From positions 1 to 64,000 of IMG/VR virus record IMGVR_UViG_3300044631_000812: a stretch of 64,000 nucleotides of DNA; one strand, 5' to 3'. The notes beneath the pieces were generated by a model. The model had not been told where the DNA came from. It did not search any database and saw only the letters and a list, made by a program, of their open reading frames with translations. This document shows, piece by piece, positions 1-64,000 of the stretch. This DNA is from a virus. A program made the translations under genes and the position numbers. The stretch's first letter is position 1; every line of letters starts with the position of its first letter.

Positions 1-51
1 CTTGGTCGATTGCTTATGGCTATGAGAGGCAAGGATAAATGGATTAAATAG
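1..51 (+). CDS. 3' end of an unknown gene (partial)
   Basis: Frame 1 is open from the window edge to a TAG that directly abuts the ATG of the next gene. Only about 16 residues are visible, ending KDKWIK. The immediate junction with a tail gene suggests the same late operon and probably a virion protein, but the product cannot be identified. Confidence 0.4.
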   Translation, partial: LGRLLMAMRGKDKWIK

Positions 52-3000
52 ATGGAGTTTCAAAGAACATTTCTTGCCGGTAGGATGAACAAAGATCTCG
101 ACGAGAGATTAGTACCGGACGGTGAATACCGTGATGCGGTTAACGTTACTATTGATACATCTGAGGGGTCAAATATTGGTGCCGTTCAGAACGCTCTTGG
201 TAACACCATAACTACCAACATAACTACCATACTGTCTAAATACCAAGTGGCTGCCCCATTAAACGCTGTGACTATAGGTGCAATATCAGTTGAAGCTGAA
301 AACCTATTATATTGGTTTGTAAAAGCTGACAACTTTGAGGGTATATTTGAGTACAACCAAGTTACTAACACATCATTGTTGGTATTAGGTACTACAACTA
401 ATCAACTTGGATTTGATAAAAACCACCTCATCACTGGTGTTAACTATGTGACTGATGGTAATGGCGGAGGTCTTCTTATTTGGAATGACAACTTAAATCC
501 ACCTAGAAAGATTAATATTAGCAGGTGTAAAGAATACAGTGTTAATGATCCTAGGATTAATAATGACATTAACTTGATTGTTGCACCCCCATTAAACTCA
601 CCTTTCATATCATTAAATACCATATCAACACCAAACTTAGAGCCTAACAATATTGAGGATAAGTTTGTATACTTTAGTTATCGATATAAGTATGTGGACA
701 ATGAGTACTCCTCAATGTCTCCATTTTCTGCGGTTTCTTTTAATCCTAAAACTTTATTAATAGATACTGAAACTGGGGAGAATAAAGGAATGCTCAACAA
801 GTTCAATCAAGTTGAGGTTGTGTTTGAAACAGGCAACGAATTTGTAAAAGAAATACAACTATTAGTATGGGAATCAAGAACGCTAAATGTAAAAATAGTT
901 GAGACCCTAAATAAAGAAGAGATAGGCATACTAAGCAACTCTACCTATAGCTTTAAATTTATGAATAACAAGACCTATGCAGCCTTACCAGCTGATCAGG
1001 TGACTAGATTGTTCGATAATGTGCCATTAAAAGCATTAGCTCAAGATATTATAGGTAATCGATTGATTATGGGTAACTATACTCAGTTTAGAGATCTTAT
1101 AGACAACTCTGGAGACTTTATAGATATTAACTACACTGTTGGCTACATATCTGACACAGTTACTTCAGAACCTAAACAGACATGGAGAAGTGATCGCGAC
1201 TACGAGATTGGCATTGCATACTTGGATGATTACGGTCGAATGACTACCGTGCTTACGACTACAACTGATAACACAAGTAACAATCTATCTAACTCAGTAT
1301 ACATACCGCCAACCAATTCAAGCACAGCTAACTCATTACTTGTCAACATAAAAAACAAGGCACCTGAGTGGGCAACCGGATATCGATTCTTTGTAAAGCA
1401 ATCTAAGACTGAATATTATAATATATTTCCAGTAACTTTTTTGGTATCTGGTTCTTACCGATATTTCTTGATTAATGAAGCAGACAGAGATAAGATTAAA
1501 GTAAATGGATATATTATATTCAAGTCTTCTGGTAATGGTCCTACACATTCAAACAAAAGATTTAAAGTTCTTGAGCTTGATCAAAAGGCTGCAAATGCTA
1601 TTAATAGTGGTTCATTAGAAGGTCTTTACTTTAAGATTAAAGCTGATGCATCTGATACATTTATTAGCGCAACAAGTCAAGTGGTATTTAACTTTAACGG
1701 ATCAGGTAGAGGTCCTAAATTTATTGGATCTCCACTTGCAACAATTGATCCAGTTACGCAGAGAACAGCAAACGCAAGTATATCAAAAACATTAGCATAC
1801 TATCACTTTAGTGGTGATAATACTATACAAAATACTGGTCCTTCTGTCAATCTAATCAACATAAATTGTCAGACAGATGCAAGGTTAACTGTGCTAATAA
1901 CTCCAAATAACAAATATAAAACAACTCTAACATTAGATCAATCGTCTTTCAGTGCTGAGGCAAATATCACTACATCACCTGTATCCATTACTATTGCAAC
2001 CAACCAAACAGCAAACCTGGTATTTCAACCTGGTACATACAACCCTGGAGATAGATTTGTATTTAACATAAGAGGAGTAGGAAGTAGAGCTGGAACACCT
2101 TCAGCTAGAAACAACCCTAATTTCGGATTACCTGTAAACATAAATTCATTTAACAGAGATGAGTATGGAGGTGTTGCATTGTTGCAGGAACCTACAGGTA
2201 GCGTTATATATCCAGGTGCACAAATAGTAATAGATATTGAATATGACTGTGCTCCTGGAGATGGGTATAGAGCTAAAACTAATTCATTTACATCTACTAA
2301 TTACTATACTAATTTAGAAGAGTGGTTTTATGAGTCAGGTGCTTATTCAAGCTTTGTTCAATGGAAAGATGAAAACTCAACAAATAACATAGGATCAAAA
2401 GGAGTTACATTTAGAAACGGAATATCTTACAATAATGTTGGTTCCCAACTTTCAAATACCATAGTTCAAGTTCCTTTTTCTACACCTGGATCTAAATTAT
2501 ATATGTGTATACAAGGTTTTGGAGATGGATCTTTCAACCAAAAGAACGAAATAAAGGCATCTTTAAAAGTTACACAGACTCCATTAAATAATAAAATAAC
2601 TGCCGAGACAGTTCCGGATAATGATGATGTAGATATATTCTACGAGATGAGCAGAACATATCCTGTTGATATTAATGGTAATCACATGGTTTTATGGAAT
2701 TATGATAGATGTGTTGCTATTGGATCTGCTTTAAGATTAATTCAAGACGATAAAACACAACCTCATTATTTTAAAGATGGGCAGCAAGTATATATTACAG
2801 CAGCAAACATACCTGCAGCATTTTACACAATTACTGGTATTCCAGATAGATATACAATACAAATAAACTACGCAACAGCAACAGCAACCATCCCTGGTGG
2901 TGTTTCTGATAACATATTAGATAAAAACCAATCAGGAGTACTCAATCAAGCTGTTATTCAATTAAACAATATCGGCAACAAGAATTCAGACTATAACGCT

Positions 3001-3969
3001 TACTGCTATGGAAATGGTGTTGAGTCTAACCGAATATTAGATGGATTCAATGAGCCATGGCTGAAGTACAGCCTGCGCGCTAGTGGTGTTATTGAGGATT
3101 ATGAAGAGCAAATAAAAGACACGTCGGTTACATATAGCGGCTTATATCGTTGGGATTCATCTATTAATAGATTGAATGAGTTCAACCTATCTCTTGCTAA
3201 CTTCAAAAACCTAGACAAGAACTTTGGCACCGTCCAAAAACTTTACGCTAGAACAACTGACCTAGTGGTATTACACCAAGACAAAATAACTTCAGTTCTG
3301 TATGGCAAAAACTTATTGGTTGATGCCGTTGGTGGTGGATCAGTAGCCTCTGTGCCTGAAGTGCTTGGAACACAGATTGCCTTACCTTACGAGTTTGGTA
3401 TATCATCAAATCCAGAGAGTTTTGCTGTATGGAGTGATCGAATGTACTTCTCTGATGCTAAGAGAGGTGTTGTTCTTCAAATGCAAGGCGATCAAGTAAT
3501 GCAGATATCTCGAATGGGTATGTCTGATTATTTTAGAGATTTAATGGCAAGCACGCCAAATATGGCTAAGCTTGGTGCATACGACCCATACAATCATAAT
3601 TACGTGATTGCGTCTACAGATAGAAGAAATGTACCTTGCGATATACAGATTAATCCATATGCTGATTCTTTCCCTTACAATACAGCTGGAAGTCTTCAAT
3701 ATTTATTTGCACTATCAGGTACAACAAGCTGGTCAATTACATTAATTAATAACGGATTTGGTACTAACTGGATTGAACTTCCTCCTTACTGTCAGACAGG
3801 TGTAGGTGCTCAAGATATATACGCAAGAATTCAAAATAACATCACTCTATCAAACAGAAGTGTTATTGTTAGAGTTGCATACTGTAACACATACGTAGAC
3901 TACACATTAACTCAAGGTAGAACTAGAAAAATAGACTTTAATATTTTAACATTAGGCACAGATGGGTAA
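52..3969 (+). CDS. Large virion protein, probable tail stabilisation/tail hub protein
   Basis: This 1305-aa protein begins with a conserved-looking block (residues about 3-45, with FLAGRMNKDLDERLVPDGEY and then GAVQNALGN). I associate this block with the stabilisation or tail-hub proteins of podovirus-like Bacteroidetes phages (P22 gp10-type role), and that assignment is from memory. No membrane segment or catalytic motif is visible. The C-terminal third (for example VWSDRMYFSDAKRGVVLQM, about residues 1125-1143) looks like a beta-propeller or blade surface. The middle (nt about 1550-2990) is clearly more AT-rich than both flanks, as if a module had been swapped in. The gene overlaps the next by 8 bp, consistent with a tail operon. 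It could also be another tail-tube or adaptor protein. Confidence 0.5.
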   Translation: MEFQRTFLAGRMNKDLDERLVPDGEYRDAVNVTIDTSEGSNIGAVQNALGNTITTNITTILSKYQVAAPLNAVTIGAISVEAENLLYWFVKADNFEGIFEYNQVTNTSLLVLGTTTNQLGFDKNHLITGVNYVTDGNGGGLLIWNDNLNPPRKINISRCKEYSVNDPRINNDINLIVAPPLNSPFISLNTISTPNLEPNNIEDKFVYFSYRYKYVDNEYSSMSPFSAVSFNPKTLLIDTETGENKGMLNKFNQVEVVFETGNEFVKEIQLLVWESRTLNVKIVETLNKEEIGILSNSTYSFKFMNNKTYAALPADQVTRLFDNVPLKALAQDIIGNRLIMGNYTQFRDLIDNSGDFIDINYTVGYISDTVTSEPKQTWRSDRDYEIGIAYLDDYGRMTTVLTTTTDNTSNNLSNSVYIPPTNSSTANSLLVNIKNKAPEWATGYRFFVKQSKTEYYNIFPVTFLVSGSYRYFLINEADRDKIKVNGYIIFKSSGNGPTHSNKRFKVLELDQKAANAINSGSLEGLYFKIKADASDTFISATSQVVFNFNGSGRGPKFIGSPLATIDPVTQRTANASISKTLAYYHFSGDNTIQNTGPSVNLININCQTDARLTVLITPNNKYKTTLTLDQSSFSAEANITTSPVSITIATNQTANLVFQPGTYNPGDRFVFNIRGVGSRAGTPSARNNPNFGLPVNINSFNRDEYGGVALLQEPTGSVIYPGAQIVIDIEYDCAPGDGYRAKTNSFTSTNYYTNLEEWFYESGAYSSFVQWKDENSTNNIGSKGVTFRNGISYNNVGSQLSNTIVQVPFSTPGSKLYMCIQGFGDGSFNQKNEIKASLKVTQTPLNNKITAETVPDNDDVDIFYEMSRTYPVDINGNHMVLWNYDRCVAIGSALRLIQDDKTQPHYFKDGQQVYITAANIPAAFYTITGIPDRYTIQINYATATATIPGGVSDNILDKNQSGVLNQAVIQLNNIGNKNSDYNAYCYGNGVESNRILDGFNEPWLKYSLRASGVIEDYEEQIKDTSVTYSGLYRWDSSINRLNEFNLSLANFKNLDKNFGTVQKLYARTTDLVVLHQDKITSVLYGKNLLVDAVGGGSVASVPEVLGTQIALPYEFGISSNPESFAVWSDRMYFSDAKRGVVLQMQGDQVMQISRMGMSDYFRDLMASTPNMAKLGAYDPYNHNYVIASTDRRNVPCDIQINPYADSFPYNTAGSLQYLFALSGTTSWSITLINNGFGTNWIELPPYCQTGVGAQDIYARIQNNITLSNRSVIVRVAYCNTYVDYTLTQGRTRKIDFNILTLGTDG

Positions 3970-6613
3970 AACTAAGCAGGCATTCAGCTACACAGGTAGC
4001 TCAACATACACAATTGACAATGTGGTATTAAGTAGCAGCGCTATCGCTCTATTTGATACGTCCACAGGTGTCGGTGGCGTTGACTATATTCCATACGATG
4101 GGGCTACCGTCACTGTGGTCGCTGGTGATGTTTTATCTGACTACCGACAGCTCGCACCAACTTTAAATAATAAGCTCTATTATTTGGTTTCAGACACTGC
4201 ATACACAGCAGCTGACAAGACAACCATACTTAGCATAGCAACTGAAATACCGGTCATTTATTCGGCAGGAGTATTTACCGGCACATTTGTTTTCTTAAAT
4301 CCAAATAACTATGAGTATGTATACTTGTTATGGGATTATGAGGATAAAATGGATACCGTTGCGTCATATAAAGGCGTAACCGATAGCCGAGCAATCGATA
4401 TGCTTTTCGGGCCTAACATCGGGCGAGCTGGTATTAGTTTTAATACCGTTGACCCAGACCAACCAACAAGATATCAGATTGAATGGAACGGTGAGATTGT
4501 TGCGGATACTAAATATGTCGGTTTAAATTCATCCGCAAACTACATAAAATTAGAAGCTGCAGGTATTCCCGCAGAAGATATTGGTCTTGTGGCTCCATAC
4601 GATGGTCTTGTTAATAATGGCACTGGCATTATTGAATTTTACAAAAATCTACCTGAAGGTGAAGCAAGTTTAATTGTATCTTCAGCAACTGCTAGTTCTA
4701 CATGGATAGTAAACAAGATTAATCCATATTTAACTCAGTTTTATATTGACCAAGATCCTGGAACAACTGCAAATGTATGCGCACAGTGTCCTGATGTCGC
4801 TATTTACCATAATGGCATTGACGCTCTTCCAAACGTTGGAGATCAGTTGTTTACAACAAGCACAGGATCAGCAGTTTACGTTGGTGATGATTTTTTACAT
4901 CTTATTGATACAAGATCATGCACTACTCCTCCAATATCAAACTTAAGTTATATTGAGATAAGCTCTACAGGTGAGGTTTTATCAAAACAAAGCTGTACAT
5001 GTTCAGAGTTTGCGGTTCCATTTATTATTGCGGATCCAATTACAGCTAATACTAATACCTCAGAGAGTGTAACGATAGAGGTTATTAATAATCCTACTTC
5101 TTGGGTAGTTAGCTCAAGCACGTTACCCGATCAGGCAACTTTCTCAAATGGGACTATATATTTTGAAAATTGCCCTGCTGGTGTTTATTCAATAGAATTA
5201 TCAGCATTAAATTGCGTAGGAAGAAGCTCATTAGTTACTATATCTGTAACAGTGTCAGACCTTGGCAACATGAAGCCTTTCTTAATTGACGTTGAGCAGT
5301 TTAAAGAATCTGGTAGAGATGCATGTCTAGTAATACCTACATTTACCTTAATGTACTTTGAGGGTGATGGTTACATACCAAACCTAATCGATACTGTATT
5401 CTACGACTCAGAAGGCTTACGTCCATTTATGGGAGGTAAGAAATGGTACTATATAAATGACTCAAACTACAGCATTCAGATTGATCAAGAAGGAACCATT
5501 ATTGGAAAAAGTGTGTGTGTTGGAGCCACTACAACGACTACAACGACAAGCACAACAACACTACCTTCAGGCACCTATTTTAATGCAACATCATGCGTTG
5601 ATAACACATTAAGTGTTGTACTAAGAAATTCATTAGGAACATCAATTGCAACAAATTTAGTTGTTAAAACAACAGACGGTAACTGTTGGAGAGTAACCGG
5701 ATCAAGAACCGCAGCAACGCCATATTATAATGTTGTTACACCGATAGTTACATACGCTGACTGCACTGCATGTACTGGGACTACCACAACTACAACTACT
5801 AGCACAACCACAACGTCAACGCCCGTCACTGGTTTTGACTTTGATGTTACGCCATTCAACACAGACCTATTGGCATGCACGTCCACACCGTCATATGTAA
5901 CATACTATCACACAGGCACATTAGCAGTAAACAGTTTTGTTTACACCAACTCAGGCGCCACAACACTATTTAATGGGGGGTTCTTGTGGTATTTAGTTAG
6001 AAAGTCAGGTGTGACATATGCTTGCCTAGTCGCTGACACAGGTCAGATTCTAAAGCTATTGGCTTGCTCAGGTGTAACCACTACAACAACCACAACCACA
6101 TTGCCTTTCTATTACTACAATGGAACTAAATGTGTGGGCGGTGCTGCTGTACTAATGAGATACCAAGGCTTTGCTCCTTTAAGTTTGCCTAATTTCATAA
6201 AAGACAGTAACGGCGATTGCATAACAATCACGTCAGTAGCTTCACCTGGAGCGCAAAATGGTGACATATACTACACTTATGGAAGCTGTTCAGAGTGCGC
6301 TGCAACTACAACTACTACAACAACTACTACAACTACAACAACGTCAACTACAACAACATCAACTACCACAACGACGATTGCTCCGTTGACGTCAATCACG
6401 CTGTCATACTCTTCTTCACAATCAACAGTTTGTACTGTTCTTGATATTGATAATTATTATGTAAATGGTGCAATTGGTGTCCCTGGAAATAATATCTTTA
6501 CAAACCTTTTAGGCACTATTTCAGCGCCTGCTGGTTGGTACTTGAATTTAATTATTAATGTCGCGTATGAATGGGACGGATCAGACTGGACCGGAGCGAC
6601 TAACGTTTGTTAA
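3962..6613 (+). CDS. Thr-rich modular virion protein, likely tail adhesin
   Basis: This 883-aa protein has a putative Ig-like/beta-rich N-terminal half. It is followed by small Cys-containing domains separated by four runs made almost only of Thr and Ser (around residues 523-533, 607-620, 706-713 and 782-805). The inter-run domains share the pattern C-x(n)-DGxCxxIT/V...YxxCxxC, so they look like duplicated modules. The Thr runs would act as extended, possibly glycosylated linkers. A glycosyltransferase-like gene follows directly (TAATG junction), so Thr or Ser glycosylation of this protein is a reasonable inference. A host-recognition role is inferred from architecture and position beside tail genes. 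No enzyme motif is visible. Confidence 0.6.
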   Translation: MGKTKQAFSYTGSSTYTIDNVVLSSSAIALFDTSTGVGGVDYIPYDGATVTVVAGDVLSDYRQLAPTLNNKLYYLVSDTAYTAADKTTILSIATEIPVIYSAGVFTGTFVFLNPNNYEYVYLLWDYEDKMDTVASYKGVTDSRAIDMLFGPNIGRAGISFNTVDPDQPTRYQIEWNGEIVADTKYVGLNSSANYIKLEAAGIPAEDIGLVAPYDGLVNNGTGIIEFYKNLPEGEASLIVSSATASSTWIVNKINPYLTQFYIDQDPGTTANVCAQCPDVAIYHNGIDALPNVGDQLFTTSTGSAVYVGDDFLHLIDTRSCTTPPISNLSYIEISSTGEVLSKQSCTCSEFAVPFIIADPITANTNTSESVTIEVINNPTSWVVSSSTLPDQATFSNGTIYFENCPAGVYSIELSALNCVGRSSLVTISVTVSDLGNMKPFLIDVEQFKESGRDACLVIPTFTLMYFEGDGYIPNLIDTVFYDSEGLRPFMGGKKWYYINDSNYSIQIDQEGTIIGKSVCVGATTTTTTTSTTTLPSGTYFNATSCVDNTLSVVLRNSLGTSIATNLVVKTTDGNCWRVTGSRTAATPYYNVVTPIVTYADCTACTGTTTTTTTSTTTTSTPVTGFDFDVTPFNTDLLACTSTPSYVTYYHTGTLAVNSFVYTNSGATTLFNGGFLWYLVRKSGVTYACLVADTGQILKLLACSGVTTTTTTTTLPFYYYNGTKCVGGAAVLMRYQGFAPLSLPNFIKDSNGDCITITSVASPGAQNGDIYYTYGSCSECAATTTTTTTTTTTTTSTTTTSTTTTTIAPLTSITLSYSSSQSTVCTVLDIDNYYVNGAIGVPGNNIFTNLLGTISAPAGWYLNLIINVAYEWDGSDWTGATNVC
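5527..6377 (+). repeat. Four ACN-triplet tracts encoding poly-Thr linkers
   Basis: Tracts of ACA/ACT/ACC/ACG codons lie at about 5527-5559, 5780-5821, 6076-6100 and 6304-6377. Codons are mixed within tracts, so protein-level selection for Thr is likely. In-frame length variation by slippage or recombination between tracts is plausible. Confidence 0.8.
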
Positions 6614-7530
6614 TGAAGACACTTAGGATGTTGTCAGCGCAACCTGCGCTTGACTACTACGCTTGGCAGATTGAGGTGTGCATACATAACTTTGCATCTC
6701 TCGGTTATAAGAACATTGATATTGTAGCTGGATATCAGGATGAGATACCAGAGTCTTGGAATAAGTTATACCAAACTTATAGTGATATTGCTAGGTTCTT
6801 TTTCTATAAAGACACTATGGGAGATTGTAACTACCCGCCTGCTATTCAAGCTCATTTACTTCAGAAGCATTTCAAGAAACATCCAGAGTTAAAAAACGAT
6901 GTGTTCTTTTTTCATGACGCTGATTTTGTTTTCACTAAGTATATGGACTTTACTCCATACCTAGAGGGAGATATCTGGTACTTCTCAGACACTATCTCAT
7001 ATATAGGATATGACTATATCATGAGCAAGGGTGAAGAAGTATTAAAGGCCATGTGTAACCAAGTTGGAATATCACGTAAACTAATTGAGTTTAATAAGAA
7101 TAAAAGTGGTGGCGCTCAGAAGCTCATGAAGAATCTAACCTCACACTATTGGGGAAAAGTAGAGCAAGATAGCAAGGACTTATACAACCTACTGACTGGT
7201 CTTCAACATGTTAAGAAGGAAGGTGATCCGAACGGTATACAGGCATGGACTGCTAGTATGTGGGCCGAACTTTGGAACGCTTGGTTTTTCGGTCATCATG
7301 TTGAAGTACCAAAAGACTTTGATTTTGCTTGGGCAACCTGCCCTGCAGATCGATGGGATGATCTGTACTTCTTTCATAACGCCGGTGTTATAAATTCAAC
7401 GCAAGGCATGTTTCACAAGGCTTCATATATGGATAGCCTTCCATTTGAGACAGACCTTCAGTTAGATCCAAACAGATGCTCATACAAGTATTATGAGATG
7501 ATCAAGAGTATGAAAAGTTGCTTGGTCTAA
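6613..7530 (+). CDS. Glycosyltransferase-like protein (GT-A type, tentative)
   Basis: The protein is 305 aa from the ATG at 6613, which overlaps the stop of the upstream adhesin gene (TAATG). A TTG two codons earlier is less likely. A DxD-like element (HDAD, residues 101-104) follows a hydrophobic strand (VFFF), as in GT-A nucleotide-sugar transferases. Many Trp, Tyr and Phe residues and an SGGAQ segment fit sugar binding. The order of adhesin then glycosyltransferase suggests it modifies the Thr-rich linkers or another virion surface. The family assignment rests on the DxD context only. Confidence 0.5.
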   Translation: MKTLRMLSAQPALDYYAWQIEVCIHNFASLGYKNIDIVAGYQDEIPESWNKLYQTYSDIARFFFYKDTMGDCNYPPAIQAHLLQKHFKKHPELKNDVFFFHDADFVFTKYMDFTPYLEGDIWYFSDTISYIGYDYIMSKGEEVLKAMCNQVGISRKLIEFNKNKSGGAQKLMKNLTSHYWGKVEQDSKDLYNLLTGLQHVKKEGDPNGIQAWTASMWAELWNAWFFGHHVEVPKDFDFAWATCPADRWDDLYFFHNAGVINSTQGMFHKASYMDSLPFETDLQLDPNRCSYKYYEMIKSMKSCLV

Positions 7531-7536
7531 AATTCG

Positions 7537-7544
7537 TAACTTTG
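7537..7544 (+). promoter_or_regulatory. Bacteroidetes -7 box (TAACTTTG)
   Basis: TAACTTTG lies 4 nt before the next ATG, with a TTG at 7518-7520 (16-nt spacer, slightly short). A transcript from here would start at or within a few bases of the ATG, so it would be leaderless. Confidence 0.6.
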
Positions 7545-7548
7545 TTAT

Positions 7549-8316
7549 ATGATTATAGATACGCTTACATTCTCCAATAAGGCTGAGGGATGGACCTCTA
7601 GGTGGACCTATCGACCAGAGTGGATGATTGGTCTTAACAGCACTTTCTTTTCATTTAAAGAAGGTAATCTATATCAGCATGACACCAATCAAACTAGGAC
7701 ACAGTTTTATAATCAACCTGTTGACGATATTGATTTTTATGGTTTCTCTATAGAGACTATAATAAACGAGTCGCCTATAGAAACGAAAATGTTTAAGCTA
7801 TTGAACTTGGACTGCACGCACGCATTAGATGTGATAGGTGCTACAGATCTAGATCAGATTCAAATGGATAGCTCTCAGTTTGTTAAGAAAGAAGGTGACT
7901 TCTATTCATACCTAAGAAGGCCACAAGGGCAGTTGAATTTCGATCTTGTATCTATTCAAGGTGTAGGATTGGTTGACTCTGTTGCTGGCTTAGTTATATC
8001 ACTTGACGTACCATTTACAAATATAAACCCTGGAGATACGTTATATAAAGGCAACATATCAGCAGGTCAGCTAACAAACATACAGCTAGTAGGATCAATC
8101 AGTGCAGCGGCATCTCAACAAATAACAATAGCTACCGCATTTAGCAATACACCAAACCCTGGCGACTATTTATTCGTCAATAAAAACTCAACAGCTGAGT
8201 CATACGGAGCTAGAGGTAGGTATCTAAACCTAACAATGAGTCTAAGCGGTTCTGAGGCTACACCTGAAGTTGAGCTATTTGCTGTTAAGACGTCATTATT
8301 CAAAAGTTTTCCTTAA
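7549..8316 (+). CDS. Hypothetical virion protein
   Basis: This is a 255-aa protein with no recognised enzymatic motif. The N-terminal segment (WTYRPEWMIGLNSTFFSFKE, residues 20-39) resembles beta-propeller-like tail proteins that I associate with Bacteroidetes phages, but this is only a resemblance. It is placed between tail-type genes, has its own -7 box and may be expressed from a leaderless message. It is probably a minor tail or surface protein. Confidence 0.45.
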   Translation: MIIDTLTFSNKAEGWTSRWTYRPEWMIGLNSTFFSFKEGNLYQHDTNQTRTQFYNQPVDDIDFYGFSIETIINESPIETKMFKLLNLDCTHALDVIGATDLDQIQMDSSQFVKKEGDFYSYLRRPQGQLNFDLVSIQGVGLVDSVAGLVISLDVPFTNINPGDTLYKGNISAGQLTNIQLVGSISAAASQQITIATAFSNTPNPGDYLFVNKNSTAESYGARGRYLNLTMSLSGSEATPEVELFAVKTSLFKSFP

Positions 8317-8321
8317 ATTTG
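8314..8321 (+). promoter_or_regulatory. Bacteroidetes -7 box (TAAATTTG)
   Basis: TAAATTTG begins inside the stop codon of the upstream gene and ends 4 nt before the ATG at 8326. The spacing is the same as at 7537, again predicting a leaderless mRNA. Confidence 0.55.
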
Positions 8322-8325
8322 TTAC

Positions 8326-8730
8326 ATGGAAGTTAGGTATCTTGATGACCGTGACTACGATGTTTTAGCGTCATGGTGGAAAGATTGGAGATGGACTCCA
8401 CCGCCTAAAGATATGCTGCCTCAAAATGGAAGAGGTGGATTGATGATTACAAAGGATGGTGAAGACATTTGCGCTGGATTCATCTATTTTACCAACTCGG
8501 CTACTGCTTGGGTTGAATTTATTGTATCTAACTTTCAATATAAAAACAAAGACCGAAAGGACGCTATTCTAATTTTGATTAACGCACTATCGGAGGTTGC
8601 TAAGGAAAATGGATGCAAGTATGTATACACTTCACTTAAAAACCAAAGCTTAATAAACTACTATGCAGAGTGCGGATTCCAAAAGGGATCTGAGAACTGC
8701 ACTGAAATGATAAAGATATGGCAGCAGTAA
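8326..8730 (+). CDS. GNAT-fold acetyltransferase-like protein
   Basis: This 134-aa protein has a GNAT-like arrangement. The N-terminal part VRYLDDRDYDVLASWW fits strand 1 and helix 1. A central strand pair (ICAGFIYF, AWVEFIVS) comes next. The C-terminal NQSLINYYAECGFQKGSE matches the typical YxxxGF ending of GNAT domains. The acetyl-CoA loop (R/Q-x-x-G-x-G/A) is not clear, so activity is uncertain. The substrate is unknown. It sits between tail and internal virion genes and overlaps the next gene by 13 bp. Confidence 0.6.
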   Translation: MEVRYLDDRDYDVLASWWKDWRWTPPPKDMLPQNGRGGLMITKDGEDICAGFIYFTNSATAWVEFIVSNFQYKNKDRKDAILILINALSEVAKENGCKYVYTSLKNQSLINYYAECGFQKGSENCTEMIKIWQQ

Positions 8731-9449
8731 CATCAACATTAGTGGCATTAGGAGGAATTGGCCTTAGTGCCGCCCAGGCTATCAAGGCAAACAAAGATAT
8801 GAGACAGGCAGCAAGAGCTAGTGATCTATCTAAACAGCAACTCAAGCAAATCAAAGAGACCAATCCATTCAAGGCTGTTCAGACACCTATGCTTGGCTTT
8901 GAGTTGGCACAAGAACAACAGAACCAAAGGACAGCTCAGCTTGCTCAAATGGTTACGGGTCTTGGTGCTGAAGGTGCTATTGGAGGCATCGGCCAGTTGG
9001 CTCAAGCAGGTAACGAGCAAGATGTGCAATTAGCCGCTCAAGCTAATCAAACACAATTCCAAAGAGATATGGCACAAGCTGAGGCTGAGTCAGGTATTCA
9101 AGCCCGTAAAGCTGAGAGAGATTGGATGGCTGGTATTGGTGATATTCAAGAACAGAACATGAGACGAGCAGAGGCAGCTGCTAATAGAAATGCTGCAATA
9201 TCAGGGGCTTTTAGTTCTTTAGGTACAGCTGCTTTAGGTGTTGATGAAATGATAGACCTTTACCGTAAAAACAAATCAATACCTAATACCAAAGCAGGTG
9301 CCGGAGGAGGTGTAAACTGGGATTATTTATTTGGAAATAAACCAAACTATCTAAACTTACAACAGCCTCAAAATATGGTTACTGGATCTAACATAAATAA
9401 TCCTAACGCGGTGTTAGGTAATCAAGGAAACCAAGTACAACTACCATAA
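8718..9449 (+). CDS. Internal virion (ejection-type) protein, putative
   Basis: This 243-aa protein is rich in Ala, Gln and Gly. It has a short hydrophobic N-terminus (VALGGIGLSAAQA) followed by long helical and coiled-coil-prone stretches (residues about 30-170). A second small hydrophobic patch (ISGAFSSLGTAALGV) precedes a Gly- and Asn-rich tail. This composition and the position before two further large internal-type proteins fit podovirus ejection proteins such as P22 gp7/gp20 or T7 gp14. Homology is not shown. Its stop overlaps the next start (TAATGG). Confidence 0.5.
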   Translation: MAAVTSTLVALGGIGLSAAQAIKANKDMRQAARASDLSKQQLKQIKETNPFKAVQTPMLGFELAQEQQNQRTAQLAQMVTGLGAEGAIGGIGQLAQAGNEQDVQLAAQANQTQFQRDMAQAEAESGIQARKAERDWMAGIGDIQEQNMRRAEAAANRNAAISGAFSSLGTAALGVDEMIDLYRKNKSIPNTKAGAGGGVNWDYLFGNKPNYLNLQQPQNMVTGSNINNPNAVLGNQGNQVQLP

Positions 9450-10885
9450 TGGCAATAAATCAAAACATATTTGGGTACATGCCAGTCGAATCTGTCGACT
9501 GGGCAAAGCAAATGAATAGCCTTTCAGGTACTATATCTGGTATTGGTGAGCGTCGTGAAAAAGAGAAAGAATATCTAGATCAGTTAAAGACTGACAATAT
9601 AAAGACTATTCAACAATCGGACGCTAATTCAAGTCAGAATTTTGGGCAGATGATGCTTGGGGCTACTCAGGATGGTGTCAGTTTAATGAAGCAATGGAAT
9701 GATGCCCTTAAAAGAGGTGAGCTAGATCCGAAGCAGTATAAGCAAAATATAAATAACTTCATGGAAAGCTGGGGTACTTTAGGCAATAGCATTAAGAGTT
9801 TTGATGCTAAGAATGCCGAGCTTCAGAAAAGACTTCAAGACGGAACTGCATCAAAGGCATCTGTAGAGGCCGCTCAATATTTTGCTAAAATGGGGGATAT
9901 TAAAAACATGAAAGTTTTTATCGACCCATCTAATGGCACCGTTAGCACAGGTAGATTAGATCCTAGAACCGGTCAAGTTATTCCTGATACTATTGACAGC
10001 GCAAAAACAAGTGCTGATCCAAGTAATGCTGTCTTTGATAAAATTAATTTAGCTGAGGCTGTGAGTCAAACCACAAAACTATGGAAACCATATGTTACTG
10101 AAAATGGCATTACTACAGTAAGCGACTTAACTAAAAGAGAAGGATTTAGTTATGCTGTATCAGATCTTGTTGGTTCACTAACTAGCAACGATAGGATGAC
10201 ACTTAGTATACTACAAGATAATACAAATGGTAACTATCAGACATACTATACAGAAGGTGATAGAACAGATTTATTGGTTGAAGCTGTCAATAGGGAGAAT
10301 CAATCAAGAAGATATAGAGGCGAAAAGCCATTATCTGGTGGTGAATTAGATTCATTTATTAATGATGCGGGTAATAAACTTATAGCCATGAAGAAAGATC
10401 CTTCTGGTGTATATCAACCTGTAATAACTGAGCTACACAAACAAGATGCTGAAAAAGCAGTTATCAACTCTATAGAGATGCAATTAGAATTTAAGTCCAC
10501 GCAAGACGAGATTACTTTCGGGCGTGGTGGTACTAGTTCAGAGATACCTAAGGAGAAGTTCAACACATTGTCTGAATATGTAGTTAACAATTGGGGATCT
10601 GCCTCAGCACTAAATAATCAAGCTAGACCTGGTTATAAGTTTAAGTGGGATTCAGGAACTCTAAATGTATACAAAGAAGAATCTGATGGTAGAGGTGGAA
10701 TTGACTTGACACTAATTGGGCCAATACCTTCACAGGTAGAGCTTGGTAAATATTTAGGAATAACAAACACTCAGCTAGATGACTGGAAAGCTGCTGTTGA
10801 GAGAGCTAAAGGTAAAAAACCAGCAGCTCCTGTTAAACCGAAGCCAAAGCCAAAGACTGGTGGATCAGGTGTTAAATGGGGTTAA
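9449..10885 (+). CDS. Internal virion protein, putative
   Basis: This 478-aa protein is soluble and mostly helical. The first 150 residues are charged and Gln-rich, and the C-terminus is a Lys/Pro tail (PAAPVKPKPKPK) that could bind DNA. It starts directly at the stop of the preceding Ala/Gln-rich gene and is followed after 20 nt by the giant polyvalent protein gene. That gives a three-gene cassette typical of ejected proteins. No family is recognised. Confidence 0.45.
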   Translation: MAINQNIFGYMPVESVDWAKQMNSLSGTISGIGERREKEKEYLDQLKTDNIKTIQQSDANSSQNFGQMMLGATQDGVSLMKQWNDALKRGELDPKQYKQNINNFMESWGTLGNSIKSFDAKNAELQKRLQDGTASKASVEAAQYFAKMGDIKNMKVFIDPSNGTVSTGRLDPRTGQVIPDTIDSAKTSADPSNAVFDKINLAEAVSQTTKLWKPYVTENGITTVSDLTKREGFSYAVSDLVGSLTSNDRMTLSILQDNTNGNYQTYYTEGDRTDLLVEAVNRENQSRRYRGEKPLSGGELDSFINDAGNKLIAMKKDPSGVYQPVITELHKQDAEKAVINSIEMQLEFKSTQDEITFGRGGTSSEIPKEKFNTLSEYVVNNWGSASALNNQARPGYKFKWDSGTLNVYKEESDGRGGIDLTLIGPIPSQVELGKYLGITNTQLDDWKAAVERAKGKKPAAPVKPKPKPKTGGSGVKWG

Positions 10886-10905
10886 TAACAGATAAATAAT
10901 AAAAC

Positions 10906-13900
10906 ATGCCAAACGATAATCTTAAGAAGTACTATTCCTATTTAAAGTCAAACGGCGCTGATGTAGCTCCCACATATGATTCATTTGTATCTACATTAAA
11001 TAATGAAGAAAATGCTAAGAAATACTACTCTTATTTACAGAGTAATGGATTCGACACGCCACCTTCATACGACCAATTTGCCAACACTTTGGGTATAAAA
11101 AAAAAAGATCCTACGGCATCTGGATCAGGAACGTCTTCATCGGGAAGATCATCCAACACAACAACAAAGCCTACGGCATCTTCATATTCAAAAGGTGAAA
11201 TCTTTACTGGTTATCCAGGTAAGGAAGAGAAGCCATATCAATTTAAGGATGGTAAGTGGTATGAGGAGGCTCCTGTAAAAGTATATGGTCAGGAGGCTAA
11301 GTATGTGCAGATTCAAGATCCAAATAGAATTGGTAATCTCAATAAGCAGTTTAAAAAGGACGCATCTTTATCCCAACAAGAGGAGGTTTTTAATAACTAC
11401 GATGACGAAAAATCTGACAACCAATACCGTATAAAAGACGGACAATGGCAGCGAATGACTCCTGGCAGTAAGTGGCATACCATTCAGAATGAGGGATCAA
11501 TCAATGCGTTAAATAATCGATACGGCAAAAGCGTAAGCACTAGAGTTTCAACCACAACTACAGTAAAGCCTGTAAAGTTTGATGACATTAACTCAGACTT
11601 TATGGCAAAAACAGAAGAGGATGCTATAAAAAAACTAACTGAAAAATATGGCAAGCTTGGCTTTGAGTTCTCTGAAGAGGGTTTATTTTTAAAGGATCAA
11701 ATTAGAGTAAAAACTAAAGATGGTAGTAAGGATCAGGTATTTGAGTTTGACGAAAAAAATCCTGAGCAAGCACGTGAATTACGTGCATTCTTAGAAGCAA
11801 ATGCCTCTAAGCCGTATAGTGAAAGTTTTGATAAGGCGTTATCTGCTCTTAATAAAGGAGATGTAAGGCCAAGTTATCAGATTGGTGGTAGTACACTTGC
11901 TTTTGGAACTGATCAAGATGGATTAGAAAAAGAGTCTGCTGCTATTAGAGGAAAGAACTTGCTATCAAGCGATTTTCAGTCACAGTTTAAAAAGCTACCA
12001 TTTGATGAACAAAAAGAACTTATTCAAAAGCAAATTGCTAGTGGATCTCTTCCTTCAAGTGATGTTCAATCTTTTTACAAAAGTGAAGCATATAAAGACT
12101 ATAAGAAAAAGAAAATAGCTGGAGATCAACAAGTTAAAGCAAAGCAAGACCAAATATTTGATGACTATCAGTACGCCTTAGCTACTAAAGATCCGGCCAA
12201 AATAAAGGAAGCGAAGGCTAAAATTAATGCATACTATACCGATGATATTATACAGGATAATGTTAAGACGTATAACATGAAGCTTAATGATCTTGAACAG
12301 TCACAAAAAAAGATACTACAAGATAGGAAAGTATACGATGATGAGGTAAATAGATTTAATGAGCTAGCCCAAAGCGGCAATATGACTCAAGAACAATATG
12401 ATGCTCAAAAAAAAATACTAGATAGTCAAGCTGAATCATTAGAAACAAGAGCTCAGAACTTTGTGATGCAAAGAAAAGAAATTCAAGCATCACAAAATAA
12501 GCTAAACTTGGTGGCTGGTAAGTACGTAGCTGCTAAAGAAAAGGAAGGTAACTTTGGTGGATTTGTAGTTAACAAGGTATTGAGTGGTATATCAATGACA
12601 TTCGCTGAACCATTCGCTGGATTAGAGGCTACTCAAAATAGATATGATTACTTATCTCCAGAAGAAAAAGCTTACTACAAGTCAATTAAATATAACGGAA
12701 AGAATCTTACTAAAGATCAGATTGAAAATCTACTTGACAATCAGGCTGTATTAAAGGCAAAGAACCAAGCGAAAGAAAATATTATTGATGTACTTGGATC
12801 TGAAGGTACCACTCTTGAGTACATGAAGTCTGGAGATAGAGGGTTTATTACACAAGCAATAGGCGGTGTTCTTGAATCTCTTCCTGCAATGGCAACTGGT
12901 GTAGCTGGAAAAGCAGCTGGTTTTGTAGGTCTTGCGGCACAAGCTTATAGTGGGATTGAAGAGGAGATGCTTAGCGACCCTGACTTCCAGTACACTTCTG
13001 CAGGTGATCGTGCTATTATTGCGATACCATATGCAGCAGGAATGGGCGTACTTGAGAGTGTAGGTTTACAAAACTTAGTTAAGGGAGACTCATTCTTAGG
13101 TAAAGTTATGATGGATGTTGCTCTTAAGTCAGCTAAGAAATTAGGAGCTAATGCAACTAAAGAAGCACTTGAAAGAGTTGCAGCCAAAGAGGTTGAAAGT
13201 CTTTTAGCTAAGGGGTTAATTCGTGTAACACAGGCAGGCGTTGCTGAATTTGAAACCGGATTTACGCAAGCATTGGTATTAGACCAAGGATTAAAAAATG
13301 TTTACAACTACATTCAACAAAGCGGCCTAACTGAAGAGCAAAAGAAAAATCTAACTCAAGGTGAGTACTTTGATACAGCCGATGGGTTTAAAGAATTAGC
13401 ATCCCAAACATTTGAGGATGGTGTTGCTGAAATGATTGGCGGTGTTGTTATGGGATCTGTAGGAACTCTATTTCAAGCTGTAACAAAGGGTAATATTTCT
13501 TTGTACAATGATGATGACGTTAAGTTCTTAAAAGATGTTGTCGCAGATAGCAACTTTAAGAAACTATACGTAGCATCTATGAAGACGCAGATGCTAGATG
13601 GCAAAATCACTAAGTCAAAAGCGCAGCAGAACTTAGACAACTTAAATGAGATTGAGGCTGCATTTGATATGATGCCAGATGGTTTGTCTACAGCAGATAT
13701 GAACAGATCGCTTTCTTTGATTACAGAGAGAGCTCAACTAACAAAAGAAAAAGCAGGGAAAGACCCTAACCTTGTTGCACCATTAGAGGCGCGCATCAAG
13801 GCCATAAATGAAGAACTAACACAAATTGGAGAAAATGCCGTTCAAAAGCAAACAACAGGTGAAGTATCTGTACAGCCAGGAACCAAAGGTGGCAGAGAAG

Positions 13901-16900
13901 TGGAGGAAAGAAAACCCGAAACAGGACTTAAAGAAACTACCCAAAAAGGTAAAGAAGAAGTAGATCAGTACATTGCTGATATGGGTGCTGAAGCCCGTAT
14001 TGGAAATACCATCAATCCGGTTATGGAAAAGATGGCTAATACTGAGTACATCAACGACAATGATATTGATAACGCCATTGAGGCAATTTTTAATGAAGTC
14101 GAGAGTTTAGATAAGTCAGACTACAGTGCAGAGACAAAAGCTGCATTGTCTGAGAAGCTACTAAACATCGCTGAAAAATTAGATAACTATGAATTTAGAA
14201 CAAAGACTGAAACTGTCGCAACTACCAAAGCAGGCGCAGCTACAACTACTAGAAGAACTTCTGAAGCGGTCCAAAAAATCAGAGCCGAAAAATACTTCGA
14301 TGGAGTCCAAGCCACAGTCAATGGACAAGAAGTAACTCTTAAGGATAATAAAGGACGAGTAGAGGCTCAGATGCCAAACGGTGAGGTGGTTGTGTTAGAC
14401 ACACCTACCATGGAGATTGCCGAGGATGGATTTGAGTTTGATGACAATGGCGCACTTCAGGCTGTCACAGTAACCGATAGACTTGGCAATACAGCTAAAC
14501 TTACTGGTGATCAGGCACTTGACTTTGCTATCCGTGATCGTGAGAACAAGCTTGGTGTTGTTGAGCAGGCTGAGTTTGATACTGTATACCAAGAGGTAGA
14601 GAAGAAGTATATCAAGGAGACGCCGGCACCTCAAGTAGCAGCTAAAAAACAAGCCGCTGTTGAAGAACAGCAGCCTGTAGTTGAAGAAGAAGGCCAACCA
14701 ATTGCAGAACCTAACGAATCCAATCGCTTTACCGAGCGAAATGCCAAGGTTATGGCCGTCAAGTTTCCTAGTAAAAAAGGAATTGTAAGGGCAGCTCTGA
14801 ACATAATCAAAGCCTTGCCTGGTGTAAAAATTTACTTGCATGAGGACTCTAATCAGTATGCTCAAGAAGTGAGTGCTAGAGTTAAAGAATCAATAAAAAT
14901 AAAAAAAGATCTTGATGAAGCAGGTTCTTACATTGATGGTGAGATCCATATTGACATGTCAAAGGCTGATTTAGTTACGTTACTACATGAGGCATTCCAT
15001 CATGCATTTTTGACACTTGGTGTTAAGAACGGAATGTTTATTGATCTAGCAAAAGGTCTTCGTTCATTAATAAAAAATAAAGAAGCACTTGACTATTTAG
15101 ATGAATTTATTGCAAGCTACTCAGAAGAGACAGCAGAATTACAAGCAGAAGAATTTGCTGTAGAGTTAGGAGCTATACTTGCTAACAATCGAGAAGAGCT
15201 TACAACTACAAAGCTTACTCAGTTCAAGGCATTGATCAACCGAATAGCAAAGAAAATTGGCCTAGGAATGGTATTTTCTTCAGCAGCAAATAGCAAAGAA
15301 GCGGCTGACTTTATTAATGCTATTACTCGTGGATTAACTACTGGTGATATCGTTGAAGGTAAATTCAAGCCAACTAAGACAGGAAAAGCTAAAAGGCAAG
15401 CAGTAACTATTATGGAGGGAAGGGAATCCATGAAGAAGTTTGGATTAACTCCTGGTAAAAATGTTACAAGAAAAATTGGAGAAGCTCTTGAGGCTAGACA
15501 AAGAGCAAAATATGGAACAATAGCTCAAAAAGATAATTCTCCTGAAGCTAGAAAAAAAATATCAAACTGGATGGTTGATGAAGTTAAATACTTTGTTCAA
15601 TTAATGGGTGATAAAAGCGGCAAAGGATGGTATGGTGAGCTATATCAGAATTCATTAGATGCTATGGCTAAGGTTTTCCCTGAAATGAAAACTGATCAGA
15701 ATGCTAGAGATTTATTTACAATGCTTGTAGCAATCACATCTGATGGCCAGAAAGTTATGAGTAATTTTAGATTAGCTGCTGCTGCCTACGACTATTATAA
15801 GAAAAACGGCGTAATGCCGAATACTTTACCTGGGCAACGTGTTGCTTCTTTTGAGGCAAATCTCAAACGAATAAACGAATTACTTGTTGAATATAACGGA
15901 GATATAGCAACTATCAAAGAAAAATTGATGGAAGTTAAATCTATTCAAGAAATTAATCAAGAAAGAAAAAAAGAAGGATTAGAACCTCTTTCTACTAATT
16001 GGCCTGTTAGCTTTAAGGCTCCATTTGCAGCATCTGTATTTGGTCCAAAATTAGGAATGTTTTATTCCAATCTATCAGGTAATGAATCGTATCCAACACT
16101 TGATAGATGGTGGTCTAGAACTTTTAATAGATATAGAGGCACATTAATTCCTGGATTAAAGTCAGGATTTAGTGCAAAAGGAGAGGCTATTGGACTTGAT
16201 AGATTTAAACAACTGCTTGGAAATCCGGGGATGAGCAATGAAGAAGCTCTTTTAGCAGCAAAATCTTATAGGGACTCTTATGCTGCTAAGGGATATAAAT
16301 CAGGAACTGATGTTGAAAAAGCGGCTAACACTATATATAAGACAGCATTTGAGAACTTAAATGATGCCCCATTTACTAAAAATGATCGTCAATTTATGTA
16401 TGATACAATATCTGATGCTGTAAATAAATTAAACAAGCAGGGATATGACTTAAGTATTGCTGACGTTCAGGCTATACTTTGGTATTTTGAAAAGAATCTC
16501 TACAAAACGTTAGGTGTTCAAGCAAAAATAGAAGGTATAAGTTATGAAGATGCAGCTAATTACACATACGATAAATGGAAAGAATCTGGAAACAAGTTTG
16601 ACTATAAGATTAACGAATCAGAGGAAGGTCAAGCTGTAGAAGATGCTGATGAGGATATACAGGAAGAAATAATTCAGCGAAAAAAACAATTAAAAATAAA
16701 AGAAAATAACAAAAAACTCCCTAACTTAGCGCAAAATGAAAAAGGAAACATACAATCCGAACGAACCGGAGACGGAAGAACAGCACGGCCTGCAATCAGC
16801 AAAAATGCGCCTCTCGAAGGTGCTCCAACAATCCAAGGGGCAACCGGACCAGACCCAGAACTTGTATCAGTTGCTGAAAAATATGCAGATGAAAACAATA

Positions 16901-19900
16901 TTGATCTCAAAAGACAAGGAGAGTACGTCGAATTAGACGAAGAAAGAGCTAAGAGATTAGCCGATGCTTACGAGCAGATGGCTGACGACCCTCAAAATCC
17001 AAAAGTCAAAGATGCATATGCTGAATTAATAAAACAAACTAAAGCTCAATACCAAGCATTGGTAGATGCGGGCTATAAGTTTTGGTTTGTTGATTTTAAT
17101 AATCCTGAGAATATTGATTACATATCATCTCCGTATAACGCCATGCGTGATTTGCGCCAAAACAAACAGATGGGCGTTTTCCCAACAGAACAAGGTTTTG
17201 GCTCAAATGAAAATATAGATGTATCTAAAAATCCTTTATTAGAGGACACAGGTATCATGTGGCCATCAGGTGGATTAAATGGAAAAATGAAAATTGTTAC
17301 AGCAAATGATTTATTTAGAGCTGTACATGACGCATTCGGGCATGGTCTTGAGGGGGCTGGATTTAGAGCAAGAGGCGAAGAGAATGCATGGCAAGCTCAT
17401 TCAAGATTGTACACAGGAAGTGCTATAGGTGCTATGACGAGTGAAACAAGAGGTCAAAACTCTTGGGTAAACTACGGACCTAAAGGAGAGCAAAATAGAA
17501 CTGCGAGTGGTGAAGATACTATTTTTGCTGATCAAAAAGTAGGTCTTATGCCTAAATGGACATGGACTGAAGGTCGCGCAGGTGATATGGAAGCCCCTAA
17601 ACGAAAGAAGCAATTGAAGCCTAAAATTTTAGGCGTGAAGCCTACAGTGGTGATTGTGAACGATGAGCAGAAGGCCTTGGTTGATCAGATCAAGCTTGAA
17701 GTCAGAGCACAACGCGAGCAGAAGAAGGCATACAAGCAAGTGCTTGCAGACATCTCAGCTAGAGTCACAGCGCTTAAGAGTAAAGGTAATATATCTGTCA
17801 AGCAGTTTGACGCCATCATGAAGAACTTAAAGCGCTTAAACTTTGATAACGAAACAAAGGTCCAGGCGTTTATTGACTACGTGTCAAGAGCCCTTGCTAA
17901 TGCAGACTACGTAGAGAAAGTAGCTAAAGCTCAGTCACTTAATAAAAGAATCAAGGCTAGTCTAAAAGGCACAGCTAATCCATTTGCTGTATTGGCTAAG
18001 ATGTTCACGACATTGGACTCACGATGGGTACAGAACATTGACGACCATATTGCAGTGGCTCAGATGATCTTAGATGGCGTTAAGCCTAGCGCAGCTAGAC
18101 GTGGTGTCCTTACACTTAAAGAGGAACCAGATCTACAAGTTATTGCTGAATATATTGACGCTGAGCAGACGCTTCAAACGCAGATGTTGCTTGATAGGCT
18201 TAAGTTTAGATATGAAATGATTACAGGTAATCCATCAGACAAGTTAACAGCTGATGAGATGATTACTCTTCTAGATGCATTAAAGCCAAATGAAGACCAA
18301 ACTGATAAGATAAAAGAACAGATAGATCAAAAGTTTGCTGAGTATGCATCTATGTTATCTGAAGAAGATCCACAAGTTATTGTTGATGCTGTAAATGTAG
18401 ATACAGACATGATAAGTTGGAGAGAGTCTGTTAAGATACTAGATGCACTTGACACATACTTTACTAATGGGTCATTAGCTGGTATTGACTCGCTTATGGG
18501 TTCATATCAAGGTATTGTTAATGTGAAGAGATTTAAGGATAAATCTAATCCAATGACAATAGCTCTTTCTAAAAATTTGGCAAAACTTAAATTTGAAAAC
18601 TTTACTGGGTTCACAAGAATACTAGAAAGAAAATTCAGAAGTCTAGAAAAATCTCTTGCTTATGAAAAAGCGAGTGGAATTAATGATATTGTTACTGGTG
18701 TTAATAGAGCTGACTTTGAAGCCGCTAAGAAACAAAAGGAATATATTAAAAAGTTTGAAAAGGTAAAAGATTTCAACTCAAATGAGAATATATATGAGAG
18801 AGGTGTAATTGCAGATCTTATTAGAACAAACGCAGGTATTGATCAGGATGCTGAATTTGATCGATTAGTAAACATATTGATAGACTCTAAAGACATGTTG
18901 CTTGCAAGCCAAGATCAAACTAAAGTTGAGATGGGTAGGTTGTGTGACAAAGTTTTCAAAAAACTTGGTCTTTATGAGGATGGAATTACAATTGACGACG
19001 TACTATCTAAGGCTACTAAAACAAATGTAGATGCGGTAGAATTTGTTGTAGATATGTTTGCAGATAAGTATGACTTACTTAGCGACACAGCGCTAGGTGT
19101 GTATAACGTTATGCTTGGTCAAGACATAAACTACACACCAAAGATATACATGAATATTAGAAATGAGAAGTCTGTTGACTCTGATCCGTTGTCAGGAAAA
19201 GACGCGTTCAGTCTTGGAGCTTATTCAAACTTGTATGCAGGTTTTAATAAAAATGAGGCAGGAGTTTTAATGCCTATTACAAGACCAAAGGACTTAAAAG
19301 ATGCTGGAAAATATATTGATTTGAACTTTGACAACAATATGTTTAGATCTTATCGCTTGGCATTAACTGATGCATACACTGCAAAATCAATACGTCAGTT
19401 AAATTCATTCTTCAACACAAAAGAAAATGAAGACATATTAGCATCCGAAAAAGACTTTGATGTAATTAAGGCAGCACTAAGTGACTACATTAATACAGCA
19501 AAGGGGAAGAACTTTATTGGTAAGATAACTTCACAAGAGGTAGATAAGTTTATAAACCTAATCAGTACGTTTGGATCTGTAAGAGCGCTCGTTGGTGTTG
19601 GACAGGCATTTAGCCAGTTTGCTTCTGGTATGTCAAACACAATAATTAATGCAGGTGAGCATATTAGACCATCCGACTTTACAAAAAAGGCATTTGATTT
19701 CATGAACAGATCAGGACAGCCTATTGCAAACGTAGGTGAGAATGACATTCTAATATCACTAGCCAACTTTGATAAGTCTATTGAGAGAGCGACTGTTGGT
19801 AAAAATATGGCAGAAATAGGACTTGATAAGTTTGCCAAGTTTAACTCAAAGGCATTCCAAATATTTGTATCAAACCCAGATGCTGCCGCTAGACGATTAG

Positions 19901-21123
19901 CTTGGATGGCATACTACAGAAAATATGTAATTAAAAACAAACTTGGTCCTATAGACTTTAATGCAGAGCCAAATGCTGAAGCTGCTGCTTATGCTCAAGG
20001 GATGGTAGATAGGTCAATGGATGCTACTGATGCTAGAATTCGTGGTGACATATATAGAACTCAAAACGTATGGGCAAAAGCTGTTAGAAGTATGTTGTTC
20101 CCATTCTCTTCATTTGGTATGAACCAAAAGACTAGAATGTGGGGAGACCTTACTAAGTTGGTTACATTCAATGCTGACTTTGATACAGCTAGATCATTGG
20201 CGTCAATTGGAGCTGAAATGTTCATATACAACTTGATTAGATACCAAATGGCGCGTCTAATATTGTATGCAGCAATGAATATGCTTGGATATGACGATGA
20301 GGAGCAAGATGAGCTAATTAAAGAGCTCAAGAAAAATATGATGTCATCATCATGGAGTAAGGCTGTTGTCGACACATTCTCTCCACTAGCTCTATTTGAT
20401 AATTGGACTCTTGAATTAGCAAACTGGTTAATGGCTGAAACAGGCGTTGGTGAGCCTAATCAAAAAGAAGTTGATGAATTTATTAAAGAGGAGAACGACA
20501 TTAGAAAAATTAAAAGACTAGACCCTCTAACAAAAGAACAGGAAAAGCGTAAAAGAGATGAATTCATGACTGAGAATTCAATGCAGTTCTACATATCCGA
20601 CGAAGCTAATTGGGGTGTACTCGGAATACAATTTGAAAAAGGAGCGGAGTCATATGAAATATACAAGGCATTAACAACCGGTAAGTATACAGATGAGTAT
20701 GGTCGAGATGTTTACTTTGATAGCGAAGCTCGTGAAAAGTTAAAGTGGGTAGCTTTATTAAAGACTGGTGGACAAATAGTACCTTTAAGAGAAATCGATC
20801 AGGTAGCTAATAAGTCACTCAAGTTCCTTAAAAAAGGTAACACAATGTCTGAGAAAAAGTACGACATGATAACCGAGATAAAAAGAAAATTTGGGAAAGT
20901 AGATCCGGTGCTAGAGAAACTAGCTGAGAAAAAGAATAAGATTACCACCATTGAAAATGAAATCGCTTGGATAAATAAACATGGTGGTTTAAAAGGACCT
21001 AAAGAAAAGATGGAGTACGCAAAACTACTAGATTTAATCTCAACACCATCGAAAGATATGTTAGAGAAAATTCAAAGAGGTGGTACTGCTCAGGAAATAT
21101 TTGATCAAGAGTTAAAGAAGTAA
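10906..21123 (+). CDS. Large polyvalent protein (3405 aa) with a zincin-like motif
   Basis: This giant protein is probably carried in the virion and ejected with the DNA. Two tandem 31-residue repeats open it (KKYYSYL...YDSF at 7-31 and KKYYSYL...YDQF at 38-62). Long Lys/Glu/Gln helices follow. A hydrophobic stretch lies near residues 655-800. An HEAFHH zincin-type HExxH motif is at 1361-1365, with a possible third ligand in EEFAVELG near 1415. A region with LDRWWSRTFNRY lies near 1730. A second His-rich module carries HDAFGHG at 2141-2147. The C-terminal helical part carries MLFPFSSFGMNQ near 3060. Different sections differ in base composition, which suggests assembly from modules. The end overlaps the convergent (-) gene by 19 bp. 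Exact domain functions are inferred. Confidence 0.75.
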   Translation: MPNDNLKKYYSYLKSNGADVAPTYDSFVSTLNNEENAKKYYSYLQSNGFDTPPSYDQFANTLGIKKKDPTASGSGTSSSGRSSNTTTKPTASSYSKGEIFTGYPGKEEKPYQFKDGKWYEEAPVKVYGQEAKYVQIQDPNRIGNLNKQFKKDASLSQQEEVFNNYDDEKSDNQYRIKDGQWQRMTPGSKWHTIQNEGSINALNNRYGKSVSTRVSTTTTVKPVKFDDINSDFMAKTEEDAIKKLTEKYGKLGFEFSEEGLFLKDQIRVKTKDGSKDQVFEFDEKNPEQARELRAFLEANASKPYSESFDKALSALNKGDVRPSYQIGGSTLAFGTDQDGLEKESAAIRGKNLLSSDFQSQFKKLPFDEQKELIQKQIASGSLPSSDVQSFYKSEAYKDYKKKKIAGDQQVKAKQDQIFDDYQYALATKDPAKIKEAKAKINAYYTDDIIQDNVKTYNMKLNDLEQSQKKILQDRKVYDDEVNRFNELAQSGNMTQEQYDAQKKILDSQAESLETRAQNFVMQRKEIQASQNKLNLVAGKYVAAKEKEGNFGGFVVNKVLSGISMTFAEPFAGLEATQNRYDYLSPEEKAYYKSIKYNGKNLTKDQIENLLDNQAVLKAKNQAKENIIDVLGSEGTTLEYMKSGDRGFITQAIGGVLESLPAMATGVAGKAAGFVGLAAQAYSGIEEEMLSDPDFQYTSAGDRAIIAIPYAAGMGVLESVGLQNLVKGDSFLGKVMMDVALKSAKKLGANATKEALERVAAKEVESLLAKGLIRVTQAGVAEFETGFTQALVLDQGLKNVYNYIQQSGLTEEQKKNLTQGEYFDTADGFKELASQTFEDGVAEMIGGVVMGSVGTLFQAVTKGNISLYNDDDVKFLKDVVADSNFKKLYVASMKTQMLDGKITKSKAQQNLDNLNEIEAAFDMMPDGLSTADMNRSLSLITERAQLTKEKAGKDPNLVAPLEARIKAINEELTQIGENAVQKQTTGEVSVQPGTKGGREVEERKPETGLKETTQKGKEEVDQYIADMGAEARIGNTINPVMEKMANTEYINDNDIDNAIEAIFNEVESLDKSDYSAETKAALSEKLLNIAEKLDNYEFRTKTETVATTKAGAATTTRRTSEAVQKIRAEKYFDGVQATVNGQEVTLKDNKGRVEAQMPNGEVVVLDTPTMEIAEDGFEFDDNGALQAVTVTDRLGNTAKLTGDQALDFAIRDRENKLGVVEQAEFDTVYQEVEKKYIKETPAPQVAAKKQAAVEEQQPVVEEEGQPIAEPNESNRFTERNAKVMAVKFPSKKGIVRAALNIIKALPGVKIYLHEDSNQYAQEVSARVKESIKIKKDLDEAGSYIDGEIHIDMSKADLVTLLHEAFHHAFLTLGVKNGMFIDLAKGLRSLIKNKEALDYLDEFIASYSEETAELQAEEFAVELGAILANNREELTTTKLTQFKALINRIAKKIGLGMVFSSAANSKEAADFINAITRGLTTGDIVEGKFKPTKTGKAKRQAVTIMEGRESMKKFGLTPGKNVTRKIGEALEARQRAKYGTIAQKDNSPEARKKISNWMVDEVKYFVQLMGDKSGKGWYGELYQNSLDAMAKVFPEMKTDQNARDLFTMLVAITSDGQKVMSNFRLAAAAYDYYKKNGVMPNTLPGQRVASFEANLKRINELLVEYNGDIATIKEKLMEVKSIQEINQERKKEGLEPLSTNWPVSFKAPFAASVFGPKLGMFYSNLSGNESYPTLDRWWSRTFNRYRGTLIPGLKSGFSAKGEAIGLDRFKQLLGNPGMSNEEALLAAKSYRDSYAAKGYKSGTDVEKAANTIYKTAFENLNDAPFTKNDRQFMYDTISDAVNKLNKQGYDLSIADVQAILWYFEKNLYKTLGVQAKIEGISYEDAANYTYDKWKESGNKFDYKINESEEGQAVEDADEDIQEEIIQRKKQLKIKENNKKLPNLAQNEKGNIQSERTGDGRTARPAISKNAPLEGAPTIQGATGPDPELVSVAEKYADENNIDLKRQGEYVELDEERAKRLADAYEQMADDPQNPKVKDAYAELIKQTKAQYQALVDAGYKFWFVDFNNPENIDYISSPYNAMRDLRQNKQMGVFPTEQGFGSNENIDVSKNPLLEDTGIMWPSGGLNGKMKIVTANDLFRAVHDAFGHGLEGAGFRARGEENAWQAHSRLYTGSAIGAMTSETRGQNSWVNYGPKGEQNRTASGEDTIFADQKVGLMPKWTWTEGRAGDMEAPKRKKQLKPKILGVKPTVVIVNDEQKALVDQIKLEVRAQREQKKAYKQVLADISARVTALKSKGNISVKQFDAIMKNLKRLNFDNETKVQAFIDYVSRALANADYVEKVAKAQSLNKRIKASLKGTANPFAVLAKMFTTLDSRWVQNIDDHIAVAQMILDGVKPSAARRGVLTLKEEPDLQVIAEYIDAEQTLQTQMLLDRLKFRYEMITGNPSDKLTADEMITLLDALKPNEDQTDKIKEQIDQKFAEYASMLSEEDPQVIVDAVNVDTDMISWRESVKILDALDTYFTNGSLAGIDSLMGSYQGIVNVKRFKDKSNPMTIALSKNLAKLKFENFTGFTRILERKFRSLEKSLAYEKASGINDIVTGVNRADFEAAKKQKEYIKKFEKVKDFNSNENIYERGVIADLIRTNAGIDQDAEFDRLVNILIDSKDMLLASQDQTKVEMGRLCDKVFKKLGLYEDGITIDDVLSKATKTNVDAVEFVVDMFADKYDLLSDTALGVYNVMLGQDINYTPKIYMNIRNEKSVDSDPLSGKDAFSLGAYSNLYAGFNKNEAGVLMPITRPKDLKDAGKYIDLNFDNNMFRSYRLALTDAYTAKSIRQLNSFFNTKENEDILASEKDFDVIKAALSDYINTAKGKNFIGKITSQEVDKFINLISTFGSVRALVGVGQAFSQFASGMSNTIINAGEHIRPSDFTKKAFDFMNRSGQPIANVGENDILISLANFDKSIERATVGKNMAEIGLDKFAKFNSKAFQIFVSNPDAAARRLAWMAYYRKYVIKNKLGPIDFNAEPNAEAAAYAQGMVDRSMDATDARIRGDIYRTQNVWAKAVRSMLFPFSSFGMNQKTRMWGDLTKLVTFNADFDTARSLASIGAEMFIYNLIRYQMARLILYAAMNMLGYDDEEQDELIKELKKNMMSSSWSKAVVDTFSPLALFDNWTLELANWLMAETGVGEPNQKEVDEFIKEENDIRKIKRLDPLTKEQEKRKRDEFMTENSMQFYISDEANWGVLGIQFEKGAESYEIYKALTTGKYTDEYGRDVYFDSEAREKLKWVALLKTGGQIVPLREIDQVANKSLKFLKKGNTMSEKKYDMITEIKRKFGKVDPVLEKLAEKKNKITTIENEIAWINKHGGLKGPKEKMEYAKLLDLISTPSKDMLEKIQRGGTAQEIFDQELKK

Positions 21124-22265
21124 GGCATAACAACCTTACGATTAGAATCAAGGTCGATCTGGAAGAACACAAATCCTGATCGGCCTTTCTTAAAGTTGGT
21201 CTGAACCCACTCTGAACTTGGTGAGAATGCCGGGAAGTTGAAGTAGTCAAACTCATCAGACGAGCTGTAGTCAAACAGCATCTGGTGTGAATCACCCTTA
21301 CTAAACTCAACATATTCGCATGACCTTATGTCTTGGGCGTGTCTAATGTACTGAGATATTTTCTCAACACTTCTTGGATCAAGCTGGACCTTGAAGCCAA
21401 ACTTAAGGTTGCGAGAGTCCTTGCCATGGCTGATGATAAACCCATGTTTTCCAATTATATAGTGGTTTATAAAACGCTTGTGGTTGACGACGTGAACGTT
21501 GCTGTACTTGCGATCAACGACATGCTTAAATGCTGAGTTGACAATGTATCCGAAGGCACCTGAGTGATTGTCCTCACATATGTTATTGCACATGATGTTC
21601 TTATACTGTGGTGCTAAATAGTCAATCAACAACACTTTGGCTTTGAGTCCTGACTCGAACGCCTCTTCGTTTGTCATGTTTTGTGGTAGCTTATGACCCT
21701 TACGAGTTGTCTCACCATCCCAACCATCCATAAAGTCTCCCAGATCGTCTATAACAAGGCTATCTGACGACTTATTGGCCAATACGAACTCTGCCATCTC
21801 CTTGACTCTTTTAATGAGCTCAGACTCGTTCCAATCAGCGGCATACAATGCCAATCCTTTACGGCTAGCATCCATGCCTACGTGGACGTCAGTCCATACC
21901 AATCGATCGACTGTCTTTCCTGGCTTCCAGTCGCCCTTAGGAACTGGCAACTTACCGTCAAGGCATTTTGATATAATTGACTCGTAGTCAATCTCGTCAA
22001 CTCGATAGGCCGGATTCTTTATAAACAGAGATGCCTGCTTAGTCTTCAGCCAAAGGTATGGGACGTTTGATGGGGCAACCTGAATGTCGTCACATGCGTC
22101 TTTTACACCCTGATTGTTGTGCCTAGACACAGCGCGAGACACATATACCCTCATGGTATCTGTGTTGGTTGTAAGATTGTTTTCTGAGATCAGTTGTCTA
22201 GCTATATCAGCCTTTGTCATTCCCGAGTTTAATAGCTCGAGAATTCTGTCCATGTACTGTTTCAT
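21105..22265 (-). CDS. Calcineurin-like metallophosphoesterase with N-terminal HTH
   Basis: This 386-aa protein has an HTH-like N-terminus (SGMTKADIARQLI, residues 14-26). A metallophosphoesterase core follows: DVHVG (126-130), GDFMD (176-180), NHSG (233-236, where GNHD/E is usual) and HGKD (280-283). The metal-ligand set (Asp, His, Asp, Asn, His, His) looks complete, so it could be a nuclease or phosphatase acting on DNA ends, as in SbcD/Mre11-like enzymes, though no capping domain is seen. It is the last gene of the (-) block and runs into the giant late gene tail to tail. Confidence 0.7.
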   Translation of the reverse strand: MKQYMDRILELLNSGMTKADIARQLISENNLTTNTDTMRVYVSRAVSRHNNQGVKDACDDIQVAPSNVPYLWLKTKQASLFIKNPAYRVDEIDYESIISKCLDGKLPVPKGDWKPGKTVDRLVWTDVHVGMDASRKGLALYAADWNESELIKRVKEMAEFVLANKSSDSLVIDDLGDFMDGWDGETTRKGHKLPQNMTNEEAFESGLKAKVLLIDYLAPQYKNIMCNNICEDNHSGAFGYIVNSAFKHVVDRKYSNVHVVNHKRFINHYIIGKHGFIISHGKDSRNLKFGFKVQLDPRSVEKISQYIRHAQDIRSCEYVEFSKGDSHQMLFDYSSSDEFDYFNFPAFSPSSEWVQTNFKKGRSGFVFFQIDLDSNRKVVMPYFFNS

Positions 22266-22422
22266 CGTAATGGGATTTATGTAGATCCCGAAGGACCATG
22301 ATTAGATTTTGAATAGTAGGGATTAGAGCGTCGTAGTCTTCGTCCATGAGGTGCTCATAGATGCTGTCAGTAAGCTCGTTTATCTCAAGCATCACTGAGT
22401 TTACGTAATTCACGTTTTGCAT
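22207..22422 (-). CDS. Small hypothetical protein (71 aa)
   Basis: This is an acidic, helical protein with no known motif. Its last 59 nt overlap the start of the metallophosphoesterase gene in another frame, a long overlap that could couple translation. The start at 22422 is followed by a regular helix-like sequence. Its function is unknown. Confidence 0.5.
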   Translation of the reverse strand: MQNVNYVNSVMLEINELTDSIYEHLMDEDYDALIPTIQNLIMVLRDLHKSHYDETVHGQNSRAIKLGNDKG

Positions 22423-22481
22423 TTCGAATGCTAATGTACAAATAAATTAGACAATATACAGAATTGTTAATAAATAATTAT

Positions 22482-22958
22482 TTATAAATTTTTCAATGCA
22501 TCTTGATAAGCTATATGAGCATCGTGCTCATTAACAAAATATCCTAGATGCTTATTTCTACCATTAATGTATATTTGAGATTTCCATTTTGAATAGACCT
22601 TAGACCAAAATACTCCCTTGTATTGACTTGAATACTTTCCTTGTGTTTTATATACATTAGATCTTTGACTTACAATATGTAAGTTATTTACTCTATTGTC
22701 CGATTTGTCATTATTTATATGATCTATAACTAATTTCATGCCATTTGGCTGGTGATTTAAAAATGCCATAGCTACCAATTGATGCGCTAAAAAAGTTTTT
22801 GGTTTTCCTTTTTGACAAAGTCTAATAACAAGATATCCCCTAGCATCACTATTTAATTTTAAAATCCTCTCCTTGTTGAATTTTAAACTCTTTACCCTGC
22901 CTAAATTACTAACCTTATACACACCATTATACCCTGGTATATCTTTCCAAACTTCCAT
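22482..22958 (-). CDS. Freestanding HNH homing endonuclease (NUMOD4-HNH-AP2)
   Basis: This 158-aa protein has three recognisable parts. The N-terminus is NUMOD4-like (WKDIPGYNGVYKVSNLGRVK, residues 4-23). An HNH nuclease core follows (AHQLVAMAF, then IDHINNDKSDNRVNNL). The C-terminus is an AP2-like DNA-binding domain (YKGVFWSKVYSKWKSQIYI). All HNH catalytic residues are present. The gene is AT-rich compared with its neighbours and sits alone between two small hypothetical genes, as expected of a mobile intergenic HNH gene. It is preceded by its own -7 box and a structured leader. Confidence 0.88.
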   Translation of the reverse strand: MEVWKDIPGYNGVYKVSNLGRVKSLKFNKERILKLNSDARGYLVIRLCQKGKPKTFLAHQLVAMAFLNHQPNGMKLVIDHINNDKSDNRVNNLHIVSQRSNVYKTQGKYSSQYKGVFWSKVYSKWKSQIYINGRNKHLGYFVNEHDAHIAYQDALKNL

Positions 22959-22963
22959 AAAAT

Positions 22964-23046
22964 AAAAAAGCCTTAACGCTTTCGAGGTTGCGGACTCTAC
23001 TAACGTTAAGGTCTTTAAAATGTTTTACATGTAGCCGCAACTCTAC
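22964..23046 (-). ncRNA. Structured leader / small RNA upstream of the HNH gene
   Basis: A (-) transcript from the -7 box at 23058-23051 would contain GTTGCGG (23041-23035), CCTTAACG (23011-23004), CCGCAAC (22993-22987), CGTTAAGG (22978-22971) and then a run of T (22969-22964). The first and third elements pair, and so do the second and fourth, giving an H-type pseudoknot order. The second helix plus the T run is also a terminator shape just before the HNH start. It could be a leader that controls the HNH gene or a short sRNA. Confidence 0.45.
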
Positions 23047-23050
23047 AATA

Positions 23051-23058
23051 CAAATATA
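23051..23058 (-). promoter_or_regulatory. -7 box on the minus strand (TATATTTG)
   Basis: CAAATATA on the + strand gives TATATTTG on the - strand, reading towards the HNH gene. No well-spaced upstream TTG is seen. It probably starts the structured leader. Confidence 0.45.
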
Positions 23059-23064
23059 TAAAAT

Positions 23065-23307
23065 TTATGCATTGTAGTTAAACGTAGACAAATAATTTAT
23101 TAATTCCACTTGGTAAGTTATCCGATATTTACTAATGTTTTCTTGCTTTATGTTCTTAGCTATAAAATAATCACTAACAACAGACCCATCTTCCTTCACA
23201 CCGACTGGCCATTTTTCTAGTACTTTATTTATTGGGTAAAGCCTAGTTCCTTTCTTGAGTGGGATTGCTTTAATTGTTATGTTGGCTACGTATACTCCTG
23301 GTTTCAT
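23065..23307 (-). CDS. Small hypothetical protein (80 aa)
   Basis: This beta-rich small protein (MKPGVYVANITIKAIPLKKG at the N-terminus) has no recognised domain. It overlaps the end of its upstream neighbour by 4 bp, as expected within an operon. Its C-terminus lies next to the inserted HNH unit and could have been altered by that insertion. Its function is unknown. Confidence 0.55.
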   Translation of the reverse strand: MKPGVYVANITIKAIPLKKGTRLYPINKVLEKWPVGVKEDGSVVSDYFIAKNIKQENISKYRITYQVELINYLSTFNYNA

Positions 23308-23564
23308 AGGTCGCTAAATTTTAATCCGTAGTTTAATGCAAACCAAGACATCTGCTTTTCTGCTGCAAGCTTTTTCATCCTTAAATTTTTCTTGATGTAG
23401 TCGGTACCCCATGACTTCCACTGCTCATACTGCTCCATGGTCATCGTCCAATCAGTATACCAAGCATCTTCTCGGCCCTTGATGTCAGTATACTTCACAT
23501 CGTGACCTGCAATCTCAAACATCTTGTTGATAAGGCCTTCAAGTATCTGTTCTTCTTTCGTCAT
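23304..23564 (-). CDS. Small hypothetical protein (86 aa)
   Basis: This is a helical, Trp- and Lys-rich protein (WYTDWTMTMEQYEQWKSWG in the middle). It has no catalytic or metal-binding motif. Its stop overlaps the start of the next gene (ATGA type), so the two are co-translated. Its function is unknown. Confidence 0.6.
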   Translation of the reverse strand: MTKEEQILEGLINKMFEIAGHDVKYTDIKGREDAWYTDWTMTMEQYEQWKSWGTDYIKKNLRMKKLAAEKQMSWFALNYGLKFSDL

Positions 23565-23589
23565 TTCTATTTAATTTATGTGGCAAAAA

Positions 23590-23829
23590 TTACCCCTTAT
23601 ACTTTCTAATGATGTCAAAAGTTCGGTTTAAATCCGAATCTAGATGTGGCTTTTCTCCGAGTGTAACAGGCCACCAAGCAATGGTGTATCCGTAGTCAGA
23701 GGTATAATCCTCAGGTCTTACCCTATTTCCGTTTACCTTCTCAAGGTATATCCAAGGAATATTACCAACAAGCTCCAACTTGATGCCAATCTTCTTCATT
23801 CGGTTTACAAATATCTCTATATCGTTCAT
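23590..23829 (-). CDS. Small hypothetical protein (79 aa)
   Basis: It begins NDIEIFVNRMKKIGIKLEL and contains NIPWIYLEKVNG. I associate this pattern with a small accessory protein of Bacteroidetes phages whose function is not known to me. It starts 1 nt after the stop of the zinc-ribbon gene. Confidence 0.6.
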   Translation of the reverse strand: MNDIEIFVNRMKKIGIKLELVGNIPWIYLEKVNGNRVRPEDYTSDYGYTIAWWPVTLGEKPHLDSDLNRTFDIIRKYKG

Positions 23830-23830
23830 C

Positions 23831-24364
23831 TTATTCTAATTTATTTAGTTCGTCTTCGCAATTTGTACCATTTTCTGGTATATTTTGCTGAGTGCAACTA
23901 TCGCAATACAAATCATCAGTCAATCCAACTGATATAATTACGCTGCACTTGTGGCATAGTGTAGCACCTCTGCCATTGTTTAATTTATGAATTGGTTTAC
24001 GATACTCAATCTCCTTGCGGATTAAGTCCATGTGCCAATCTGCACCACCGTAGTCTAAGCAGGCCTCCAAGTGGTCGTCCTCCATGTCGCATAGTGGTAT
24101 CCAAGTAAGCGGCTGCTTGCCATCCACACCGCGACTCCCTCTCGTTGCGTACTTACGCACTGTCTCGTAGTCATCGTCAGCGTAGACTGCAAAGAGCTTA
24201 ATCTTTCCCATGTGCTTGGCTCCGTATCTGAGATAGGCCGTGCCACCATCCACCATGGCCCCGTTAGGGCACTCACACGTCTTGTAGTCGTGGCGATGAT
24301 AACTAACGATGGTCTTGTTGCACTCTAGGCAGGTCACTGCATTGTAAACTATTTGTTTGTCCAT
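23831..24364 (-). CDS. Zinc-ribbon protein, hypothetical
   Basis: This 177-aa protein has two Cys clusters. The N-terminal cluster is CLEC (residues 13-16), then C33 and C35 in a KTCECPNG motif. The C-terminal cluster is CHKC and CDSC near residues 137-158. A conserved-looking VDGGTAYLRYG follows the first cluster. The Cys pairs suggest structural zinc sites, but no enzyme motif is visible. It stands first after a terminator-like hairpin in the (-) block. Its function is unknown. Confidence 0.6.
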   Translation of the reverse strand: MDKQIVYNAVTCLECNKTIVSYHRHDYKTCECPNGAMVDGGTAYLRYGAKHMGKIKLFAVYADDDYETVRKYATRGSRGVDGKQPLTWIPLCDMEDDHLEACLDYGGADWHMDLIRKEIEYRKPIHKLNNGRGATLCHKCSVIISVGLTDDLYCDSCTQQNIPENGTNCEDELNKLE

Positions 24365-24420
24365 AATGTGTTATTTAAGGTACTTAATGATGGCTTTTGG
24401 CGACTTATATGACAAGTTAA

Positions 24421-24475
24421 AAGAGGGGAGGCCTGACTTAGTTTAAAATATTTATTAATACTAAACTCCCCTCTT
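24421..24475 (-). terminator. Hairpin, possible terminator on the minus strand
   Basis: A perfect 10-bp inverted repeat (AAGAGGGGAG at 24421-24430, CTCCCCTCTT at 24466-24475) has an inner AGTTTA/TAAACT pair and only a short T run on the - strand. It overlaps the stop of the 62-aa membrane protein gene. Confidence 0.45.
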
Positions 24476-24649
24476 AAAATCTAAATAGAATCCTATCGCT
24501 ACAATGATGTTCATGCCGACAGACATGAGGATCTCATGTATGTCCTTATATACATTCAAGCTCAAATGCACATGCCCAACCACCCAAAAAGGAATGGCTA
24601 AATTTTGGCTTATCCAGATGATTGTGAACTTTATAAATCTTCCAACCAT
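24461..24649 (-). CDS. Small membrane protein (62 aa)
   Basis: Two hydrophobic segments (FTIIWISQNLAIPFWVVG and ILMSVGMNIIVAIGFYL) suggest two transmembrane helices. It overlaps the end of the upstream 92-aa gene by 19 bp. No holin or transporter signature is seen. Its function is unknown. Confidence 0.5.
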   Translation of the reverse strand: MVGRFIKFTIIWISQNLAIPFWVVGHVHLSLNVYKDIHEILMSVGMNIIVAIGFYLDFKRGV

Positions 24650-24909
24650 TGTCTAAAGTGGTTACCCATGTTGACAAGTTCATGGTAAAATTCATGCACA
24701 TCCTTATCATGTTCATGATCCATCTTTTTGTACAAATGGTTGATTGACTTTTCAACAGCCTCAATGAAATCATTGCCCGACTTCTTTATTCTCTTGTCAT
24801 ATACGTGTGGATAATTGTCTCTGATGTCCTCCATGAAGTCCATCATGACTGGTAATACACCAATGACAGCAGCTAATTTCTTTTCATTCGATATCATAAT
24901 ACTCACCAT
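24631..24909 (-). CDS. Hypothetical helical protein (92 aa)
   Basis: This helical protein is rich in His, Asp and Lys (for example KKMDHEHDKDVHEFYHE), a pattern that could bind metal but has no known family. An alternative ATG lies four codons downstream at 24897. It overlaps the VRR-NUC gene by 26 bp and is followed by the small membrane protein gene. Confidence 0.55.
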   Translation of the reverse strand: MVSIMISNEKKLAAVIGVLPVMMDFMEDIRDNYPHVYDKRIKKSGNDFIEAVEKSINHLYKKMDHEHDKDVHEFYHELVNMGNHFRQWLEDL

Positions 24910-25147
24910 TATACCAGGTAGCCGATACTCCGTGGTTTTTTAGCTCCTTAATTCTATAAACCTGCAGAGCTCTCGGCTTGTGTCCTGGACGTTTCACTTC
25001 TATAAATTTAACATCTGAGTTTTTTGGTATGGCTATTAAGTCAGGTATACCCGGCTTATTGGTAACCGACAGTTTAAGCACATAAAAGCCCTCACTCTCC
25101 AACTTTTTGATCAGTTTCGACTGTATTTGCTGCTCGGTCACCCACAA
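24884..25147 (-). CDS. VRR-NUC domain nuclease
   Basis: This 87-aa protein is a compact PD-(D/E)XK nuclease of the VRR-NUC type. An N-terminal helix (TEQQIQSKLIKKLESEG) is followed by GIPDLI (33-38), then EVK (50-52) and a Gln at 62. These are the expected metal-binding Asp, Glu and Lys and the following helix. The length is normal for phage VRR-NUC proteins. Members are thought to cut branched DNA such as Holliday junctions. Its place next to the helicase and the DnaA-IV-like gene supports a recombination or replication role. Confidence 0.85.
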   Translation of the reverse strand: MWVTEQQIQSKLIKKLESEGFYVLKLSVTNKPGIPDLIAIPKNSDVKFIEVKRPGHKPRALQVYRIKELKNHGVSATWYNGEYYDIE

Positions 25148-25556
25148 ATGTAGAGTTTTTTTCGTAAAAACCCATCTTTACGCGCCTTTGAATTCTTTTA
25201 AATGTGCTATAATTTTTAGCTTCTAATAGATCTTCCTTTAAATCGTAGTATCGATCACGCTTAAACGGAGCACTGATCCATGCAAATTCAAGGCCTTCTA
25301 AATCAGCTTGAATACAAGCTGTTTCTGATACATAGTCTGCATCACGATAGCTTAGCATGTCTTTATGAACCCTAAGTCCATTCAGAACTGTTGCATGATT
25401 TTTTCCAAATATCTCACCTATCATGCTAAGGCTTAGGCCATAAATTCTTAATTCATTAAAAATAAAGTACCTCTTAAATAGTACGTCTCTTCTCCTGGTG
25501 TTCTCTTTTAGTGAGTACTTCTCTATCAATTCATTTATCTTCTCTAGTCTGCTCAT
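25092..25556 (-). CDS. DnaA domain IV-like DNA-binding protein
   Basis: This 154-aa protein contains LSMIGEIFGKNHATVLNGLR (about residues 42-61). It matches the helix-turn-helix signature of DnaA domain IV (xxIGxxFGxRDHTTVLxA), including the His-Ala-Thr-Val turn. There is no AAA+ ATPase domain, so it is not a full initiator. Such small proteins may recognise origin sequence. It lies between the fractured helicase and VRR-NUC genes, overlapping each (26 and 56 bp). A second copy of this type of protein occurs at 30448-30870. Confidence 0.65.
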   Translation of the reverse strand: MSRLEKINELIEKYSLKENTRRRDVLFKRYFIFNELRIYGLSLSMIGEIFGKNHATVLNGLRVHKDMLSYRDADYVSETACIQADLEGLEFAWISAPFKRDRYYDLKEDLLEAKNYSTFKRIQRRVKMGFYEKNSTFVGDRAANTVETDQKVGE

Positions 25557-26640
25557 AATCCTTCTTAAAAATATTTAATGTGTAGCTTTTCTTACTTTTC
25601 ACTGCCTTGTAGATCTTATCTTCTATACCACCTGCGCTGAATATCCAGTAGACTTTATTGAACTTCCGCTCCATTGTAGTCATCCTATCTTTTGCCTGAA
25701 AGTAACTCGTGGCGCTAAAGTCAATATTGTAGAACACCACGTAGTCAGCATTTTTTAAGGATATACCCTCACGACCGGATACAATCTGTAAGGCTATAAC
25801 CTTATATTGACCGGTATCAAAGTCTTCTAACTTCTCGGTCAAGTCCTTACCAAAGACATCCTTAAGTGCGCTCAGTTCTTCTTTAAACTTGTAGAACACG
25901 CCTATTTTTGATGTCGCAAATTGCGACTTTATAAACTCAGCCTTAGTGGTGTCAATCGTCATGCTGTTACCGCTCTCAAACTTCACCGTGCCACTCCACA
26001 ATTGATGGAGCTTCTGCATCAACTTAACTGGCGTGTCGCCAAGTATCACCTCGTCCTTCCCCTCAACAACCAAGTCGCGCTCTAACTTCTTCACAATCAT
26101 CTTTGTCTTCTCCGACATGTCGACATAAAGAACTTCCTCCTCGATTGACGTCTCAAAGCCTGCCTGTGACTGCGTGAAGCTGATCATCAAGTGAGCCACA
26201 TTTTTCATGATCTTGAGCTCCATTCCACTTGAGTAGTCAGTAACCTTAAATCCATTGATTACCCGGTCGAACTTATTGACGTAGTCATCGGCCCATCTGT
26301 AGAAGTTCTTGTACTCTTTGAATGGCGAATAATCGCTCACCCAGAACTGATGATACATCTGACTGTATGACTCTGGGCATGGTGTACCCGATAAGAAGAT
26401 CATTGGCAAATGACTATACATCTTCTTGTACATCTTGGTGTGCAAACCTGGCTTAGGAAAGGCACCACAATTATGGACTAATATACCGTTTGCTAAGTAA
26501 TTATGATTGCCATCAACTTCTATATCATAGACATAACCATCTGGACACAATTCTCTAATTCTTTCTGTATCTGAGAGTTTGTAAATCTCAATACTTTCCA
26601 CCCTTTCAAAGCTAACAGTTTGTTCTTTCTTTCGTCGCAT
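25531..26640 (-). CDS. IntC plus C-terminal half of SF2 helicase
   Basis: Of these 369 aa, residues 1-57 are a C-terminal split-intein fragment (YDIEVDGNHNYLANG then ILVHN), ending in the canonical HN before Cys58. The rest is the C-terminal part of an SF2 helicase: LSGTP (motif III-like) soon after the junction, then IVSGREGISLKNADYVVFYN and a QAKDRMTTMERK motif VI-like region. Trans-splicing with the product of 27178-27750 would rebuild a helicase of about 414 aa. The start at 26640 lies inside the end of the endonuclease gene. Confidence 0.85.
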   Translation of the reverse strand: MRRKKEQTVSFERVESIEIYKLSDTERIRELCPDGYVYDIEVDGNHNYLANGILVHNCGAFPKPGLHTKMYKKMYSHLPMIFLSGTPCPESYSQMYHQFWVSDYSPFKEYKNFYRWADDYVNKFDRVINGFKVTDYSSGMELKIMKNVAHLMISFTQSQAGFETSIEEEVLYVDMSEKTKMIVKKLERDLVVEGKDEVILGDTPVKLMQKLHQLWSGTVKFESGNSMTIDTTKAEFIKSQFATSKIGVFYKFKEELSALKDVFGKDLTEKLEDFDTGQYKVIALQIVSGREGISLKNADYVVFYNIDFSATSYFQAKDRMTTMERKFNKVYWIFSAGGIEDKIYKAVKSKKSYTLNIFKKDYEQTREDK

Positions 26641-27444
26641 TCTTTTACTTTTAATGAGTTATGACTAATCCCATCCACTTCTATTGCAATCATGTGATAT
26701 TTTGATGCAATGTCAATTTTATAGTGCCTTGGAGATTTAAATTGTTTTGCTAAGTGGCCTGTCTTCTCTATATACTCCATTGAAAATGAAGAATCTAATT
26801 CAGATATCTTATTATATAGCATTAACTGATGGACAGTCGCACCACGCCCATTGCCACCCTGAATAGCAGGCTTATGGTTAATCTCCTTTTGCCTTTCAGA
26901 CGCTTTTAGCCTATGTTCTTCATAGAACATTGGATTATTCTTTTTCATTCTTTCTGAAGATAACTTTCCTTGGCAAGAAATTGAACAAACCTTACCTTTA
27001 GAAAACGGTTGTCTTTGAAAATTAGATCCACATACAATGCACGTTGAATTTAATATTTTATGCATATTATCTTTAGATCCATATGAATGAATTAATTGAG
27101 AGCATTTTGCACTACATCCATTTCCTTTTAATTTTCCAATTAAAAAATTATATACCTGACTATCTGTTAATTCTTTATCACACCACTTGCAATTCATCTG
27201 TGGGTAATATTTCTCTAGCTTTAACCCATCCACGCTTTGTAAATATTTCGTGGTTTTCGGTGCATATGATTTCTTTTCCATTACATCTTATTTTAACTAA
27301 ACCTTCTGTTAATTTATTTTTGAATACATTTTTAACTTGTTTGTATTCATAACATTTTTTTTCAAAGTTAAAACTTTTTTTAAAATCTCCAACATTTATG
27401 TTCTTTATCTCAACTCCATCGATTAGTGTGTTTCCTAAAAAACA
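26470..27444 (-). mobile_element. Split intein with free-standing endonuclease (fractured gene)
   Basis: IntN begins at the Cys codon 27444-27442 and runs to 27178 (88 aa). IntC occupies 26640-26470 (57 aa). Between and overlapping them is a separate endonuclease gene in another frame. The insertion falls directly after the helicase DEHHR motif II. This is the arrangement described as fractured genes by Dassa and co-workers in 2009. It is much more AT-rich than the helicase sequence around it. Confidence 0.85.
26520..27197 (-). CDS. Free-standing Vsr/DUF559-like homing endonuclease
   Basis: It encodes 225 aa from the ATG at 27197, which overlaps the IntN stop by 20 bp. An upstream ATG at 27281 would overlap by about 100 bp and is less likely. 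Two Cys clusters (CKWC...CSAKC and CIVC...CSISC) look like NUMOD-type zinc fingers. The C-terminus carries IAIEVDGISH, then ERKNKLLALKGWKVLRF, the pattern of DUF559/very-short-patch-repair nucleases with acidic and His catalytic residues. It lies inside the break of the split-intein helicase gene, so it probably cuts intein-free helicase alleles and spreads the element. Confidence 0.8.
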   Translation of the reverse strand: MNCKWCDKELTDSQVYNFLIGKLKGNGCSAKCSQLIHSYGSKDNMHKILNSTCIVCGSNFQRQPFSKGKVCSISCQGKLSSERMKKNNPMFYEEHRLKASERQKEINHKPAIQGGNGRGATVHQLMLYNKISELDSSFSMEYIEKTGHLAKQFKSPRHYKIDIASKYHMIAIEVDGISHNSLKVKECDERKNKLLALKGWKVLRFTNSQIQKELENCVQMVMSMI

Positions 27445-27750
27445 CCTATGATGTTCATCATGTATCACCAAATCATAGTCATTGGATGGTAGTTTATGCA
27501 TTGACTCATCGTTAATGACATCAATATAGAATGTGTAACCAAACTCCTTATAGTCCTCAAGAACTGAACCGATAGCCTTCTTCTTTGTAAGAAACAACAC
27601 TCTCTTAGCGCCAAACCTGTTAGCTACCTCCATCGAAGTGCTTGATTTTCCGGTTCTTACGGCCATAGCTAAATACAAGATGTTATGCTTCTTTAGGATA
27701 TTCAATCCCTTTGCAGCTATATCAATCTGATAGCTTCTTAGACTCTTCAT
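27178..27750 (-). CDS. N-terminal half of SF2 helicase plus IntN
   Basis: Of these 190 aa, residues 1-102 are the helicase N-terminus. They carry a Q-like start (LRSYQIDIA), a Walker A (AVRTGKSST, 30-38) and motif II (VIHDEHHR). From Cys103 the sequence is an intein N-fragment: CFLGNTLIDG (block A) and IICTENHEIFTKRGW (block B, with the TxxH-type core). The partner is the IntC fusion at 25531-26640. The helicase likely acts in phage replication or recombination, given its neighbours. Confidence 0.85.
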   Translation of the reverse strand: MKSLRSYQIDIAAKGLNILKKHNILYLAMAVRTGKSSTSMEVANRFGAKRVLFLTKKKAIGSVLEDYKEFGYTFYIDVINDESMHKLPSNDYDLVIHDEHHRCFLGNTLIDGVEIKNINVGDFKKSFNFEKKCYEYKQVKNVFKNKLTEGLVKIRCNGKEIICTENHEIFTKRGWVKAREILPTDELQVV

Positions 27751-28015
27751 ACTTTAGTTTTTTGATTGCTTGAGTTAACTCTTCAGTTAACTCAACTGAA
27801 TTCCTTACCGATGACAGCTCACGACGTAATGCCATGACAGCATAGTATGGGTCATAATATGGCTTACTAGTACCACCTTCAAGAAACCTAATGGCAGCTA
27901 TATAAGACTGCATCATTTCAGATAGCTCACTCTCTACCTTCTTACCTCTCGGCTTATCAGCTATCTCTACTATGGCTTCGAAACGCTTCTTTAAGATTAT
28001 TTGTGCTAGATTCAT
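27722..28015 (-). CDS. Hypothetical helical protein (97 aa)
   Basis: This charged, all-helical protein has no recognised motif. It overlaps the start of the helicase gene by 29 bp and the end of the preceding gene by 4 bp, so it is part of the replication operon. Its function is unknown. Confidence 0.55.
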   Translation of the reverse strand: MNLAQIILKKRFEAIVEIADKPRGKKVESELSEMMQSYIAAIRFLEGGTSKPYYDPYYAVMALRRELSSVRNSVELTEELTQAIKKLKYEESKKLSD

Positions 28016-28266
28016 ACCATGTACATATCATCGCACCATATAGGAGTCTGCTCACCTACATAGCTACCGCGAATATTATACTCAAAGTGCTCAAGCGCAT
28101 CTTCCAACGACATCTCATCCTCAGTAATCAATGTCTCAATGACTAGCTTTACTGAATAGATTAGGCGCATTGGATCACCTATCTCAACGCCAATCACAGC
28201 GTCATCAAACCCATCAGCCTTTAAGAAGGTCTCATCCGGGTAGCATTCTAAAATTTCTTCTAACAT
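28012..28266 (-). CDS. Hypothetical acidic protein (84 aa)
   Basis: This acidic protein contains LEDALEHFEYNIRGSYVGEQ and ends TPIWCDDMYMV. I recall this ending from small phage proteins of unknown function encoded next to replication genes. It overlaps the primase-helicase stop by 7 bp. Confidence 0.6.
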   Translation of the reverse strand: MLEEILECYPDETFLKADGFDDAVIGVEIGDPMRLIYSVKLVIETLITEDEMSLEDALEHFEYNIRGSYVGEQTPIWCDDMYMV

Positions 28267-30593
28267 AACTTTGTTTGTTTTGGATGTTTAACAATAAAAT
28301 GAATCTCCTTGCCGTTCATGCCCTTGTATGCCCTTGGCTTCTGACCGAACGCATACTCACCATACGCATCAAGCCAATGGTAGAACTTAGCGTTTGATAG
28401 CTTATATCTACCATAGCGGTCGTAGTCTGGGTAGTCAGAAATAAATCTATTGAGCATGTCCTGACCTACTGTCTTTGCGTTTGGCTTGGTGTCCATGTTA
28501 TCTCTAGCTGTAGCCCATTCCCAAAACTCAGGAGATGTCTCAGCGATCAACTTGCGGACCTTTAAGTTCTTAAATTCAGTCTCAACCAATCCCTTCTTCA
28601 GATACAACTGAAGGTTTCGGATCATGTAGTTATCGAACTTCACCCACTCACTATCGTCCCAACCGCTGTATAGCATGTGACCAAAATCATCCTCAGGAGT
28701 CCTTTCTTTGGTATAGTACTGTCTGAACTCAAGGTCCCACTTACGTCTCTCAAATGAGTTACCTGCACCCTTGATGGCGTAGTTTGTGGTGATGAATATC
28801 TTTGGCGATCGCTCAAAAGGAATATGAATCTCATCCTTATTCTTCTTCTCTAAAGTAATACCCTCGGTGATCACTGAGAATAAGTTCTCAAAGGCAAACC
28901 CCTTAGATACGTCATCAAAGACCAACACCTGGGTGTCAACCTGTACACGTTGGTATGGGAATGACTTCTGGAAACTGAACCCCTTGCCGTCAATCTTCAC
29001 CATCTTTTTCATGTGGTTGATTGAGTTGACAAATATACCCTTACCAGTACCACCCTCAGGATTTGAGCTGATGACCTCATCGTTTAGAATGACAGCCGGA
29101 CAATAGCTCGCTGGCTTATGACTATGCATCATGTAACCAAGCGTTGACTCCATCGATCGCTTGCGAGAGTCGTCGTCGCCTGAGATGTTCCTAACAAAGG
29201 TCTCAAACTCGTTTTCACCAATATCATTGGTGAATACAAAATCACGATTGATACGCTGCATTTCCCATACATGGCCACCTAAGTCCTTGTAGTCTATTAC
29301 GTTAACGCCATCCTTAGTTATCTGCACAGCGCAGTTTAAGTAGTATAAGTAAGCGCTGTCTATGGTATCCTCCTTGAACACAGCGTCGATCTTAGGGACA
29401 AAGTTTAAGAAGGTCTCTTGAAAGAACTTGGTATTCATGGCGAAATAGTTGTATACCATCATATCATCAATGTCCATCAGATAGTCCAGCACAAAGTCCT
29501 TGATCATGTCGTCAGTCACATCGCTCATCAAGTTGTCAAGCACCTTAACAAACACAAACGTCCTTGATCCAGGTGGGTAGTACTTGAAGAAGCCGTTGTT
29601 ATTTAGAAACAATCTAAATAAGTGTGGTACCAACTCAACCTTTCCCTTACTTGACTTAGTCCAGAACTCAGTGATCTTAGGCAGCTCCTCGATCTGGTAC
29701 TTCTCAGCGACCTCTTCTGCAGGAACACCTCTCTTCAGTTCGTTCTTTACGTTCTCAAACTCGTCGTAAAACTTGGTGCCAAACGTCGACATGTCCTTGT
29801 ATGCGCTGTTCACAATCGTCACTATCTCTGATGCCATCTCACCACCTTGGTCCTGATCGTTCATTATTGAATGGGCCATTGTCTTATCAATGCCATACTC
29901 CTTGAGCGATACGCCCAACACATATAGGTTATTGTTGCGCTGTCCTGGCACCATACCGTAGTTACGCCCCCACCAAACTAGCAGTCGTCTGGCTATCTCG
30001 TTGTAGTCGTTGAGCCGGATGGTTGTTGTTTGCACAGCTCTTGGATGTGTAACTTTTGGCTTAACCATGTCAGTAAACAACTCAGAGTCAGCGTTATAGT
30101 ACAACTCAGGATCATAGCTCTCATAGCATACACGGCTGAGGTTCTGACTTGTAGTGTCAAACTCCTTGCGGTTGTAGTATTTTTCTAGGCCCTTGAAGTA
30201 TAGCTTATGGTTCTCAATGTCATTTGGTATCTTGACCAATACCTTTAGACCATCGCCTGATGGGGATAGGAAGACAGACAAGGTAAACTTATCGAGCATC
30301 AAATCAAACTTAAAATCCTCTAGCTCTTGATTACTATCAAATCCATCAAAGTCTAAGCAAATGATTCCGCTGTGCTCTATGCAGGCAGTGTCTGCACGCT
30401 TCTCAAACTTACCACTAAAGCATATGGCTGGCAGTAATTTTTTATTTTCATTGCGCGCATCCTTTTGAGTAAGGGCTCTCACCTGCTCCACTATCTGCTG
30501 CGATTTGCCCTCTCTGATCCTCTGTAGCGCTGTCTCTATTGACACGTAGAACGGTTTGCTGGTGTTCGTCACCGTTTGAAAGTAGGTTATCAT
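28260..30593 (-). CDS. Primase-helicase: VirE_N/BT4734-like plus SF3 helicase
   Basis: The 777-aa protein has an N-terminal BT4734/VirE_N-like domain (residues about 1-170; SGIICLDFDG and FLSPSGDGLKVLVKI are typical of a primase-polymerase-like fold). A middle PriCT-like helical part follows. The C-terminal SF3 helicase has Walker A GGTGKG at 514-519, Walker B VLVFDDV and a sensor-like IFITTNY. It is the main replication enzyme seen in the window and probably primes and unwinds phage DNA. Its first 146 nt overlap the preceding DnaA-IV-like gene in another frame. Confidence 0.82.
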   Translation of the reverse strand: MITYFQTVTNTSKPFYVSIETALQRIREGKSQQIVEQVRALTQKDARNENKKLLPAICFSGKFEKRADTACIEHSGIICLDFDGFDSNQELEDFKFDLMLDKFTLSVFLSPSGDGLKVLVKIPNDIENHKLYFKGLEKYYNRKEFDTTSQNLSRVCYESYDPELYYNADSELFTDMVKPKVTHPRAVQTTTIRLNDYNEIARRLLVWWGRNYGMVPGQRNNNLYVLGVSLKEYGIDKTMAHSIMNDQDQGGEMASEIVTIVNSAYKDMSTFGTKFYDEFENVKNELKRGVPAEEVAEKYQIEELPKITEFWTKSSKGKVELVPHLFRLFLNNNGFFKYYPPGSRTFVFVKVLDNLMSDVTDDMIKDFVLDYLMDIDDMMVYNYFAMNTKFFQETFLNFVPKIDAVFKEDTIDSAYLYYLNCAVQITKDGVNVIDYKDLGGHVWEMQRINRDFVFTNDIGENEFETFVRNISGDDDSRKRSMESTLGYMMHSHKPASYCPAVILNDEVISSNPEGGTGKGIFVNSINHMKKMVKIDGKGFSFQKSFPYQRVQVDTQVLVFDDVSKGFAFENLFSVITEGITLEKKNKDEIHIPFERSPKIFITTNYAIKGAGNSFERRKWDLEFRQYYTKERTPEDDFGHMLYSGWDDSEWVKFDNYMIRNLQLYLKKGLVETEFKNLKVRKLIAETSPEFWEWATARDNMDTKPNAKTVGQDMLNRFISDYPDYDRYGRYKLSNAKFYHWLDAYGEYAFGQKPRAYKGMNGKEIHFIVKHPKQTKLC

Positions 30594-30870
30594 ATTCTTT
30601 TTTAAATTCGTTAATCACCGACAAATAAGCAAGGTTTCCCTTGATCTCCATACCATTGTACTCATAGGTCTCAGACATCATCTTCTCATGTGTCTTGATT
30701 CCATGAATAACCAATGAATGTCTCCTATTGAACAACCTACCGATCTCTTGAAGCGTCATGTTTTCTCTAAGTATACTGAACAAATAGTTGCGCTTGTATA
30801 CCAAGTCAATGCGCTGACTAGGGCCATCTAGGCCGTCTCTTTCAATCCATTCTTTTATTTTATCTAGCAT
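30448..30870 (-). CDS. DnaA domain IV-like DNA-binding protein, second copy
   Basis: The 140-aa protein has LQEIGRLFNRRHSLVIHGIK (about residues 40-59), which fits the DnaA domain IV HTH with an RRHS turn. Its N-terminus shares the layout of the 25092-25556 protein (RxDLVYKRNYLFSILR versus RRDVLFKRYFIFNELR), so the two are paralogues. The C-terminal 48 residues are encoded by DNA that also encodes the primase N-terminus. This part is polar and could be disordered. Confidence 0.65.
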   Translation of the reverse strand: MLDKIKEWIERDGLDGPSQRIDLVYKRNYLFSILRENMTLQEIGRLFNRRHSLVIHGIKTHEKMMSETYEYNGMEIKGNLAYLSVINEFKKEYDNLLSNGDEHQQTVLRVNRDSATEDQRGQIAADSGAGESPYSKGCAQ

Positions 30871-30872
30871 AC

Positions 30873-30938
30873 TTAAAATATTAAATAACCTATTGCTATT
30901 CCTGATAGTAATAATAGGATTCGTTCGTAGTTTTTCAT
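30873..30938 (-). CDS. Very small membrane peptide (21 aa)
   Basis: MKNYERILLLLSGIAIGYLI then F is a short polar start followed by one hydrophobic helix. Its ATG overlaps the stop of the 35-aa membrane peptide gene (ATGA). Its function is unknown. Confidence 0.45.
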   Translation of the reverse strand: MKNYERILLLLSGIAIGYLIF

Positions 30939-31042
30939 TTTGTAATAAAATGAATGATTAGTGATATTGATATTACGCCTACCAGTATCATTGTGCCAAT
31001 AGCAGCCATCTCTTCTCTTCGGTCGTCTTTGTTTAGTTTCAT
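30935..31042 (-). CDS. Small membrane peptide (35 aa)
   Basis: A charged N-terminus (MKLNKDDRREEM) is followed by one predicted transmembrane helix (IGTMILVGVISISLIIHFI). The start overlaps the stop of the upstream gene (ATGA) and carries the repeated ACAACAAGAACAATG start context. Its function is unknown. Confidence 0.5.
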   Translation of the reverse strand: MKLNKDDRREEMAAIGTMILVGVISISLIIHFITK

Positions 31043-31266
31043 TGTTCTTGTTGTTTAAATTTCTCATTATAATACTCAATACCACTCTCAAAATCTTCTC
31101 CCGTCTTTTTGGAGTAGAAGTAGTTGTGTTCTCCATCTTCAAATGCTTGAGCAAGATGTTTCATTTCAATATCTTTGGCCTCTTTAACGGCCTTTAGTAA
31201 GTCATTACCAATAAAGTATTGGTTCTTACCCATCCAATCTATTAAAAATTCTACTGCTGTTTTCAT
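31039..31266 (-). CDS. Hypothetical protein, MKTAVE family, copy 1 (75 aa)
   Basis: It starts MKTAVEFLIDWM and shares that start and general layout with the neighbouring 31279-31482 protein, so the two are tandem duplicates. It is helical and acidic with no catalytic motif. I recall small MKTAVEWLxxx proteins in Bacteroidetes phages, with unknown function. Confidence 0.65.
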   Translation of the reverse strand: MKTAVEFLIDWMGKNQYFIGNDLLKAVKEAKDIEMKHLAQAFEDGEHNYFYSKKTGEDFESGIEYYNEKFKQQEQ

Positions 31267-31278
31267 TGTTCTTGTTGT

Positions 31279-31482
31279 TTAAAGGTTATCAATATTAATG
31301 AACTCATTGAATGGGATTATAGGATTTTCGCTTCGGTCATTTAATACTGCAAATTCAGCATATAATTCTGCTTGCTCCTTCTCCATTTCTTTGGCTTGTT
31401 GTATATGAAATCTAAAATCGGGAGTACAATTTTCTATTCCCCCGAAGTGTTCATCAATCAACCATTCTACTGCTGTTTTCAT
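31279..31482 (-). CDS. Hypothetical protein, MKTAVE family, copy 2 (67 aa)
   Basis: It starts MKTAVEWLIDEHF and is a paralogue of the next gene downstream. The same DNA context (ACAACAAGAACAATGAAAAC) precedes both starts, so duplication included the translation start region. Its function is unknown. Confidence 0.65.
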   Translation of the reverse strand: MKTAVEWLIDEHFGGIENCTPDFRFHIQQAKEMEKEQAELYAEFAVLNDRSENPIIPFNEFINIDNL

Positions 31483-31494
31483 TGTTCTTGTTGT

Positions 31495-31830
31495 TTAAAG
31501 GTTAGCCATTAGTCTTGCTGATCCGAAAATATTCATCTTCTCGTTGTGCGTAAGCTCGTCCCACTTTGTTTTGTAAAGCTGCTGCTCAAGCCATTCGAAC
31601 GCATCGGCATACATCTTCTTCTTCACAATCATCTTTTCAAGATATAGGCTAAGATCAAGAGCTTCCTCCTGAGCATGCGTGAGCCAGTCAACGTCAGACA
31701 AGTCCTTTCGGTCCATCGTGACGCCATACTTCTCAATCCCTAGCTTAGACCTCTGCTTATACTTATTGATTACTGACTCAACAATAGAGTCACTTAGCGA
31801 CCGGTCGGCCGTTGATGTGGATGTGTACAT
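31495..31830 (-). CDS. MazG-like NTP pyrophosphohydrolase family (tentative)
   Basis: This 111-aa all-helical protein has YKQRSKLGIEKYGVTMDRKD followed by DWLTHAQEEALDLSLYLEKM. The EExxD arrangement on one helix and the KYG segment resemble all-alpha NTP pyrophosphatases (MazG/MazZ-like, dATP/dGTP diphosphohydrolase-related) found in phages. If active it would hydrolyse a dNTP and adjust the nucleotide pool. The match is motif-level only. Two RNA hairpins lie just upstream. Confidence 0.55.
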   Translation of the reverse strand: MYTSTSTADRSLSDSIVESVINKYKQRSKLGIEKYGVTMDRKDLSDVDWLTHAQEEALDLSLYLEKMIVKKKMYADAFEWLEQQLYKTKWDELTHNEKMNIFGSARLMANL

Positions 31831-31846
31831 AATTAAATTAGATTAA

Positions 31847-31903
31847 AATGGGTGCACTAGGATACACCCATTAAACCAAAACAACAAACCTGTCCTAGCA
31901 GGT
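31847..31903 (-). promoter_or_regulatory. Two hairpins with complementary loops (kissing-loop candidate)
   Basis: Hairpin A pairs AATGGGTG (31847-31854) with CACCCATT (31865-31872). Hairpin B pairs ACCTG (31888-31892) with CAGGT (31899-31903). The loop of B is exactly TCCTAG, and the loop of A contains CTAGGA (31857-31862), its exact complement. It lies between the SSB-like gene and the MazG-like gene. Hairpin A could also be a weak terminator on the - strand. Confidence 0.4.
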
Positions 31904-31912
31904 GCTATGAAC

Positions 31913-32260
31913 TTAAAATGGGAGATCCGAGTCGTCAGTGTGACCTGATCCTGGAGTGCTAGGCGCTGGAACGAATGCCGGTTTCTCAGCAGCAACAGCA
32001 AAGCCCTCAATGGTTGAGAAGAACTTCACCTGACCCTGTGGACTAGTCCACTCACGACCCTTCAAACTGAACGATACCTCGACCTCTTGGCCCTCAGCAA
32101 TGCTCTCCAATAAGTCACACTTGTCGTTAACAAATGTGAATGGAATGTACTGTGGGTACTGGTCAGCACCATCGGTTAATACTAGCTCACGCTTACGAAA
32201 TTTGTCGGAGATGGTCTCCACATTGCCCACCTTGTAGGCAATCCCTTTGAATTTAAACAT
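31913..32260 (-). CDS. SSB-like protein (DUF3127-type OB fold, acidic C-tip)
   Basis: This 115-aa protein is predicted to be beta-rich (LVLTDGADQYPQYIPFTFVN and VEVSFSLKGREW). It has a disordered Pro/Gly/Ser linker and ends DDSDLPF, nearly identical to the protein-recruiting acidic tip of bacterial SSB. The order of strands fits the DUF3127 family of Bacteroidetes. It should bind single-stranded DNA and recruit replication or recombination proteins. It lies in the recombination cluster with the PD-(D/E)XK exonuclease. Confidence 0.75.
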   Translation of the reverse strand: MFKFKGIAYKVGNVETISDKFRKRELVLTDGADQYPQYIPFTFVNDKCDLLESIAEGQEVEVSFSLKGREWTSPQGQVKFFSTIEGFAVAAEKPAFVPAPSTPGSGHTDDSDLPF

Positions 32261-32269
32261 ATATATTAA

Positions 32270-32530
32270 TTAAAAGATTACTAAAATAATTGTGACAATA
32301 CATATTATTGCCACTGCAATACCTAAGACATAGTTTTCAGCATTGTCTTCTACCGCCTCTAAAAAATAGACATGGTCCTGGATTACCTCAACCTCATCTG
32401 CATAGAAGTATAACTCATCAGTACCTACATTAACTAGGTAACCGTAGTTATGTCGCTTGGCCTCATAGATCTTACCGACCTCATCATGACGTAAGCCATA
32501 GCCTCCATCTGTTAACAACCGGACTCTCAT
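32270..32530 (-). CDS. Small C-tail anchored protein (86 aa)
   Basis: A small beta-barrel-like N-terminus (MRVRLLTDGGYGLRHDEVGK, LVNVGTDELYFYADEVE) is joined to one C-terminal hydrophobic helix (YVLGIAVAIICIVTIILVIF). This predicts a soluble domain facing the cytoplasm on a tail anchor. It overlaps the exonuclease stop by 4 bp. Its function is unknown. Confidence 0.55.
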   Translation of the reverse strand: MRVRLLTDGGYGLRHDEVGKIYEAKRHNYGYLVNVGTDELYFYADEVEVIQDHVYFLEAVEDNAENYVLGIAVAIICIVTIILVIF

Positions 32531-33312
32531 AGGTTCTTGGTTTTTAATACGCCAATATATTTCTCAGCATAATCATTAGCTACCTTCAACCAACGCTCGA
32601 TCGTTGAGATGTCGTCGTCTGTGAGAGTCACTCTCACAATCGTCGCACGCATGTTGTCGTCAATGTCATCCATGTAGTGCAAGCTTGGCTCGTCCCATTC
32701 ACCTAACAACTCCTCAGGTGTGTTGCATAGCATGTATGCCACCTCGCCATCACGCCAATCAAGGCCGGTCGTCTGACGTAGCATCCATAAGTATGCCTTC
32801 ACCTGCCAGTCATACCCTGACTCTTTGACCTTCTTAGCAGCCTTCTCCTCAGTCTTTGGGAACGTCTTCTTGGTGTATGATGACTTTATGTCAAGCACCT
32901 TTAGCCTGTCAGCATCAACAATGTCAGGGTGGCCATGCATGAGCGGTGTATCTAAGTATGCATATTTGTCACCGTCAACAGTCTTGCTGTATGACGTGAA
33001 GAAGATGCGGTTATACAGCTCAATTGCCTCGTCCTCAACAGCTGTACCCTTGTCAGTCTCCTTGCTCCAGAAATGATCTTTGTACTGGTATACCTTCTCG
33101 TCAATGATCTCCTCGATCAATGTCTTGGCACCTTGACTTAGCTCAGGCTGTTGGTCACGTTTTGTAACCAACTCGTCTCGCTTGGCTGCCTGTAATTCAG
33201 TCAATTTAATCTTGGATAGTAGACCATCAAGAGTTGCTTGTTGATTAGGCGTAAGCCCTGGTGTGCCGCTGTTGAATAGCGGTGCGCACTTACTTGCCCG
33301 TAACTTCAGCAT
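32527..33312 (-). CDS. PD-(D/E)XK recombination exonuclease (YqaJ/Cas4-like)
   Basis: In this 261-aa protein, the nuclease core reads GHPDIVD (127-133), LDIK (140-143) and a following helix with YDWQVKAYLWML (Gln170). An upstream Glu (GTAVEDEAIELY, residue 93) completes the usual set. This is the order of YqaJ/lambda-exonuclease-like and Cas4-like enzymes. With the SSB-like gene downstream and the conserved 33290-33769 gene upstream it likely forms a phage recombination module. The length is typical. Confidence 0.8.
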   Translation of the reverse strand: MLKLRASKCAPLFNSGTPGLTPNQQATLDGLLSKIKLTELQAAKRDELVTKRDQQPELSQGAKTLIEEIIDEKVYQYKDHFWSKETDKGTAVEDEAIELYNRIFFTSYSKTVDGDKYAYLDTPLMHGHPDIVDADRLKVLDIKSSYTKKTFPKTEEKAAKKVKESGYDWQVKAYLWMLRQTTGLDWRDGEVAYMLCNTPEELLGEWDEPSLHYMDDIDDNMRATIVRVTLTDDDISTIERWLKVANDYAEKYIGVLKTKNL

Positions 33313-33769
33313 GTTGCTCTGGTGTTAGATTGAAATCACTAATTAACTTCTCAGCCGTGGTTTTGCCATCAGCAATGGCCTGCAATGCCTTAGCAAATCG
33401 CTCAGGTGTGATGCTTGGCTTCTCCTTCTTAGGTAACGGACGTGTGCTGAAACGCAGCGCATCAGTCATTCCTTGTGGACTCTTGACCTTCTCAACACCA
33501 AGGACAATCTCTTTGCCAACGTAGTCGTTAAAGTCAAACGATTGGAAGAACGTCTCGAGTCTCTTGAAGTTCGTCCGGTTGGCCACCATGCTCTTCTGAA
33601 ATTCTTTGAGCTTGATGAACACCTTGTCTTCTTTACCCATCTCTCCGACCATTACGTCCTGAAAGACCTTCTCGATTGTTACTACTCTCGGCTCATACTT
33701 GCCGTTGACCTCTAAGTCCCAACTCCCTAGGTACTTATTGTCCTTCATTAAATTTCTCCAGTGTGACAT
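33290..33769 (-). CDS. Conserved phage protein, possible recombination partner
   Basis: This 159-aa protein carries KYLGSWDLEVNGKYEPRVVT at the start and IVLGVEKVKSPQGMTDALRF in the middle, which read as a beta-rich single domain. A short helical C-terminus (ITPERFAKALQAIADGKT) follows. It is the first gene after a strong-looking -7 promoter and overlaps the exonuclease by 23 bp. A single-strand annealing or ssDNA-binding role is possible by position but unsupported by any motif. Confidence 0.55.
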   Translation of the reverse strand: MSHWRNLMKDNKYLGSWDLEVNGKYEPRVVTIEKVFQDVMVGEMGKEDKVFIKLKEFQKSMVANRTNFKRLETFFQSFDFNDYVGKEIVLGVEKVKSPQGMTDALRFSTRPLPKKEKPSITPERFAKALQAIADGKTTAEKLISDFNLTPEQHAEVTGK

Positions 33770-33785
33770 GTAAATTAAATTTTAA

Positions 33786-33816
33786 CAAAATTAATATATT
33801 TCTTTCTTTCTTGCAA
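33786..33816 (-). promoter_or_regulatory. Minus-strand promoter (TTG-N20-TAATTTTG)
   Basis: On the - strand TAATTTTG (33793-33786) lies 16 nt before the ATG at 33769, with TTG at 33816-33814 (spacer 20). This matches the Bacteroidetes -33/-7 layout and would drive the recombination cluster. Confidence 0.65.
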
Positions 33817-33824
33817 ATAAATTG

Positions 33825-34289
33825 TCAACTTTTTTTATACTCAAGGATGGCATATTCCTCCTCAAATTCAGTTGTTACGTCAATTATATACCTGAACCAA
33901 ATCACATATCCGGTCTTTGTTCTGGCTATGTAGACGATGTATACTCGGTCAGCATCGCCTGACCGGTGGAAGTAATTGAACAGTGGTGTGTCGATGTCCT
34001 TGCGGTTGACATTTAAGCTATGCATCTTAGCACCGTTGTACTCAAGGGTGTTGAGAGCAATTGACAGAGCTGTCTGCATGTCGTGGGCAGTGGTGTAGAA
34101 GTTGCCGTCACTCAAGACCTCATAGTCTGGTCGGTCTGGCTTCCATTGGGCGCTGACCGACATGGACAACAGCATGAACATAATAAATGCAACGATAGGG
34201 ATCCCAAAGGAAGCCCTTACGTACTCGTTCTTGATGCGCGTAACGATGGCCATCCCGACCATCGACGCAATTAAAATTTTAGCATACAT
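33825..34289 (-). CDS. Membrane-anchored hypothetical protein (154 aa)
   Basis: One hydrophobic stretch starts at residue 2 (AKILIASMVGMAIV) and a second follows at about 28-50 (FGIPIVAFIMFMLLSMSVSA). A soluble domain of about 100 residues comes next (starting WKPDRPDYEV), probably outside the cytoplasmic membrane. The VSAQ ending of the second segment also looks like a signal-peptidase site. No domain is recognised. Confidence 0.55.
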   Translation of the reverse strand: MYAKILIASMVGMAIVTRIKNEYVRASFGIPIVAFIMFMLLSMSVSAQWKPDRPDYEVLSDGNFYTTAHDMQTALSIALNTLEYNGAKMHSLNVNRKDIDTPLFNYFHRSGDADRVYIVYIARTKTGYVIWFRYIIDVTTEFEEEYAILEYKKS

Positions 34290-34402
34290 AGTGTTAAATA
34301 CATTAAGGTGAAAAATGATGCGATGCTTAGCAATCTAATTGCTAAGTACTTTGACTGACTGAATAAATACATCAGACCAAATGTTAGGGCTAGTTTAAGC
34401 AT
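34271..34402 (-). CDS. Small membrane protein (43 aa)
   Basis: Read from the ATG at 34402, the protein is almost wholly hydrophobic with a central SQSKYLAIRLL, predicting two short membrane helices. It overlaps both neighbours (13 and 19 bp) in the chain typical of this operon. Its function is unknown. Confidence 0.45.
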   Translation of the reverse strand: MLKLALTFGLMYLFSQSKYLAIRLLSIASFFTLMYLTLCMLKF

Positions 34403-34578
34403 GGCTTCTCGATTTTGATCTGTACAACAGCCTTGGTGATGTCGGTGACGATCTGATCACTGACAATTAGACCAAGTGATAGGGCTGTCATTGGATTGGT
34501 AGCGAATAGCTTTAGTGACTTGCCGTTGTCATAGGTCACGATGTACCGCTTTAAGGTTGGCGACATAGATGATTTCAT
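34390..34578 (-). CDS. Small hypothetical protein (62 aa)
   Basis: It begins MKSSMSPTLKRYIVTYDNGK and is probably beta-strand rich. An alternative ATG lies four codons in. It overlaps the preceding and following small genes. Its ATNPMTALSLGLIVSD and the EAYNVKEAINKSKI of the upstream gene look alike in layout, so the two may be distant duplicates. Its function is unknown. Confidence 0.45.
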   Translation of the reverse strand: MKSSMSPTLKRYIVTYDNGKSLKLFATNPMTALSLGLIVSDQIVTDITKAVVQIKIEKPCLN

Positions 34579-34690
34579 GTTCAGGGATTTTAGATTTATT
34601 AATTGCCTCTTTAACGTTATATGCCTCGATGGTTACACCTGAGCAGAGGATTGGACTCAGGTGATAGCATATGTGGAATTTACTTTTCAT
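34529..34690 (-). CDS. Small hypothetical protein (53 aa)
   Basis: It starts at the ATG of 34690 (MKSKFHICYHLSP), which overlaps the stop of the HTH-like gene. An upstream start at 34720 would lengthen the overlap and is less likely. No motif was identified. Confidence 0.45.
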   Translation of the reverse strand: MKSKFHICYHLSPILCSGVTIEAYNVKEAINKSKIPEHEIIYVANLKAVHRDL

Positions 34691-35012
34691 AGGTGATAAG
34701 ACCCCAAAATAGTTTAACAATAGTCTTCCTTGGCGGCTCTGCCTTTGGCTGGCGCTTGGATACCTTCTTCAACTGAATGGTCATCAACTCAGTCTTGATT
34801 CGATTGAGGTGTCGCCTGGTTGGGGATCCGCTATTCCAAGTGTATTGCCTCTTGCCATCAATCTTCTTAACATAGCCTAGTTTCTTTACCACTATTAAAA
34901 AGTATTGGCTGATTCGGTGCTTTTCTCTGATCTCAGCTAAGGTATAGCTGTCTCTTACATACATGTCCTCTAAGACCGTCATGTACTTGGTCTGCATTCT
35001 TTTGTTCATCAT
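34680..35012 (-). CDS. HTH-like small protein (110 aa)
   Basis: The N-terminal half reads as a helix-turn-helix (SYTLAEIREKHRISQYFLIV, residues 22-41). A basic stretch (RRHLNRIKTELMTIQLKKVSKRQ) follows. It probably binds DNA and could be a regulator of the early block. It follows a terminator-like hairpin, so it may begin its own transcript, but no clear -7 box was found. Confidence 0.5.
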   Translation of the reverse strand: MMNKRMQTKYMTVLEDMYVRDSYTLAEIREKHRISQYFLIVVKKLGYVKKIDGKRQYTWNSGSPTRRHLNRIKTELMTIQLKKVSKRQPKAEPPRKTIVKLFWGLITYEK

Positions 35013-35035
35013 AACTTTATACTTATTCCGTGTAA

Positions 35036-35066
35036 TAAAAAATGGATGAGTATCTCCCTGTCATCC
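35036..35066 (-). terminator. Rho-independent terminator, minus strand
   Basis: On the - strand GGATGA (35066-35061) pairs with TCATCC (35049-35044), followed by ATTTTTTATT. A competing CCCTG/CAGGG pair overlaps it. It separates the 36561-35115 genes from the 35012 gene. Confidence 0.6.
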
Positions 35067-35114
35067 AAACTCAGGGATATTGATAGGCCGATAGTCCTAC
35101 CGGCCGGCCAACTT

Positions 35115-35318
35115 TCAGTGAAACGTATTGTCATAGCTTTCATAGTAATATGCCTCTAAGATGAAGTCCTCGAAGTCGCGTAGTTGTTGGCGGCTTAGCT
35201 TGGACTTCATGTCGTTGGCGGTTGATAAATTGTTCTGCTCGATGTGTTGAGCGATTGCTTCATAGTAGTCAGCCATGGACTCATGGCCGACGTACTCTAG
35301 GTCGTGCTTAGTTATCAT
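35115..35318 (-). CDS. Hypothetical helical protein (67 aa)
   Basis: It is read from the ATG at 35318 (MITKHDLEYVGHE), which overlaps the upstream gene by 11 bp. A start at 35345 is possible. It is acidic with a helix-rich sequence and a Tyr-rich end (EAYYYESYDN). No family is recognised. Confidence 0.5.
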   Translation of the reverse strand: MITKHDLEYVGHESMADYYEAIAQHIEQNNLSTANDMKSKLSRQQLRDFEDFILEAYYYESYDNTFH

Positions 35319-35871
35319 GTTGGTCGTAAAATTTAGGTGGTACAATAATATAATGGTTGACGCAGAAAACGTTACTCGTTTCTAAAGTGACAACCTTGCA
35401 TGGTATCTTTTTGGCCTTGAGCTCAGCAACTTTGGCCTTGATGTTGCGCTCAGCATTCGGGTATGGGCTGTCGTCCCATCCACCGGTGTCAGGCTCGCAG
35501 TGAACTGAATACTTTGGTTTGGCATAGCCCCTCCAACCATCTAAGCGGACGTACTCTTGGGTCTCGTCGAAGCACATGCCGACATGCGGGGCATCCGGCT
35601 GTGGGTTTTCGTTGACTCTTGTCATTTCGCCGTCCCATTGGTTGCCGTTTAGGATTGGTTTTTTCTTGTGCATGTATACACTTACGTTCGGAAGTGTATT
35701 CAACCATTTGTTGGTTGTCCTAGTCGGCCATCCGGCATTGGTGACATAGAGGCCGTCTGGTTTGTGTTCGGCGATGAGGTTTCCGAATAGGTAAAGCGAG
35801 CGGCCGTCCGTTTGGCCGTTACCTTGTTTTTTCTTTTTGCCTTCAAGGAAGGATTGGATTACTGCGTTCAT
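35308..35871 (-). CDS. Conserved-looking phage protein (187 aa)
   Basis: It contains SLYLFGNLIAEHKPDGLYVT, NVSVYMHKKKPILNGNQWDG and a His/Cys-containing C-terminus (FCVNHYIIVPP). The arrangement suggests a small alpha/beta protein. I recall proteins like this in phage early regions but no function is established. It lies 5 nt after the RadC gene stop. Confidence 0.55.
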   Translation of the reverse strand: MNAVIQSFLEGKKKKQGNGQTDGRSLYLFGNLIAEHKPDGLYVTNAGWPTRTTNKWLNTLPNVSVYMHKKKPILNGNQWDGEMTRVNENPQPDAPHVGMCFDETQEYVRLDGWRGYAKPKYSVHCEPDTGGWDDSPYPNAERNIKAKVAELKAKKIPCKVVTLETSNVFCVNHYIIVPPKFYDQHDN

Positions 35872-35876
35872 GATGT

Positions 35877-36305
35877 TTAGATTTGTCCTAGGTCAGCTAA
35901 TGATGTGTAAGCTGAAGTTGGGGTTAATATAATGCTGTCTAATAAATTGATGTCTAGCAATTTAAGACCTTTCTTTAGTTTTTTACTGAGGGCAATGTCC
36001 TCAGGGGATGGGTCAGGGTTTCCAGAAGGATGATTGTGACAAAAGATTACACCGCTCGATAGGCTGTCAACAGCATACTTCGCGACTATCTTTGAGTCAA
36101 CATATGTTCCTGCAACACCGCCTTGGCTTATCTTGGCATAGCCGATTGTTTTGTTTTGCCGATTGAGTAATAAAATGAACGCGCTCTCGAATACCTCGAT
36201 GTCATCTCCGTAAAATTGACGGATGAATTGTTGTGCTTCATTTGATGTTGTTATCTTCTCGGTTGGGAAGTCTGACTGGATTTTCTTTAGCTCGAATAAT
36301 TTCAT
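35877..36305 (-). CDS. radC: RadC-like JAB/MPN domain protein
   Basis: It encodes 142 aa from the ATG at 36305 (MKLFELKKIQSDFP). An earlier start at 36353 adds an unlikely segment that overlaps the upstream gene further. The MPN+ metal motif is complete: HNHPSGNPDPSPED, with an upstream Glu in the FESAFILLLN strand. RadC-type JAB proteins are common in mobile elements and are linked to DNA repair or anti-restriction, but their biochemical role is unsettled. It is in the early operon beside a degenerate HNH gene. Confidence 0.85.
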   Translation of the reverse strand: MKLFELKKIQSDFPTEKITTSNEAQQFIRQFYGDDIEVFESAFILLLNRQNKTIGYAKISQGGVAGTYVDSKIVAKYAVDSLSSGVIFCHNHPSGNPDPSPEDIALSKKLKKGLKLLDINLLDSIILTPTSAYTSLADLGQI

Positions 36306-36561
36306 GTGGATAGATATTAGAATAGTGAAACAATGTGATGAGTTGGTATTCATCCTTTGCCGTCTTGAGCGGTGTGCGGAATTTAAGGTACCAATAGGTG
36401 CCGAAGTTGTCCCATGTCATTTCGTCGGTGAACTGGGATTCGAGATACATGCGGAATTTCTCTCGAGGCATGCAGACTAGTTGTCGGACAGTCGAGTTTT
36501 CGTTCCATCGTTTTGCTCTGATTGATTGGTTGAGCAGTTGTCTGTACTTTGTCTTTGTCAT
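36238..36561 (-). CDS. Degenerate HNH-like protein, probably catalytically dead
   Basis: It encodes 107 aa from the ATG at 36561. The frame around the HNH fold is recognisable: FRMYLESQFTDEMTWDNFG, then a C-terminal FHYSNIYP...AKEN, as in phage HNH proteins with MTWxNYG...HYxNLQP...EN. The central catalytic WHIDH is replaced by YWYLKFR, so both metal-binding and general-base residues are missing. It may be a DNA-binding remnant or a repurposed regulator. It is the first gene left of the iteron array. Confidence 0.6.
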   Translation of the reverse strand: MTKTKYRQLLNQSIRAKRWNENSTVRQLVCMPREKFRMYLESQFTDEMTWDNFGTYWYLKFRTPLKTAKDEYQLITLFHYSNIYPHEIIRAKENPVRLPNREDNNIK

Positions 36562-36624
36562 ATTTAAAGGGGTTATTTTATATACAAACACTTTTTGTGT
36601 TTTTTGTAAAATTACCCGAAAAGC

Positions 36625-36743
36625 ATGACGAAATGAAGTTTTTTATGACGACTTTATTAACAATATGACGAAATTTCTGTTGATTATGACGAAATTATTT
36701 TCTGTATCCTTTAATGGGCTTTGTTTTATGACGAAATGACGAC
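36625..36743 (+). repeat. Left iteron array (ATGACGAAAT)
   Basis: Copies start at 36625, 36645 (ATGACGAC), 36665, 36686, 36728 and 36736 (ATGACGAC). Steps are 20, 20, 21, 42 and 8 bp. Because the steps are not multiples of three and stops occur, the array is not coding on the + strand. Confidence 0.8.
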
Positions 36744-36845
36744 TTTTAGTCTCTTATATAAAAAATAAAAAAAAGAGTATATATATTATATATATAATAA
36801 TATGATAAAATACATATAAGTATTTTTCCCCTATAGGGGTAAAAA

Positions 36846-36965
36846 GTCGTCATATTGTCATTCATGCTTGATAGTCAAGCATTTAGCTTTTTTTTTCGTC
36901 ATATTAGGACGTTTTTTCGTCATATTTGGGGTGTTTTTCGTCATATTGGAAGACGATTTCGTCAT
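36846..36965 (-). repeat. Right iteron array (TTTTCGTCAT), inverse of the left
   Basis: A GTCGTCAT copy lies at 36846-36853. Four copies of T/ATTTCGTCAT start at 36893, 36914, 36935 and 36956, exactly 21 bp apart. On the - strand the same DNA is in frame with the 52-aa gene. Confidence 0.85.
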
Positions 36966-37016
36966 ATTGGCTGGCTGTAAGCCTGCTAAGATTGAAAGTT
37001 GGTCAATTGTGTACAT
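36858..37016 (-). CDS. 52-aa protein with NMTK heptad repeats encoded by the iterons
   Basis: The N-terminus MYTIDQLSILAGLQPA could be a partial HTH. It is followed by four NMTK units spaced seven residues apart (NMTKSSS, NMTKNTP, NMTKKRP, NMTKKKA) and KCLTIKHE. Each unit is one 21-bp iteron. The basic repeat part would be unstructured and could bind DNA. The start overlaps the previous gene by 14 bp. It is the last member of the tiny-gene operon. It may be a real peptide or an open frame carried by the DNA repeats. Confidence 0.45.
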   Translation of the reverse strand: MYTIDQLSILAGLQPANMTKSSSNMTKNTPNMTKKRPNMTKKKAKCLTIKHE

Positions 37017-37131
37017 ATTCTTTAAAGTAATATGCTACGAGCTCTCGTAGCGTTAAACGATTAGTGTATTGACTGCATTGCGTGGCGTAGAAGCCATTGA
37101 TGATTGTGACATCGGCAATCCAATCTTTCAT
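37003..37131 (-). CDS. Small hypothetical protein (42 aa)
   Basis: It starts MKDWIADVTIINGFY. The ATG overlaps the stop of the 89-aa gene (ATGA). It is helical with no motif. It is part of the twelve-gene chain. Confidence 0.45.
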   Translation of the reverse strand: MKDWIADVTIINGFYATQCSQYTNRLTLRELVAYYFKEYVHN

Positions 37132-37397
37132 TCGGCACAAAGTTCCCATGGCTGTAAATTTTTAAAGTTGATCGAGTATTCAGACTTTAAGGTCTGAACA
37201 ATAAACCTAGCGAGCGCTTTGTTGGTCTTTTCTTTTGATAGGTCGTTGTCTCCGATTGCTTGGACGACCTCTCGTGGTAGCATATTGAGAACGCGATTGC
37301 AAAACTTTACGTCTTGGCCTAGGTAGTATGACTTGTTTCGATAGACTAGCGTCCAATAGTGCGCAAATCCGTATTGGTTGGTTATTTCAATTCTCAT
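37128..37397 (-). CDS. Small hypothetical protein (89 aa)
   Basis: It is predicted as an N-terminal beta part (IEITNQYGFAHYWTLVYRNK) and a helical C-terminus (DNDLSKEKTNKALARFIVQT). Stop and start overlap both neighbours. No family is recognised. Confidence 0.55.
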   Translation of the reverse strand: MRIEITNQYGFAHYWTLVYRNKSYYLGQDVKFCNRVLNMLPREVVQAIGDNDLSKEKTNKALARFIVQTLKSEYSINFKNLQPWELCAE

Positions 37398-37543
37398 GAC
37401 TTAATTATAAATACTTGGTTAGACATTGGGCACTGAACTGCAATTGTGGTTTCAGTTACATTGCCGATTACTTTGTATTCTCCCGTTAGGACGAACTGAC
37501 GACCGCTCACAATGAGGGTTTCTCGGTTGGATAGCTTTATCAT
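37394..37543 (-). CDS. Small hypothetical protein (49 aa)
   Basis: It is beta-rich (MIKLSNRETLIVSGRQFVLT and YKVIGNVTETTIAVQ), possibly a small SH3-like or OB barrel. ATGA overlaps occur at both ends. Its function is unknown. Confidence 0.45.
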   Translation of the reverse strand: MIKLSNRETLIVSGRQFVLTGEYKVIGNVTETTIAVQCPMSNQVFIIKS

Positions 37544-37641
37544 AGCTGTATAATAAAAATTGCGTTAGTACTTATGCATCGAATGAGATACATGTTTGCT
37601 GTCAGGTGGCCAACTAGTTCGTGGCCTTGTGGTATGTTCAT
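37540..37641 (-). CDS. Small hypothetical protein (33 aa)
   Basis: It reads MNIPQGHELVGHLTANMYLI followed by RCISTNAIFIIQL. It is a short open frame joined to the next gene by an ATGA overlap. It is supported only by its place in the chain. Confidence 0.35.
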   Translation of the reverse strand: MNIPQGHELVGHLTANMYLIRCISTNAIFIIQL

Positions 37642-37646
37642 GATTT

Positions 37647-37799
37647 CTATTTTTTAAATTCTTCGACTCCGGCCGCTTCTAATAATTCTACGTCATCTTT
37701 TTCGATGAACTCAGCCAAGCTTTGTAGTTCAATTAATTCACCCAGGCTTATTGTCTCTGCTCTAAGCTCTTGTCTTAAATATTCTAATCTCTCTTTCAT
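37647..37799 (-). CDS. Small helical protein (50 aa)
   Basis: This is a highly charged, all-helical protein (MKERLEYLRQELRAETISLG...EFIEKDDVELLEAAGVEEF). The repeated E-L pattern suits a short coiled coil or helical hairpin. It lies 2 nt after the preceding stop. Its function is unknown. Confidence 0.55.
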   Translation of the reverse strand: MKERLEYLRQELRAETISLGELIELQSLAEFIEKDDVELLEAAGVEEFKK

Positions 37800-37801
37800 A
37801 G

Positions 37802-38017
37802 TTAAATTGTTTGGATGTATACTTTTTCTAGGCCGTCGTCTAAGTGCACGTAGAACTCATCAGTTGAGTCGGTGTACGTCTCTACTATTGTTCTGTGCGT
37901 TTGGATGGCTTCTTTGATTTCAGTGAATAGGTCAAACGCCTCTCCGAATGACTGGAAATAAAAATGCTCGTTGTAGTCTAAACAATCGAACACGTGGTGG
38001 ACTGCAAATTTTATCAT
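37802..38017 (-). CDS. Small hypothetical protein (71 aa)
   Basis: It contains HVFDCLDYNEHFYFQSFGEA and a C-terminal beta hairpin (EFYVHLDDGLEKVYIQT). It is acidic. No known motif. Part of the chain of tiny early genes. Confidence 0.5.
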   Translation of the reverse strand: MIKFAVHHVFDCLDYNEHFYFQSFGEAFDLFTEIKEAIQTHRTIVETYTDSTDEFYVHLDDGLEKVYIQTI

Positions 38018-38022
38018 GGTTT

Positions 38023-38172
38023 CTAGTTGTTATTCCAAACCTCATCCATCGAGTAACCATACTCGATGAACATGAAGTTTAGGTAGTTATTAAAATGATT
38101 TTTGTCAACAAACGTTTTGTCAACATAGATGACTTGACACCATCTGTTTAGGAATTTGATTTTGACTTTCAT
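38023..38172 (-). CDS. Small hypothetical protein (49 aa)
   Basis: Its ATG at 38172 overlaps the stop of the small membrane protein gene, which favours this start over an upstream in-frame ATG at 38253. It starts MKVKIKFLNRWCQVIYVDKT. No family is recognised. Confidence 0.45.
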   Translation of the reverse strand: MKVKIKFLNRWCQVIYVDKTFVDKNHFNNYLNFMFIEYGYSMDEVWNNN

Positions 38173-38291
38173 ATCGACATGCCTCCTACTTGGTTTGTTA
38201 CTACTTTGTACAAGGCGAATGCGATTGCAATGCCTACTGAACTTGCCATACATATTTGGATGGCCTTTGCGATGATTAATAAAGCTTTCAT
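38169..38291 (-). CDS. Small membrane protein (40 aa)
   Basis: A Lys start is followed by a hydrophobic segment (ALLIIAKAIQICMASSVGIA...IAFALY), consistent with one membrane helix. ATGA overlaps occur at both ends of the gene. Its function is unknown. Confidence 0.45.
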   Translation of the reverse strand: MKALLIIAKAIQICMASSVGIAIAFALYKVVTNQVGGMSI

Positions 38292-38488
38292 ATTGTTTGA
38301 GGGTTTAATTTCCAATAGTCATCTGAATTCAACGTTGTCTCTTCGTAAACAATCACCCAACCATTGTTGGTGTACTCGGTTCGGTGTAATTTGTAGCGGA
38401 TGTCTTGGCGTCCGTTGTCGCCTTTCAATTGGTCAACTACCACCAACGTCCCGTTGATGATAGCTTTGAATGTTTGTAGTGTTGTCAT
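38288..38488 (-). CDS. Small beta-rich protein (66 aa)
   Basis: Alternating beta-type sequence (TFKAIINGTLVVVDQL, WVIVYEETTLNSDDYW) suggests a small barrel. It overlaps both neighbours by 4 bp. No family is recognised. Confidence 0.5.
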   Translation of the reverse strand: MTTLQTFKAIINGTLVVVDQLKGDNGRQDIRYKLHRTEYTNNGWVIVYEETTLNSDDYWKLNPQTI

Positions 38489-38628
38489 TGTTTTGGGTGT
38501 GTTAATTGGTTAGCAAATAAGCCGAAGTTGGCCATTGTTTGTTTTGAAATATTGGTTCTACCTTTCATTATTTCGTAAGAAACCATTGCATCTATCAATG
38601 ATTGCTTCATGTTGATTCTCTCGTTCAT
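38485..38628 (-). CDS. Small hypothetical protein (47 aa)
   Basis: It reads MNERINMKQSLIDAMVSYEI then MKGRTNISKQTMANFG. Its start shares bases with the stop of the first gene (TAATG) and its stop with the next start (ATGA). It is helical. Its function is unknown. Confidence 0.45.
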   Translation of the reverse strand: MNERINMKQSLIDAMVSYEIMKGRTNISKQTMANFGLFANQLTHPKQ

Positions 38629-38738
38629 TATCTGTATCTAAAAGGGATTAATAATTTGCGTGTCTTGATTAGCACGCCTTCTTGGAAGAAACCGATGATT
38701 TCGTAACGGCCTTCGATTCTGATTACTCTAGTTTCCAT
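38628..38738 (-). CDS. First gene after the structured RNA (36 aa)
   Basis: The ATG at 38738 lies 24 nt after the last hairpin of the long RNA, in an A- and C-rich leader. The product (METRVIRIEGRYEIIGFFQE...) is a short beta-type peptide with a basic end. It opens the chain of twelve overlapping small genes. Confidence 0.5.
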   Translation of the reverse strand: METRVIRIEGRYEIIGFFQEGVLIKTRKLLIPFRYR

Positions 38739-38762
38739 GTTGTTTTTGTGTTATTGGTTTGT

Positions 38763-39268
38763 GGTGCAGTGAGTATCGCTCTCATTAATTAGTCATTCTA
38801 ACTGCACCTAGTGTTTGCATGCCACGTTAAACTGCATGCCCTCTTTTAATCTATCAGGTACCGCCTTTTGGCCTGATAGGTTGACGTTGACCACCTGAGT
38901 AGTGTATCAATCGCCCCGACGTAGCGGAGTCTTTATACTTACCGCATCGGCCTAGTGTGACTCACCTAGTTAGTTTATAGTCTTACCAATATGTCAATTT
39001 AGCAGACCTACTTTAAACCGACTTACCGCGGCCGTGTCCTCGAAAGGGGCTTAGTAAGGCTTTATCGTTTCGGTCACCTTTAGCAACATGGCTCGTCGCT
39101 TGTACGTCTAAAGGCTTGCTATTATTATAAAGACACTAGCTTGGAATTTATTACCACCGCCTCACCCTACTTATTACTTTCACCTTGTCACATTGCAGAG
39201 GACTAAGCATTGGTCAGTGGTCACCGATATATAGTGTCTTATTTCAATTGTTATTAGCTCGTTTGCTT
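38763..39268 (-). ncRNA. Putative large structured RNA (about 500 nt), leader of the tiny-gene operon
   Basis: There is no plausible protein frame, but many perfect helices: 9 bp (39130-39138 with 39232-39240), 7 bp (39077-39083 with 39108-39114), 5+5 bp (39017-39026 with 39054-39058 and 39070-39074), and a CCU-UUCG-AGG tetraloop hairpin on the - strand (39038-39047). Further ones are a two-part helix (38916-38927 with 38942-38950), 8 bp (38851-38858 with 38872-38879), 6 bp (38817-38822 with 38834-38839) and 8 bp (38763-38770 with 38801-38808). A good promoter precedes it. Size and phage setting recall GOLLD and ROOL RNAs, but no match can be claimed by eye. Confidence 0.65.
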
Positions 39269-39272
39269 GATA

Positions 39273-39302
39273 CAAATATAAGACAAGTATTTCGATTGTC
39301 AA
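39273..39302 (-). promoter_or_regulatory. Promoter of the structured RNA (TTG-N19-TATATTTG)
   Basis: On the - strand TTG (39302-39300), a 19-nt spacer and TATATTTG (39280-39273) match the Bacteroidetes -33/-7 consensus. Transcription would start near 39268 and run left into the RNA and the early operon. Confidence 0.75.
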
Positions 39303-39812
39303 CTATACTTTGACAACTTTTTTCACTTTTTATGCTAATTTATATTCATTCTAAATAAGGACATGTTTGCTATTGAATGTAAAGTGTTGATTTATAGGTA
39401 GTTATTAAATGTGTGTTTCCAGGACGCACGTTAAATGGGTTTGGTATTTATTTTGGTAGGTAGGCATAACCTCCTCTCTTCAGGCCTGCAACCAACCCGA
39501 CAAACGTAACGAACGGCCGACCGATTGACCGACCGAACGGCCGATGCGCCGACTGGTTTTAAGTACATTCTATTTAACATAATGCAAATTATAAGACATA
39601 CCTAGCGAACGACATGACAAACGGCAGCGCGGTCTGTAGGCCGTGCGTATTGGTATTGACGTCAAACGACAGCCCGACTGGAAAAGCCAAAAAGTTCGGC
39701 CGAAAAGTCTGAAAAGTAGACCCCCGGGGGTGAAATCAGATCGGTTTCCCTTTCGGCCGGCTTCGCGTCAATCCCCCATATTACCCAACAATTCCATACA
39801 TCTAAAAATTAG
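39303..39812. other. Divergent non-coding control region
   Basis: This 510-bp gap sits between the early (-) and late (+) promoters with no convincing gene. It holds a GC-rich patch with repeated GACCGA/AACGGCCGA words (39510-39545), a perfect palindrome ACCCCCGGGGGT (39720-39731) and a flanking 9-bp inverted repeat CGGCCGAAA (39697-39705) / TTTCGGCCG (39751-39759). It could hold operators, an origin or a packaging site. Confidence 0.5.
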
Positions 39813-39820
39813 TATATTTG
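39813..39820 (+). promoter_or_regulatory. -7 box (TATATTTG) of the first late-side gene
   Basis: TATATTTG lies 14 nt before the ATG at 39835. It is the first rightward promoter after the divergent control region. Confidence 0.6.
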
Positions 39821-39834
39821 TAGAAAAAAAGATC

Positions 39835-40053
39835 ATGAAAACAGACTACAACAGCATTTCTTTCAGAAACAAAGATATTGATAGACTTTCTGGAACCACA
39901 ACTAAAAGCCCTAACCAGATGATCGGTCAGTCAGCTGCTGAAGCTATAAGATCTAGAAATGGAAGTACTAGTGAGCAGCGTCTCAACGAACTTAAAGCCA
40001 ATGAAGCAGCCAAAAAAGCTATGAAGGATGCTAAGGCCAAAAAAAAGAACTAG
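39835..40053 (+). CDS. Small basic protein with RLxGxTT motif (72 aa)
   Basis: The start at 39835 follows a -7 box, so the longer in-frame reading through the GC-rich control region is not used. The N-terminal ISFRNKDIDRLSGTTTKSPN resembles IPFKNSAITRLTGMTTNPP of the 43998-44768 protein, so they may share a binding motif. The C-terminus is Ala/Lys-rich and helical. It is likely a small virion-associated protein. Confidence 0.55.
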   Translation: MKTDYNSISFRNKDIDRLSGTTTKSPNQMIGQSAAEAIRSRNGSTSEQRLNELKANEAAKKAMKDAKAKKKN

Positions 40054-40147
40054 TAAAGTATGACAATCATATTCTTCCCAAACATCGGCCTATCAGTCGG
40101 TCTTGACTACATGCCAGCAGAGGACGGTCTACCGGCAGAGTTGATGT

Positions 40148-40155
40148 TACATTTG
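40148..40155 (+). promoter_or_regulatory. -7 box (TACATTTG)
   Basis: TACATTTG is 23 nt before the ATG at 40179. It probably drives the 341-aa gene. Confidence 0.5.
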
Positions 40156-40178
40156 TTTATTTTTAAATTATCTATATC

Positions 40179-41204
40179 ATGGCAATAATGCGCACAAACC
40201 GACTAACGTCGAATATCGAACCTACAAAGAAAACCCAAACTACTAAGGGTGTAACTGTAAGCAATAAAAAAGAAAGGAGAATAATCCCAGCAACTGAGCT
40301 AGAGGCTCAAGACGCTGCTTTTAAATCAGCGAATAGTAACTATGAGGCTCAGATGTCCACATATAAAAATGCTCCTAAAGGATCTAAGTCATATGCCAAT
40401 TTCGGTGGCGGTGTTGCAGAGCTTAGCGCTGCTGGTTTAGCTCAGTACAACAAGAGCCGTCCATCTTCCGAGCCAGAGGTAACTCGTATTGAGCGTCCAA
40501 AAGCAGGTGGCAGTGAAGCTGATTTTTTAAAGAGAGTTGGAACAAAAGGTGGATACGTCGGCCACGTAACTTATAAGGAGCCAGTCAAGCCAACAGCACA
40601 AAAAGCCGACTGGTCTAAAGTTGAGCTAAACAAAATGCCAACCAAGCAGGCGACCATTACTCCAGCCAAGGGTAAACTTCGCGACATGGCTGTAGAAGAG
40701 TTTGGTGAATTTAATGCCCCGTCTATGGGCACTAAAGTTAAAACCAAAAGAGCGTTAACAGGCGGCGGCGATAGTGGTCTTGTAAGAGCTAAAAACACAG
40801 GTGGATCTTTAAAGGCTGCTAAACGTGTTGTAGGTGAGAAGACTGTTGGATCTAGAGCATATAATAAAGAGAAAAAACAGTTCGAGGCATTCGCTAACCA
40901 ACTTCCAACAGGAGGCCGATTGTCAGATAGTCAGTTCAGCCCTGAGATTGGCCGAATGAAAGCTGATGCCAAGGGCTTAGCCAAAGAATATCGTAAAGAG
41001 GGCAACCGTGAGGGTGTCAAGATGATGCGCGCTGAAGCTAAGCAGTTAGGTAAAGCGGCTAAGTTTTCAGATAAAATGTATGATAGAGGTAGAGGTGACT
41101 ACTTCACAAGAGATATGATCCAAGAATACAGGTCATCAAGCGCCAATCCAGCCAATCAGAACACTATTGAGAGGCAGCAAAAGCTCATCAATAGCAGAAA
41201 ATAA
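40179..41204 (+). CDS. Basic hypothetical protein (341 aa), probably virion-associated
   Basis: It is strongly basic, rich in Lys, Ala and Gly, with little hydrophobic core and long helical stretches near the C-terminus (MKADAKGLAKEYRKEGNREG). An alternative ATG at 40188 is possible. Proteins of this composition in phages are often packaged or bind DNA, but no family is recognised. It is followed by a terminator. Confidence 0.5.
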   Translation: MAIMRTNRLTSNIEPTKKTQTTKGVTVSNKKERRIIPATELEAQDAAFKSANSNYEAQMSTYKNAPKGSKSYANFGGGVAELSAAGLAQYNKSRPSSEPEVTRIERPKAGGSEADFLKRVGTKGGYVGHVTYKEPVKPTAQKADWSKVELNKMPTKQATITPAKGKLRDMAVEEFGEFNAPSMGTKVKTKRALTGGGDSGLVRAKNTGGSLKAAKRVVGEKTVGSRAYNKEKKQFEAFANQLPTGGRLSDSQFSPEIGRMKADAKGLAKEYRKEGNREGVKMMRAEAKQLGKAAKFSDKMYDRGRGDYFTRDMIQEYRSSSANPANQNTIERQQKLINSRK

Positions 41205-41210
41205 AAGATA

Positions 41211-41233
41211 AGCCCTCCAAGTGAGGGCTTTTT
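41211..41233 (+). terminator. Rho-independent terminator
   Basis: AGCCCTC (41211-41217), a 5-nt loop, GAGGGCT (41223-41229) and a T run to 41233. It separates the 341-aa gene from the chaperonin operon. Confidence 0.85.
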
Positions 41234-41241
41234 CATTATAA

Positions 41242-41270
41242 TGTCACAAATTTGACTTAAATTTGTGACA
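41242..41270. promoter_or_regulatory. Operator-like palindrome over the chaperonin promoter
   Basis: A perfect 12-bp inverted repeat TGTCACAAATTT / AAATTTGTGACA has a 5-nt spacer. The right arm contains the -7 box. It is unlike the CIRCE heat-shock operator. A repressor or activator site is the best reading, and an RNA hairpin is less likely because the box lies inside it. Confidence 0.6.
41258..41265 (+). promoter_or_regulatory. -7 box of groEL (TAAATTTG)
   Basis: TAAATTTG is 18 nt before the groEL ATG. It is embedded in the palindrome at 41242-41270, so binding there would block or shape transcription. Confidence 0.65.
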
Positions 41271-41283
41271 TAAATCTAATAAA

Positions 41284-42852
41284 ATGGTAGTAAAACATGT
41301 ACATTTAGGCGATGAAGGTCGCCAAAAGCTCATTAAAGGCATTAAAACGATCGCTGGAGCAGTAAAAAGCACACTCGGTGCGCGAGGACGGACAGTCCTA
41401 ATTGAATCAGAGCATCACGTTGGTGGCATTACAGTAACAAAGGACGGTGTGACGGTCGCTAAGTCGATCAACCTCTATGACCCGGTTGAGAACTTAGCCG
41501 TCATGATGATGCGACAGGCTGCTGAGAAGACGGCTACTGTTGCTGGTGATGGGACAACGACCAGTATTGTCATCGCTGAGGCTATTGTGGATGCAGCCAC
41601 AGACATACTGTCTGAGGATAAAAACGTAACCGAGGTCATCCGTGAGATCAATAGCATTACAACAAATGTTGTAACGCACTTGACCAAACGAGCCAAAAAA
41701 CTCTCAGGCAAGAAGCTAAAAGACGTTGCGTCAATAAGTGCCAACAATGACACCACTATTGGTGGTATGATCGCTGACGCGTTCAGTGAGGTCAAGATGG
41801 TATCTGTTGAGAACAGTAAGGACCACAACACATATGTTGAGGTGATCAAGGGGATTAAGGCTGACCGAGGTTGGACTAGTCGCCACTTCATCACTGACTA
41901 CAAGCGTCAGGAGGCCATCCTAGAGAACCCATACGTCTTAATCACTGACCAAGAGATTAACAACCTACTCAACATTGAGAAGGTCCTACAGCATGTTGTA
42001 GCGCAAAATAAGTCACTACTCATCATTGGTGAGATGACACCTGCTGCACTTAACACCCTTAATATAAACGTCGCTCAAGGCAAGATCAAGGCTTGCCATA
42101 TCATGCCGCCAAGCTTTGGCTACCGTCAGAAAGACCTGCTTGAAGACCTAGCGATCGTATTGGACGGCACATACTTTAGTGAGGACACTGGTGATGACCT
42201 ATCTCTTATTGACGTGGCACATCTTGGTCGTTGCTCTAAGGTGATCGTTGGTAAGGACAATACGATCTTTATGCCCTATGCTAGCTCTCAAGATAGCATA
42301 GACGCCCGAATTGCCGACATCAACGAGACCATATTCGAAGGCATAACAAAAGAAGAGCTTGACAACCGTAAAGAGCGAGCGGCCAACCTATCGGGTGGTG
42401 TTGCTGTGATACACGTTGGAGCGCTCAGTGACATTGAGCAGAAGGAGAAGCGCGACCGCATCGACGACGCTGTATGCGCTGTTGAGGCTGCATTAGAGGA
42501 GGGAATCCTTCCTGGTGGTGGTGTTGCTTTGTATGAGTATGCGATTACACACCTACGCGGTAAGATTGGCGCTGCTGAGCAAATTATGTTCAGAGCCATA
42601 ACATCTCCAATGTGGCAAATACTTGTGAACGCTGGCAAAGACGCTCAAGAGATCATGGACGGCATCCTACCGTTCCCTAACGAGGGCTACGACGTCAAAG
42701 GAGAGCAGTACGGTGACATGATCAAGCTTGGCATCATTGACCCGGCTAAAGTCACTAAGAACGCTTTATTGAACGCTGTGTCGGTAGCTACGACGATCAT
42801 GAGCACAAACGCAATCATTACAAATATCAGAGCAGATGAAAGTATTAAATAA
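41284..42852 (+). CDS. groEL: Phage chaperonin GroEL (Hsp60)
   Basis: The 522-aa protein has the standard chaperonin features: GARGRTVLIE (33-41), TKDGVTVAK (52-60), the ATP site GDGTTT (88-93) and the C-terminal equatorial signature AALEEGILPGGG. The Asp of GroEL position 52 is Glu here (residue 41), while the Asp equivalent to D398 (DDAVCAVEAA) is kept. The GGM-rich tail of bacterial GroEL is absent. It probably folds phage structural proteins. The gene is the first of an operon with groES (17-bp overlap) and has its own operator-like promoter. Confidence 0.95.
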   Translation: MVVKHVHLGDEGRQKLIKGIKTIAGAVKSTLGARGRTVLIESEHHVGGITVTKDGVTVAKSINLYDPVENLAVMMMRQAAEKTATVAGDGTTTSIVIAEAIVDAATDILSEDKNVTEVIREINSITTNVVTHLTKRAKKLSGKKLKDVASISANNDTTIGGMIADAFSEVKMVSVENSKDHNTYVEVIKGIKADRGWTSRHFITDYKRQEAILENPYVLITDQEINNLLNIEKVLQHVVAQNKSLLIIGEMTPAALNTLNINVAQGKIKACHIMPPSFGYRQKDLLEDLAIVLDGTYFSEDTGDDLSLIDVAHLGRCSKVIVGKDNTIFMPYASSQDSIDARIADINETIFEGITKEELDNRKERAANLSGGVAVIHVGALSDIEQKEKRDRIDDAVCAVEAALEEGILPGGGVALYEYAITHLRGKIGAAEQIMFRAITSPMWQILVNAGKDAQEIMDGILPFPNEGYDVKGEQYGDMIKLGIIDPAKVTKNALLNAVSVATTIMSTNAIITNIRADESIK

Positions 42853-43096
42853 GTTCTTACTCGTAAAGAAAGTAGCTGAGCAAAAGCAGACCAAGAGTGG
42901 TCTACTCTTAACCGGTGAGGATTCCAACGACATGCGGTACCACAAGGCGGTTACCCACTCTGTGGGTGACAGCATCTTCGGCATAAAAGCCGGTGATACT
43001 ATCCTATACGATAAAGTGCAAAGCCATGAGATCATCCTTGATAATGAAAGGATGACTATAATTCAGGAGAGGGACGTTGTTTGCGTCTTCGATTAA
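42836..43096 (+). CDS. groES: Phage co-chaperonin GroES
   Basis: This 86-aa protein has the GroES order. An N-terminal strand (LNKFLLVKKV) leads to a possible mobile loop (EQKQTKSGLLLTGEDS). The core is HSVGDSIFGIKAGDTILYDK, and the C-terminal strands are EIILDNERMTIIQERDVVCV. The length is close to the bacterial family. It overlaps the end of groEL and, by 41 bp, the end of the convergent (-) gene. It should cap the phage chaperonin ring. Confidence 0.85.
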   Translation: MKVLNKFLLVKKVAEQKQTKSGLLLTGEDSNDMRYHKAVTHSVGDSIFGIKAGDTILYDKVQSHEIILDNERMTIIQERDVVCVFD

Positions 43097-43541
43097 AATC
43101 TGTTATCGCAATAGCTAAGGTCTTTTGATGAAACGGTGCGTTTTTTCGGAAGGCCTTATTGCGTCTTGATGACGTCGGAATCGGTTCTTCTCCGATTAAC
43201 TTCTTATAAATTGACGTAATCATTTTCTTGGCCTTAAAAGACACCTCATACAGTTGGCCTTCGTTGTAATTTTTCTGTCGCCATTCACTGATCCAGCCAT
43301 CTTTCAACAATCTGTTAAAGCGCCGGCTGTCCCAAGTCATGAAGTTCTTGTATTCGTCAAAGTCTGACTTTCTGAATAGCCTATTGCCATGTAAAAAGAA
43401 TAGCATCTCAAGATCTGAGAGTCTGATGCTATAATTCACTTGAGCCCATCGTCTTACGATTGCCCACTCTGTAAGAAAGTCATACTTCAGCGGTTCGCGT
43501 TGTACTATCTTTTCGTAGATGATTGTTTTTCTAACTTTCAT
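43056..43541 (-). CDS. Winged-helix-like regulator, putative
   Basis: This 161-aa protein is the only (-) gene inside the late (+) block. It contains YSIRLSDLEMLFFLHGNRLF and RRFNRLLKDGWISEWRQK, which read as a winged helix with a recognition helix and wing. The C-terminus is basic. Its start is 1 bp from a palindrome that carries divergent -7 boxes, so it may control itself and the + genes at 43566 onward. A late-gene regulator role is inferred. Confidence 0.5.
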   Translation of the reverse strand: MKVRKTIIYEKIVQREPLKYDFLTEWAIVRRWAQVNYSIRLSDLEMLFFLHGNRLFRKSDFDEYKNFMTWDSRRFNRLLKDGWISEWRQKNYNEGQLYEVSFKAKKMITSIYKKLIGEEPIPTSSRRNKAFRKNAPFHQKTLAIAITDFNRRRKQRPSPEL

Positions 43542-43559
43542 TATATTTGTACAAATATA
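43542..43559. promoter_or_regulatory. Perfect 18-bp palindrome with two divergent -7 boxes
   Basis: TATATTTGTACAAATATA is its own reverse complement. TATATTTG on + (43542-43549) faces the 43566 gene. TATATTTG on - (43559-43552) faces the 43541 gene, whose start lies about 10 nt from the box. Confidence 0.65.
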
Positions 43560-43565
43560 TTAATA

Positions 43566-43736
43566 ATGGGACTATATAGCAACATTCACGCAAAAAGAGA
43601 GCGAATTAAAGCTGGATCAGGCGAGAAGATGCGTAAGCCTGGAGAGAAAGGAGCCCCAACAGCAAGTAACTTCAAAAAGGCCGCTAAAACAGCAAAAAAA
43701 GATGAAAGACCCAAGACTAGAAAAAGCGGGCGTTAG
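43566..43736 (+). CDS. Small basic protein (56 aa)
   Basis: It starts at the ATG 16 nt after the + strand -7 box. Lys/Arg-rich (HAKRERIKAGSGEKMRKPGE) with no hydrophobic core, it is likely a nucleic-acid-associated or virion-packed peptide. It overlaps the next gene by 35 bp. Confidence 0.6.
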   Translation: MGLYSNIHAKRERIKAGSGEKMRKPGEKGAPTASNFKKAAKTAKKDERPKTRKSGR

Positions 43737-44001
43737 TGGCTACAATAAGCCTAAACGCACTCCTAGTCACCCGACTAAGAGTCATGTCGTGGTCGCCAAG
43801 TCTGGTGACGAGGTAAAATTAATTCGTTTTGGCCAGCAAGGCGTCAAGACCAATCAGACAGCAGGTCAACGTGAGGCTTTCAAGAGCCGTCACGCCAAGA
43901 ATATTGCAAAAGGTAAGATGAGCGCGGCATGGTGGGCTGACAAAACTAAGTGGTCTCCAAGCAAGACTGCATCACCTAGCACTAAATGGAAGAAAGGATG
44001 A
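43702..44001 (+). CDS. Basic virion-associated protein, DUF6321-like (99 aa)
   Basis: It carries KPKRTPSHPTKSHVVVAKSG, IRFGQQGVKTNQTAGQREAF and KSRHAKNIAKGKMSAAWWAD. I recall this set as a small conserved phage family (DUF6321-like) of unknown function. It is short, basic and Trp-rich near the end. It is encoded among other small basic proteins and linked to the next gene by an ATGA overlap. Confidence 0.65.
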   Translation: MKDPRLEKAGVSGYNKPKRTPSHPTKSHVVVAKSGDEVKLIRFGQQGVKTNQTAGQREAFKSRHAKNIAKGKMSAAWWADKTKWSPSKTASPSTKWKKG

Positions 44002-44768
44002 ACAATATACCATTCAAGAACTCAGCGATTACTCGCTTGACAGGCATGACAACCAATCCACCTTTAATTACTAAAGGAAGGGCTAAAGAAGCGCGCAGTA
44101 TGCGCGAGGGTATTACTCCAATGCAAAATGCTGACGGTACTACTTCTACACATGTCATGGCAGGTGGCGAGGGTGGATCCGGTAAGTACAAGTATACAGT
44201 AAACCCAACTGTATTCCCTAACAATGGAGGTAAGACATGGACCGATCTAAGAGAAGATCCATGGGGGGCATATGACGAGGCATCTAAAAGAGGTGAGCTA
44301 ATTGGCTTTAAGTCTGAGCGTCGTGCTGAGAAGTTTGGTATGGGATCTTGGAAGAAAGGTCAGGCAGGCCGAGAGGCTATGCAAGAATATCGTTCTGAAA
44401 AGAAAGCAGGTAATCTTTACACTCAGAAAAAGAAGGTAGATCAAAAGATTGCAGCTGTTGATGAGAACAAGCGTATTAATCGTGTTGTTGATCGTCGATA
44501 TGATCGAATGGATAAGAAGTATGATCGAGCTGCAGGTAACACTCAAAAGACTGCCAAGCTTGATAAGAAATACGGATACAATTACGAAGCAGCTAAAGCA
44601 GCTGGTATTGGTCCAGATGAGACAGGTCATTGGGGTTCAATTGGCAACGATGGTATGATATTAAAGGGACCTAAGCATCCTTCAATGATTAAGACAAAAA
44701 AGGTTGAGGGTTATTTAGGTAACAAGATCAAAAAGATTGACGGCCAATTATACAGTGTACCTAAATGA
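43998..44768 (+). CDS. Hypothetical virion-associated protein (256 aa)
   Basis: The ATG at 43998 overlaps the upstream stop, which is preferred over the in-frame ATG at 43986. The N-terminal IPFKNSAITRLTGMTTNPP parallels the 39835 protein. The rest is basic and polar with a repeated K-K-Y-D helical stretch (DRRYDRMDKKYDRAAG). It could bind DNA or the capsid interior. No family is recognised. Confidence 0.5.
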   Translation: MNNIPFKNSAITRLTGMTTNPPLITKGRAKEARSMREGITPMQNADGTTSTHVMAGGEGGSGKYKYTVNPTVFPNNGGKTWTDLREDPWGAYDEASKRGELIGFKSERRAEKFGMGSWKKGQAGREAMQEYRSEKKAGNLYTQKKKVDQKIAAVDENKRINRVVDRRYDRMDKKYDRAAGNTQKTAKLDKKYGYNYEAAKAAGIGPDETGHWGSIGNDGMILKGPKHPSMIKTKKVEGYLGNKIKKIDGQLYSVPK

Positions 44769-45010
44769 TCATCCTTAAAAAACACAAAGGTCTAGGTGAT
44801 ACAGTGGCTGCTGTAACAGCAGCTACAGGCATCAAGGCACTAGTCGAGAGTATAACTGAGGACTGCGGATGCCAAGAGAGGCAAGCCTCTCTTAACAACC
44901 CAGACCTATTAATAAACAAACTATTCTATGGGACAAAGCAAGACATCGAAGTATTACGCGACTCATCCGGACGCAGCAGAGCGCAGGAGGGAGAGTCAAC
45001 GGAAAATTAA
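44765..45010 (+). CDS. Small hypothetical phage protein (81 aa)
   Basis: The N-terminal IILKKHKGLGDTVAAVTAAT and EDCGCQER resemble a small phage protein that I recall as KGLGDTIxKxTKATGI...DCGC. The three-Cys cluster could bind metal. It overlaps the next gene by 83 bp in another frame, so its polar C-terminal 27 residues may not be constrained. Confidence 0.5.
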   Translation: MIILKKHKGLGDTVAAVTAATGIKALVESITEDCGCQERQASLNNPDLLINKLFYGTKQDIEVLRDSSGRSRAQEGESTEN

Positions 45011-45188
45011 CCGATCAGAAGAACGTAAGAAGTACCGGGCCGATCACACAAAAGCTCGTCGTGCCAATGGCATCGACGGCAAGGGAGGGCCTGACATGAG
45101 TTCCACAAAAAGTGGTAAATTTGTAAAAGAAAACCCAAAGACAAACCGAGCTCGCAATGGAGCGAACGGCAAGTCTACTAAAAAATAA
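44928..45188 (+). CDS. Small basic phage protein (86 aa)
   Basis: It is very basic (SKTSKYYATHPDAAERRRES, RSEERKKYRADHTKARRANG) and ends NRARNGANGKSTKK. I recall this type in many tailed phages close to structural genes. No enzymatic motif is seen. DNA binding inside the capsid is a guess from composition. Confidence 0.6.
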   Translation: MGQSKTSKYYATHPDAAERRRESQRKINRSEERKKYRADHTKARRANGIDGKGGPDMSSTKSGKFVKENPKTNRARNGANGKSTKK

Positions 45189-45191
45189 GAC

Positions 45192-45458
45192 ATGGCATAT
45201 CAAAAACTACAAGTACAACGCGCAGCCGCTGTAACCCCAAGTGATACAGTTAACATCCCATACGTAGGTGGTGACGGAACAACTCCAAGCTGGCCTTGTG
45301 TCCTTTATATCGGCACTGGCGGAAATCTTCGCGTTCTAACCGAAGGAGGCGATGACGTGGTATTCACAAACGTATTAGGCGGCACAACGCTTCCTGTGAA
45401 TGTTGTAAGAGTATTTGCTACCAACACAACGGCTAGCAATATCGTAGCAATGTGGTAA
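45192..45458 (+). CDS. Small beta-rich virion protein (88 aa)
   Basis: It reads MAYQKLQVQRAAAVTPSDTV then CVLYIGTGGNLRVLTEGGDD and TTLPVNVVRVFATNTTASNI. This all-beta pattern is common in small phage head-fibre or decoration proteins. It lies at the start of the tail-fibre cluster. Its role is inferred. Confidence 0.65.
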   Translation: MAYQKLQVQRAAAVTPSDTVNIPYVGGDGTTPSWPCVLYIGTGGNLRVLTEGGDDVVFTNVLGGTTLPVNVVRVFATNTTASNIVAMW

Positions 45459-45459
45459 T

Positions 45460-45615
45460 ATGTGGATATTTAGCGCCATAGCAAATGCCGTAGGAGCCAA
45501 CTACATAGGTGATCCTAACTATATAGCTGTATCATTTCGTAACAGAGTTCAAGCGGATGGCGGTACATTTGAGGCACAAAACTGTTTAATATCATTTCTA
45601 AATAGCTTATCATGA
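45460..45615 (+). CDS. Small hypothetical protein (51 aa)
   Basis: It starts 1 nt after the previous stop and ends with an ATGA overlap with the fibre gene. MWIFSAIANAVGANYIGDPN looks like a short hydrophobic then polar peptide. Its position supports coding, but the function is unknown. Confidence 0.5.
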   Translation: MWIFSAIANAVGANYIGDPNYIAVSFRNRVQADGGTFEAQNCLISFLNSLS

Positions 45616-47420
45616 GTCTATTAACACAGGCATCTTTGGTTGTGACTCCGAATGGAGTAAAAGAGGGCAAACTTTATTCCGTCATCCCGTCCGATGGTTC
45701 GGGCGATATGTCCGTAGTAAGAGCAACAACTGCAACAAGAGTCAATAGTGCGGGGTTGGTTGAGTTAGTGCCTTATAACCTTGTGCAGTATAGCGAGCAG
45801 TTTAATAATGCTGCGTGGTTAAAACAAGATGCAACAATAACTGCAAATAGTATTGATGCGCCAAATGGAACTTTAACTGCTGATACAATTACGGATAATT
45901 CAACTTTAGACAGACACATAACTTATCAGTCTTTAGATTCTGAAAGGTCTTTAACAAGAACCTTGTCAATTTATGCTAAACAAGGAACATTAAGATATTT
46001 AGTGTTAAGCGTTACAATTACAAGTGATTCTACTGCTTGTTACTCTGCAATTTTTGATTTACAAACTGGAACAATAACCGCAACTAAAAATAATGGTTCG
46101 GCAACAATTAGTGCATCTATTGAAAACACGGGTAATGGTTGGTATCGATGTGCAATATCGGGTGCTTTAGGAAGTGGATTCGAAACAATTTACCCAGTTA
46201 TTGCGACAAGCGATAGAGCTGGTTTTACTGGTTCATTATCAAATAACAATTTACCAATATATGCTGGCAGCGGACAAAGCCTTTACATTTGGGGTGCACA
46301 ACTTAACGAGGGTACAATACTCCCCTACCAAAAGACGGAAACAAGACTTAACATACCACGTCTTGACTACTCAAACGGTACTTGTCCAAGTTTGTTAGTA
46401 GAACCGCAAAGGACAAACCTCTTGACTTATAGTTCGTCTTTTGATAACGCTGCGTGGATTAAATTTAACGCAAGTATTAGCGCAAATGTAACAGCAACTC
46501 TTGACCCATCTGGAAACTATGGTGCTTCAAAGATTGTAGAAGATAGTAGTTCTTCTTTTCACGATATTGACCAAGTAGAAGTATATTCAGCGGGCGCAAA
46601 TACAATTTCAGTTTACGCAAAAGCTGCTGGAAGAAACCATATATTTTTGCAGCATTTTGATGGTTCTTCGTTCTTGACGAGCGGGACATTTAATCTTTCA
46701 AATGGAACGGTAAGCGGAAACGGTACGATTCAAAGCGTAGGCAACGGATGGTATCGCTGCTCATTTACTGCAACAACTGTAAACGGAACTGGAAAGTCTT
46801 ATATTAATCTTTCAAATGGAACTACTGGAAACTATCAAGGCGATGGCACTTCTGGTGTATACGTTTACGGAGCTCAACTTGAACTCGGCAGCTACGCCAC
46901 TTCATACATACCTACAACCTCAGCAAGTGTAACACGAAACGCTGACGTAATATCAAAGACGGGTATTAGTTCGCTTATCGGTCAAACGGAGGGGACTTTG
47001 TTTTTGGATGTTGTTTTAAAAAATCCATTTACATCAATAAACAGATTATTTTCAATTACAGAGACAGTTTGGAATGTTGGCGGTTCTATTAGAATAGAAG
47101 CTGAATCTAATAAATTTACCGCTGATTTTGTTAATGCTGGTTCAAGTATGGGTAAAATTGAATTTTTTACAACTGTTCAGCAAAACACTCGTTATAAAAT
47201 TGCAGTTGCATACAAGCAAAATGATTGTCAAATGTATATTAACGGGACAAATGCTGGTAGCGACACAACAACAGCAGCAATGCCTACTTGTTCAGAATTA
47301 TATTTAAACGCTTTAGGAGGTGGATTTGTAGCCGCATACGATGCAAATAATATCAACGCAGCAGCCCTTTGGAAAACTCGCTTAACCAACGCACAATTAG
47401 CAACCTTAACAACTATATAA
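45612..47420 (+). CDS. Tail fibre/receptor-binding protein with two CBM-like domains
   Basis: This 602-aa protein has two related jelly-roll-like units. NLVQYSEQFNNAAWLKQDAT (near 78) and NLLTYSSSFDNAAWIKFNAS (near 269) each open one, and each has a GNGWYRC motif and ends with an IWGAQLNEG or VYGAQLELGSYATSYIPT motif. The C-terminal 140 residues look like a LamG/concanavalin-type domain (LLVDVV..., FSITETVWNVGGSIRIEAE). Carbohydrate binding to host surface sugars is expected. Sequence composition differs from neighbours, as for exchanged receptor-binding genes. Confidence 0.7.
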   Translation: MSLLTQASLVVTPNGVKEGKLYSVIPSDGSGDMSVVRATTATRVNSAGLVELVPYNLVQYSEQFNNAAWLKQDATITANSIDAPNGTLTADTITDNSTLDRHITYQSLDSERSLTRTLSIYAKQGTLRYLVLSVTITSDSTACYSAIFDLQTGTITATKNNGSATISASIENTGNGWYRCAISGALGSGFETIYPVIATSDRAGFTGSLSNNNLPIYAGSGQSLYIWGAQLNEGTILPYQKTETRLNIPRLDYSNGTCPSLLVEPQRTNLLTYSSSFDNAAWIKFNASISANVTATLDPSGNYGASKIVEDSSSSFHDIDQVEVYSAGANTISVYAKAAGRNHIFLQHFDGSSFLTSGTFNLSNGTVSGNGTIQSVGNGWYRCSFTATTVNGTGKSYINLSNGTTGNYQGDGTSGVYVYGAQLELGSYATSYIPTTSASVTRNADVISKTGISSLIGQTEGTLFLDVVLKNPFTSINRLFSITETVWNVGGSIRIEAESNKFTADFVNAGSSMGKIEFFTTVQQNTRYKIAVAYKQNDCQMYINGTNAGSDTTTAAMPTCSELYLNALGGGFVAAYDANNINAAALWKTRLTNAQLATLTTI

Positions 47421-47421
47421 A

Positions 47422-47766
47422 ATGAATATTTTTAAACTCACTTACCCAAACAAAGAAGCAGCAGTTGCTGACTTAAAAGCCAAAAACATTCTTGTAGAAG
47501 TTGACGGCATTGACGGAGAAAAACACGAAGCCTACGGAAACGGAGTGCAAGCAGTTGTCGAACTTGGGCTCATCCTCGTGACTCCACCAGTAATGGATGG
47601 AATGGATATCGTAACCCCACCCGTTTACGCTGATGGCTACCACTACGACGTAATGAGTTCCGAGCTTTACGACTTCGGGGCTAACCTTGTAGAACCTAAG
47701 AACCCAAAACACGCATTTGCTGGACACGCAATAACAGAGGAGTTCCCTTATGAGCCAATCGTTTAG
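47422..47766 (+). CDS. Hypothetical protein (114 aa) in fibre cluster
   Basis: It starts 1 nt after the fibre stop. It contains KEAAVADLKAKNILVEVDGI and YADGYHYDVMSSELYDFG. It may assist fibre folding or be a structural accessory. I recall relatives next to tail fibre genes in Bacteroidetes phages. It overlaps the next gene by 17 bp. Confidence 0.5.
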   Translation: MNIFKLTYPNKEAAVADLKAKNILVEVDGIDGEKHEAYGNGVQAVVELGLILVTPPVMDGMDIVTPPVYADGYHYDVMSSELYDFGANLVEPKNPKHAFAGHAITEEFPYEPIV

Positions 47767-48079
47767 TAACCAAGGTACTTTATCAACGTCCGGGACTGTA
47801 TTACATACAGGCCCTGAAAACAATATATCTGAGTTATACTCAATGAGATTTAATAATCCTGCTGCCTATACCTTAACTGTTTCTAAATATACAGCCTCCA
47901 CGACTGTCACTACTCAAGTATATTCAATAAACCTTTCAGCAGGTGATACGGTGACAGATACATTTAAGTATCATTTAGATGAGGGAGACTATATCACAGC
48001 GACATCTAGCGTAGCAGGGACAACTTTTATAGTAGAAGGATCTGACTTACCTAATGTTAATGTGATAAGATGCAAGTAG
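47750..48079 (+). CDS. Small beta-rich virion protein (109 aa)
   Basis: All-beta (ELYSMRFNNPAAYTLTVSKY, INLSAGDTVTDTFKYHLDEG), a single jelly-roll or Ig-like domain. It lies between two fibre genes and overlaps both. Decoration or fibre-tip function is inferred. Confidence 0.55.
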   Translation: MSQSFSNQGTLSTSGTVLHTGPENNISELYSMRFNNPAAYTLTVSKYTASTTVTTQVYSINLSAGDTVTDTFKYHLDEGDYITATSSVAGTTFIVEGSDLPNVNVIRCK

Positions 48080-49971
48080 TAGATGTAAATGGCAATATGT
48101 TTGGTTACGACCACCTAGAGATTATAGGTGCGGATGGTAGGCCAAAAACATTAGACAGCGGACTGACATCAGTCGGCCTTTCAATGCCATCTGCGTTCTC
48201 TGTATCCAACAGTCCTTTAACATCAAATGGTACTATAGGCGTTACGGGCGCAGGCACATCATCTGAATATATTGACGGCACTGGCGCATTAAGAACTTTT
48301 CCGTCATTAACAGGCTATGTCACAGCAGTCACCGCATCATCTCCGTTAAGCTCATCAGGTGGAACTACACCTAACATATCAATACTTAGAGCCAACACAA
48401 CAACTGATGGCTACTTAAGTGCTATTGACTGGAATACTTTCAATAACAAACAACCGGCAGGCAACTATATTACTACAAGTAGAACGCTTACCATTAATGG
48501 CACTACATATGATTTAAGTGCCAATCGTTCATGGTCGGTAGGTACCGTAACGAGCGTTGCGATGACTGTACCTACAGGGTTGACAGTTGCAGGTTCTCCA
48601 ATAACAGGATCAGGTACATTTGCGTTAGGTCTTCAATCAGGTTATTCAATACCAACAACAGCCAATCAATCAAATTGGACAACAGCATATAACCGATCTT
48701 TAACTGCATTTAGTATTAATTATGGTACATTTAGCACTAACCTTATATTAACAGAACAAGACTTAAGCACACTAAGTTTAAGCTTAATTGCAGGCGCTGC
48801 AGCGCAGGGGAAAATTGTATTCTTCAACGGAAGTAATTTGGCATATACCTCATTGAATGCTTCAGCACCTTTGAGTCTTGATCCTAATAACTTTACGTTT
48901 TCAATCAGTCAGGCAAATACATCTACAAACGGGTTCTTAAGTTCAACTGATTGGAATACATTCAACAACAAGCAGAACGCAATTACACTCACCACTACAG
49001 GATCAAGTGGAGCGGCTACGCTTATTGGCAGTACTTTAAATATACCAAACTACTCATCGGCATTAAGCGGATATGTTCCGACAAGCCGTCAGTTAACAAT
49101 AAACGGCACGTCATACGACCTATCTACTGACAGATCTTGGAGTGTTGGTACAGTTACAAGTGTTGCTACTACAGGTCCAATTACAGGCGGTACTATTACT
49201 GGTAGTGGGACGATAGGCATCACACAAGCTACTACGTCTACAGATGGCTATCTAAGTTCAACAGACTGGAATACATTTAATGACAAGCAGGAAGAGATTA
49301 CATTAACAACTACAGGCACGAGCGGCCCTGCTACATTTACGTCAGATTCGTTAAACATACCTGACTACTCATCTGCACCAAGAGGTAACTTTGCGCAGAC
49401 AGCAAAGAGTGTTCCTGTAACAAATACCACTGAGGCACAGTCGTTAATATATGTAAACTTTGAGAGAAGAGTTGACAACGATGGAGGTGTCACTGAGTCT
49501 TTAGACTGCATGGAGTCTGAGTTGAGGAATTATGGCAGCGTTGGATCATTATCTGTACCTGCCAATTCATTTAGAGTTGGTGATTCTTTTCATGTCAACT
49601 TAAGTGGATATATTAGCTCTCAAAACAACCAAGATATCGAAATAAGAGTCATGGCAAATGGAGGAGCGACTGTGTTAGCTTTAGCATCAACCACACTGGC
49701 TACAGCAACAAATAAGTTTTTTGATTTAGTGATTACATTTACAATCAGAGCAATAGGCTCTGCCGGTGTTGCAAAGATTGCAACTTCCGGGCAGTTTACC
49801 TACTCAAAGGACGCATCAAATGCGTTTGAGGGAACTGATTTTATATACATCAACGAGGATACATTTGACACAACAATTTACAACACTTTAGATATAACAG
49901 CTCAGTGGGAAAATGCAAGCACGTCAAATAGCATACACAGTGAGATTTTTACACTTCAAAAAATATATTAA
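48070..49971 (+). CDS. Repetitive fibre protein (633 aa)
   Basis: Three copies of a fibre repeat are visible: DGYLSAIDWNTFNNKQ, NGFLSSTDWNTFNNKQ and DGYLSSTDWNTFNDKQ. Between them lie RTLTINGTTYDLSANRSWSV-type units. This DWNTFNxKQ repeat is typical of phage fibres built from beta-helical segments. The last about 170 residues form a different domain (from FAQTAKSVPVTNTTEAQSLI), probably the tip or receptor-binding head. Confidence 0.75.
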   Translation: MQVVDVNGNMFGYDHLEIIGADGRPKTLDSGLTSVGLSMPSAFSVSNSPLTSNGTIGVTGAGTSSEYIDGTGALRTFPSLTGYVTAVTASSPLSSSGGTTPNISILRANTTTDGYLSAIDWNTFNNKQPAGNYITTSRTLTINGTTYDLSANRSWSVGTVTSVAMTVPTGLTVAGSPITGSGTFALGLQSGYSIPTTANQSNWTTAYNRSLTAFSINYGTFSTNLILTEQDLSTLSLSLIAGAAAQGKIVFFNGSNLAYTSLNASAPLSLDPNNFTFSISQANTSTNGFLSSTDWNTFNNKQNAITLTTTGSSGAATLIGSTLNIPNYSSALSGYVPTSRQLTINGTSYDLSTDRSWSVGTVTSVATTGPITGGTITGSGTIGITQATTSTDGYLSSTDWNTFNDKQEEITLTTTGTSGPATFTSDSLNIPDYSSAPRGNFAQTAKSVPVTNTTEAQSLIYVNFERRVDNDGGVTESLDCMESELRNYGSVGSLSVPANSFRVGDSFHVNLSGYISSQNNQDIEIRVMANGGATVLALASTTLATATNKFFDLVITFTIRAIGSAGVAKIATSGQFTYSKDASNAFEGTDFIYINEDTFDTTIYNTLDITAQWENASTSNSIHSEIFTLQKIY

Positions 49972-49973
49972 CC

Positions 49974-50108
49974 ATGACAAAAGAACAAGCTTACCAAGTA
50001 TTAGTAGATGCAGTAAACTTAGCAACTACAAAAGGAGCATTTAACCTGCAAGATGTGTCTGCAATCATCACAGCACTTCAAGCATTAAAGCCTGAAGAAG
50101 ATGTATAA
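49974..50108 (+). CDS. Small helical protein (44 aa)
   Basis: It reads MTKEQAYQVLVDAVNLATTK then GAFNLQDVSAIITALQALKP, two amphipathic helices. It lies 2 nt after the fibre stop and overlaps the spanin gene by 8 bp. It is a probable short accessory gene and could be a small chaperone or lysis regulator. Confidence 0.6.
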   Translation: MTKEQAYQVLVDAVNLATTKGAFNLQDVSAIITALQALKPEEDV

Positions 50109-50532
50109 GTTACTATTACCCCTACTCATAGTTATAACGGCTTGTTCACCGACTAAAAGGTTTACACGCCTTATTACTAAGTACCCGTATTTAATTACTA
50201 CAGACACTGTAGTAATAAAAGACACCATCACCCTCTACGTCCCTGAAGTGAAAACTGATACAGTTGTTACTATCCAGCAACTTATCGATACAGTAACTCT
50301 GACTAAAGACAGAGTCACTGTTAAGACATGGTACGTCCCAAAAGAAAAGAAGGTTTATATCCAAGGCAAGTGCGATCCTATATACGTCACAAAGATTGTA
50401 GAGCGCAAGGTGCCTGTCAAGTATTATGAAAAGTACCCATGGTGGAAGAAGCTATTAAACAACCTATTAGCTATTTTTATTATCTTTGCTTTACTCTATG
50501 CATTGCATAGAGCAATCAAAAAACTACCATGA
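50101..50532 (+). CDS. Unimolecular spanin (lipoprotein with C-terminal TM)
   Basis: This 143-aa protein has an N-terminal lipoprotein signal (LLLPLLIVITAC, Cys15 as lipidation site). A beta-rich periplasmic middle (DTVVIKDTITLYVPEVKTDT) follows, and one C-terminal transmembrane helix (LLNNLLAIFIIFALLYALHR) ends the protein. An outer-membrane lipid anchor plus inner-membrane helix is the u-spanin layout of T1 gp11. It would fuse the two membranes at the last step of lysis. Holin and endolysin genes follow directly. Confidence 0.7.
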   Translation: MYKLLLPLLIVITACSPTKRFTRLITKYPYLITTDTVVIKDTITLYVPEVKTDTVVTIQQLIDTVTLTKDRVTVKTWYVPKEKKVYIQGKCDPIYVTKIVERKVPVKYYEKYPWWKKLLNNLLAIFIIFALLYALHRAIKKLP

Positions 50533-50972
50533 AAACTAACGCACTAATTATTTTGTCTGGAATCATTACCATCCTCGCACCGGTGGGACCGTTGCTAACC
50601 ATAGCTTTAATTTCCATTCTATTAGACGTTGGTTTTGGAGTATGGCGCTCATACAAGAAACGTGCAGATCAAGAGGCAAAATTTTGGGATGTAGTCCAAA
50701 GCCAGCGTTTATACGCTACAGCAGTTAAGTCTGCTATTTACGCAGCAGCAATCACATTCTTCTTTTTAGTAGAGAAGTACATTGCAGGTGATATCATCGC
50801 ACATTTTATATCAATAGAGTTATTACTGACTAAAGCAGTGGCTCTATTTTTTGTTTTTATTGAAGTCAAGAGCATGAATGAGAGCTACAAAGATGTCACA
50901 GGTAAAGACATACTAGTGTCATTTAAGAAGTTCATCACAGGTCTTAAATCAGAAAGCGATAAGTGGAAGTAA
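50529..50972 (+). CDS. Holin
   Basis: This 147-aa protein has hydrophobic helices at about 6-34 ([20 protein letters not shown] onward), 68-82 and 93-112. It ends with a charged cytoplasmic tail ([17 protein letters not shown]). It sits between the spanin and the peptidase gene with 4-bp and 1-nt junctions, the classical lysis-cassette order. It probably forms membrane holes that release the endolysin. The family is not certain. Confidence 0.75.
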
Positions 50973-50973
50973 T

Positions 50974-51438
50974 ATGTTGAGTACAACACAAATTATAGCA
51001 AAATACGGCCAACCAAACGAAAAAGGAACGTATCTAAAAACCATCAACCTACCCTACCCGATGCGCATTGCTTGGGATTTAAAGACAAAGGTTACAAAGA
51101 TGCGTTGCCACAAGGACGTAGCAGATAACTTTTTAGCTGTTTTTAATGAACTTTTAGAGGTTTACGGCTATGAACGCATTGTTGAGCTTGGTATAGATCT
51201 CTATGGCGGTTGTTTCAACTTTCGTAAAATGAGAGGTGGGGCGTCATGGTCTACTCACGCTTGGGGTATTGCTATTGATTTGGATCCGGCTAGAAACAAA
51301 TTAAAGGAAACAAGCAGAACAGCCCGCTTTGCAAGACCTGAATATAAAGATATGATTGATATATTTTACAAGCATGGTTTTGTTTCGCTTGGACGTGAAA
51401 AAAATTATGACTGGATGCACTTTCAAATAAATCACTAA
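50974..51438 (+). CDS. Endolysin, M15-type peptidase
   Basis: This 154-aa protein has the M15/VanY zinc motif: [14 protein letters not shown] (91-104; His95 and Asp102 as ligands) and the C-terminal DWMHFQINH with the third His ligand. No signal peptide is present, so it depends on the holin. It should cut peptide cross-links of peptidoglycan. The length is that of a bare catalytic domain. No cell-wall-binding domain is seen, as usual for phages of Gram-negative hosts. Confidence 0.88.
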
Positions 51439-51443
51439 CTTTG
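51436..51443 (+). promoter_or_regulatory. -7 box (TAACTTTG) overlapping the endolysin stop
   Basis: TAACTTTG begins in the endolysin stop codon and ends 4 nt before the ATG at 51448. It is identical to the 7537 layout and predicts a leaderless transcript. Confidence 0.6.
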
Positions 51444-51447
51444 TTAT

Positions 51448-51573
51448 ATGAAGAAGGTTGAGTCTAAATCAATTGTAAAGATTAAGGTCAAGCGACCAGG
51501 CGTTCATGCAAAGAGTAAAACGTCTAAGCTAAAGTCTTCTAAGAACTACAAAAAGAAAAACAGAGGTCAATGA
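51448..51573 (+). CDS. Very basic small protein (41 aa)
   Basis: MKKVESKSIVKIKVKRPGVH followed by a Lys/Ser-rich tail (AKSKTSKLKSSKNYKKKNRG). Almost a third of residues are Lys. Similar short basic proteins occur in phages. It may be packaged with DNA. It overlaps the next gene by 4 bp. Confidence 0.6.
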   Translation: MKKVESKSIVKIKVKRPGVHAKSKTSKLKSSKNYKKKNRGQ

Positions 51574-51971
51574 AAGTACAAGATTATATTACAGCCACAC
51601 CAAGCACAACATCAAAAGTCTTTGGTACTAATGCTGCTGGAAACACAGTTAACTTCGACGTAACTGCCTTATTGGCTTTAAATCAGACCCCTACAGTTGT
51701 CACAACAAATGTGCTAACTGCAGCAACCCTAACAAACGTAAACACATACTTCACAGGAACACCAGGTGCATCTTTTGCAGTTACTCTTCCAGCATCAAAC
51801 TCAAATCTTGATGGTGTTAAGTATGTAGTTATGTCAATAGCAACTAGAGCTACAACAACATGGTCATCATCTGGTGCTGCTATTGTTGGCGCTCCTGCTA
51901 CATTAACATCAAACACACCGGTATGTCTTCAGTATAGTCATGCCAATACAACCTGGTATATTTCAATCTAA
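51570..51971 (+). CDS. Head fibre/decoration-like protein (133 aa)
   Basis: Thr/Ala/Val-rich and all-beta (TLTNVNTYFTGTPGASFAVT and LPASNSNLDGVKYVVMSIAT, WYISI end). It resembles small phage fibre or decoration proteins with a C-terminal jelly-roll. It is encoded between lysis and packaging genes. The role is inferred from composition. Confidence 0.5.
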   Translation: MKVQDYITATPSTTSKVFGTNAAGNTVNFDVTALLALNQTPTVVTTNVLTAATLTNVNTYFTGTPGASFAVTLPASNSNLDGVKYVVMSIATRATTTWSSSGAAIVGAPATLTSNTPVCLQYSHANTTWYISI

Positions 51972-51975
51972 TCAT

Positions 51976-52212
51976 ATGTCAAAAATCAAAAAAGAAGAGC
52001 TCGAAGCGTTGGTTAACGCTAATCGAGTTTACAGAGATCTAAAATTTAATCTAGCAGACATCGAGATGAGCGTTCGTCGTTTAGGCGAGCAGAAAGAGCT
52101 CACAATGCAGCAACTTGAAATTGCAGCAGCAACGCTCACTCAAGAGCAGCAATCCATCTTTGATAAGTATGGCGATGTCAGTGTAAATCTACAAACAGGT
52201 GAGTATAATTAG
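51976..52212 (+). CDS. Coiled-coil small protein (78 aa)
   Basis: It starts at the ATG 51976 (MSKIKKEELEALVNANRVYR). Heptad-like Leu/Ile spacing across residues 5-60 suggests a coiled coil. It overlaps the GTG-start gene. I recall similar short helical genes near terminase genes. Its function is unknown. Confidence 0.6.
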   Translation: MSKIKKEELEALVNANRVYRDLKFNLADIEMSVRRLGEQKELTMQQLEIAAATLTQEQQSIFDKYGDVSVNLQTGEYN

Positions 52213-52420
52213 AAAAATTTCCATTGGTCCTGATTACATGAAGTCCATGCACTACATGGTTGGTCAGACTGTCCTAGATAGAACTTGGGAGATCAACACC
52301 ATCCGTAAAGAGGATGATGGGTCTATCTGCGTTTGGATTATAAAGGACGGTGAGATTATTAAATGGAAGTCTTTCTCAGCAACAGTTCCTGTAGCTATAG
52401 AGTACAAAATAGATTACTAA
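52199..52420 (+). CDS. Small conserved-looking protein (73 aa, GTG start)
   Basis: The frame begins with GTG (VSIIRKISIGPDYMKSMHYM by codon), and the conserved-looking IRKISIGPDYxxAMHYxVGQ start supports it. A beta-rich second half (ICVWIIKDGEIIKWKSFSAT) follows. Its stop overlaps the next ATG (TAATG). Its function is unknown. Confidence 0.6.
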   Translation: MSIIRKISIGPDYMKSMHYMVGQTVLDRTWEINTIRKEDDGSICVWIIKDGEIIKWKSFSATVPVAIEYKIDY

Positions 52421-52983
52421 TGAAATCACCATACTGCTTCATCATTAAACCAGTTGGTCTGAGGCGGTACGATAACATAAGGAAGTTCGGTGATACCGAC
52501 TTTTATATCAGCTCCTCCCAAGAAGACCACAAAACATCTAACCGCTTTGCTGAAGTGATTAGTGTCCCTATTTACTATAACGGCCCGGTTCAACCTGGAG
52601 ATACCGTTGTAGTTCACCACAATGTGTTCAAGTACTACAACGACATGAAAGGTCGTCAGAAAAGTAGTTGGAACTATATCATGGACGATCTGTTTTTAGC
52701 TGAGTTAGATCAGGTGTATCTTTATAAAAGAGATATCAATTGGCAGGCCGTTGATCCGTTTATATTTATCAGGCCAATACCTACTGAGGATAAGTTAATT
52801 AGCTCTACCGGTGCGCATGAGTCGCTATGGGGTGAGGTTGTGTATAAGACGAACACTATCTCTAACGTAAACGTTGGAGACACAGTCTCATTCACACCAG
52901 ACAGCGAGTATGAGTTTATAATAGATGGCGAGACCATCTACAGAATGTACAACAAGAACATATGTCTAAAAAGGGAGAAATAG
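52420..52983 (+). CDS. Second GroES-like protein with two domains (187 aa)
   Basis: The protein begins MKSPYCFIIKPVG at the TAATG junction. Two GroES-type units are suggested: residues about 1-107 (FIIKPVG ... PVQPGDTVVVHHNVF ... FLAELDQVYLYKRD) and about 113-187 (FIFIRPIPTEDKLI ... WGEVVYKTN ... NVNVGDTVSFTPDSEYEFII ... NICLKREK). The GD-V-x-F core and the E-x-x-I-D-G-E strand match GroES and T4 gp31. It may be a special co-chaperonin for capsid folding next to the head genes. The call rests on pattern reading. Confidence 0.55.
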   Translation: MKSPYCFIIKPVGLRRYDNIRKFGDTDFYISSSQEDHKTSNRFAEVISVPIYYNGPVQPGDTVVVHHNVFKYYNDMKGRQKSSWNYIMDDLFLAELDQVYLYKRDINWQAVDPFIFIRPIPTEDKLISSTGAHESLWGEVVYKTNTISNVNVGDTVSFTPDSEYEFIIDGETIYRMYNKNICLKREK

Positions 52984-53237
52984 TAGAGGCGGCTAAGCAA
53001 GCAATCGATGAGTTGATCAAGGTGCTAAAGTCACCTATCATCACTCACGCTGAGGACGATATATCGGCCGACAAGATGAAGAACGCAGCGTCAGCTAAGC
53101 GTTTGGCATTTGAGGATGCAATGTATATGCTCAATAAGATTGAGGAGGAGGAAAACAAGGCAGCAGAGGGTCCAATTGTAGAGGTTACACTCGGCAAATC
53201 AGGATTCGCTGAAGGAAGAGCAAGACATGGAAAATAA
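52962..53237 (+). CDS. Hypothetical protein upstream of terminase, possible small terminase
   Basis: The 91-aa helical protein (SADKMKNAASAKRLAFEDAM) overlaps both neighbours and directly precedes the large terminase gene. Small terminase subunits usually sit here and are helical, but no HTH is evident in the N-terminus. The call is positional only. Confidence 0.4.
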   Translation: MSKKGEIVEAAKQAIDELIKVLKSPIITHAEDDISADKMKNAASAKRLAFEDAMYMLNKIEEEENKAAEGPIVEVTLGKSGFAEGRARHGK

Positions 53238-56200
53238 GCTGTACTCCATAGTAAACGACTACATTAATAAGACTGCTCTTAATACTAAGAACAATAAGAA
53301 GTCGTGGGATTATGGGTACAACAAAGAGTACGACCTCATCGTCATATCTAAGGATGGAACCATTGGCGAGATCTATGAGATAAATGGATTGAAGGTTGCT
53401 TTGCCTTCTACTCCTAAAGGAGTAGAGAACAGAGGTAACAGATGGCAGCCAGTAGAGTATCCATCTGAACTACAGAAAATTAAGTCAATATTTGACTGGA
53501 ACCGAAGAGATAACGCGTTCAAGTCTAAGTATGTGGATATGATTGAAGATGAATTTGAGAGACGAGAGCAAGGCTTTTGGTTCATTAACAATGGAACACC
53601 GACATACATCACCGGAACGCACTACATGTATCTTCAGTGGACCAAGATTGATATTGGTCTTCCTGACTTCCGTGAGTCCAACCGAATATTCTACATATTT
53701 TGGGAGGCGTGTAAAGCAGACAGTCGGGCGTTTGGTATGTGCTACCTAAAGAACCGTCGTTCAGGATTCTCATTCATGTCGTCTGCAGAGACTTCAAACA
53801 CAGGTACAATTGTCAGAGATGCCAGGCTTGGTATTCTATCCAAAACAGGATCTGATGCCAAGAAGATGTTTACCGACAAGGTTGTACCTATCGTAAGAAA
53901 TTACCCATTCTTTTTCAAGCCGATCCAGGACGGTATGGACAACCCGAAGACGGAGTTGGCCTTCCGTGTCCCTGCGAGTAAGATTACTCGTAAGAATATG
54001 GATGAGGAGCGCGATGATGATATAGATGGGTTAGATACTACCATTGACTGGAAAAACACAGCAGACAACAGCTATGACGGTGAGAAACTACTTCTGCTTG
54101 TACATGATGAGTGCTACGCACCAAACACAAAAATATTAATGTCTGATTTCACCTTTAAAGAGATAAAGGATATAAATATTGGAGATAATGTAATAGTAGA
54201 TGGTGGAATTATAAAAACAGTTGTAAAAAGAACGCAAGGAGTAACAGATAGATATTTAGTCAAACAGCCATATGGAGAGGATTATGTTGTAACAAAAAAC
54301 CATAGACTTGTGCTTAACGAGTATAAAAAAGGTGAGGTTATAATGAATCCAGAAGAGTATATTAATAGCTCTAAATTTAGAAAGCAACATCTAACTAGAA
54401 TTGCATCTACTGGTATTGAATCACAAGATATATTTGAAGGTATTCCTCCATTTCTATTAGGGCTTTGGCTTGGTGATGGAAGGAGTAATTCTATGACTAT
54501 TTTAGTAAATAAATATGAAGAGCCTGAACTTCTTGATTATTTAGGAAAGCTTTCTACCGTAATGAATATTCAATTTGAACTAATAAAAAGTACTTCTAAT
54601 AAAATCATTGAATTTAGGTTTAAAGGCATTAATTCTGAATTAAAAAAAATAGGTGTTTATAAAAATAAGCACATACCAATGCAATACATGCAGTCGTCTA
54701 TAGAGACTAGACTTCAGTTATTAGCAGGTATAATAGAAACAGATGGATATTCTGACAAGAATAAAAACATCATATCATTAGGCATGAGCAGGAAAGACCT
54801 TATAGAACAAATAAGGTTCTTAGCTCTATCATGCGGACTTAGTTGTAGCAATGTTAAAGAAAAGGATACAAATTTCAATACAAAATCATACAACATAAGC
54901 ATATCAGGCGATTTATCAATTATACCTTTAATCACAAAAAAGAAATCATTTGAAGGTTATGTACCTAAAACTAGAGGCAGACGAAATAAAGTGTCTGTAG
55001 AGTATTTAGATAAAGGTGAGTATATCGGCATACAGGTAGATGCAGATAATGACAATGAAAGAAAATTAATACTAGGAGACTTTACCGTCAGTATGAATAG
55101 CGGTAAGTGGGAAAAGCCAGAGAACATCTTAAATAACTGGCGAGTCACTAAGACTTGTTTGCGTCTTGGTAGCCGTATCATTGGTAAGTGTATGATGGGA
55201 TCAACATCAAACGCGCTTAGTAAAGGTGGTGAGAACTTTAAGAAGTTGTTCTACGATAGTGATCCAACCAAGCGATCTGCCAATGGTCAGACCAAGTCGG
55301 GGCTTTACTCTTTGTTTATTCCAATGGAATGGAACATGGAGGGCTTTATTGACGAGTATGGATGGCCAGTATTTGATGATCCAAAGAAACCTGTGATGGG
55401 TATCGATGGTGAGCAGATTACTATGGGTGTTATCACCTATTGGAATAATGAGGTAGCTGCAATGAAGTCAGACTCAGACGCACTCAACGAATACTACCGT
55501 CAGTTCCCTAGAACAGAATCGCATGCATTTAGAGATGAGAGTAAGTCATCTTTATTTAACTTAACGAAGATATACCAACAGATTGACTACAACGATGCGA
55601 TGATTAAAGATCGCGTCCTAACAACTGGTTACTTTCATTGGAAGAACGGCGAGAAAGATAGCGAGGTTATTTGGACTCCTGATCCAAAGGGGCGTTTTGT
55701 GGTATCATGGATTCCTGACGCTAAGATGCGTAATAACGTAATTAAGAAGGACGGCAAATTTCACCCTGGTAATAAAGATATCGGTGTGTTTGGTTGTGAC
55801 CCTTATGACATATCAGGTGTAGTTGGGGGTGGTGGGTCTGCAGGTGCACTCCACGGCATAACCAACTTTCACATGGAGAACGCGCCAACCAATCACTTCT
55901 TTTTGGAATATATTGCTCGTCCTCAGACTGCTGAGATATTCTTTGAGGATGTATTGATGGCCTGTTTTTTCTATGGAATGCCTATACTTGTAGAGAATAA
56001 CAAGCAGCGACTATTGTATCACTTTAAGAACAGAGGGTACCGTCCATTCTCAATGAACAGACCTGACAAGCATACGTCTAAACTATCAAAGACAGAGCTT
56101 GAGTTAGGTGGTATACCAAACTCTAGTGAGGACATAAAGCACGCTCATGCCAATAGCATCAACACTTATATTGAAGAGTACGTCGGAATCGACGCAGAAG

Positions 56201-56433
56201 GTAATTATCGAGAGAAAGATAGTATGGGTGATATGTATTTTACCAGAACGTTAAATGACTGGGCAAGATTTGACATCAACAATCGAACAAAACACGATGC
56301 CTCTATTAGCTCAGGATTGGCATTAATGGCATCTAGAAGACACCTATTTATACCTGTTAAGCAGGAATCTAAAATAAGTGTTAAATTTGTAAGATATAAG
56401 AATACTGGCATAAGAAGCGAAATTATCGAATAA
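53227..56433 (+). CDS. terL: Large terminase subunit with in-frame intein
   Basis: The 1068-aa product becomes about 739 aa after removal of residues 296-624. The extein shows an ATPase part (CYLKNRRSGFSFMSSAE as atypical Walker A region; LLLVHDE / SGKWEKPEN as Walker B across the intein site) and motif III-like SRIIGKCMMGSTSN. A nuclease half follows (VFGCDPYDISG and LVENNKQRLLYHFKNRGYRP). It powers DNA packaging and cuts the concatemer. The stop overlaps the portal ATG (TAATG). Splicing is required for function because the insert divides the ATPase active site. Confidence 0.9.
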   Translation: MENKLYSIVNDYINKTALNTKNNKKSWDYGYNKEYDLIVISKDGTIGEIYEINGLKVALPSTPKGVENRGNRWQPVEYPSELQKIKSIFDWNRRDNAFKSKYVDMIEDEFERREQGFWFINNGTPTYITGTHYMYLQWTKIDIGLPDFRESNRIFYIFWEACKADSRAFGMCYLKNRRSGFSFMSSAETSNTGTIVRDARLGILSKTGSDAKKMFTDKVVPIVRNYPFFFKPIQDGMDNPKTELAFRVPASKITRKNMDEERDDDIDGLDTTIDWKNTADNSYDGEKLLLLVHDECYAPNTKILMSDFTFKEIKDINIGDNVIVDGGIIKTVVKRTQGVTDRYLVKQPYGEDYVVTKNHRLVLNEYKKGEVIMNPEEYINSSKFRKQHLTRIASTGIESQDIFEGIPPFLLGLWLGDGRSNSMTILVNKYEEPELLDYLGKLSTVMNIQFELIKSTSNKIIEFRFKGINSELKKIGVYKNKHIPMQYMQSSIETRLQLLAGIIETDGYSDKNKNIISLGMSRKDLIEQIRFLALSCGLSCSNVKEKDTNFNTKSYNISISGDLSIIPLITKKKSFEGYVPKTRGRRNKVSVEYLDKGEYIGIQVDADNDNERKLILGDFTVSMNSGKWEKPENILNNWRVTKTCLRLGSRIIGKCMMGSTSNALSKGGENFKKLFYDSDPTKRSANGQTKSGLYSLFIPMEWNMEGFIDEYGWPVFDDPKKPVMGIDGEQITMGVITYWNNEVAAMKSDSDALNEYYRQFPRTESHAFRDESKSSLFNLTKIYQQIDYNDAMIKDRVLTTGYFHWKNGEKDSEVIWTPDPKGRFVVSWIPDAKMRNNVIKKDGKFHPGNKDIGVFGCDPYDISGVVGGGGSAGALHGITNFHMENAPTNHFFLEYIARPQTAEIFFEDVLMACFFYGMPILVENNKQRLLYHFKNRGYRPFSMNRPDKHTSKLSKTELELGGIPNSSEDIKHAHANSINTYIEEYVGIDAEGNYREKDSMGDMYFTRTLNDWARFDINNRTKHDASISSGLALMASRRHLFIPVKQESKISVKFVRYKNTGIRSEIIE
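54112..55098 (+). mobile_element. LAGLIDADG intein in the terminase gene (329 aa)
   Basis: It begins at Cys296 (CYAPNTKILM, block A) and has block B VVTKNHRLVL. Two LAGLIDADG motifs follow (LLGLWLGDG, 410-418; LAGIIETDG, 499-507). It ends DFTVSMN at Asn624 with Ser625 as first C-extein residue. The penultimate residue is Met where His is usual. It is AT-rich compared with the terminase parts. Confidence 0.9.
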
Positions 56434-58856
56434 TGGATAAAACATCAGTTGTTATCTCCTCATTACCCTTTCCGGACCAAATGGCGCCAGATGAAATCAA
56501 GGCGACTTTTGATTACGGATTAAAGGTAGGAAAAGCTATCGAAGGGGAGTGGTTTAAGAGGAAGTCTAATTCAAGCAGATTTTATCAGCAGTGGGGTGAA
56601 TTCCACCGCTTGAGACTATATGCCCGTGGAGAACAGCCTGTACAGAAGTACAAGGATGAAATCGCTGTTAATGGCGACATATCAATGCTTAACTTAGATT
56701 GGACTCCGGTTCCAATCATTCCTAAATTTGTTGACGTGGTTGTCAACGGAATGTTAGACAGACCATACACCATTAAGGCAGAGGCTCAGGATGTTTTATC
56801 GGCTGAGAAAAAGAACGTGTTCCAGGACATGATCGAGGCTGACATGGTGGCTAAGGACTTCTTAATGATGACCAAGGAAACACTTGGTATCGACGCGTTC
56901 AACGTAAATCCAGATGAGCTTCCTGCAAATGATCAGGAGCTTTCTCTGTATATGCAAATGAACTACAAGCCATCTATTGAGATCGCTGAAGAGATTGCCA
57001 TCAACACACTTCTTAAGATGAATGACTATGAAGATGTGTTGAGAGATTATTACTACGACGTAGCCACGATAGGACTCGGTGTTGTAAAGCATGAGTTCCT
57101 TATTAATGATGGTGTTAAGGTTGAGTATGTAGATCCAGCTAACTGGATTCACAGCTATACTGAAAAGAGCGACTTCTCTGATTGTTTCTACTTCGGGGAG
57201 GTTAAGCAGGTTCACTACACTGAGCTGCTTAAAATGAATCCAAACCTTACTGACGAAGAGTTGACTGAGATTAAGAACGCAGGTTCAGCTTGGTATGACT
57301 ACTTCCCTGTGGTTCGTAACTATCAAGACGACGCATTCTTAAATGAGGTCGTGACGCTTTTATATTTTAACTATAAGACTCACAAGAAGTTTGTTTGGAA
57401 AAAGAAATTACTTGAGAACGGAGGAGAGCGAGTGATCCGTAAGGATGACAACTTTAACCCACCACCAAACGAAATGTTTGAGGTAGTTGAAGCCGTTCGT
57501 GACGTTTGGTATGAAGGTGTATTGGTCGGTGGATCAAACATCATCATTAAGTGGGAGATGATGAAGAATATGGTACGTCCTAAGTCTGCATCACAGAAAG
57601 CACTTCCAAACTACATTGCTTACGCTCCACGTTACTATAAAGGAAATATTGAGTCACTTGTTCGTCGAATGATTCCATTTGCCGATCAGATCCAATTGAC
57701 TCACTTGAAGCTACAGCAAGTTATGGCTCGCGTAGTTCCTGATGGTGTGTTCATTGATGCTGATGGTATTAATGAAGTAGACCTTGGAACAGGTGCCGCA
57801 TACAACCCTGAGGATGCACTCAATCTATACTTCCAAACGGGTAGTGTGATTGGACGTAGCTACACACAAGACGGTGATTTCAACAACGCGCGTATTCCAA
57901 TTCAAGAACTCAACTCAAACAGTGGTCAAGCTAAGATGGCTGCCCTTATCGGCAACTACAACCACTACTTGAATATGATCCGCGACGTGACGGGTGTAAA
58001 CGAGGTGCGTGACGCATCAACACCACACCCGGATGCTTTGGTTGGTGTTCAGAAGCTTGCAGCGCTAAACTCAAACACAGCTACTCGCCACATCTTAGAC
58101 GCTGGTCTTAATACCACCAAGAGAGTTGCTGAGTGCTTATCTATCCGCGTTGCTGACATACTTGAATATGCTGACTTCGCTGAGGAGTTTGCTATGCAGA
58201 TTGGCAAGTACAACATGGCAATACTTGAGGACGTTAAGGATCTTTACCTACACGATTTTGGTATCTTCATTGAGATTGCACCAGACGAAGAGCAAAAAGC
58301 TCAGCTTGAGCAAAACATTCAAGTCGCTCTACAGCAGCAGACAATTGACCTAGAGGATGCAATTGACATCCGTATGATTAACAATATCAAGCTTGCCAAC
58401 GAGATGCTTAAGATGAAACGTCGTAAGCGTATGGAGCAAAAGCAGAAAGAGAAAGAGATGGAGTTCCAAATGCAAATGCAGACAAACATCCAATCCTCTC
58501 AAGCAGCTGCTGAGGCAAAAGCACAGGTCATCCAATTGGAAGGCCAAACGAAAGCTCAGATCAAGCAGATGGAAGTTCAAGGCGACATTCAGAAGATGCA
58601 GGCAGAAGCCGAACTCAAGAAAGAGTTGATGGCTATTGAGTTCCAATACAACATGCAATTGAACGGAATGCAGATGCAGACATTGAAAGATCGTGAAGAC
58701 CAAAAAGAAAAGGCGAAAGATAAGCGAGTAGACCTACAGGCCACTCGTCAGTCTGAGCTAATTAACCAACGACAGAATAACCTACCGCCTCAGAATTTTG
58801 AGAGCACAGAAGATGATTTATCTGGATTTGATTTAGAATCATTTGGGCCTAAATAA
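56433..58856 (+). CDS. Portal protein
   Basis: This 807-aa protein follows terminase directly and precedes scaffold and capsid genes, the usual place of the portal. The sequence is an alpha/beta core (VKVEYVDPANWIHSYTEKSD) with a barrel-like C-terminal helix region very rich in Gln, Met and Lys (residues about 645-760, MKRRKRMEQKQKEKEMEFQM). It would form the dodecameric ring for DNA entry. Similar-length portals occur in crAss-like and related Bacteroidetes phages. Confidence 0.8.
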   Translation: MDKTSVVISSLPFPDQMAPDEIKATFDYGLKVGKAIEGEWFKRKSNSSRFYQQWGEFHRLRLYARGEQPVQKYKDEIAVNGDISMLNLDWTPVPIIPKFVDVVVNGMLDRPYTIKAEAQDVLSAEKKNVFQDMIEADMVAKDFLMMTKETLGIDAFNVNPDELPANDQELSLYMQMNYKPSIEIAEEIAINTLLKMNDYEDVLRDYYYDVATIGLGVVKHEFLINDGVKVEYVDPANWIHSYTEKSDFSDCFYFGEVKQVHYTELLKMNPNLTDEELTEIKNAGSAWYDYFPVVRNYQDDAFLNEVVTLLYFNYKTHKKFVWKKKLLENGGERVIRKDDNFNPPPNEMFEVVEAVRDVWYEGVLVGGSNIIIKWEMMKNMVRPKSASQKALPNYIAYAPRYYKGNIESLVRRMIPFADQIQLTHLKLQQVMARVVPDGVFIDADGINEVDLGTGAAYNPEDALNLYFQTGSVIGRSYTQDGDFNNARIPIQELNSNSGQAKMAALIGNYNHYLNMIRDVTGVNEVRDASTPHPDALVGVQKLAALNSNTATRHILDAGLNTTKRVAECLSIRVADILEYADFAEEFAMQIGKYNMAILEDVKDLYLHDFGIFIEIAPDEEQKAQLEQNIQVALQQQTIDLEDAIDIRMINNIKLANEMLKMKRRKRMEQKQKEKEMEFQMQMQTNIQSSQAAAEAKAQVIQLEGQTKAQIKQMEVQGDIQKMQAEAELKKELMAIEFQYNMQLNGMQMQTLKDREDQKEKAKDKRVDLQATRQSELINQRQNNLPPQNFESTEDDLSGFDLESFGPK

Positions 58857-59488
58857 TGGCATATATAGAGCATAACTTTTTCCCTTTAAAAGTATTCGTT
58901 AGAAATGAGTACATGTATCAACACCAAAAAGGGCAAGGAGATTTTACACCTGGCGTTATAATGTCGGTAAGATGTATGCCTGGGCAGGCGGCGTTATTCC
59001 AAGTTCTACTAGATAACGGAGTAATGCGTGATAAGTTACCAAGTCATGCCTTACTTACTGAACCAAAGACACCAGATCCAGATCTACCTTTTCACTTCTT
59101 ACAGATATGGAACTGTTTTTCTTATAACTTCACCTTATTACATTTGTCTTATGTATACGATACAAAGGTAGAGGTGTATATGAAAGACCACGAGTTCTAC
59201 CCAGGTAGTTATTATGCCACCATTAACTGGGGAGCTAATGACTTAAATACTGACCTATCGTTAGCAGAGGATGCCTTAGAGCACAAGAGTCATCACATTA
59301 TTCTACTTGACAATGGTCAAATAGCCCTTCAGCCAAACAATCGTATTAAGTGGTCTGAGCCATCATTTGTCACGAAGCCTTTTCCAGAGCGTCCTGATTA
59401 TTTAGTTAATACAGACTACTACAATTGCGAAGGCTTTGATAAGTGGCACACAGAAGACTCTGATCGTATGTTCTACGATAATGAATAA
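58856..59488 (+). CDS. Hypothetical head-cluster protein (210 aa)
   Basis: It starts at the portal stop (TAATG). The N-terminal YIEHNFFPLKVFVRNEYMYQ and the GDFTPGVIMSVRCMPGQAAL segment suggest a beta barrel. A His/Asp/Trp-rich C-terminus follows. It is probably an accessory head or connector protein by position. No family is recognised. Confidence 0.5.
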   Translation: MAYIEHNFFPLKVFVRNEYMYQHQKGQGDFTPGVIMSVRCMPGQAALFQVLLDNGVMRDKLPSHALLTEPKTPDPDLPFHFLQIWNCFSYNFTLLHLSYVYDTKVEVYMKDHEFYPGSYYATINWGANDLNTDLSLAEDALEHKSHHIILLDNGQIALQPNNRIKWSEPSFVTKPFPERPDYLVNTDYYNCEGFDKWHTEDSDRMFYDNE

Positions 59489-59501
59489 ATAAAATAATTA
59501 T

Positions 59502-59509
59502 TAACTTTG
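59502..59509 (+). promoter_or_regulatory. -7 box (TAACTTTG) before scaffold gene
   Basis: TAACTTTG is 15 nt before the ATG at 59525 in an AT-rich spacer. It would give the scaffold and capsid genes their own strong transcript. Confidence 0.65.
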
Positions 59510-59524
59510 TCAAAATTAAATTAA

Positions 59525-60643
59525 ATGGAAAATGAATTCAAAGTAAGGTCTGTAGATTTCGAAGAGAAATCTGTAGCCGAAAAAGAAGCAGCGCTTCTTG
59601 AAGGATTAGAGGATCACTCTGGTGATAATGATACTGTAAAGATTGACTTAGCAGACGAACCACCAGTTGAGACAGTAGTAGATGATAATCCACCACAAGA
59701 GGTGGATTTAGATGATAATAAAGTTCTTTCATATCTAGGAAAAAGATGGAACAAAGAGATCACATCTTTAGATGAGTTAGTTGAGCAGCGATCACAAGCT
59801 GAAGAACTACCTGAAGATGTCTCTGCGTTTCTAAAGTATAAGAAAGATACCGGGCGTGGTATTGAAGACTTCATGAAGTTGAATGTCGACTACAGCGCCA
59901 TGGATGAAGATTCTTTGCTTTACCAATACCACAAAGAACAGAACCCTGAGCTTGATGCTGATGAGGTTAAGTTCGAGCTTGAGTCTAAGTATTCATATGA
60001 TGAAGACTTTGATGATGAGAAGCACATTAAAAAGGTAAAGCTAGAACGTAAAAAAGAGCTGACTAAGGCTCGTGACTACTTTAATAAACTAAAAGAACAG
60101 TACAAAGCGCCGCTTGAGTCAAGGGATGCTTTTGTTCCGGCAGAAGAAAAAGAAGCTTACGAATCTTACAAGCAATATAAACAAGCCGCAACTAGCGAGC
60201 AAGAGGAGCAAACAAAGCGGTCTCAGTTTTTTGCTGACAAGACTAGTGAGTTGTTTTCTGATAAGTTTGAAGGTTTCAAATTTACAATTGACGAAGACAA
60301 AGCGCTAACCTATAAACCAGCAGAAGCTAAGTCACTTCTTGAGGAGCAGTCTTCACTAAAGAACTTTGTAAATAAGTTCTTAAACGAAGATGGTTACCTA
60401 AAGGATGCTGAGTTATTCCATCGAGCAATAGCGATTGCTTCGAACCCTGATAAGTTTGCAAAGTTCTTTTATGAGAAGGGAATGGCAGACACAGTTGATA
60501 CAGTCTCTAAGGAGTCAAAAAATATCGACATGGTGCGCCAATCTACTCAGATGACTAAGAAAACCGACGGTGGTTTCAAAGTAAGAGCTGTAGAGCCTAG
60601 TTACGGTAACAGATTAGTTATTAAACAAAAACCTAAAAACTAG
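59525..60643 (+). CDS. Capsid scaffolding protein
   Basis: This 372-aa protein is very acidic and helical (repeated D/E/K runs such as DEDFDDEKHIKKVKLERKKE), with a disordered N-terminus and a basic, short C-terminus (KVRAVEPSYGNRLVIKQKPK). Placement between portal and major capsid genes and this composition are typical of scaffolds, whose basic C-terminus binds the capsid protein. No protease domain is seen. Confidence 0.75.
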   Translation: MENEFKVRSVDFEEKSVAEKEAALLEGLEDHSGDNDTVKIDLADEPPVETVVDDNPPQEVDLDDNKVLSYLGKRWNKEITSLDELVEQRSQAEELPEDVSAFLKYKKDTGRGIEDFMKLNVDYSAMDEDSLLYQYHKEQNPELDADEVKFELESKYSYDEDFDDEKHIKKVKLERKKELTKARDYFNKLKEQYKAPLESRDAFVPAEEKEAYESYKQYKQAATSEQEEQTKRSQFFADKTSELFSDKFEGFKFTIDEDKALTYKPAEAKSLLEEQSSLKNFVNKFLNEDGYLKDAELFHRAIAIASNPDKFAKFFYEKGMADTVDTVSKESKNIDMVRQSTQMTKKTDGGFKVRAVEPSYGNRLVIKQKPKN

Positions 60644-60648
60644 AAAAA

Positions 60649-62082
60649 ATGGCTGGTACATTAAATGCATCTCCGGGCCCATTATTGACCCCGAGCTCTG
60701 TAAAGGCAGCATTGCCTACAAACTACATCACAAATTTTGATTTCTTGAATCAATATTTGCCTGACACTTACGAGCAAGAATTTGAGCGTTACGGTAACCG
60801 TTCAATCGCATCTTTCTTGCGTATGGTAGGTGCAGAACTTCCTACTAACTCTGACCTTATCAAATGGGCAGAACAAGGTCGTCTTCACACAAAATACACT
60901 AACGTTGTTCCTGCATCTGCAGCAGCATCTGACACAGCTACATTCAACATGCCAGCGGCTACTGTATGTAACTTCCGTGTAAACCAAACTGTATTCTTGT
61001 CTTCACAGACAATTGCTGCTAACTCAGCTAAAGCTGTTATTAGTGCTGTTGCTGCTGACGGATCTACATTTACAGTTAAGTTCTACAACGCTTCTGGTTC
61101 ACCATTTACAATTACAACTGAGCTTGTAACTGCATTTGTTTACGGATCTGAATTCGGTAAAGGAACTAGCGGTATGAGTGGTTCTTTGGAAGCACAAGAC
61201 CTTTTCTTCGACAACAAGCCAATCATCATTAAAGACAAGTACACTGTCTCTGGTTCTGACATGGCTCAAGTTGGTTGGGTTGAAGTAACTACTGAGAACG
61301 GCGCTACTGGTTACTACTGGTATTTAAAATCCGAGCATGAGACTCGTCTACGTTACGAAGATTATCTTGAGATGTCAATGGTAGAAGGTGTTAAAGCTGA
61401 AACTGGTTCTGATGCATTAGCTTACCTTTCTCCATCTACAGCTGCTGCTCCTGGATCTACTGCTGGTACAACTGCTGCTGGTACTCAAGGTATGTTTGCT
61501 GCTATTGAATCTCGTGGTAACGTTTGGGCAGGTGGTAACCCATCTTCTTTAGGTGACTTCGATACAATCGTACAACGTCTTGACAAGCAAGGTGCTATCG
61601 CTGAGAACGTATTGTTCTTAAACCGTCAGTTCTCTTTTGACATCGACGATATGTTGGCTGCTCAGAACTCTTACGGTGCTGGTGGTACTTCTTACGGTTT
61701 GTTTGACAACAGCGAAGAAATGGCCCTTAACCTTGGTTTCTCTGGATTCCGTCGTGGTTATGAGTTTTACAAGACTGATTGGAAATACCTTAACGATGCA
61801 ACCCTTCGTGGTGGTCTTGTTGGTGGTGCTATCAACGGTGTCTTGGTTCCTGCTGGTACAATGAGCGTTTACGATCAAGTACTTGGTAAGAATGCAAAAC
61901 GTCCATTCCTTCACGTTCGTTACCGTGCTTCTGAAGCTGAAAATCGTCGTTACAAAACTTGGATGACTGGTTCTGCCGGTGGTGCACAGACTAGCGACTT
62001 GGATGCTATGGAGGTCAACTTCTTGTCAGAGCGTGCGCTTTGTACAATGGGTGCTAACAACTTCTTCATCTTCAAAGGATAA
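60649..62082 (+). CDS. Major capsid protein
   Basis: This 477-aa protein starts 5 nt after the scaffold stop and is followed by a strong terminator. It is rich in small residues with the layout of an HK97-fold capsid protein: an N-terminal arm, an E-loop-like TTELVTAFVYGSEFGKGTSG region, and a late domain (LGFSGFRRGYEFYKTDWKYL). Codon use is biased to C-ending and highly expressed type codons, unlike many neighbours, as expected for the most abundant virion protein. Confidence 0.88.
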   Translation: MAGTLNASPGPLLTPSSVKAALPTNYITNFDFLNQYLPDTYEQEFERYGNRSIASFLRMVGAELPTNSDLIKWAEQGRLHTKYTNVVPASAAASDTATFNMPAATVCNFRVNQTVFLSSQTIAANSAKAVISAVAADGSTFTVKFYNASGSPFTITTELVTAFVYGSEFGKGTSGMSGSLEAQDLFFDNKPIIIKDKYTVSGSDMAQVGWVEVTTENGATGYYWYLKSEHETRLRYEDYLEMSMVEGVKAETGSDALAYLSPSTAAAPGSTAGTTAAGTQGMFAAIESRGNVWAGGNPSSLGDFDTIVQRLDKQGAIAENVLFLNRQFSFDIDDMLAAQNSYGAGGTSYGLFDNSEEMALNLGFSGFRRGYEFYKTDWKYLNDATLRGGLVGGAINGVLVPAGTMSVYDQVLGKNAKRPFLHVRYRASEAENRRYKTWMTGSAGGAQTSDLDAMEVNFLSERALCTMGANNFFIFKG

Positions 62083-62097
62083 GAAGACCAATAATAC

Positions 62098-62129
62098 GAG
62101 AGGGGTTACGACCCCTCTCTATTTTTTTT
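62098..62129 (+). terminator. Strong rho-independent terminator after the capsid gene
   Basis: GAGAGGGG (62098-62105), loop TTACGA, CCCCTCTC (62112-62119), then TATTTTTTTT. The stem is a perfect 8 bp. Confidence 0.93.
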
Positions 62130-62149
62130 AATAATTTAAATTATATCAA

Positions 62150-62914
62150 ATGAACAGAGTAAAACTAGAGCCTAAGGATAGGACATATTTATTAAAGTTG
62201 CAAGAAGCTCCACTGAGCTACTACATTGCACACAAAGACACTCCTCGCAAGCGTTTGCTTTATTACGATGAAGAAACCAACGCTAATCATCCGTTAAGAT
62301 ATGCGAGAAATTCAAGAAGCCCATTTCAAGATGATCAAGACGCCAACGTAATTGTTGAGCCAATTGTATTTGAGGATGGTGTTCTTACAGTTCCAAAAAG
62401 CAACCCAGTATTACAAGAATTCTTACATTACCATCCAGGTAACGGTACTGAATTTTATGAGTTTGATGCTGAGCGTGATGCACAAGAAGACGTACAAGAG
62501 TTATTCTCTGAGATTGATGCGTTATTACTTGCGCGTGATTTAGCTGACAAAGACTTAAGTACCCTCGAAGCAATTGCTAGATTGGTATTAAACGGTAACG
62601 TTGATCTAATGAGCTCTGCTGAGATTAAGCGTGACATGATGTTGTTTGCTAAGAGATATCCTCAAGATTTCATGGAAGCCGCATCTGATCCACTTTTAAA
62701 AGTGAATAACATGGCTGCTCGTGCATTCTCTACAGGTTACTTTACATTCCGTGGAAACAAAGACATCCACTTTAACCTAAAAGACAATAAGAAGCGTTTA
62801 ATGACCGTTCCATTTGGGCATGATCATATCCACGCGCTAGCGTCTCACTTACAATCAGATGAAGGTATAGAGCTATTCAAATTCCTTGAAGAAAAGTTTT
62901 CAGGAAATGATTAA
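62150..62914 (+). CDS. Hypothetical protein downstream of capsid (254 aa)
   Basis: It contains FEDGVLTVPKSNPVLQEFLH and FYEFDAERDAQEDVQELFSE, with a helical C-terminal half. I recall similar proteins next to the capsid gene in Bacteroidetes phages. A structural or morphogenesis role is probable from the position. No catalytic motif is seen. Confidence 0.55.
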   Translation: MNRVKLEPKDRTYLLKLQEAPLSYYIAHKDTPRKRLLYYDEETNANHPLRYARNSRSPFQDDQDANVIVEPIVFEDGVLTVPKSNPVLQEFLHYHPGNGTEFYEFDAERDAQEDVQELFSEIDALLLARDLADKDLSTLEAIARLVLNGNVDLMSSAEIKRDMMLFAKRYPQDFMEAASDPLLKVNNMAARAFSTGYFTFRGNKDIHFNLKDNKKRLMTVPFGHDHIHALASHLQSDEGIELFKFLEEKFSGND

Positions 62915-62927
62915 TTTTTTATATGAT

Positions 62928-62957
62928 AGTAACAAATAATATTATATATTTGTTACT
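62928..62957. promoter_or_regulatory. Palindrome overlapping a -7 box (AGTAACAAATA / TATTTGTTACT)
   Basis: The 11-bp perfect inverted repeat (62928-62938 and 62947-62957) with an 8-nt centre contains TATATTTG at 62945-62952. The layout parallels the groEL operator, although the sequence differs. Confidence 0.6.
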
Positions 62958-63025
62958 TCTAATTTAGTCATTGGAAACAGAAGTAATGGGGTATCAGGTA
63001 AGATCGATATCCCTTTATTTTTTTT
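62958..63025 (+). ncRNA. Putative short RNA between a -7 box and a terminator
   Basis: A transcript from the box at 62945 would run to a hairpin (GGG at 62989-62991 and TATC at 62992-62995 pairing with GATA and CCC at 63006-63013, one bulged T) followed by a T-rich run to 63025. No ORF of interest lies within. Confidence 0.4.
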
Positions 63026-63028
63026 GAT

Positions 63029-63036
63029 TAACTTTG
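63029..63036 (+). promoter_or_regulatory. -7 box (TAACTTTG) of the 94-aa gene
   Basis: TAACTTTG is 31 nt before the ATG at 63068. It sits directly after the terminator of the putative short RNA. Confidence 0.55.
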
Positions 63037-63067
63037 AGCATTGTTTAACCCATTAAATTTTTAGAAA

Positions 63068-63352
63068 ATGGAAAAGTTTTTATCTATCCCAGTTACAGAC
63101 GCTGGAAATCAGTTAGTATCTGCTAACAATGTAATCTTAGTTGAAGCAGGATCTGATTCTGCAACTGCTACTACTACATTAATTACTTATGCAGGTGGTA
63201 AAGTTGTTACTCTTACTCATGCTGCTCAAGTTGCTCTTAGCATGCGCAATGCAATCCAATCTGCAATTGCTGCTGCTTTACAAACATCTTGGACAAATAC
63301 TGTTTATGACGTAACTGTTCCTCAAGCTGTTAGTGACATTGATGTAGCTTAA
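63068..63352 (+). CDS. Small beta/alpha virion protein (94 aa)
   Basis: It contains FLSIPVTDAGNQLVSANNVI and TYAGGKVVTLTHAAQVALSM, with frequently used Ala/Thr codons like the capsid gene. It has its own promoter and terminator, as expected for a strongly expressed structural or DNA-associated protein. No family is recognised. Confidence 0.55.
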   Translation: MEKFLSIPVTDAGNQLVSANNVILVEAGSDSATATTTLITYAGGKVVTLTHAAQVALSMRNAIQSAIAAALQTSWTNTVYDVTVPQAVSDIDVA

Positions 63353-63376
63353 TCTAAAGCTAACTACTACTAAAAG

Positions 63377-63403
63377 GGCACTTCTAATGGAGTGCCTTTT
63401 TTT
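63377..63403 (+). terminator. Rho-independent terminator
   Basis: GGCACT (63377-63382) pairs with AGTGCC (63391-63396) and is followed by seven T. Confidence 0.88.
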
Positions 63404-63406
63404 ATT

Positions 63407-63414
63407 TATCTTTG
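63407..63414 (+). promoter_or_regulatory. -7 box (TATCTTTG)
   Basis: TATCTTTG is 15 nt before the ATG at 63430, directly after the terminator, giving the last gene its own transcript. Confidence 0.6.
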
Positions 63415-63429
63415 TACAAAAGCAGTCAG

Positions 63430-64000
63430 ATGATCAATGACGTTCGAAATACAGTACTTTCTATAATCAGTAAGGATAACCGTGGCTTTATTACGCCATT
63501 GGAATTCAACCAATTTGCTAAGCAGGCACAGCTTGAGATTTTTGGGCAGTACATGTTTAATTACAGCAATGCAATCAATAAGCAGAACGCTAGAATGCAT
63601 GGAGAGGGATATACCGATATTCCTAAAAATATGGCCGAAGTTATAGATTCATTTTCTGTATTCACAGGTCTAACCTATAATAACGGTACAAACAAATTCA
63701 ATTTACCTGTCGATTACTTTTTCTTAGAAAAGGTAATATACAACAACAGTAAAGAGGTAGAAAAGGTTAGTCATCGTAAGATATTAAACCTAGTAAACTC
63801 AAACCTAACCGCTCCAAGTACCGCTTATCCGGTATACACAATGGATGAGAATGGTATATTGGTTTACCCTACTACAATAACTACAAACGTAACTAGTCAG
63901 TACTTAAGATACCCAAGAGATCCACAGTGGACTTACACTGTAAACGGACTTGGAGATCCGTTCTTTAATCCAAACGACTCTAACTACGTAGACTTTGAGC
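63430..64000 (+). CDS. Virion connector/ring-type protein (partial, 3' cut)
   Basis: 190 codons are visible from MINDVRNTVLSIISKDNRGF. The ITPLEFNQFAKQAQLEIF motif reminds me of ring or head-tail connector proteins encoded after the capsid gene in crAss-like and related phages. The rest is beta-rich. The frame is still open at the window end. The role is inferred from place and resemblance. Confidence 0.5.
   Translation, partial: MINDVRNTVLSIISKDNRGFITPLEFNQFAKQAQLEIFGQYMFNYSNAINKQNARMHGEGYTDIPKNMAEVIDSFSVFTGLTYNNGTNKFNLPVDYFFLEKVIYNNSKEVEKVSHRKILNLVNSNLTAPSTAYPVYTMDENGILVYPTTITTNVTSQYLRYPRDPQWTYTVNGLGDPFFNPNDSNYVDFE

Follow-up and report, generated by a model that had tools for sequence, protein, structure and literature searches.

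A giant polyvalent-type phage protein carrying a zincin-like domain, a predicted HhH DNA-glycosylase-like domain and a widespread candidate metalloenzyme module

We have analysed a 3405-aa protein encoded in a virus DNA window (the whole stretch under analysis, 64000 bases of a 65113-base virus record). It is probably a polyvalent protein that a phage related to Elemovirus packs into its virion, with a conserved N- and C-terminal scaffold that would bear exchangeable cargo and be delivered together with the phage DNA. The module content, the conservation, the cargo exchange and the late-operon position are the computed parts of this explanation. Polyvalent proteins are a known kind, and what is new with respect to the libraries and the open-access literature searched is that one domain is read as HhH DNA-glycosylase-like and that a second one, the HD module, is a metalloenzyme candidate.

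The reading frame is open for 3405 codons, and the two motifs lie where the original prediction had placed them, with HEAFHH starting at residue 1361 (HExxH, 1361-1365) and HDAFGHG at residue 2141 (2141-2147) (Table 1). An HExxH motif arose by chance in 5 of 2000 residue shuffles of the chain. The idea of two His-rich modules stood in so far as 6 of the histidines (1361, 1365, 1366, 2141, 2146, and 2165) fall within the two motif regions, although "His-rich" is a loose term for a chain that has only 12 of them. The expected change of base composition along the gene is real but modest, GC ranging from 0.336 to 0.426 (per 300 codons) and the GC3 variance being reached by only 0.15% of 2000 synonymous-codon shuffles. 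The predicted HhH domain, which lies between both motifs, had not been foreseen. The tandem unit at the N-terminus could possibly be a targeting or packaging tag; besides the window's own copy (L002), it was matched in a single ORF (L019) among those searched. The whole protein gave no meaningful match in Pfam (best E 0.97), and PADLOC models gave zero matches to it and to the HD proteins submitted.

Table 1. Coordinates of the giant gene and its parts in the window
Feature	Residues	Window positions	Strand	Basis
Giant polyvalent-type protein, 3405 aa		10906..21123	+	ORF; final gene of late operon collinear with Elemovirus
Unit of ~30 aa, twice in tandem	1-64	10906..11097	+	Read from translation
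Conserved N-terminal scaffold	~400-1010	12103..13935	+	27-91% identity in giant proteins sharing the scaffold
Zincin-like metallopeptidase, HEAFH 1361-1365 and EE ~50 residues on	1285-1480	14758..15345	+	10-row alignment, predicted model
HhH DNA-glycosylase-like domain with K1715 and D1733, distantly related to DUF7178	~1538-1899	15517..16602	+	Predicted fold, alignments
HD module (HDAFGHG 2141-2147), predicted metalloenzyme	1975-2235	16828..17610	+	Relatives, model, conservation
Helical C-terminal scaffold	2245-3399	17638..21102	+	Identity in giant relatives

The genes around the giant ORF are collinear with those of Flavobacterium phage Elemovirus elemoA (48% identity for TerL and 47% for the portal), with in-order counterparts of gp30, gp29, gp28, gp27, gp25, and gp24 when the record is taken as circularly permuted. 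The giant gene occupies the slot of Elemovirus gp21 (NC_055852), a gene of similar length class annotated as "structural protein", and because of this place in a collinear operon it very probably encodes a virion protein. Its ejection into the host would be expected by analogy, given the operon place and the precedent of polyvalent proteins such as the virion RNA polymerase of phage N4 (PMC5512222). No Elemovirus proteomics was found in the open-access literature. Other genes in the window include the TerL gene (53227-56433), with a Hint and LAGLIDADG homing endonuclease region at residues ~296-561 that is likely an intein, a phage GroEL-like chaperonin gene (41284-42852; PHROG 5725, E 2.9e-125) and, between the portal and the next structural gene, a gene (58856-59488) that matches PHROG 3704, labelled ferredoxin.

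Judged from its alignment, the HExxH region is very probably a zincin: all 10 rows, Elemovirus included, have H-E-x-x-H and a Glu-Glu pair ~50 residues downstream. The AlphaFold2 model of the zincin together with the HhH domain (pLDDT 81.3) predicts a core in the order helix-strand-helix-strand-strand-helix (HExxH), with the Glu helix later. Its matches in VIA-align were weak and included 1oz9 (Z 5.3, 79 residues aligned), aminopeptidase N (4.4), a fragment of lethal factor (4.3) and IrrE (3.6), all four of which we take to be zincin-like; a sequence-profile search of the PDB with this region gave insignificant matches only. The zincin was found in 18 of the 80 HhH loci described below, in all 18 directly before the HhH domain. 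For the zincins of polyvalent proteins this same core is described by Iyer et al. (2017; PMC5512222), who give autoprocessing, post-injection processing, or host targeting as candidate roles. Cleavage of a host protein by the ejected zincin, acting as an effector as the original prediction suggested, is among the roles proposed there, but we consider it unlikely here, as the zincin adjoins changing cargo and processing fits its constant place before the HhH domain at least as well.

The region that follows the zincin is predicted to adopt an HhH DNA-glycosylase-like fold with an endonuclease III-like Lys/Asp pair. Ranks 1-8 of VIA-align (971 chains) were taken by two DUF2419 queuine-salvage proteins (Z 9.2 and 8.7), phage PUGT, presumably of HhH fold as well (8.0), four AGOG chains (7.3-7.8) and MutY (7.7), followed by a zincin match at Z 5.3 and then by Z 4.8. 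Foldseek with the zincin-HhH model returned no PDB match at E <= 0.001. DUF2419 is structurally similar to DNA glycosylases according to the available text of PMC9406330. The Lys and Asp are invariant in 16 of 16 aligned rows, all 80 HhH loci of a wider scan carry the G-x-K...D motif, and the spacing of 18 between K1715 and D1733 is the same as that of K120 and D138 in eight endonuclease III-type control proteins. By sequence profile, hhalign was not significant against endonuclease III (Prob 0.17%), its alignment nonetheless pairing the Lys and Asp residues, nor against MutY (Prob 0.15%); no PF00730 row was obtained for the region, and PDB profile matches were insignificant. As it lacks a PF00730 or endonuclease III profile match, we describe the domain as one that would work like the glycosylase superfamily and do not file it as a member. 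DUF7178 (PF23802) is matched above the cut-off of 27 bits by some HhH relatives (L067, E 5.6e-15, 56.2 bits), the window region itself remaining below it (E 0.077, 13.3 bits); nothing linking DUF7178 with phage was found in the open-access literature. In IMG/VR, 217 HhH relatives were found and 80 kept, all of them in large ORFs, of which 48 are complete (1008-3864 aa, median 3099) and 32 are cut by contig ends, so that the module absences counted in these loci are upper bounds.

The high rank of PUGT raises another reading, in which the HhH domain, instead of being a glycosylase, would resemble PUGT in transferring an amino acid to a base or nucleotide, and would work on an amino-acid adduct together with the HD module. 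It would agree with the presence of bacterial HD homologues within sulfur-amino-acid gene sets (see below). However, the Lys-Asp spacing fits endonuclease III, and the two domains are separable, HD being found in 23 of the 80 HhH loci, so this transferase is in our opinion also unlikely.

HDAFGHG is no generic His-rich stretch; it is the centre of an extremely conserved and widespread domain of ~255 aa, with 306 relatives among 315 candidate IMG/VR stretches. The middle part of the window protein was matched in 202 of 50,697 phage records, 187 of them from Mycobacterium phages. Sixteen residues (Y2072, N2134, D2135, F2137, R2138, V2140, H2141, D2142, H2146, F2153, G2157, E2158, A2161, E2180, Q2184, and K2211) do not vary in any of the 81 HD rows, both phage and bacterial, and H2165 is kept in 80. 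A separate redundancy removal kept 50 HD rows, and three short, frame-changed or partial sequences (L106, L104, and L097) were left out of one alignment. The invariance of H2141, D2142, H2146, and E2180, like that of the zincin residues, takes both motifs beyond chance. The AlphaFold2 model of the module (pLDDT 92.1, pTM 0.90) can be considered sound because 21 viral models in BFVD match it at E <= 0.001. In it, three predicted helices that follow one another bear H2141/D2142/H2146, E2158/H2165, and E2180/Q2184, and this invariant His/Glu set suggests a one- or two-metal site. PHROG 3170, to which no function is assigned, covers the core of the module (E 2e-11, 60 residues). Pfam and NCBIfam gave no match, the motif letters did not appear in the open-access literature, and in the PDB Foldseek found nothing at E <= 0.001, VIA nothing at Z >= 2 among 996 chains and the sequence profile insignificant matches only, an absence that does not by itself establish a new fold.

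When 14 giants were aligned over their full length, almost all invariant columns were inside the HD module. The C-terminal scaffold is 64-67% identical to that of the window protein in four relatives (L083-L086) and 30% in L087/L088. In a further 13 giants that bear HD its identity is 26-30%, and giants in this last range have HD modules 73-94% identical to the window's. Because HD identity has been kept while the C-terminal scaffold drifted, the module should do something specific. Hundreds of environmental phages place the same unnamed and near-invariant domain in giant proteins with next to nothing else in common; one ORF of 5168 aa (L017, 1694-17197) has two HD modules. Alternatively, the protein could have a structural role alone, inside the virion or in the tail, with domains that are relics without activity. 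This would be consistent with the annotation of Elemovirus gp21, which mentions only a structural protein, but dozens of diverged proteins retain the predicted active-site residues without change, which makes this reading less probable than the two considered above. Least probable of all is a remote relative of the aromatic amino acid hydroxylases, with H2141, H2146, and E2180 binding a single iron. The HDxFGH...E of the module resembles the H[DE]xFGH...E of 12 real phenylalanine hydroxylases compared, but hhalign detects the motif only (Prob 9% and 13%), the PF00351 profile does not match, and the hydroxylase fold is absent among the Foldseek matches listed and from VIA at the threshold given above.

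The proposal that cargo modules have been exchanged between phages was borne out by module presence in relatives, as shown by identity ranks, trees and cargo-slot occupancy. Relatives of the window protein rank in opposite order by HD and by C-terminus: L003 is 94% identical in the former and 30% in the latter, whereas L084 is 43% and 67%. In trees that leave out L083, L085, and L011, the scaffold groups the window protein with L084 and L086 (100/100) and rejects its grouping with L003 (AU p 1.4e-28), while the HD module groups it with L003 (100/100), although here the AU test does not reject the window+L084+L086 grouping (p 0.171). Furthermore, among relatives with HhH domains 85-91% identical, the slot after HhH holds an HD module of 42% (L185 and L186), 38% (L187 and L188) or 33% (L193) identity, or has no HD at all (L184 and L189-L192); in L189-L191 an HD of 43-44% is found before the zincin. 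An in-place swap of HD in L084/L085 was ruled out, as their HD lies before the zincin (L190/L191 are the same contigs). Over the 80 HhH loci, HD is downstream of HhH in 15, upstream in 8 and absent in 57, and the module orders are HhH alone (46), HhH-HD (11), zincin-HhH (11), HD-HhH (5), zincin-HhH-HD (4) and HD-zincin-HhH (3). The exchange therefore concerns cassettes at more than one site.

The HD module also has small bacterial homologues of about 220-280 aa, whose size should make them easy to express and their chemistry directly testable. They are found, counting the query genome, in 2 of 396 genomes across the phylum, in 21 of 150 in the family and in 3 of the 58 genomes of the Paraburkholderia genus group. 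One of these three (L163) is encoded on the chromosome and joins an HExxH region to HD in a single chain. In a first group (B1; Actinobacteria and Paraburkholderia), a SufS-type cysteine desulfurase gene is present in 10 of 11 loci and, among the actinobacterial loci in which an HD gene was called, lies directly downstream of it in 7 of 7, and a homocysteine S-methyltransferase gene occupies this position in both Paraburkholderia loci with a called HD gene, whose HD proteins are identical. These loci (L098-L105, L146, L147, and L161) present the HD-SufS pair together with a Cys/Met PLP enzyme, homocysteine S-methyltransferase, a methyltransferase and adenosylhomocysteinase, and the neighbourhood is probably a sulfur-metabolite gene set. 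In a second group (B2; Micromonosporaceae, L148-L160), the 13 loci contain genes for an N6-methylase (13), a Ser/Thr kinase (10), a UvrD-type helicase (7) and Cas3 (7), families that were assigned by clustering with scanned members; PADLOC matched a PD-T4-6-like kinase and a type I methylase among these neighbours, and type I-E CRISPR genes are also alongside. The "aminotransferase" gp206 of Rhodococcus phage E3, a phage for which no paper was found in the open-access literature, was considered as a further SufS link and dropped, as it has no Pfam or NCBIfam match.

According to the virion-borne polyvalent reading that we favour, the giant protein would be packaged in the virion and ejected with the phage DNA, the zincin would cut the chain and release the cargo, the HhH domain might flip or excise a nucleic-acid base at the start of infection, and the HD module may be a metalloenzyme that acts early on a target in the host or the incoming DNA, most plausibly in counter-defence. 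Were a glycosylase-like domain ejected in this way, it would point to base excision or flipping as one of the first steps in some infections. A bolder version, which we regard as speculative and rather doubtful, is that HD represents a new fold of metalloenzyme, which phages would eject for counter-defence or to modify the host, often beside an ejected base-handling HhH domain, and which bacteria would use in SufS-linked sulfur-metabolite operons and in a Micromonosporaceae defence-like island with a kinase and a type I methylase. If this were true, one catalyst would serve attack, defence and metabolism.

Compared with known systems, the HhH domain is like the glycosylase superfamily (DUF2419, PUGT, AGOG, MutY, and endonuclease III) in predicted fold, Lys/Asp pair and spacing, and differs from it in having no significant sequence-profile match and in being fused inside a giant phage protein. 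The HDxFGH...Glu motif of the HD module resembles that of phenylalanine hydroxylase (PF00351), with no significant profile or fold match. Elemovirus gp21 has the same slot in the collinear late operon, and by BLAST it has only the zincin region in common with the window protein (32% identity over ~220 residues), the rest being without a match. The phage N4 virion RNA polymerase, in the available text of PMC5512222, is likewise a giant virion protein with a zincin, whereas no polymerase was recognised in the window protein by Pfam, PHROGs or PDB sequence searches. In the main text of that paper the words glycosylase, hydroxylase and oxygenase are all absent. The open-access literature yielded one paper on polyvalent proteins together with a DNA glycosylase, and there T4 endonuclease V is mentioned in a separate passage. 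There is also a close likeness to the polyvalent proteins that Iyer et al. (2017) describe from phages and conjugative elements, which include giant multidomain phage chains with a zincin. Domains of that repertoire accompany HD in its relatives, the Pfam companions in 13 HD giants (L017 left out for its length) being ART-PolyVal (7), LPD38 (6), InPase (2) and LPD22 (2), besides DUF7178 (4), while the HD module itself differs in lacking a Pfam name. The polyvalent-type architecture that had been predicted is thus supported, as the window protein combines several distinct domains in one large phage chain with a zincin-like MPTase domain, which is common, though not obligatory, in polyvalent proteins.
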